A DNA stretch of 24,493 nt, from positions 1-24,493 of the IMG/VR virus record IMGVR_UViG_3300042352_001087; one strand, 5' to 3'. Source of the DNA: a virus. A program made the translations under genes and the position numbers. The notes below the pieces were generated by a model, which searched no databases, was not told the DNA's origin, and saw only the letters and a program-made list of their open reading frames with translations. Positions 1-24,493 of the stretch are shown here, one piece after another; the first letter of the stretch is position 1; each line of letters begins with the position of its first letter.

Positions 1-392
1 ACTTTAAACCACTCAATAAAATCATAAAAACTAGCAATTTCCTTAAACTTTCCTGTTGCTGATAGAATGTAATAGCAAAAAGCATGTATTGTAGTGATTT
101 TTATATCCTTATTACCTACTCTTTCTCTTAACTCTTCAGTAGCCGCTTTCGTAAAACTAAAGAAGATTATCTTTTTTGGATCCACCCCTCTTTTTAATAA
201 TTCTTTTACTCTTTGTACACAACTATAAGTCTTACCAGCACCAGCTGTAGCTGCCAAAATAACAGATTCTTCTCCATCAAATTCTACAAACCTTCTTTGT
301 TCTGGGGTATAAGATTGTTTATCAATTTCAGATAATAAATCTAATTGAGCAGTCTGCTGATTAGACTTCTTCACTATATTTCTTTTTGCCAT
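1..392 (-). CDS. UvrD/Rep-type superfamily 1 DNA helicase, N-terminal part (cut by left window edge)
   Basis: The frame opens with ATG at 392 and stays open to base 1, giving 130 residues of a longer protein. Visible motifs fit superfamily 1A helicases: a Q-motif-like YTPEQRRFVEF at residues 28-38, a Walker A loop ATAGAGKT at 48-55 (K54 and T55 bind ATP phosphate), motif Ia FSFTKAATEELRERV around 78-92, and motif Ib ITTIHAF at 99-105. Such enzymes are ATP-driven 3'-5' (UvrD/Rep) or 5'-3' (Dda-like) DNA translocases used in replication and recombination. Motifs II-VI lie outside the window, so polarity and exact subfamily cannot be told. It is the fourth gene after the promoter at 2025-2056, 25 nt downstream of the 83-aa gene, so it probably shares a transcript with the sigma factor. 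Confidence 0.9.
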   Translation of the reverse strand, partial: MAKRNIVKKSNQQTAQLDLLSEIDKQSYTPEQRRFVEFDGEESVILAATAGAGKTYSCVQRVKELLKRGVDPKKIIFFSFTKAATEELRERVGNKDIKITTIHAFCYYILSATGKFKEIASFYDFIEWFK

Positions 393-417
393 AATTATTA
401 ATCTATCGTATTTTAAA

Positions 418-669
418 TTAAATCAGATTAAAATATTGACCACTTATCACATCATCAATATTAAAATCAAAATCCTTTTCTACATCATTAACATAAGTCA
501 ACTCTTCTAAACGTGCCCAAAATATAATTGTATTTTTATTTTCATTTTCAAACAACAAAAATAAAATGTCGTCTTCACTTTTAATACAATACAAATCTTG
601 GTCTGTTGGGATTTCAACCCCATCAGACATAAGTTTATTTTCGATTAATCTATAGCAATTAAAAATCAT
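418..669 (-). CDS. Hypothetical acidic protein, 83 aa, translationally coupled to the sigma factor
   Basis: I do not recognise this protein. It is short and acidic (many Asp and Glu), with no signal peptide and no clear membrane segment. The hydrophobic patches ILFLLFE and TIIFWARLEEL look like buried strands of a small globular domain. Its ATG overlaps the sigma-factor stop in an ATGA arrangement (bases 669-666), so ribosomes finishing the sigma gene could restart here and keep the two proteins in fixed proportion. That coupling makes a partner or modulator of the sigma factor (for example an anti-sigma or a stabiliser) worth considering. This rests on position only; nothing in the sequence itself shows it. 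Confidence 0.8.
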   Translation of the reverse strand: MIFNCYRLIENKLMSDGVEIPTDQDLYCIKSEDDILFLLFENENKNTIIFWARLEELTYVNDVEKDFDFNIDDVISGQYFNLI

Positions 670-1541
670 AATTTACAATTTAAAAATTCTTTTAATCTAG
701 AACTCTTCCCGTACATTCTCAACTTTTTCAAAGCAAACTCTTTAATCTGCCTAACTCTTTCATTTGTTAGGTCAAGTTCTTCACCAATTTCTTTTAAACT
801 CATTTCGTAGTATCCATTGAGACCAAAGTGCATATTTAATATACGTATCTCTCTAGCGCTTAAACCTTCAAAAACTGAATTTATTTGTTCTTTTAATGAA
901 TTAAGATTAATCTTCTTATCTATATCATCCATAGTTTCCCCTGGAATGAAATCACCTATTTCACTATCTGAATCCTCCTTTATCTTATCATCTATTGACA
1001 CATAAGTCATTGCATCATTAACAGAAATCTTTACTTCTCTTTCTGTTAATTCAGTAATACCTACAATTTCTTGTATAGTCGGTTCTCTATCTAATTTTTG
1101 ATAAAGTTTATCAGATGCTTTATTTACTTTGCCTATGTTATTTATTTTATTTATTGGAAGCCTTACTGTATTTCCATTTTCGTACACAGACTGCATAATA
1201 GATTGTCTTATCCACCAAACAGCGTAAGATATAAACTTTACACCTTTTGTTTCATCAAACTTGCCTACTGCTTTTATAAGACCAATATTACCCTCACTAG
1301 ACAACTCCTCTAAAGGGATTCCAGACCAAGAATAATCTTTTGCAATTGATAAAACGAATCTTAAATTTGACTCTACCAATTTATTCATAGCCCTCTGATC
1401 TCCATCTTTAGCTTTTATTGCCAATTCAGTTTGCTCGTCACCAGATATTGTATCTAACTTCCTTAAGTCTTTGAAATAATTTCTTATTGAGATGCTATTG
1501 CCACTAACACCACAATCGTTGTTGTTTGTTTTTTCTGCCAT
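666..1541 (-). CDS. Phage-encoded RNA polymerase sigma-70 factor (primary-type, lacks region 1.1)
   Basis: This 291-aa protein has the full sigma-70 layout. Region 1.2 is near residues 18-50. Region 2 covers about 51-140, with NLRFVLSIAKDY, EGNIGLIKAVGKFD, the DNA-melting segment FISYAVWWIRQSI (104-116) and RLPINKINNIGKV (127-139). Region 3 covers about 153-190. Region 4 covers about 226-286, with the helix-turn-helix SLKEIGEELDLTNERVRQIKE (248-268). Length and motifs match the short Bacteroidetes primary sigma factor, and there is no region 1.1. It should bind host core RNA polymerase and direct it to phage promoters. In region 4.2, Asn260 occupies the place of a usually invariant Arg (TRERVRQIK in host-type factors; Arg584 in E. 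coli sigma-70) that contacts the -35 element. It lies 16 nt after the 143-aa gene and overlaps the next gene by 4 nt. A host origin with later divergence is likely. Confidence 0.95.
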   Translation of the reverse strand: MAEKTNNNDCGVSGNSISIRNYFKDLRKLDTISGDEQTELAIKAKDGDQRAMNKLVESNLRFVLSIAKDYSWSGIPLEELSSEGNIGLIKAVGKFDETKGVKFISYAVWWIRQSIMQSVYENGNTVRLPINKINNIGKVNKASDKLYQKLDREPTIQEIVGITELTEREVKISVNDAMTYVSIDDKIKEDSDSEIGDFIPGETMDDIDKKINLNSLKEQINSVFEGLSAREIRILNMHFGLNGYYEMSLKEIGEELDLTNERVRQIKEFALKKLRMYGKSSRLKEFLNCKL

Positions 1542-1557
1542 AATGTTTATTTCTTAT

Positions 1558-1989
1558 TTAATCATTCCATTGTAGGTTTGCCACGAAATTTTTGAAATTA
1601 TTAAATTGCTCTTCTGAGCGCATTTCCATTTTAACTAATATTAAATTATTTTCTTCATATAACTCAGCTTCTTCCGCTTGGGTTATTATAGTAAATGAAA
1701 CACATCTTTCTTCTACACCTTTTTGTTTTACTATTTTTAAATCGGTTTCAATAAAACCATTTTCAAAATTTCCAGTTCTACAATATGTTCCGTTTTGCTC
1801 AAACGCATATGTTTGAGTTTCAACGCCAACTTGTGGTTGTTTTTTTTCCTGTTTCATTTGTGCTTCAAATGCTGCTTGGTGATCAATATTTTGCTCTTGA
1901 GCCTCCATTTCGCCTACAGCTGAGTAAGGATTTTCTAATTGATCTCCCAATATACCCTTCTTTAATGCTTGTTTTGTTTGATTATCCAT
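1558..1989 (-). CDS. Hypothetical protein, 143 aa, first gene of the sigma-factor operon
   Basis: I do not recognise this protein. Residues 1-60 are rich in Gln, Glu, Lys and Ala (for example AAFEAQMKQEKKQ) and probably form a flexible or helical tail. Residues 60-143 look like a compact mixed domain with alternating hydrophobic strands (FIETDLKIVKQ, VSFTIITQ, LILVKMEM) and a closing helix with NFKNFVANLQW. No membrane segment, signal peptide or metal motif is visible. The ATG at 1989 lies 35 nt downstream of a perfect host-type -7 box, and no other start fits better, so this is the promoter-proximal gene of a transcript continuing into the sigma factor, the 83-aa gene and the helicase. An early regulatory or host-takeover role is possible from context only. 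Confidence 0.8.
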   Translation of the reverse strand: MDNQTKQALKKGILGDQLENPYSAVGEMEAQEQNIDHQAAFEAQMKQEKKQPQVGVETQTYAFEQNGTYCRTGNFENGFIETDLKIVKQKGVEERCVSFTIITQAEEAELYEENNLILVKMEMRSEEQFNNFKNFVANLQWND

Positions 1990-2024
1990 ATCTTGTAAAG
2001 TTTATAGCCAAAAATGACCGTCAA

Positions 2025-2056
2025 CAAAAGTAACTATTTTTTTTCTTTTAAACAAA
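2025..2056 (-). promoter_or_regulatory. Bacteroidetes-type promoter for the sigma-factor operon
   Basis: On the minus strand, TTTG (2056-2053) is followed by a 20-nt spacer and TACTTTTG (2032-2025). This matches the known Bacteroidetes primary-sigma consensus TTTG / TAnnTTTG with a 19-21 nt spacer exactly. Transcription would start roughly at 2015-2020, giving a leader of about 30 nt before the ATG at 1989. It is expected to be read by the unmodified host polymerase, so the sigma gene would be expressed early. Confidence 0.72.
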
Positions 2057-2079
2057 AAAAAATTATAATAAATAGAAAT

Positions 2080-2105
2080 CTTTTATGTTATTTTTAACAT
2101 AAAAG
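2080..2105. repeat. Inverted repeat: 11-bp perfect stem, 4-nt loop
   Basis: CTTTTATGTTA (2080-2090) pairs perfectly with TAACATAAAAG (2095-2105) across a 4-nt T loop. The stem is AT-rich. On the minus strand it is followed, about 15 nt later, by a run of T, so it could act as a weak terminator for the 99-aa gene transcript. As it lies only 24 nt upstream of the -33 box at 2053-2056, it could equally be a protein-binding palindrome controlling that promoter. Confidence 0.5.
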
Positions 2106-2111
2106 AATAAA

Positions 2112-2130
2112 CCTTTGATATAAACAAAGG
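2112..2130 (-). terminator. Small hairpin upstream of the sigma-operon promoter, possible weak terminator
   Basis: CCTTTG (2112-2117) pairs with CAAAGG (2125-2130) around a 7-nt loop. Read on the minus strand it is followed by TTTATTCTTTTAT, a broken T tract. The 6-bp stem is short for an intrinsic terminator. Together with the adjacent inverted repeat at 2080-2105 it may form a two-hairpin element that ends the transcript of the 99-aa gene. Confidence 0.35.
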
Positions 2131-2244
2131 GTAAACCGATAAATAATTTTGATTTTTATTTTTTTATTAGCTCTCTGTTTGCTTGTAAATATGCTCCTTA
2201 ATACTTATTTCTCTTTATCCATAAATTAATCTATATACCCTTAA

Positions 2245-2544
2245 TTAAACTCTATCCTCATACTTTAAAATTGATTGCATTTTTACTCCATCCAACACTA
2301 AACCATTTCCCCCTTCTAAAACAATTTGATAATTTTTAGATAAGGCATTTTTTATTTCCTCAAAAGATAATCTTGTATCTCCTACTAAAAAACCTCTTTC
2401 AGAAAATATAACTTCCCAAGGCGCTGAAGAGCTTTTATCAAAAACAACTTTCACAGGTTTCTTTCTATCTACCTGCGCTTCAGCAGTTGCATTAACAACT
2501 TGCTCAATTTTTTCAGCTAAAACTTTTAATTTATCTTTTGACAC
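2245..2544 (-). CDS. Hypothetical protein, 99 aa, GTG start
   Basis: I do not recognise this protein. Residues 1-30 are helical and charged (MSKDKLKVLAEKIEQVV). The rest has strand-like segments (KPVKVVFDK, WEVIFSERGFLVG, YQIVLEGGNGLVLDG) that suggest a small folded domain. No Cys pairs, membrane span or nucleotide-binding motif is visible. The only plausible start is GTG at 2544: an in-frame stop lies five codons upstream and no early in-frame ATG exists. It sits directly after the terminator at 2571-2609, so it needs its own promoter in the 26-nt gap or read-through from nrdA. A TATATTTA sequence lies in this gap, but no spaced -33 element accompanies it. Confidence 0.75.
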   Translation of the reverse strand: MSKDKLKVLAEKIEQVVNATAEAQVDRKKPVKVVFDKSSSAPWEVIFSERGFLVGDTRLSFEEIKNALSKNYQIVLEGGNGLVLDGVKMQSILKYEDRV

Positions 2545-2570
2545 AATAAAACTATTTTATATAAATATAT

Positions 2571-2609
2571 GAAAAAACAAAAAAATAAGCCCACTAGGGG
2601 CTTATTTTT
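2571..2609 (-). terminator. Intrinsic terminator closing the nrdB-nrdA-64-aa gene transcript
   Basis: The 12-nt arm AAAAATAAGCCC (2581-2592) pairs with GGGCTTATTTTT (2598-2609) around a 5-nt loop. On the minus strand the GC-containing stem runs into a long T-rich tract (TTATTTTTTTGTTTTTTC). It begins 7 nt after the stop codon of the 64-aa gene. As the outer stem is itself an A/T run, it could also work in the opposite direction, but no plus-strand gene reads into it. Confidence 0.85.
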
Positions 2610-2616
2610 ATTATTT

Positions 2617-2811
2617 TTATTGATTAAATCTAGATTGTAAAATTTTATCCATTAACTCATCCATTTTTTTCTGTTTAAGCGCTTTTGCTAAAACTGCTTG
2701 CTCTCTTTTTTTAGCTACAACTTCTCTAGATTTTTTAAATCTCTGAGTTCTCTTATTTCCTCTCTTGACTTTTGCCAATCTTTTCTTTTGGTTTTTTTCT
2801 GGTTTCTTCAT
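2617..2811 (-). CDS. Small, highly basic protein, 64 aa, after nrdA
   Basis: I do not recognise this protein as a family member. By my count 17 Lys and 7 Arg make up about 38% of its 64 residues, concentrated in residues 2-49. The C-terminal third (AKALKQKKMDELMDKILQ) looks like an amphipathic helix. Such composition suggests a nucleic-acid-binding or otherwise polyanion-binding role, but no specific fold can be named. Its ATG at 2811 lies 55 nt after the nrdA stop, and a strong terminator follows immediately. A possible promoter in the gap (2828-2858) could give separate expression. It is short, but its coherent composition, clean position between gene and terminator, and lack of a competing frame support it as real. 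Confidence 0.72.
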   Translation of the reverse strand: MKKPEKNQKKRLAKVKRGNKRTQRFKKSREVVAKKREQAVLAKALKQKKMDELMDKILQSRFNQ

Positions 2812-2827
2812 AATTTATATTTTTAAA

Positions 2828-2858
2828 TAAATCTAATAAATCTAATTTAAATTTCAAA
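2828..2858 (-). promoter_or_regulatory. Possible variant promoter upstream of the 64-aa gene
   Basis: On the minus strand TTTG (2858-2855) is followed by 19 nt and TAGATTTA (2835-2828), one base off the host-type -7 box TAnnTTTG. A 9-bp direct repeat (AATAAATCT-like units at 2827-2844) duplicates this box, the second copy being too close to the TTTG. In AT-rich DNA such a match can arise by chance. Confidence 0.35.
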
Positions 2859-2866
2859 ATAATTTA

Positions 2867-5179
2867 TTAACTACTACATCCAAAACACTCAAATTGACTA
2901 TCAACAGGTCTTTCAACCTTCTTTTCAGTAGACATATCGATAGCTAAATGTTTTGCTTTATTTTCAACAGGCTGACTTCTTAAATAATACTGACCAGTTT
3001 TAAGACCCAACCTCCAACCTAAATTGTGAGCTGTACTTAATTTACCAACCGTTGGAGTATCGAAGAAAAGATTAAGACTTTGAGATTGGTCAATAAATGG
3101 ACCTCTATCTGCAGACATATTAATAAGAGCACCCTGAGATAACTCCCAAACTGTTTTATACACCTCTTTTAATTCAGAACTAATCACTGGTATGTTTTGA
3201 ATACTTCCGTCATTTTTGATTAACTCATTTAGAATATCTCTATTCCAAAGATCTGCCTCTTCTAAATCCTTAACTAAATGCTTGTTAACCATAGCAAATT
3301 CACCACCTGTTACTTTACGAACATATAAATTTGAAGTAAATGGCTCAAACGCTTCATTTGAACCGATTACACGAGCAGAACTAGCTGTTGGAGGGCAAGT
3401 AGTCACTAAAGAGTTTCTTACTCCATACTTTAAGATATCTTCTCTAAGAGTAGCCCAATCGTGCATACCGCTTAAACTTTCCTCTTTCAATCCCCACATT
3501 TCCCATTGGAAAATACCTTGTGAAATAGGAGAACCTTCGTAGTGCTCATAAGTTAACCCTGTTTCTTTTGCTAAGTCACAAGATTGTCTTAAAGCATTAA
3601 AGTATATTGTTTCAAAAATATCTTTATTTAACTTTTTAGATTCATCAGAAGTAAATGGCAATCTAAGCATAGCAAACACATCTGCCAAACCTTGGATACC
3701 AATTCCTAGAGCTCGTTGCTCTAAACCTCCCTTACGACCTTCTTTGGTTGAATATTCGTTTACATCAATAGCAATGTTAAGAGATTTTGTAATCGAGCGA
3801 ACAACTCTACCCAATTCTTTGAAATCATATTTTTTACCCTTAACAAATTTCTGAACTGGTACTGATGTAAGTGTACAAATCGCAGTTGTATCTCTATCCG
3901 TTACCTCCATAATTTCTGAACACAAGTTACTAGAATGAATCACGCCAAAGTTTTTTTGGTTTGACTTTTCATTCGCCTGATCCTTGTAACACATATAAGG
4001 CATACCTGTTTCGATTTGAGATTCTAATATCTTAATCCACAAATCATGAGCCTTAATTTTAGACCCTATTCCAAGCGCTACAGCCTTATTGTATTCTTCT
4101 TCAAACTCTTGACCATATATTTCATAGAAAGGCTTTAAACCTGCTACTTTAATATCGTGAGGGCAGAATAAATACCAATCACCGCTTTCTTGTACCGCTC
4201 TCATAAAGTTATCAGGAATCCAAAGCGCAGAAAATAAATCACGAGCTCTCAATGTTTCATCACCAGTCTTTTTTCTAATTTCTAAAACATCAAAAACATC
4301 TTTATGCCAAGGCTCGATATATACAGCGCAAGAACCTGGTCTCTTTCCTCTTTGATTCCAAAATCTTAATGCCTCGTTTACAACTTTTAAGTATTTTAAA
4401 ATACCACCTGCTTTACCATCTGATTTTCCTACATTACTTTCTTTTGAACGAATGTTAGATACTGCTAATCCAATACCTTCAGCTTTAGATGATGATACTG
4501 AAATTCTACCCAACATATCTAATAAACCATCAGTAGAATCATCAGGTACAATAGAAAGATTACAAGATGCAATCTGACCGATGTTTGTACCAATATTAAT
4601 TTTAATGGGAGTTGCTGGACTTTCTTTCTGACTACTTAAATCGCTGTATTTTTCTTTAAAATCTTTTGCATTTTCGGTCACCATCAAAGCAACTCTCACA
4701 TACATATGTTGAGGTCTTTCAATAACTATGCCTTCAGATGTTTTTAAAAGATAAATATCTTTTAATGAACACCAACCAAAATAATCAAAATTATAATCTC
4801 TAGAATAATCAATAACTGATTCTATTAAATCAATATTCTCTTTTACTTTGTTATAATAAACTTCGCTTAACAAACCGCTATTATACATTTTTTTGGTAGC
4901 TTTCATAAATGAATCTTCAGTTTCTTTATGAAGTTTACTTATTGCTATATTTGCTGCCAACTTAGAATAGTCAGGATGATTCATTGCCAATGATTCAGAC
5001 ACCACTGAAATTAAATCATCTAATTGGTTTGTTGTCATATTATCAGCCAAACCTTGTGTTACCTTAATAAACACCTCGTCCGCATTAACTTTTAATCCTT
5101 CTGCTTGTTTCTTAATTCTAGTTAATATCCTACTAGGATTAAAATCAATCTTGTTTCCGTTTCTTTTTATTACTTGCAT
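2867..5179 (-). CDS. nrdA: Class Ia ribonucleoside-diphosphate reductase, large (alpha) subunit
   Basis: This 770-aa protein reduces ribonucleoside diphosphates to deoxy forms with NrdB, supplying dNTPs for phage DNA synthesis. Residues 1-90 form an ATP-cone, the allosteric activity domain (MQVIKRNGNKIDFNPSRI). Catalytic features are visible: C206 in ASCNLS and C435 in ICTLTSV as the redox pair, the NLCSE motif at 418-422 with radical-forming C420 and the N418/E422 pair, CPPTASS at 595-601, the radical-relay tyrosines Y731-Y732, and a C-terminal CFGC (C765, C768) that would pass electrons from thioredoxin or glutaredoxin. Length is typical and all key residues are present, so it should be active. 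It follows nrdB by 32 nt. No thioredoxin or glutaredoxin gene lies nearby, so reducing power probably comes from the host or from elsewhere in the phage. Confidence 0.97.
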   Translation of the reverse strand: MQVIKRNGNKIDFNPSRILTRIKKQAEGLKVNADEVFIKVTQGLADNMTTNQLDDLISVVSESLAMNHPDYSKLAANIAISKLHKETEDSFMKATKKMYNSGLLSEVYYNKVKENIDLIESVIDYSRDYNFDYFGWCSLKDIYLLKTSEGIVIERPQHMYVRVALMVTENAKDFKEKYSDLSSQKESPATPIKINIGTNIGQIASCNLSIVPDDSTDGLLDMLGRISVSSSKAEGIGLAVSNIRSKESNVGKSDGKAGGILKYLKVVNEALRFWNQRGKRPGSCAVYIEPWHKDVFDVLEIRKKTGDETLRARDLFSALWIPDNFMRAVQESGDWYLFCPHDIKVAGLKPFYEIYGQEFEEEYNKAVALGIGSKIKAHDLWIKILESQIETGMPYMCYKDQANEKSNQKNFGVIHSSNLCSEIMEVTDRDTTAICTLTSVPVQKFVKGKKYDFKELGRVVRSITKSLNIAIDVNEYSTKEGRKGGLEQRALGIGIQGLADVFAMLRLPFTSDESKKLNKDIFETIYFNALRQSCDLAKETGLTYEHYEGSPISQGIFQWEMWGLKEESLSGMHDWATLREDILKYGVRNSLVTTCPPTASSARVIGSNEAFEPFTSNLYVRKVTGGEFAMVNKHLVKDLEEADLWNRDILNELIKNDGSIQNIPVISSELKEVYKTVWELSQGALINMSADRGPFIDQSQSLNLFFDTPTVGKLSTAHNLGWRLGLKTGQYYLRSQPVENKAKHLAIDMSTEKKVERPVDSQFECFGCSS

Positions 5180-5211
5180 TTTTGTATTATTTATCGTATT
5201 TATTGTGCTTA

Positions 5212-6180
5212 TTAAATTTCTTCATCAAAACTAATTGGACCTGTTAAGTCGGCAGTTTTATATTCAGTAGGTCTATTTTCAAAAAAGTTTGATTTAGACT
5301 TTAATGCAATTTGATTCATAAACTCAAAAGGTTGTTTTGAACCAAACTCGATATCACACCCTAGCTGAGCTAAAAGTTGATCTGTCACGTATTCTAAATA
5401 TTGTTTCATCAATTCAGAATTCATTCCAATTAAAGAGATAGGTAAAGACTCTGTAATAAATTCTTTTTCTATTTCAAGAGCAGATAAAAGTATTTCACGA
5501 ATTCTAGCTTTTGAGGGTTTGTTTAAAATATGATTATTTAATAAATGAATTGCAAAATCACAATGCATAGCCTCATCTCTAGAAATAAAAGCATTACTAC
5601 TACATAAACCTGGCATTAAACCTCTAGACTTTAAATAGAAGATACTACAAAAAGAACCTGAGAAGAAAATACCTTCAACGGCCACAAAAGCAATCAATCT
5701 CTCTATAAAAGATTCTGATTCAACCCACTTAAGAGCCCACTCTGCCTTTTTCTTTACAGGTGGCATATATTCAATAGCTTTAAAGCATTCATTTCTCTCC
5801 TTTGCATCTTTAATATATGTATCAATTAACAGAGAGTAAGTATTGCTATGCACATTTTCCATATGAATCTGAAGCCCGTAGAAAAATTTAGCTTCTGTAT
5901 ACTGAACCTCATTTAAGAAGTTAACAGCTAAATTTTCATTTACTATCCCATCAGAAGCTGCAAAAAAAGCCAATACATTTTTAATAAAAAATCTTTCATT
6001 GTCTGTAAGTTTGTTTTTCCAATGAGGTATATCTTGAGCTATATCTAACTCCTTAACAGTCCACATAGCTTTTTCTTGTTCTTCATACAAATCCCATAAG
6101 TCTTGGTGCACAATTGGAAACAAAACAAACCTGTCTTGGTTTTCTTTTAAAATCGGTTCTTCCATTTTTATTTCATTCAT
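5212..6180 (-). CDS. nrdB: Class Ia ribonucleoside-diphosphate reductase, small (beta) subunit
   Basis: This 322-aa ferritin-like helical protein carries the di-iron centre and tyrosyl radical that NrdA needs. The metal ligands can be placed: D77 (FFAASDG), E108 and H111 (MENVH), E169 (AVEG), E203 and H206 (RDEAMH). Y115 (SNTYS) sits at the radical-tyrosine position, so this is a tyrosyl-radical class Ia enzyme and not a Mn/Fe class Ic type. The C-terminus is acidic with aromatic residues nearby, as expected for the tail that docks on NrdA. nrdB comes before nrdA in transcription, the reverse of the E. coli nrdAB order. The compact length and motif style resemble Bacteroidetes cellular enzymes (from memory), so acquisition from a host is plausible. 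An 87-nt AT-rich gap with no convincing promoter separates it from the helicase gene. Confidence 0.97.
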   Translation of the reverse strand: MNEIKMEEPILKENQDRFVLFPIVHQDLWDLYEEQEKAMWTVKELDIAQDIPHWKNKLTDNERFFIKNVLAFFAASDGIVNENLAVNFLNEVQYTEAKFFYGLQIHMENVHSNTYSLLIDTYIKDAKERNECFKAIEYMPPVKKKAEWALKWVESESFIERLIAFVAVEGIFFSGSFCSIFYLKSRGLMPGLCSSNAFISRDEAMHCDFAIHLLNNHILNKPSKARIREILLSALEIEKEFITESLPISLIGMNSELMKQYLEYVTDQLLAQLGCDIEFGSKQPFEFMNQIALKSKSNFFENRPTEYKTADLTGPISFDEEI

Positions 6181-6267
6181 TTTTATTTGTTTTTTTATTT
6201 TAGATTTGATTATTATTTAATAAGTGTAGAAATAAATAAAACCAAAAAAATAAAATCTATCTTTTTT

Positions 6268-7707
6268 TTATAATTCGTTATCCATCAATATGTCGTTGAT
6301 ATTTTCTATATCATCGTCCTTCTTTTTTTCATTTTTTTTGTTGGTTGACTTCTGATTACTATTCATCATAACACCATCTTCTGGAGGTAAAATTTCAATA
6401 AAAATTTTATGTGTATCAAAAATTGCAGGAAGATAGAAACCATCTGATCCATTTCTGTTTTTCAAAATACCAAAAGTGGCTTCGTTCGCAACCTTGCCCT
6501 CATCAGGTCTACCTATACCTATAACTAAATCAGCAGTCGCTGCCTTACCCAAAGCTTCACCAATAGCATCAAGACCAAACTTATCCTTGTTCATACCTGA
6601 TCTATTAGTTTGAGATGCGGTCCAGATTGGAATACCAAACTCAACAGCTATACCTCTAATCCCCTCATAGATACTCGTAAGTGAGTGTCTTTTTTCGCTA
6701 AAGATAGTAAGTGGCTTCATAATATCAGCATAATCAATAAAGAGTATGTCGGGAACAAACCCTTCATTTGCCTGCAATGTCATTAAGTGAGACATTATTG
6801 TATTAGTCGTTGCTTGTCCAGTAGCAAACTCTTTAATAACTAACTGACCGCCTTTATCATCTATTTCTTGAGCATTTTCTCTTACGACATCAGGATATTC
6901 CCAAACATCTTTCATCTTTATTTGATTAAGGCAGGCATCAAACCTTTGACCAACAACCTTTTCAGATAACTCTAATGTATAGTAAATAACCTTTTTACCT
7001 TCCAATAAAGCCGTAGATGCAATTTTAACTAAAGCCATAGATTTTCCACCACCTGGAGGTGCTAAGATAATAGCCATCTCACCACCAGCTAGACCGCCAC
7101 CAATATATTTATCCAAACCACACATAGCAGGTATTGGAGCTCTAAAATCTCTTTCTAGTCTTTTTTCAATATCTCTTAAATAATGGTGACCTGTTTCTTT
7201 TGGCTCACCCGCTTTAAGAGCATTTTCCAACTTAACTTTCATGGAGTCATAATTATGACCCTTCCAATCTTTTACTAATTCAAATAAGCAGTTTTTAACA
7301 CTTCTTTCTTTGAAGAAATAATAAGCAGAATCTTTAAGGTGATTTGGATTTGTTAATTCTGTAGACTCCAACTTGTCTATCAACCCAAGTAGATGATCTT
7401 TCGCTAATCCTTTTTCTCTTTGTCTAACAATATCTCTCAATGAGCTAAATCTAGCAATTTCCCTATATTTGTTGTAAAAATCTATTTCATAATTAAGAAG
7501 TATTTTTTGATACGATTCAAAATAGTCAACCTGAACAATATCTATAATTCTCTCTGGAAAACCATCCTTATCTGTAACAAAAAGTTTTAAGAATCTATTT
7601 TGATAATCAACATCAAACGGTTCTATAACTTCCTCCTTAAAGAAAGATATTAAATTCTGTACATCACCATCTACTGCAGGTTGTAAAACCTTATCTTTAA
7701 CTTCCAT
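6268..7707 (-). CDS. DnaB/T4 gp41-type replicative DNA helicase
   Basis: This 479-aa protein is a RecA-fold hexameric helicase that should unwind the replication fork 5'-3' on the lagging-strand template. The C-terminal motor domain starts near residue 185: Walker A APPGGGKS at 216-223, H1a YYTLELSEK at 242-250 with E246 as the likely catalytic glutamate, Walker B ILFIDYAD at 321-328, the H3 sensor TASQTNRSG at 363-371, and H4 ILKNRNGSDG around 414-423. Residues 1-180 form a helical N-terminal domain that is poorly conserved, as in T4 gp41, whose length (475 aa) is almost the same. The tail (450-479) is Lys/Asp-rich and probably disordered. It lies 11 nt after the exonuclease gene in the uvsX-led operon. 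The primase partner is not in this window. Confidence 0.93.
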   Translation of the reverse strand: MEVKDKVLQPAVDGDVQNLISFFKEEVIEPFDVDYQNRFLKLFVTDKDGFPERIIDIVQVDYFESYQKILLNYEIDFYNKYREIARFSSLRDIVRQREKGLAKDHLLGLIDKLESTELTNPNHLKDSAYYFFKERSVKNCLFELVKDWKGHNYDSMKVKLENALKAGEPKETGHHYLRDIEKRLERDFRAPIPAMCGLDKYIGGGLAGGEMAIILAPPGGGKSMALVKIASTALLEGKKVIYYTLELSEKVVGQRFDACLNQIKMKDVWEYPDVVRENAQEIDDKGGQLVIKEFATGQATTNTIMSHLMTLQANEGFVPDILFIDYADIMKPLTIFSEKRHSLTSIYEGIRGIAVEFGIPIWTASQTNRSGMNKDKFGLDAIGEALGKAATADLVIGIGRPDEGKVANEATFGILKNRNGSDGFYLPAIFDTHKIFIEILPPEDGVMMNSNQKSTNKKNEKKKDDDIENINDILMDNEL

Positions 7708-7718
7708 AAAAACTTATC

Positions 7719-8738
7719 TTAAATTCTCATACCCTTTGAATACTCCACTTCTTTTGTCATGATTCTATAGAACGGAGAAAAGAAATCTTCCAAACTACCA
7801 TCCTGTAAATGACTAATCATACCATCTCTTATAAATAAACTCACAGCCTGTTCAATACTTCTATCTTCACCTAATGTACCATGCTTTATAGCATCCACCT
7901 TTCTAATAGCTTCATCATTCAAGAAAGGCTTTTTAAGATTCATCAATCTTGCATTTCTATACAAAATACTTTCTGATTCTAAAATCTTATCGTATATCTT
8001 AAGCTTCTTTTTTTGTTGTGCTTCTAAGCTTTCTTCTACTAATCTACTGTAAAGATACTTTTCTTTTTTGATATTTGGAAAATATTTTATTAAAGTTTCT
8101 CTAGTTATACCTCTAACCCCATCAATTTTATCAGACTTGTCACCCTCAAAACACTTGAATAACAGCTCATTATCTAATGAATGACCATACTTACTTTCAT
8201 ATTCTTTTCTATTAATAAAAAAAGAACTATCTGAACTCATGATACTAACTTTATCTGAAATTAACTGTAAATAGTCTTTATCACGACTATAAACAATTAT
8301 TTCTTCATCGTCTGATTCACTTCTTAAAATGTATTGAGCTATAAGATCATCTGCCTCAATAAAATCAACTTCAACTTGTCGAATATACAATTCATCTAAA
8401 TAGTTTTGAACTTGCATTTTCTGCTTTAACATTTCTACTCTTTCTAGGTCTTGAGGATTATAAAGACCATCAGTTGCAATAGCCTTTTGTGTTCTTTCCC
8501 AATCTTTATTTCGATTTGCTTTATATGGAGGGTAGATATCATATCGTAATTTTCCTGAATGAAAACCATCCCACATTACCACCACTCTATCTGGCATAAC
8601 TCGGTTCATAGTAGATTTTAAACTATCTATAAAACCGAAGCTACCACCACACAAATGACCTGTACTCGTCTTTAAGTCTTGACGCTTTTTGAAGTTTCTT
8701 TTAAGATTCCATTGACCATCTACTAATAATACACGCAT
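7719..8738 (-). CDS. 5'-3' exonuclease / T4 RNase H-like flap nuclease (FEN family)
   Basis: The 339-aa protein matches the PIN-like FEN superfamily (Pol I 5' nuclease, T4 RNase H, T5 exonuclease), which removes RNA primers and 5' flaps. Metal-binding acidic residues line up: D7 (LLVDG), D57 (VVMWDG), E128-D130-D131 (EADD), D153 and D155 (SRDKD). The helix-three-turn-helix DNA-binding signature GDKSDKIDGVRGI lies at 199-211. Basic residues near 65-82 (RYDIYPPYKANRNKDW) fit the helical arch. Length is close to T4 RNase H (305 aa), with a longer C-terminal part of unclear role. It begins 5 nt after uvsX and ends 11 nt before the helicase, so the three are co-expressed. It would supply the 5' nuclease activity that the nearby polymerase lacks. 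Confidence 0.92.
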   Translation of the reverse strand: MRVLLVDGQWNLKRNFKKRQDLKTSTGHLCGGSFGFIDSLKSTMNRVMPDRVVVMWDGFHSGKLRYDIYPPYKANRNKDWERTQKAIATDGLYNPQDLERVEMLKQKMQVQNYLDELYIRQVEVDFIEADDLIAQYILRSESDDEEIIVYSRDKDYLQLISDKVSIMSSDSSFFINRKEYESKYGHSLDNELLFKCFEGDKSDKIDGVRGITRETLIKYFPNIKKEKYLYSRLVEESLEAQQKKKLKIYDKILESESILYRNARLMNLKKPFLNDEAIRKVDAIKHGTLGEDRSIEQAVSLFIRDGMISHLQDGSLEDFFSPFYRIMTKEVEYSKGMRI

Positions 8739-8743
8739 TTTTA

Positions 8744-9802
8744 TTAATCAATAGACACAGAATCCCAACCTTTTTCATATTCTAAATTCCAATCTGGAGC
8801 ATATTTTTTCTTGTACTCATCCATTGCTGTTTTATCATCTAAGATAAATCCATGATTTGTACAAATAATCGTACCTTTAGCTGATGTTTCAGTGATGTGA
8901 TTTTTTTCTAATAAAATACCAGACTTGATTGCGTAGTTCATTTTTTCACCATTTCTAGTCGCATCAACTTTCGCACTTCTAGTCATAACTCCACCAATTC
9001 TAAAAACTAATGTAGAAGGCAAGTATAAACTATCTCCACCATAAGGCTCAATTGTAGTATTTCTTTTACCCATTTGAATATTTGGAGGCGACATATAACC
9101 TTGATTTACAATGAACAAAGAAGCATTATAAGGACAAGATTCTACTCTTGAGCCATTAATTCTATGAACAAGATATCTTTGGAATTCTTCTTTCATAACC
9201 CTTGCAGCTTTCATCATAGCCCCACCTTCTCCTTCGTCTTCTTTTCTTTCCAACTCATCTTTAGTAGGTGTAGCCCCTAATGAATCCCAAATAAATAAAA
9301 CATCAAATTTGAAGTCTTTTTGTTTTGGGTCGTCTAAATCATCAAGAATATTTTTAATCAACAAACACCCTTCTTCTATTGTCTTTACACCCTTAAAAAG
9401 AAGTGCATTATCTAGATTAACACCCATTTGCGTCGCTCTAGCTTCTGAAAATTTATTTTCAGTTATAATAAAAACAGGTACAATACCTTGCTTTTGAGCG
9501 TGAGCTGCCAATTCTGTAGCCATTGTAGATTTACCAGTATCTGATTTACCGTAAATCATACACATATGTCCTATTGGCATACCTGGAAGATTAAAAGTCT
9601 GCTTATATGCAGGACTCATGTCAATCCATTCCTGCGGTTTATATTTTGTTTCCACAAAATTAATTTTTGCCTTATAGTCTTTTAAACTAGCAAACGCTTT
9701 ATTTATTATTGGCTTCTCTTTCTTTTCTGAGTTTTCTAAAATTTCTCCTGTTTCTGTGTCAACTAATTCTTCATCAATTTGTTTGATTGCTTTCTTTGCC
9801 AT
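8744..9802 (-). CDS. uvsX: UvsX/RecA-type recombinase
   Basis: The 352-aa protein has the RecA-fold core of strand-exchange recombinases: Walker A GKSDTGKST at 85-93, a beta strand ending FIITE at 111-115 (E115 near the catalytic glutamate position), Walker B VLFIWDSL at 168-175, and a conserved VNQGYM near 233-238 followed by a flexible basic loop (MGKRNTT) that fits the DNA-binding loop L2. Residues 1-50 are charged and probably form the oligomerisation tail. Length and layout are nearer to phage UvsX (about 390 aa) than to cellular RecA, since the long RecA C-terminal domain is not evident. It should coat ssDNA and drive strand invasion for recombination-dependent replication and repair. 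It is the first gene after the promoter at 9835-9865 and heads the exonuclease-helicase cluster. Confidence 0.93.
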   Translation of the reverse strand: MAKKAIKQIDEELVDTETGEILENSEKKEKPIINKAFASLKDYKAKINFVETKYKPQEWIDMSPAYKQTFNLPGMPIGHMCMIYGKSDTGKSTMATELAAHAQKQGIVPVFIITENKFSEARATQMGVNLDNALLFKGVKTIEEGCLLIKNILDDLDDPKQKDFKFDVLFIWDSLGATPTKDELERKEDEGEGGAMMKAARVMKEEFQRYLVHRINGSRVESCPYNASLFIVNQGYMSPPNIQMGKRNTTIEPYGGDSLYLPSTLVFRIGGVMTRSAKVDATRNGEKMNYAIKSGILLEKNHITETSAKGTIICTNHGFILDDKTAMDEYKKKYAPDWNLEYEKGWDSVSID

Positions 9803-9834
9803 AAGATTTTTTTTTTAAATTGTTATTTAGATTA

Positions 9835-9865
9835 CAAATCTATGAAAGTATTTCTACTTATCAAA
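9835..9865 (-). promoter_or_regulatory. Bacteroidetes-type promoter for the uvsX-exonuclease-helicase operon
   Basis: On the minus strand TTTG (9865-9862) is followed by 19 nt and TAGATTTG (9842-9835), an exact match to the host consensus TTTG / TAnnTTTG with normal spacing. The start would fall near 9825-9830, giving a leader of about 25 nt before the uvsX ATG at 9802. It comes right after the terminator at 9914-9938, as expected for the start of a new transcription unit. Confidence 0.78.
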
Positions 9866-9913
9866 ATTTATTTATTTTTTTATCAACTTATTTTTTTACC
9901 AAATTCTTATTGA

Positions 9914-9938
9914 TAAAAAAAGAGCGTTAAACGCTCTT
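9914..9938 (-). terminator. Intrinsic terminator after the zinc-ribbon gene
   Basis: A 7-bp stem (AAGAGCG 9920-9926 with CGCTCTT 9932-9938) with a 5-nt loop runs on the minus strand directly into seven T residues. It starts 4 nt past the stop codon of the 114-aa gene and separates the polymerase unit from the uvsX promoter. Confidence 0.88.
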
Positions 9939-9941
9939 CTC

Positions 9942-10286
9942 TTAATTTTCATCCATTGGAGTACTTGCATCCTGCCAATCGAGAACTTTTCTGTCACCTT
10001 CTTGTTTAGTTCTTAGATAGAAGATGTCTGGATTTTCTTGTTGTTGACCAAAATTCAAATAAGATTTACATTTTTTGCACTTAATAGTTACATACTTAAA
10101 TTTTCCTTTTGCTGCGTGAGCACCTAGATCTAAATCATCGTGACCGCATTTACCACACTTTTCAACATTGTTAAATGATAAGTTTCTAGATGTTAGAACA
10201 GCGTCAAATAAATTTGCTCCTTCTACCGAAAATGAATGTACTTCTCTTCCAATTTTTTTCTTAATGTAATACGTAATTTTTCCCAT
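9942..10286 (-). CDS. Small zinc-ribbon protein, 114 aa
   Basis: I do not recognise the family, but a four-cysteine zinc site is clear: CGKC (C44, C47) and CKKC (C70, C73) separated by 22 residues, each on a knuckle-like turn, as in zinc ribbons that bind nucleic acid or polymerase subunits. Residues 1-40 precede the ribbon and contain a strand-helix pattern (ITYYIKKKIG, GANLFDAVLTSRNL). Residues 80-114 are polar and acidic at the end (STPMDEN). The gene lies between the 72-aa gene and a strong terminator, downstream of the DNA polymerase, so a role in replication or transcription is plausible. A single-stranded DNA binding or transcription-modulating role cannot be told apart from sequence alone. 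Confidence 0.8.
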   Translation of the reverse strand: MGKITYYIKKKIGREVHSFSVEGANLFDAVLTSRNLSFNNVEKCGKCGHDDLDLGAHAAKGKFKYVTIKCKKCKSYLNFGQQQENPDIFYLRTKQEGDRKVLDWQDASTPMDEN

Positions 10287-10318
10287 AATAATTCTAATTT
10301 ATTTATACTATCGATAAA

Positions 10319-10349
10319 TAAATATATAAAAAAAGAGTTCAAAAATCAA
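10319..10349 (-). promoter_or_regulatory. Possible variant promoter upstream of the zinc-ribbon gene
   Basis: On the minus strand TTG (10349-10347) is followed by 20 nt and TATATTTA (10326-10319), one base off the host-type -7 box. The start would leave a leader of about 25 nt to the ATG at 10286. The gap is extremely AT-rich, so a chance match is possible. Confidence 0.33.
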
Positions 10350-10360
10350 GATTTTTATTA

Positions 10361-10381
10361 AAAAAATAAGATTTATTTTTT
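10361..10381 (-). terminator. Weak AT-only hairpin after the 72-aa gene
   Basis: AAAAAATAA (10361-10369) pairs with TTATTTTTT (10373-10381) around a 3-nt loop and touches the stop codon of the 72-aa gene. The stem has no GC pair, so it is weak. On the minus strand the 3' arm is itself the T run. It may cause partial termination at most. Confidence 0.3.
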
Positions 10382-10599
10382 CATTTTTTATCCCACTTCA
10401 CAAGTTTGCCATTTTGACAATTTTCTGCAAAATCTTCTGCTGATATAAAGTCCCAAACACTTTCTCCTTTTTTTCTTTTATAAAAAACAGAACCTCCAAT
10501 ATCTCTTACCTGAAACTCATATTCAGTGTTTTTTTTAGCCTCAACAATTATACCAGCTAAAGCTTGCATTCTATATTTATAATATTCTGATAAAAACAT
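10381..10599 (-). CDS. Hypothetical protein, 72 aa
   Basis: I do not recognise this protein. It opens with a helical, aromatic-rich segment (MFLSEYYKYRMQALAGIIVEAKK), followed by strand-like residues (YEFQVRDIGGSVFYKRKK) and a short Trp-containing stretch (ESVWDFISAEDFAEN). It has a basic C-terminus. There is no signal peptide: the N-terminal hydrophobic part is too short and is interrupted by charges. The ATG at 10599 is 42 nt after the polymerase stop, with no good consensus promoter in the gap, so it is probably co-transcribed with the polymerase. An AT-only hairpin follows it. Confidence 0.75.
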   Translation of the reverse strand: MFLSEYYKYRMQALAGIIVEAKKNTEYEFQVRDIGGSVFYKRKKGESVWDFISAEDFAENCQNGKLVKWDKK

Positions 10600-10641
10600 T
10601 TAACAACTTGTCTATTATATAATAAATATGTCAAAAGTTTT

Positions 10642-12282
10642 CTAATGCGAATAATTTATGTTTTCACTTAGATTTTTATAATCTGAACCAACTTTATATG
10701 CAAGAGTAAAATTCATACCATTGTGAATTGATAATACTTTACCTATTTCATTGATTAAATATTTTTCCGAAGGGTGAATGTCAAACACTAAAGAATCATG
10801 TACTTGAAACAAAAACTGACTATTCTTTCCTTTAAAAAGTTCTCTTATTTCCCAAACTTTATCAACAACAATTTCAGAGGCAGTTGACTGAATATAATTA
10901 TTGAAACTTGCATAATTTTTTTCTATCCTGACAATTGATCCCCAATCATTAACTAAATAACCTTTATTTGAAAATTGTTCTCTCATTTCATTTGCCATTT
11001 CAATCAATGGAGATAAAAAACTTTTTACCAAATATAATTTATATTCTGGATCCGAAAGTCCCACCAATTTCTTAAGCAGAGTCTCTTCTCCTGCGCCATA
11101 TAGAATAGCGTGATTTAATATTTTACAAAAATCTCTTTCACTTTCAGATATATCAACTTTTTGATAAAGTATCTTTGCTGTTTCATAATGCAAATCGGCA
11201 TCTTTATATTTATCTCTGTATTCTTCATTTTTACATTTAAACAAAGATATTCTAGTTTCAAAAGATGTATAGTCATATACCAATATGCTACCACCCTCAA
11301 ACCTTGTTATGATGTCCGCTCTTTCCTGATTATCTTTTTGAAGATTTTGAGGATTATAACTATCGTGAGCTGTTACACGACCTGTTATTGTTCTCTTATT
11401 TGAATATTCTATTTTCGATAACTTGTAATATTTTCTTATTTTGAAATTTAATCTATTGTTTGAAAAACTTTCTGAAAAGGCAATTTCTCTTGTAGACATC
11501 CAAAAAGTTGCAACATCTCGTCTACACATTCTTTTCATAAACATTTGCTCTTCAATATCTAGACCTATTGAATTAAGCTTACTCATAAAGAAAGGAATAT
11601 ATTTACGATCATCAAAGTTTGGTATTATATGAAAATACTTTTCACTAGTATCAACTCCCATATTTACCCATCTTAAATTTTCAATTGTATTTATCTCCCC
11701 TATTTCATCTAAGTCAATATATTCACAGAAATTCTTATAAGAAAAAGCTATTATCTTATAAGAATTTAGGAAAGTGGTAATTGTTTTTTTAAACTCTAAC
11801 TCTGTAAGATACAAAGATTTTATGTTTATTATATAATTTTTATTGTCATTTCTAACATATAGAGCACCACTATAAAAATATACAAAAACAGAAAATTCTT
11901 TTTTTAAATTGTTTTCACAAAATTCAAAGAAGCTTAAATTTGAAAACAAAGAATCATACTCAATAAAATCACTTGGAAGCCATTTTTTTATTTGACTATA
12001 AAAAAACTCTTCTACTTCTTGAATAAACTTTTTTTTATCTTCCGAATGACTATAAGTCCAATATAAATTTTCTTGTATCTTTTTATCAAAAATATTTTGA
12101 TTCGGGTACTTATCTTTGACATAATTCCATCCAATTAATATTGTAGGTTCATCAAAAGATTCAACACTAGAAAATACCTTATTAATCCTAACAGGGTAAT
12201 TACATAAATGCTCGTTTAGAAACTGATAATCTTCGCTATCAGTTGCAATAATATTACATATAGAAAATATATTTTGACCCAT
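10642..12282 (-). CDS. Family A DNA polymerase, polymerase domain only (no visible proofreading domain)
   Basis: The C-terminal half of this 546-aa protein carries the family A polymerase motifs: TGRVTAHDSYNPQNLQ at 300-315, motif A VYDYTSFETR at 335-344 with catalytic D337, the motif B O-helix RDFCKILNHAILYGAG at 383-398 (R383 and K387 bind the dNTP phosphates), and motif C QVHDSLVFD at 493-501 with catalytic D496. Two positions are odd. H391 sits where E. coli Pol I has Phe762 and T7 has Tyr526, and S497 follows D496 where Glu is usual. Residues 1-220 do not show the ExoI/II/III motifs of a 3'-5' exonuclease and look like an unrelated domain. A polymerase split from its exonuclease is known in Rhodothermus phage RM378 (from memory). 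It probably copies the phage genome, with the FEN-type nuclease acting separately. It starts 20 nt after the hub gene. Confidence 0.93.
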   Translation of the reverse strand: MGQNIFSICNIIATDSEDYQFLNEHLCNYPVRINKVFSSVESFDEPTILIGWNYVKDKYPNQNIFDKKIQENLYWTYSHSEDKKKFIQEVEEFFYSQIKKWLPSDFIEYDSLFSNLSFFEFCENNLKKEFSVFVYFYSGALYVRNDNKNYIINIKSLYLTELEFKKTITTFLNSYKIIAFSYKNFCEYIDLDEIGEINTIENLRWVNMGVDTSEKYFHIIPNFDDRKYIPFFMSKLNSIGLDIEEQMFMKRMCRRDVATFWMSTREIAFSESFSNNRLNFKIRKYYKLSKIEYSNKRTITGRVTAHDSYNPQNLQKDNQERADIITRFEGGSILVYDYTSFETRISLFKCKNEEYRDKYKDADLHYETAKILYQKVDISESERDFCKILNHAILYGAGEETLLKKLVGLSDPEYKLYLVKSFLSPLIEMANEMREQFSNKGYLVNDWGSIVRIEKNYASFNNYIQSTASEIVVDKVWEIRELFKGKNSQFLFQVHDSLVFDIHPSEKYLINEIGKVLSIHNGMNFTLAYKVGSDYKNLSENINYSH

Positions 12283-12302
12283 ATTAGAGGCAAATATACG
12301 AA

Positions 12303-15300
12303 TTAATTTGGAAATCCTGAGTTTTTAACAAATTTATTAAATGAACCTATAATAAAATTAACTGATTTTTCAGTTAATTTATATATATCATACTCAATCC
12401 AACCAGCTTTATGACCTTGACCTTTTTTTGCATAATCTAAAACTCCTTTATAATTTGGATTACTTGCATAATTTTTATTCATCTGAAACATCCCTTGAAA
12501 TGTTTTTGATCCATCTGTATCAGTATTAAGACCATTTTCTATCATACCAAAATTTCCAATCCTATCCCAAGATAATCCCAAATCAGCTTGTTCATATTTT
12601 TGGAAAGCTTTTTTAATTTCAGAATAAAGCACACCGCTTCTATTTTTACCAGCACTATTAAGTTTAGGAAGCGCTTGCTCTGTTTTTTTCGCATAATGTT
12701 GCTTCCAAACATCTATAAAAGCTATTGCTAGCGATTTTGGATTTGAATAATATAAGGAATCTATATTTGCTTTTCCAACGCCAGCTGAAGACTTCAAATT
12801 TCCTGGCCAATTCGATTTTATAGCAGCCTTTGTCACAGATCCATAATTTGATTTTTTCCCTTTTGAAATCTTGTAATGCTCCACTGCACCACCAACACCT
12901 TGATTCCACGAAAGATATATCCACAAATCAACATCTGTAACATTAGGGTCAAAATTAGCATCTAGTGTTGTATTTCCTTCAGAAGTTTCTTCAAACACAG
13001 GTTGTTGCCTAGTGGTATTTACCGCTCTATCTGTAAGACTCGATGCGTCTGTTGTTTCTTCAACAACATTTATACTAGCTAAACTATCTAAAGTCACAGG
13101 TCTAATTCCTGCTAATTCCCCTTTTGAAAACCTCATTCTTATTCCTTCTGCTGTTGTAGACATATCATTAGGTGTAATACTATGCTTAACGTTAGTAACT
13201 TGATATATACCATTAAAAATTGGTATAGAATTTAAATAGAAATATTGCATTGGGAAAACTTGTGCGTTTCCCTTCATTTCAAAAGTTGCCTTATAGCTCC
13301 TACCTTCCATAACAGGAAGTTGAGAGCAATCTGTAGCTATCTTTTTGTTTGGATTATCATTATCAGTTGCCCTCTGAGTACTTATTATAGATTCAGCTGT
13401 CGCTTTAGTTTCATATGTGTCTACGCTAAAATTTGTAAAAATTTTATTATCTGGAGAACCAACCTTAACTTCATAAGCATCTTGATTTGGACTTACCTCA
13501 TAGTCTTCAGTTAAAGTACTTTTTTTGTCATTTATAGCCTTCACTCTAGATTCTGGTGTTGGTGTAAACATAACATAAAATAAGTTTTGTAATCTTACCT
13601 TTGTGCTTATTTGAGGTTTGAAAATTTCTAAATAATCATTAAAATTACCATTCCCTGGAATTGGAACGAATGTAAAGTTGTTTTTTGTACATACTTGTTG
13701 AAACATATTTAACACAGTCGTATTACCATCAGGTCTATACATAGGTTCTATGTTTATCATTGATTTTCTAACATCAATATCAGCTTGATTATTTAAAGGG
13801 TAGTCATAAACAAAAACATTTGTATCTAGTGCTTCTATTTGACTTTTTTTATCCACACCTGATTTTATAGATGATTTTGTTGAATAATGTCTTGAATTGT
13901 CTGCAACATCTTCAGAGCCATATCTATCTTCTAATGTCTGAACTATTTTTTCAATTGGTATAATTGGAAACTCAACATCTTTACCTGAGTCATATTTAGA
14001 ATCATCAAACAACAGCGCTTCCCATTGATGATATAATGTGTGAAATTGTTTATATATTGTATCTCTACTTTCTGTAGCTTTACCTAAGACATCAGAAATA
14101 ATTTGATTTCTAGTTTGTTCAACCTTATTCATCTTACTAAGTATAATACTACACATCCTCTTAATAGAAGCTCTATGATTTCTTCCTGAAGGAGAATTAA
14201 AGAAAGGTCCAAAAACTAACCCCTTATCACTAGAAAGAGGAGCCATGGCAACGGCAACAGCTAAGTTTGAAGCTGGGATTTGTAAATTAAAATCTGTAAT
14301 ATTTGTACTTGACGGGACTATTTTGGCTTGCTCAGCCTCATTAGAACTTGTCGGATAAAGCACCAAGTCTTCCCATTTTTGACCATCTGGAGAAAAAAGA
14401 GACGGAGAAGGATTGTTGATTTCCGAATATTTTATTACAGCAACTTTCAACCTCTCCTGAACAAAAGTTATCCTACCTAAAGGCTCTGAAGCATTTGCGC
14501 CTGAAGCTCCCCCTGCTTGAGAAGGAAAGTATGTGTCTATAGGAACTATACCGACCAAAGGCTTTTTACCTCCCGTTAAACTTGTTGCGTCAGGATCTTC
14601 ATTTTTTGCTTGGTCATCACTAGATGCATTGTTTGCTTCTTTTGCTTTTGTTGCATCTGAACCTTGGAAAAAAACGAAAGTAAAATCATTTTTAGCAGTA
14701 TCTGTTTTTGGAACTCTATATAAAATATCATTACTTAATACAGCTTGAGCCTGCATAGTTTCTTTACTAATAAACCCTGCGTTTGATTTATCATATCCTA
14801 CATCATCATCGTTTACGTTTTTTTTACTTCCAAAAACTAAATCATATATGTCATTTATATTTAGAGTAACGCTTTCGTCAGACTTATCTACTCTAACTTT
14901 CTTATCAATAACAGTACTTGGAATTGGCTTTTTGAAATCTGAGCCAGCAAAAGGAAGACCTTCTGGTTTACCATCTTCACCTAATAAAAAAAGACCATCA
15001 TCTGTTATTAGATTTGACCAATAATAGCAAAACTGTTTTAATAACATATATTCAGTTTCTTCTATTTCATTTAGCATTTGCTCCGATATATTATCCATAT
15101 CAGAAGATGCTAACCTTAAAACTTCTTCTACAGATTCTCTATCTATTTTCCAAAAAGTATCATAATCACCTGGATAATTTGGGTCATTACTTCTTGTTAA
15201 AAAAGAAGCAATACCAGCTCTTACCATTATATTTTGTGCAATATTCCTAAAATAAGGCTTGTATGGATTTCCTTTTGGAGCTTCTATGTTATTAATTCTT

Positions 15301-16706
15301 CTAAGAAGTTTTGTATCATCAGGTAAACCACCTATTTGATTTTCTCTTATTAAGTCTTGCGCAACACCTTGACTTACTGCGGTAATAAATTTATCTACAA
15401 AATTTAACTCATAATTTTCTATGTCAACTCCCGAACCAATAGCAGGGACTTCATTTCCAGTTTCAGTATCTATTTTTAAAGGAAATTGCTTTCCGATTAT
15501 TTCTTTTAATTGTACTTTTTCATCTCTATCTGTCGTATTTTTACTATACCCAAGAGCTCCAGCCTCCAATATTTTACCCATAATATAACCAGAATCTCTA
15601 CCCATTTGTCTAAAAATTTGACCTATAGTTATTTTTTCTAGCTGACTTTTACTTGAGTCGTATATTCTTTTTTTTATAGCAGCTTCTATAACTCTTATAT
15701 TATTATCAATAAGTGTAATTCTAGATCTCATTTCTTCTGATTCATATGATCCAGAATTAAAATTCACACTACCCAAGCTCACATTCTTGCTAGTTGCTGA
15801 ACCTATTTGTGCATTAAGTAAAAGATATGTATTTACTTTTCTTAAAGCGTCTGCATTTGAGGATGTATATTCTTTTATTTTGTCGGCACTATTTATTTCA
15901 GCCTCCTTTGGAACTGGAAACGTAATATTACTAAAATTTATAGTCTCTTTACCTTCCCTAGTTGATACGACTTTAGAATTTCCTGCCGTTCCATTAATCT
16001 CTTCGCCTAACTTAATTGTTTTACCATAACAAATAGCCTCTACAATCCTATTTGACTTAATAAGATTCATTTGAGTCAACAATACATCAAACTCTTTTGT
16101 TATTTCTTTTGTCTTAGTTTCACTTCTTAAGCCTATTTTTATTAAATCAAAAACTGTTTGTTGTTTTTTAAACTCTTCAGGAGGTAATTCATTTTTTTTC
16201 AATCCTTTTATTGCCAGCAAAAAAAGAAATGGCAAATCACCCATAAAACCCCATTGACTAGGAATAAGCTCACACTTAATATCATAACTACCATCTTGCT
16301 GATAAGATGTTGATGTCTGTTTTAAATTTAATACCCAAGAAACTTGTCTACCCAAAAACCCTTTAAATGTAAAAAGGAATTTTGGCGGTGGCCAATTAAA
16401 AAGAACAGAATAATTGGGAACATCTTGATCAATAACATCTTTTCCAAAAACTGCATTTCCATACAAATCTTTAAAAGTTATTGTAACTATAGGCTGTAGT
16501 GATGTATTTATTTCAATATTTATACTTGTAATGCCGAAGCCAATATTTTCCCTAAAAAATCCAGTGGTAAAAATTTCACGACCCATAAAATCATATTGAC
16601 TACCATCTACAATAGCAATCAATCTACCATCCAAATAATAACCTGAATCACTTATAGTGAAATCTGTTTCTTCTGCTTTTATTATTCTAGAATTTGTATT
16701 ACTCAT
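12303..16706 (-). CDS. Tail baseplate-hub paralog with C-terminal transglycosylase-like domain
   Basis: This 1467-aa protein is the third of three paralogs in transcription order. Residues 1-170 are a beta-rich N-terminal domain (GYYLDGRLIAIVDGSQYDFMG, FTFKGFLGRQVSWVLNLKQT). A central region includes SNDPNYPGDYDTFW near 508. Residues about 1130-1192 resemble the end of gp27/gpD/XkdQ-like hub proteins (GNAQVFPMQYFYLNSIPIFNG, then YQVTNVKHSITPNDMSTTAEG). A polar linker then leads to a 219-residue unique C-terminus from about 1249. There LSWNQGVGGAVEHY (1265-1278) resembles the late AYNAG/HQQG motif of lytic transglycosylases, while IENG (E1390) and GMFQM (1405-1409) resemble the early E-S-G and GLMQ motifs, so the usual order appears reversed. 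The likely role is local peptidoglycan cleavage by the tail tip during entry. No signal peptide is present, as expected for a virion protein. It ends 20 nt before the polymerase. Confidence 0.82.
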   Translation of the reverse strand: MSNTNSRIIKAEETDFTISDSGYYLDGRLIAIVDGSQYDFMGREIFTTGFFRENIGFGITSINIEINTSLQPIVTITFKDLYGNAVFGKDVIDQDVPNYSVLFNWPPPKFLFTFKGFLGRQVSWVLNLKQTSTSYQQDGSYDIKCELIPSQWGFMGDLPFLFLLAIKGLKKNELPPEEFKKQQTVFDLIKIGLRSETKTKEITKEFDVLLTQMNLIKSNRIVEAICYGKTIKLGEEINGTAGNSKVVSTREGKETINFSNITFPVPKEAEINSADKIKEYTSSNADALRKVNTYLLLNAQIGSATSKNVSLGSVNFNSGSYESEEMRSRITLIDNNIRVIEAAIKKRIYDSSKSQLEKITIGQIFRQMGRDSGYIMGKILEAGALGYSKNTTDRDEKVQLKEIIGKQFPLKIDTETGNEVPAIGSGVDIENYELNFVDKFITAVSQGVAQDLIRENQIGGLPDDTKLLRRINNIEAPKGNPYKPYFRNIAQNIMVRAGIASFLTRSNDPNYPGDYDTFWKIDRESVEEVLRLASSDMDNISEQMLNEIEETEYMLLKQFCYYWSNLITDDGLFLLGEDGKPEGLPFAGSDFKKPIPSTVIDKKVRVDKSDESVTLNINDIYDLVFGSKKNVNDDDVGYDKSNAGFISKETMQAQAVLSNDILYRVPKTDTAKNDFTFVFFQGSDATKAKEANNASSDDQAKNEDPDATSLTGGKKPLVGIVPIDTYFPSQAGGASGANASEPLGRITFVQERLKVAVIKYSEINNPSPSLFSPDGQKWEDLVLYPTSSNEAEQAKIVPSSTNITDFNLQIPASNLAVAVAMAPLSSDKGLVFGPFFNSPSGRNHRASIKRMCSIILSKMNKVEQTRNQIISDVLGKATESRDTIYKQFHTLYHQWEALLFDDSKYDSGKDVEFPIIPIEKIVQTLEDRYGSEDVADNSRHYSTKSSIKSGVDKKSQIEALDTNVFVYDYPLNNQADIDVRKSMINIEPMYRPDGNTTVLNMFQQVCTKNNFTFVPIPGNGNFNDYLEIFKPQISTKVRLQNLFYVMFTPTPESRVKAINDKKSTLTEDYEVSPNQDAYEVKVGSPDNKIFTNFSVDTYETKATAESIISTQRATDNDNPNKKIATDCSQLPVMEGRSYKATFEMKGNAQVFPMQYFYLNSIPIFNGIYQVTNVKHSITPNDMSTTAEGIRMRFSKGELAGIRPVTLDSLASINVVEETTDASSLTDRAVNTTRQQPVFEETSEGNTTLDANFDPNVTDVDLWIYLSWNQGVGGAVEHYKISKGKKSNYGSVTKAAIKSNWPGNLKSSAGVGKANIDSLYYSNPKSLAIAFIDVWKQHYAKKTEQALPKLNSAGKNRSGVLYSEIKKAFQKYEQADLGLSWDRIGNFGMIENGLNTDTDGSKTFQGMFQMNKNYASNPNYKGVLDYAKKGQGHKAGWIEYDIYKLTEKSVNFIIGSFNKFVKNSGFPN

Positions 16707-16737
16707 ATTAATACTTAACTGATAAATTTATTTTTTA

Positions 16738-19700
16738 CTATAAAGCAAAAAACTCTTCAGCATATTTATACCTCTTAGGTATACTTTGAGGAGTTTTTCC
16801 GCCCTTATTTTTATACACTTTTGTATAAGTAGATTCATTAACTATAGAAGCATAATACGAATTTGGATCTGAATTTCCCAAACCAAAACTAATATGAACT
16901 ATAGCAGTATATTGCCTAAGGCTCAAATTTTGATTTTTTAGTAGATTCCAAACTTTAGTATAAGACAATGTCATTTCTTGTTTTATAAATTTTAATTGAG
17001 TTTCGAAATCTTCTATTCCAGTACCTTCTTTTTTTGCTAAATTCTGCAAATTTGTTAACCTACTACCTCTCCACTGAGCAATACCAAGAGCTCCACATCC
17101 ACCTCCAGTGCCATTAAATGCTGTTGGATTAAATTGACCTTCATACCTAAAATGACCTAACATTCCAGATAATGCTTTCTTTGACAATTCTGGGAAAATT
17201 TTCTTAGCCATAGTATACACTTTAGATACATCCACTCTTTTAGATATATCATTTTTCTTAAAATTCATTTCAGGACACCCGACTTTTCTACCACCTCCAT
17301 CACCAGAACTTACAGGACCACTATCTGTAGATGTTAATGTTGATGACCTGTCTGCTGATTCTCTAGATTTTAAAGGTGAATCTTCTAATTCTTCTACGAC
17401 AATATCTTCTTTTTGAAAAGACTCTAATGTAATAGGCTGAACTCCGCCTGATGATCCTGGCGCAAACCTCATTCTAACACCCTGCGCTTTAGTAGTCATA
17501 TCATTTGGTGTTATACTATGATTAACCTTCAATGTTTGATACAACCCATTAAACAGTGGAATACTATTAAGATAAAAATATTGCATAGGAAATATTTGCG
17601 CATTACCTATTATTTCAAACGTGGTCTTGCAACTCCTACCTTCCATAACTGGTAGTAGAGAACAATCTGTAGTAACCTTTTTATTTTGATTTTCATTATC
17701 AGTAAGTCTTTGTAGGTTTACAATACTTTCGGCTGTTGCCTTATTCTCATACGTCTCTATATCTACGGACTTAAATATTTTATTATACGGAGAACCTATT
17801 TGCACTTCTAATACATCCTCTGAAATAGTTGTCTGAACGCTTTGAGATAATACAGATGCATCTTTATTATCCAATCTAGTCCTAGATTCAGGTGTTGGAG
17901 CAAACATTATATAAAATAAATTCTTCAACTCAACCTCATTAGTTATTTGAGGCTTAAATATATCCGTACAATCATTGAAATCTGCATTCCCTGGTATTGG
18001 GATAAACATAAAGTTATTTTTTTGACACACCTGTTGAATAATATTTAACACAGTCGTGTTTGAATCTGCTCTATATAAAGGCTCTATGTTTATTATTGAA
18101 TTTTTTACATTTAACTTTGCCGTATTGTTTAATGGATAATCATACACAAACGTACAGTTCTTATATGTTTTAATTGAAAGTTTTTTATCCCCAGAGTTTG
18201 GCGATCTATGTTGATTATCCCCTCCAAATCTTTCTTCTAATTCAGAAACAATTTCTGGAATATCTATTTTTTTATATTGTTTTTTTGTATCACTAGTATT
18301 TATATCTTTAAACAACAATGAATCCCATTGATGATATAGAATATTAAACTGTTTATATATCGCATTTTTTCCATCTTCTGCCTGACCTAGAATATCTGAA
18401 ATCAACTTATTTTTTTCATCTTCTAGTGATTGGAATTTTCCTAAAATCTCATTACACATTGTTATAATACAGGCTAAGTGGTTTCTTCCTGATACTGAAT
18501 TATAAAATGGCCCAAACAACAACCCTTTATCTCCAGGGTATGGATGAAAAGCAATAGAAGCTGTTATATCTGATGCTGGTATCTGCTTATCTACATCTCC
18601 TGACTGAATTAAACTTGGATTTATAAACTCAGCATCTGTTGGATAAACACAATAATTCATCCACTCTGTTTCATCATTCCAAGCTTCTCTAGTTGGATTT
18701 GCCATAGCAGAATATTTCAACAAAGCAACTTCTAATCTTGATTGCATGAATTCTACTCTTGGAAGTATTTCCCCATCTGAACCAGTGTATGTGTCTATTG
18801 GCACATAACCTAGTAAATTATCTTTTGATGCTCCGAAAAAACTAGTTGCATCAGGATCCGCATTTCTAGCCTCACCATCACTATTTGAACTATTTATAGA
18901 CCTTACCTTGTTAGAATCTACACCATCAAATAAAACAAAAGTATACTTGTCAGACCCTTGACTTACAAGTGGCACTCTGTATAAAATTTCATTATTATAA
19001 ATTGCTTGTGATTGCCAACTATCTCTTTTTAAATATTTAGTGTTTGACGTGTCTATTATATCACTAGCAGAATTGTTTCCGCCAACCCCAAAAGCCATAT
19101 TATAAATATCGTCTAATGTCCTAGCTTCTTTTGATGCGTTGTCAACAATTGCTTTTCTATTTTTTAAACCATCTGGTATAGCTATCTCAAATTCTGTTCT
19201 CGGAACAAATCCATCAAACTTTCCAGAACCATCTTCTGCTAGTAAAAAAAAACCATCAGACGAAGCAAAATTTTTCCAAAAATTACAAAACTGCTTTAAC
19301 TGAAGTGTTTCTGTTTCATTTAACTCAGAAAGCATTTGTGTAGAAATATTTTCCATATCAGAAATAGCCAACGTAGTAACTTCTTCAACAGATTCTCTAT
19401 CTGTCACATAATTATCATAATCTCCAGGGTAATTTGGGTCATTACTTCTAGTTAAAAATGAAATAATACCTGATCTAATTAATACATTTTGAGCAATGGT
19501 TCTAAAAAATGGTTTATAAGGATTTCCTTTTGGTCCTTCAACATTGTTAATCCTCTTAGTTAGGACATTATCTTGAGAAGTACCTTCTTGTTGTTGAGCA
19601 GGCTGAATCAAATCTTTAGCAACACCCTCACTTATAGCTGTAATAAATTGATTTACAAAAGCCATCTCATAATCTTCCACTCCATAACCTTCAGCTGGAA

Positions 19701-20925
19701 CTTCATCTTTTTCTTTCCCTTTAATCATTAATGGGAAATGTTTATTTATTATTGCCTCACTCTCTACAGCACTATCTCTTTCATCTGTATTTTTTAAATA
19801 ACCTTCTTCTCCAGCTTTTAGTATTTTACCCATAATATAACCTGAGTCTTTAGCTAGCTGTTGGAATATCTCTCCAATTGTTATCTGTCTTAATTGAGAT
19901 TTCGATGACTTATAAATTCTATCCTTGATTACATCTTGAATGATTTTAAGATTATTATTAATAATATCAATTCTCTGCTTTACTTTATCGTCTCTAAATC
20001 CTCCGTTGTCAAAATTTATTTCACTTAAGCTTACATTTTCTGGTTTTACACCTTCAAATTCAGCATTTAACAATAAATATATATTCACCTTTTTTAATGC
20101 TTCTGCATTTGTAGAAGTGTAAGTTTTAATTTTCTCTAACGTATTAATTGGAGCGTCAGGAGTTTTTATAGTTATAGTCTTATATTGTAAAGTTCCACTA
20201 TTTTTTATTCTATTATTACCAAAAGTACCATCAATAGCCTCTTCAAGTTTAATGACTTTACTATAAACTAATGCCTCTACAATTCTATTTGATTTTAAAA
20301 GAGTCATTTGTTGTTGTAGAATATCAAATTCAGCAGAAACTTGCTGTGATTTAACCTCAACCTTTCTACCTATCTTAATTAAGTCAAATATGCTTCTAAC
20401 TTGCTTAAAATCAGAATCATTTAATTCTTTTTTTCTAAGACCTTTTGCTGCCAATAAAAAAAGAAAAGGTAAATCAGACATAAAACCCCATTGATTTGGT
20501 ATAAACTCACATTTAATATCATAACTACCATCTGATTGGTAAGTGACAGATGTCTGCTTTAAAGTTAGCAACCATGTAACTTGACTACCTAAATAACCTT
20601 TAAATGTAAAAAGAAATTTTGGAGGTGGCCAATTAAATAAAATTTTGTAATTCGTGAAATCAGAAGTTTCATTTTTACCAAACATTGTATTACCATACAA
20701 ATCTTTAAAAGTAATTGTTATTACTGGGTTTAAGTTTGTGTTTAGTTCAATATCTACACTTATAATTCCGAACCCAATATTGTCCCTAAAGAAACCAACG
20801 CTAAATATCTCTCTACCCATAAAATCATAAGCACTACCATCTACTAGAGCACTCAATCTCCCATCCAAGTAAAATCCTTGGTCACTTATCTTATAAGAGA
20901 TTTCTTCTGGTTTTATTCTTGCCAT
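16738..20925 (-). CDS. Tail baseplate-hub paralog with C-terminal phage tail lysozyme domain
   Basis: This 1395-aa protein is the middle paralog. Its N-terminus (GFYLDGRLSALVDGSAYDFMG) and its core to about residue 1150 align by eye with both neighbours along their length, ending in the hub-like GNAQIFPMQYFYLNSIPLFNG module at about 1092-1152. A Ser/Thr/Gly-rich linker (TSTDSGPVSSGDGGGRK) leads to a domain at 1214-1395 that fits the phage tail lysozyme family (Phage_lysozyme2, PF18013): MLGHFRYEGQFNP with E1262 as likely catalytic acid, then GCGALGIAQW (1276-1285), then a helical region with YTAIVHISFGLGN. This would cut the glycan strand during genome delivery. Compared with its two neighbours it lacks two residues near GDYDNYVTDRESVEE, so the other two are closer to each other there. 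It starts 54 nt after its upstream paralog and ends 31 nt before the next. Confidence 0.88.
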   Translation of the reverse strand: MARIKPEEISYKISDQGFYLDGRLSALVDGSAYDFMGREIFSVGFFRDNIGFGIISVDIELNTNLNPVITITFKDLYGNTMFGKNETSDFTNYKILFNWPPPKFLFTFKGYLGSQVTWLLTLKQTSVTYQSDGSYDIKCEFIPNQWGFMSDLPFLFLLAAKGLRKKELNDSDFKQVRSIFDLIKIGRKVEVKSQQVSAEFDILQQQMTLLKSNRIVEALVYSKVIKLEEAIDGTFGNNRIKNSGTLQYKTITIKTPDAPINTLEKIKTYTSTNAEALKKVNIYLLLNAEFEGVKPENVSLSEINFDNGGFRDDKVKQRIDIINNNLKIIQDVIKDRIYKSSKSQLRQITIGEIFQQLAKDSGYIMGKILKAGEEGYLKNTDERDSAVESEAIINKHFPLMIKGKEKDEVPAEGYGVEDYEMAFVNQFITAISEGVAKDLIQPAQQQEGTSQDNVLTKRINNVEGPKGNPYKPFFRTIAQNVLIRSGIISFLTRSNDPNYPGDYDNYVTDRESVEEVTTLAISDMENISTQMLSELNETETLQLKQFCNFWKNFASSDGFFLLAEDGSGKFDGFVPRTEFEIAIPDGLKNRKAIVDNASKEARTLDDIYNMAFGVGGNNSASDIIDTSNTKYLKRDSWQSQAIYNNEILYRVPLVSQGSDKYTFVLFDGVDSNKVRSINSSNSDGEARNADPDATSFFGASKDNLLGYVPIDTYTGSDGEILPRVEFMQSRLEVALLKYSAMANPTREAWNDETEWMNYCVYPTDAEFINPSLIQSGDVDKQIPASDITASIAFHPYPGDKGLLFGPFYNSVSGRNHLACIITMCNEILGKFQSLEDEKNKLISDILGQAEDGKNAIYKQFNILYHQWDSLLFKDINTSDTKKQYKKIDIPEIVSELEERFGGDNQHRSPNSGDKKLSIKTYKNCTFVYDYPLNNTAKLNVKNSIINIEPLYRADSNTTVLNIIQQVCQKNNFMFIPIPGNADFNDCTDIFKPQITNEVELKNLFYIMFAPTPESRTRLDNKDASVLSQSVQTTISEDVLEVQIGSPYNKIFKSVDIETYENKATAESIVNLQRLTDNENQNKKVTTDCSLLPVMEGRSCKTTFEIIGNAQIFPMQYFYLNSIPLFNGLYQTLKVNHSITPNDMTTKAQGVRMRFAPGSSGGVQPITLESFQKEDIVVEELEDSPLKSRESADRSSTLTSTDSGPVSSGDGGGRKVGCPEMNFKKNDISKRVDVSKVYTMAKKIFPELSKKALSGMLGHFRYEGQFNPTAFNGTGGGCGALGIAQWRGSRLTNLQNLAKKEGTGIEDFETQLKFIKQEMTLSYTKVWNLLKNQNLSLRQYTAIVHISFGLGNSDPNSYYASIVNESTYTKVYKNKGGKTPQSIPKRYKYAEEFFAL

Positions 20926-20936
20926 AAATTATTGTA

Positions 20937-20967
20937 TAAATATAAGCTTTTTTAATTTATTTTACAA
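20937..20967 (-). promoter_or_regulatory. Possible variant promoter upstream of the middle hub gene
   Basis: On the minus strand TTG (20967-20965) is followed by 20 nt and TATATTTA (20944-20937), the same variant seen before the zinc-ribbon gene. The box ends only 11 nt from the ATG at 20925, so a transcript would be almost leaderless. This counts against it. Confidence 0.22.
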
Positions 20968-20979
20968 CAAATTAAACTT

Positions 20980-23900
20980 TTAAGTTGTTGTTTTAGCTCC
21001 AGCGTTTACTTGAAATTCGTTTGTGACAACTATTTGTGTTATTTTATTGTCATATATAAGCTTAGTTAAAGCTTTACAATGTTCTATATCATTCTTTATT
21101 CTTCCATCTGACAATCTTTCTGAAGAATATATAATACAACCAGAAGACCAATTTTCATCTGTACCATTATGTATCCTAACACCCCCAAAACTCAACCCAT
21201 AACCTTTTAAAGTATTACCATCCGTACTTGTTCCAATCTTAGGAAAAACACCTGGGCTTTTAAATTTAGCTCTAGAATCATTGGGAAATCTAACATAACA
21301 TGCAGTTAAACCTGGATTTCCTGTTGTGTCTAATACAATATTGAAAAATCCATTTGGAATTGCCGTTTTATCATCAATCTTAGTAGTTCTTACAGGGTCT
21401 TCTACTGTAAAACCTAAAACTTTTTTATTATACCACATAGTACCACCCGTTCTTTTTGCGTTAGAAAACTCCCTCACAACAACCAATGTATTTGGTAGAT
21501 TCACAAGACCTTTTGCTTTAGAAGATAAATTATCATATGGTATATATTCTCCAGATGGAGTACCTCCAACTATTGATTCAGAATCTTGAGCCTCTACCAA
21601 AGGTGTAGCAACACCAGTGGTTGGAGCTTGAACAGGTCTTGCTTTAAATTCTCTTTCATTCAAATCGCTCGCATCTACAGAGTCTATTTTTATTCCTAAG
21701 TTTTCAAAAGTCTCTAAAGTTATTGGTCTAATAGATGCCGATGTCCCCATACTCATTCTCATTCTTATACCCTCAGCTGTGGTAGTCATATTATTAGGAG
21801 TAATACTATGTTTTACACTTTTTACTTGATACAGACCATTAAACAATGGTATACTATTCAAATAAAAATATTGCATAGGAAATATTTGGGCATTTCCTAT
21901 CATAGTAAACCCAGCTTTATAGCTTTTACCTTCCAAAACAGGAAGTGTTGAGCATTCTATTCCAATTTTTTTACTTGCATTTTGGTTGTCAGAAAGTTTT
22001 TGCAAATTAAATACGCTTTCTGCTGTTGGTTTATTTTCTGAACTATCTATAGTTACGCCTTTAAATATTTTATTTTCAGTAGACCCAACTTTTACCTCAA
22101 AAGCTTCACTATTTAAAATAGGGCTTTTAGCTTGAGATAGAATTACACTACTAGAATTTGACAACGTTGTCCTATTTTCTGGTGTAGGCGAAAACAAAAT
22201 ATAAAAAAGATTTTGGATTCTTTGAGGTGTTGATGGATGTGGTTTAAAAACTTCTGAATAATCATTGAAGTCGCCGTTTCCTGGTACAGCAACAAATGTA
22301 AAATTATTTTTTGTACATAATTGTTGAATCATATTCAAAACAGTTGTATTTCCATCAGGACTATACATTGGTTCAATATTTATCAAAGAATTTCTAACAT
22401 CTATATCTGCTACATCACTAACAGGACAATCATATATAAATACATTAGAATCTAAACTTTTTATTTTTTCTTTTCTACTTTCTTTTTTTATTGCAACATG
22501 TCTTTCTGAAATATTTTTTCCGCCATATCTCTCCTCTAAAGTATTTACAATAGACTTTGAATCAATTTTTGGGTTTGAACAATTATCATCATTATCTGAA
22601 TCATCATACATTAAAACCTCCCATTGATGAAACAATACATGAAATTGTTTATATAATGCGTTTTTACCTTCTTCTGCCTTACCTACTACACTTGAAATTA
22701 TTTTATTTCTATCCTCCTCTAGAGTGCCCATTTTTTCCAAAATAACTTGACACATCTTTCTAATTGCAGCTCTATGATTACGACCAGATGACGTTTTATA
22801 GAAAGGTCCAAAAACCAAACCTTTATCCTTTGAATACGGATGAAAAGCAACTGATACAGCTAAATTTGAAGGTGCTAAATTTTTATCATTATCTGTTTCG
22901 GTTTTTTGAGGATCTACTATTTTTGTATCAGCAGAATATACTACAGCCTTAACCCAATTATCCTCATCTTTCCAAGCTAATCTTGGTGGATTTGCCATTT
23001 CAGAATATTTTAAAACAGCAAATGGAAATCTTTTATTTATTAGCGTTACTCTACCTAATTCAGAATTATTAGTTCCTTTAAAAGAATTAATAGGAACAAT
23101 ACCTAATAAATATTTATCTAAATCCTCACCTTTTACTGTATCATCACTATTTGCACTATTTGCCTCTCTTGCCTTTGTTGCATCTGAACCTTTAAATAAT
23201 ACATATGAATAATCATCTGTAAGCTTATTTGTTTTAGGCACTCTATAAAGTATTCTATTATTATATACAGCTTGGGATTGCATACTTGCTTGGTTAATAT
23301 AAAGAGCTGTAGAATTATCTATAATACCACCAACTGTATTTTCGTCTGATGCGATATTTCCAAAAACTTCATTATAAATATATGTTAATGTTTTTCTTGT
23401 ACCAGAAGACTTATCAACAATTACACCTCTTGAGATTAACCCATCATCTAATTCGTCTTCAAAATCATTAGTTGGTATATCGGTTGACGTTGGTTTTCCC
23501 TCATCATCTAAATATTTTAAACCATCATCTGTCATCAATCTTGTCCAATAATTACAAAACTGCTTCAACTGAATGTATTCTGTACTATCTAACTGAGATA
23601 ACATCCCTGTTGTAACATTTTCCATGTCAGCGGATGCTAACTCTAATATTTCCTCTACAGATTCTCTGTCTATACCCCAAAATGTATCATAATCACCTGG
23701 ATAATTTGGATCACTACTTCTAGTTAAAAACGCAATAATTCCTGCTCTAACCATAATGTTTTGAGCTATATTTCTAAAAAAAGGAGCATATGGATTTCCT
23801 CTCGGAGCTTCAACATTATTAATTCTCTTAACTAGAGATGTATCATTTGCCAAACCTAAAGCTTGGTCATCTTGAACCAAGTCCAATGCAACACCTTCAC

Positions 23901-24493
23901 TTATAGCTGATACAAAATCATTAACAAACGCAAGCTCGTTTTCATTAACCTTATAACCTTTAGCTGGAACTTCCTCATTTTTTTCAGTATCAATCATTAA
24001 AGGAAATTGCATACCTATAATATCTTGATTTCCTGCAGCTTCTTTTCTGTCAGGACTTGCTTCTAAACCTTTTTGTCCAACTTCTAATATCTTACCTAAA
24101 ATGTATCCTGCATCCTGAGAAAGTTGTTTGAATATCTCTCCAATAGTAATTTGTCTTAATTGTGATTTAGAAGATTCAAACGACCTTTGTCTTATAGCAT
24201 CTTCTATCAGTTTAATATTATCGCTTATTAATGTCGTTCTTTCTCTTGATTTATCTTCTTTATATCCACCAGAGTCAAAATTTACTTCACTAACAGATGA
24301 AACTTTAGCGTCTGAAGCTCCGTCTATATTTGCATTTAAAAAAAGAAAAGTATTCATTTTTCTTAACGCCTCAGCGCTAGTTGCTGAATATTCTTTTATT
24401 TTTTCAACTGTATCATAATCGCTTGGTGCATTTACGGTTACTTTTTTGAAAGTTAAACTATTGTTTCCTTTAATTTTAAGGTTTCCAGCTGTC
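20980..24493 (-). CDS. Tail baseplate-hub paralog with C-terminal DUF5675/L,D-transpeptidase-like domain (5' end beyond right edge)
   Basis: The frame is open through base 24492, giving 1170 visible residues. The ATG at 24357 is internal, because the 45 codons before it (including VEKIKEYSATSAEALRK) match the paralogs. About 220-230 N-terminal residues are therefore missing by comparison. The core ends with the hub-like GNAQIFPMQYFYLNSIPLFNG module (visible residues about 851-911), followed by a Pro/Thr/Gly-rich linker. The last 174 residues (20983-21504) look like DUF5675: VREFSNAKRTGGTMWY, GFTVEDPVRT, TAIPNGFFNI and then GVRIHNGTDENWSSGCIIYS. The His (visible residue 1108) and the SSGC cysteine (1119) resemble the His/Cys pair of YkuD L,D-transpeptidases. 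A role on peptidoglycan stem peptides is plausible but unproven for this family. Confidence 0.82.
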   Translation of the reverse strand, partial: TAGNLKIKGNNSLTFKKVTVNAPSDYDTVEKIKEYSATSAEALRKMNTFLFLNANIDGASDAKVSSVSEVNFDSGGYKEDKSRERTTLISDNIKLIEDAIRQRSFESSKSQLRQITIGEIFKQLSQDAGYILGKILEVGQKGLEASPDRKEAAGNQDIIGMQFPLMIDTEKNEEVPAKGYKVNENELAFVNDFVSAISEGVALDLVQDDQALGLANDTSLVKRINNVEAPRGNPYAPFFRNIAQNIMVRAGIIAFLTRSSDPNYPGDYDTFWGIDRESVEEILELASADMENVTTGMLSQLDSTEYIQLKQFCNYWTRLMTDDGLKYLDDEGKPTSTDIPTNDFEDELDDGLISRGVIVDKSSGTRKTLTYIYNEVFGNIASDENTVGGIIDNSTALYINQASMQSQAVYNNRILYRVPKTNKLTDDYSYVLFKGSDATKAREANSANSDDTVKGEDLDKYLLGIVPINSFKGTNNSELGRVTLINKRFPFAVLKYSEMANPPRLAWKDEDNWVKAVVYSADTKIVDPQKTETDNDKNLAPSNLAVSVAFHPYSKDKGLVFGPFYKTSSGRNHRAAIRKMCQVILEKMGTLEEDRNKIISSVVGKAEEGKNALYKQFHVLFHQWEVLMYDDSDNDDNCSNPKIDSKSIVNTLEERYGGKNISERHVAIKKESRKEKIKSLDSNVFIYDCPVSDVADIDVRNSLINIEPMYSPDGNTTVLNMIQQLCTKNNFTFVAVPGNGDFNDYSEVFKPHPSTPQRIQNLFYILFSPTPENRTTLSNSSSVILSQAKSPILNSEAFEVKVGSTENKIFKGVTIDSSENKPTAESVFNLQKLSDNQNASKKIGIECSTLPVLEGKSYKAGFTMIGNAQIFPMQYFYLNSIPLFNGLYQVKSVKHSITPNNMTTTAEGIRMRMSMGTSASIRPITLETFENLGIKIDSVDASDLNEREFKARPVQAPTTGVATPLVEAQDSESIVGGTPSGEYIPYDNLSSKAKGLVNLPNTLVVVREFSNAKRTGGTMWYNKKVLGFTVEDPVRTTKIDDKTAIPNGFFNIVLDTTGNPGLTACYVRFPNDSRAKFKSPGVFPKIGTSTDGNTLKGYGLSFGGVRIHNGTDENWSSGCIIYSSERLSDGRIKNDIEHCKALTKLIYDNKITQIVVTNEFQVNAGAKTTT

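Follow-up and report, generated by a model that had tools for sequence, protein, structure and literature searches.

A DUF5675 domain at the end of a phage scaffold protein

The window, i.e., the whole stretch of 24,493 nucleotides analysed here (positions 1 to 24,493 of the IMG/VR virus record IMGVR_UViG_3300042352_001087), carries on its minus strand three tandem genes for scaffold proteins that are approximately 50 to 54% identical to one another (Table 1). The C terminus of the first, a large tail-module scaffold protein, is a DUF5675 domain of about 150 residues. A sequence-only reading had placed this domain at 20983-21504, and it is present at these coordinates, on the minus strand; the plus strand of the interval contains stop codons. 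The Pfam profile PF18925 matched the domain with an E value of 1.9e-8 (34.6 bits) and the 1125-aa open reading frame (ORF) with 28.1 bits, both above the gathering cut-off of 26.7, and the domain is thus a member of DUF5675. The motif elements reported earlier, i.e., GVRIHNG, SSGCI, and an 11-residue interval from His to Cys (Cys at His+11), were all found, and the motif reads HNGTDENWSSGC.

The ORF of paralog 1 was listed at 20980-24357, and its frame is open to the window end. A full-length relative (1434 aa; L002:2284-6588) is 78% identical to paralog 1 over 1161 residues. The dN/dS ratios against the nearest relative were 0.110 for the domain (150 codons), 0.107 for the scaffold (930 codons), and 0.190 for the linker (70 codons), and the DUF5675 domain is under purifying selection. 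Elsewhere in the window, a sigma-70-like factor (666-1541, minus strand) and a ribonucleotide reductase pair (2867-6180, minus strand) were recognized by eye. The recombinase encoded at 8744-9802 is nearest to Flavobacterium phage immuto (31.7%), which hints at a host among the Bacteroidota.

Table 1. Features of the scaffold region in the window
Feature	Coordinates	Strand	Basis
Scaffold paralog 1, at least 1170 aa, carrying DUF5675; start beyond the window end	20980..24492	-	ORF and paralog comparison
DUF5675 domain (predicted L,D-transpeptidase-like fold), C terminus of scaffold paralog 1	21055..21480	-	Pfam, AlphaFold2 model, structural matches
His codon CAT of GVRIHNG, proposed catalytic base	21169..21171	-	Invariant in 32/32 alignment rows
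Cys codon TGT of SSGCI, proposed nucleophile	21136..21138	-	Invariant in 32/32 alignment rows
Scaffold paralog 2 with C-terminal phage tail lysozyme (PF18013)	16738..20925	-	Pfam; scaffold part 49.9% identical to that of paralog 1
Scaffold paralog 3, last ~240 aa without convincing family match	12303..16706	-	ORF and paralog comparison

Three scaffold paralogs with exchanged C-terminal domains

Tandem scaffolds were found in the window (12303-24492, minus strand), in L092 (9284-22376, plus strand), and in L093 (3-7899, plus strand), a cut contig with two copies. Contigs 32.7 kb and 372 kb long, possibly incomplete, carry a single-copy relative. In a tree of the scaffolds from the window, L002, L092, and L093, each of the three positions has a clade of its own, supported at 1.000, and the scaffold triplication predates the split of these phages. 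The three paralogs may possibly form a heterotrimeric tail tip.

The domain at the C terminus differs between viruses. The first scaffold ends in DUF5675 in the window and L002 and in a Hydrolase_2-like domain in L092 (E value of 1.9e-4, below cut-off). The second ends in the tail lysozyme in the window (E value of 3.9e-21) and in an M15/VanY-like domain in L092 (E values of 3e-5 and 1.9e-3, below cut-off). In the third, the C-terminal domains of the window and L092 are both without a family assignment: the tail of paralog 3 matched no family convincingly and neither a phage record at E<=1 nor a PDB sequence at E<=10, and for its counterpart in L092, neither was found at E<=1. Of the two glycan-cutting paralogs named by the sequence-only reading, only one, paralog 2, is confirmed. 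The two three-scaffold phages seem to pair glycan cutters with peptide cutters, which, given the unclassified domains in both, we regard as a lead only. In tblastn searches of phage records, scaffold 1 had no match at E<=0.001; for scaffold 2, there were 325 matching records at E<=0.1, and the 15 among them that were listed were hit only through the lysozyme end.

The paralog 3 terminus contains E...FQGMFQMN, which recalls lysozymes by eye only. The second-slot domain of L092, judged by eye, has H-x6-D followed later by WHW (cf. the LAS zinc motif in PMC4087270). The second scaffold of L093 (3-3464, plus strand) has an empty slot: it stops just before the enzyme domain, with the next open frame approximately 20 bases on. 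Two distant single scaffolds (37 to 39% identity; L169:9935-14854 and L170:10001-15142, plus strand) have C termini, FRGRGYIQLTWR and FRGRGYPQHTGR, respectively, that by eye recall GH19-type enzymes; Pfam gave no match for either.

Genomic setting of the scaffold and of other DUF5675 genes

The upstream side of the scaffold gene lies beyond the window end, and the evidence for its setting comes from the sister contig G005, in which the following genes are all on the plus strand. A tail sheath gene (PHROG match, 1.1e-56) is followed later by two genes for T4_baseplate proteins, then by ORFs of 707, 198, 1150, and 1425 aa with no convincing family match, and then by the DUF5675 scaffold. In this contig, the scaffold gene thus lies in the tail/baseplate module of a contractile tail. 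The sequence-only reading had called the protein a virion hub. The tail-module setting has homology support, in G005; the hub identity found none, as the scaffold had no convincing match to known hub families in Pfam, PHROG, or PDB sequences. GPW_gp25 was found in none of the six records in which it was sought. A structure prediction of the scaffold (pLDDT of 42.5 and pTM of 0.30) was too poor for a fold search. In L092, an opposite-strand ORF with repeated Cys/His-rich motifs (2994-4121, minus strand), is perhaps a homing endonuclease as judged by eye. On one side of it is an ORF that resembles a tape measure by eye and that PHROG did not match convincingly, and on the other is the next ORF of the tail module.

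In two other loci (L008 and L009), DUF5675 is a separate gene, one small ORF away from baseplate-wedge genes, and a third (L010) resembles this arrangement by eye. In phage PAU, it is two genes from a baseplate protein, and in crAss001, it lies near lysis-regulatory/holin genes. The common thread of these settings is the cell wall, at entry or at exit.

Conservation of the His and Cys residues

One DUF5675 member matched 245 of 50,697 phage records at E<=0.01. In a sample of 296 genomes from one phylum, the family is present in 23. To assemble relatives, a peptide pattern lying outside the His-Cys motif was derived from an alignment of the window domain with five relatives, and the loci it fetched were confirmed by whole-domain tblastn. 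This gave 84 loci (L007 to L090), of which 4 are from genomes and 80 are viral, the latter being the best 80 of 165 that were confirmed. Together with the window, L002, L091, and four phage-collection loci, they account for 91 profile hits (82 distinct sequences). The His, a Ser or Thr at Cys-3, and the Gly-Cys pair are kept in all 91 hits (82/82 distinct sequences); the Cys is at His+11 in 90 and at His+12 in one phage-collection member (L004). Because the loci were fetched by a pattern outside the motif, its conservation is not due to chance.

Removal of the window copy and two L002-contig copies left 88 hits, of which 37 remained at 80% identity. The alignment used for structure prediction omitted the four phage-collection members, by its own rule, and two fragments (L057 and L062), by choice, and comprised 31 sequences plus the window, i.e., 32 rows. 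Eleven residues are invariant in these rows (Gly33, Thr45, Glu47, Asp48, Lys54, Thr59, Pro62, His124, Gly126, Gly134, and Cys135 in model numbering). At Cys-2, the family has various residues other than His, and the Cys is not followed by an Arg.

A second set of 30 bacterial-genome loci (L134 to L163) was obtained with the Pfam profile from 35 matches in 23 genomes of the same phylum sample. The His and Gly-Cys are retained in 30/30, with the Cys at His+11 in 12 and at His+12 in 18, and the Ser/Thr at Cys-3 is missing in 19; since the fetching profile covers the motif, these loci are no independent test of it. One of them (L162) is apparently the same protein as a member of the first set (L087). 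Given the differences in spacing and at the Ser/Thr position between the first and second sets, DUF5675 has at least two sub-groups, both with the His-Cys pair. The bacterial-genome sub-group typically reads HPAN(N/D)A...xGCIAPV. Poor conservation of the His and Cys, which would have spoken against an active site, was not found in either set.

Predicted fold and relationship to YkuD

An AlphaFold2 model of the domain, built from the 32-row alignment, had a pLDDT of 79.1 and a pTM of 0.79; residues 112-119, directly before the strand of the His, were below a pLDDT of 50. According to DSSP on this predicted model, the His ends the strand 121-124, and the Cys immediately precedes the strand 136-139. 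A Foldseek search of the model against the PDB gave no match at E<=0.001 (the best, RNase E, had an E value of 0.47). VIA-align was run on 997 of the top 1000 Foldseek chains and listed 46 entries. Forty-five of these had Z scores of 5.0 to 8.1, and all were L,D-transpeptidase-fold proteins (L,D-transpeptidases, L,D-carboxypeptidases, and Tlde1a), including one, Bd1075 (7o21), that we take to be an L,D-transpeptidase-fold enzyme. The best was Pgp2 (6xj7; Z of 8.1, 3.5 A over 120 residues), and further entries were Csd6 (4xzz; Z of 7.0) and LdtMt1 (5e51) and Tlde1a (7uo3), both with a Z of 6.7. The 46th entry, MurK, followed after a gap at a Z of 2.0. The tool describes scores of 5 to 8 as common, and the case for the fold rests on the unanimity of the list and the gap to 2.0. 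The structural comparison with YkuD-type enzymes proposed by the sequence-only reading thus yielded, for the predicted model, the L,D-transpeptidase catalytic fold by VIA-align and no significant match by Foldseek alone.

Against predicted viral structures, the model had 11 matches at E<=0.001, including a crAss-like "L,D-carboxypeptidase/transpeptidase" and large proteins from Ralstonia phage RP31 ("DUF5675 domain-containing") and Synechococcus phage S-H38 ("Phage tail lysozyme domain-containing"). The named matches are largely DUF5675 or lysin proteins and so do not bear on the L,D-transpeptidase fold.

Profile searches placed the domain near, but outside, the established families. YkuD (PF03734) scored 16.0 and 16.8 bits, below its gathering cut-off of 23.4, and the Tlde1 domain (PF10908) scored 12.9 bits, below its cut-off of 30.1. 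Across the 32 members at E<=1, Tlde1_dom matched 22 (best, 1e-4) and YkuD matched 6 (best, 0.011), and apart from DUF5675, no other Pfam family matched more than 3. We also compared the profile locally with a YkuD set of 27 stretches, including overlapping stretches from some loci, that had been picked by a pattern demanding the His, [ST]xGC, and a following Arg, a choice that favors a match. The score was 31.8 (100 column shuffles: mean of 10.2 and maximum of 17.0; reversed: 11.1), with a probability of only 48.6%; a subset run scored 29.4 (shuffle maximum of 20.0; 31.3%), and the -glob option gave a weak score of 19.9 (9.7%). The subset alignment pairs IPxGxY/TPxGxF, IH/IH, and Gly-Cys/Gly-Cys of the YkuD proteins. 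The 32-row profile searched against PDB sequences at E<=10 recovered no L,D-transpeptidase; the best match was Cysteine Rich Protein B (1klx; E value of 0.024). A separate PDB sequence match, to a tail fibre (7z47; E value of 0.038), paired neither the His nor the Cys with a like residue and was treated as chance.

The closeness to the YkuD core that had been claimed from the sequence is therefore partial: the predicted fold and the alignment of the His and Gly-Cys agree with it, and the sub-threshold Pfam scores, the spacing, and the residues flanking the Cys do not. The window domain has the His, and around the Cys, it has Ser at Cys-3, Gly at Cys-1, and a hydrophobic residue at the next position. 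It departs from the motif HXX(14-17)-[ST]HGCh, as worded in PMC9638812, in its shorter interval (His+11) and in the absence of His at Cys-2. The latter is absent also from several proteins of the YkuD set (SSGC, SEGC, TEGC, and TDGC); every stretch of that set has an Arg after the Cys because the selection pattern demanded it. In view of the null Foldseek result and the sub-threshold YkuD scores, we call the domain L,D-transpeptidase-like, i.e., a predicted fold of this type with a shortened active-site loop, and not a filed YkuD member. It is very unlikely that the fold is of another type and the motif resemblance convergent, an explanation that could draw on the lack of a significant Foldseek match in the PDB and the weak profile probabilities but is opposed by the unanimous VIA-align list, the Tlde1_dom and YkuD matches across members, and the shuffled and reversed controls.

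Proposed activity

L,D-Transpeptidases attack the stem via a Cys acyl-enzyme. The Ser at Cys-3, the Gly at Cys-1, the hydrophobic residue after the Cys, and the lack of a Cys-2 His in YkuD-set proteins as well lead us to expect that the domain is active as a thiol enzyme, most likely a hydrolase. We consider that it is probably a cysteine enzyme and that its role at entry is to hydrolyse the stems or cross-links of peptidoglycan. The sequence-only reading had proposed a tail-borne cysteine enzyme acting on stem peptides or cross-links; the predicted fold and the conserved His and Cys favor this, and the YkuD score below the Pfam threshold does not. The domain is fused to the scaffold through the less conserved linker and is presumably carried in the virion, and the tail would bring it to the peptidoglycan on infection. 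With the His (21169) as its activator, the Cys (21136) would attack the L,D bond that follows stem residue 3 (mDAP3-D-Ala4 in most Gram-negatives), and the acyl-enzyme so formed would be resolved by water. With an uncross-linked stem as the substrate, the result would be L,D-carboxypeptidase action, and where the stem is the donor in a 4,3 cross-link, the cross-link would be opened. Peptide cutting of this kind would complement the tail lysozyme on the neighboring paralog 2. That a related virus has other wall-cutting-like enzymes in the same slot suggests that the domain helps the virus to breach the host cell wall.

Hydrolysis rather than transfer is what we infer, and a transferase is an unlikely alternative of some weight. 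The Cys acyl-enzyme would then pass the stem to a D-amino acid or to another stem, so that the wall would be edited or re-sealed around the injection site or the infected cell marked. The fold group does include true transpeptidases, as well as Tlde1a, for which both carboxypeptidase and exchange activities are described (PMC9638812). The neighboring paralog bears a tail lysozyme, however, and the swapped domains look hydrolase-like; the two top structural entries are carboxypeptidases, yet lie within 2 Z units of transpeptidases. Less probable again is a non-catalytic module that kept the fold and binds stems, anchoring the tail to the wall. This would fit the spacing and Cys-flanking residues, which depart from canonical YkuD, and the poorly predicted stretch near the site, but not the invariance of His, Gly, and Cys in 32/32 rows or the Ser/Thr at Cys-3 in 82/82 distinct sequences, a conservation that spans standalone, lysis-neighboring, and tail-fused members. 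DpaA is a YkuD-family protein. Since it detaches Braun's lipoprotein (PMC8263019), an enzyme for another wall link, such as a protein-to-peptidoglycan bond, can be imagined here, but this is quite improbable, with no sign of such a substrate in the host and nothing in the domain that points to protein binding.

Returning to entry-associated hydrolysis, a bolder and somewhat doubtful extension is that the tail tip would be a heterotrimer of the three scaffold paralogs bearing three wall enzymes at once, in which one peptide cutter took the place of another, non-homologous one (paralog 1 of the window would carry a cysteine hydrolase of the L,D-transpeptidase fold, and paralog 2 of the relative would carry an M15-like zinc peptidase). 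If so, DUF5675 would define a new class of L,D-endopeptidase, carried by the virion and opening cross-links at entry. Activity of the domain in itself would extend the wall enzymes of phage entry by an L,D-specific cutter and could lead to lysins of a new kind.

Comparison with known systems

DUF5675 is widespread yet listed in Pfam as of unknown function, and the predicted fold, the active-site pair, and the tail setting make a function testable. The sequence-only reading had stated that no activity was established for it. This holds for experiments, as the literature searched merely mentions DUF5675 and contained no published activity; an enzymatic label is already present in GenBank. crAss001 Gp30 (AXQ62673.1), of the same family, is labeled "L,D-carboxypeptidase/transpeptidase," as are proteins of many crAss-like phages. 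The label is an annotation, and it means that the enzymatic idea is not wholly new. What is new is the fusion of DUF5675 to a tail scaffold and the swapped C-terminal slot; the literature searched contained no case of DUF5675 on a tail scaffold for which a function had been tested or argued. The crAss-like proteins are tblastn relatives of the members used here, and cr108_1 keeps the His...[ST]xGC core. Gp30 is a standalone protein of ~150 aa, whereas the window domain is fused to a tail-module scaffold, and it is perhaps used at lysis because its gene lies near lysis-regulatory/holin genes.

The best structural matches to the predicted domain, Pgp2 and Csd6, are L,D-carboxypeptidases and, unlike a phage tail domain, cellular shape enzymes. 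The catalytic residues of Pgp2 are C174 and H157 (PMC8038945), an interval of 17 compared with 11 in the window domain, and Pgp2 has an NTF2 domain. A delivered enzyme of this fold is Tlde1a, which is linked to the family by the structural match and by the weak Pfam matches in 22 of 32 members. In Tlde1a, the interval is 10 (His121-Cys131), and Ser128, at Cys-3, makes bonds with both the His and the amide of the Cys (PMC9638812). It is a type VI secretion effector. The window domain falls below the Tlde1 Pfam cut-off and is without a His at Cys-2. A further known system is the baseplate hub gp15 of Anabaena phage A-1(L), which has active endoglucanase and peptidase domains (PMC10966104) and, as proposed for the scaffold set, joins a tail protein with glycan- and peptide-cutting domains. 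That hub is one trimeric protein with several enzymes, whereas the window encodes three paralogs with one C-terminal domain each.
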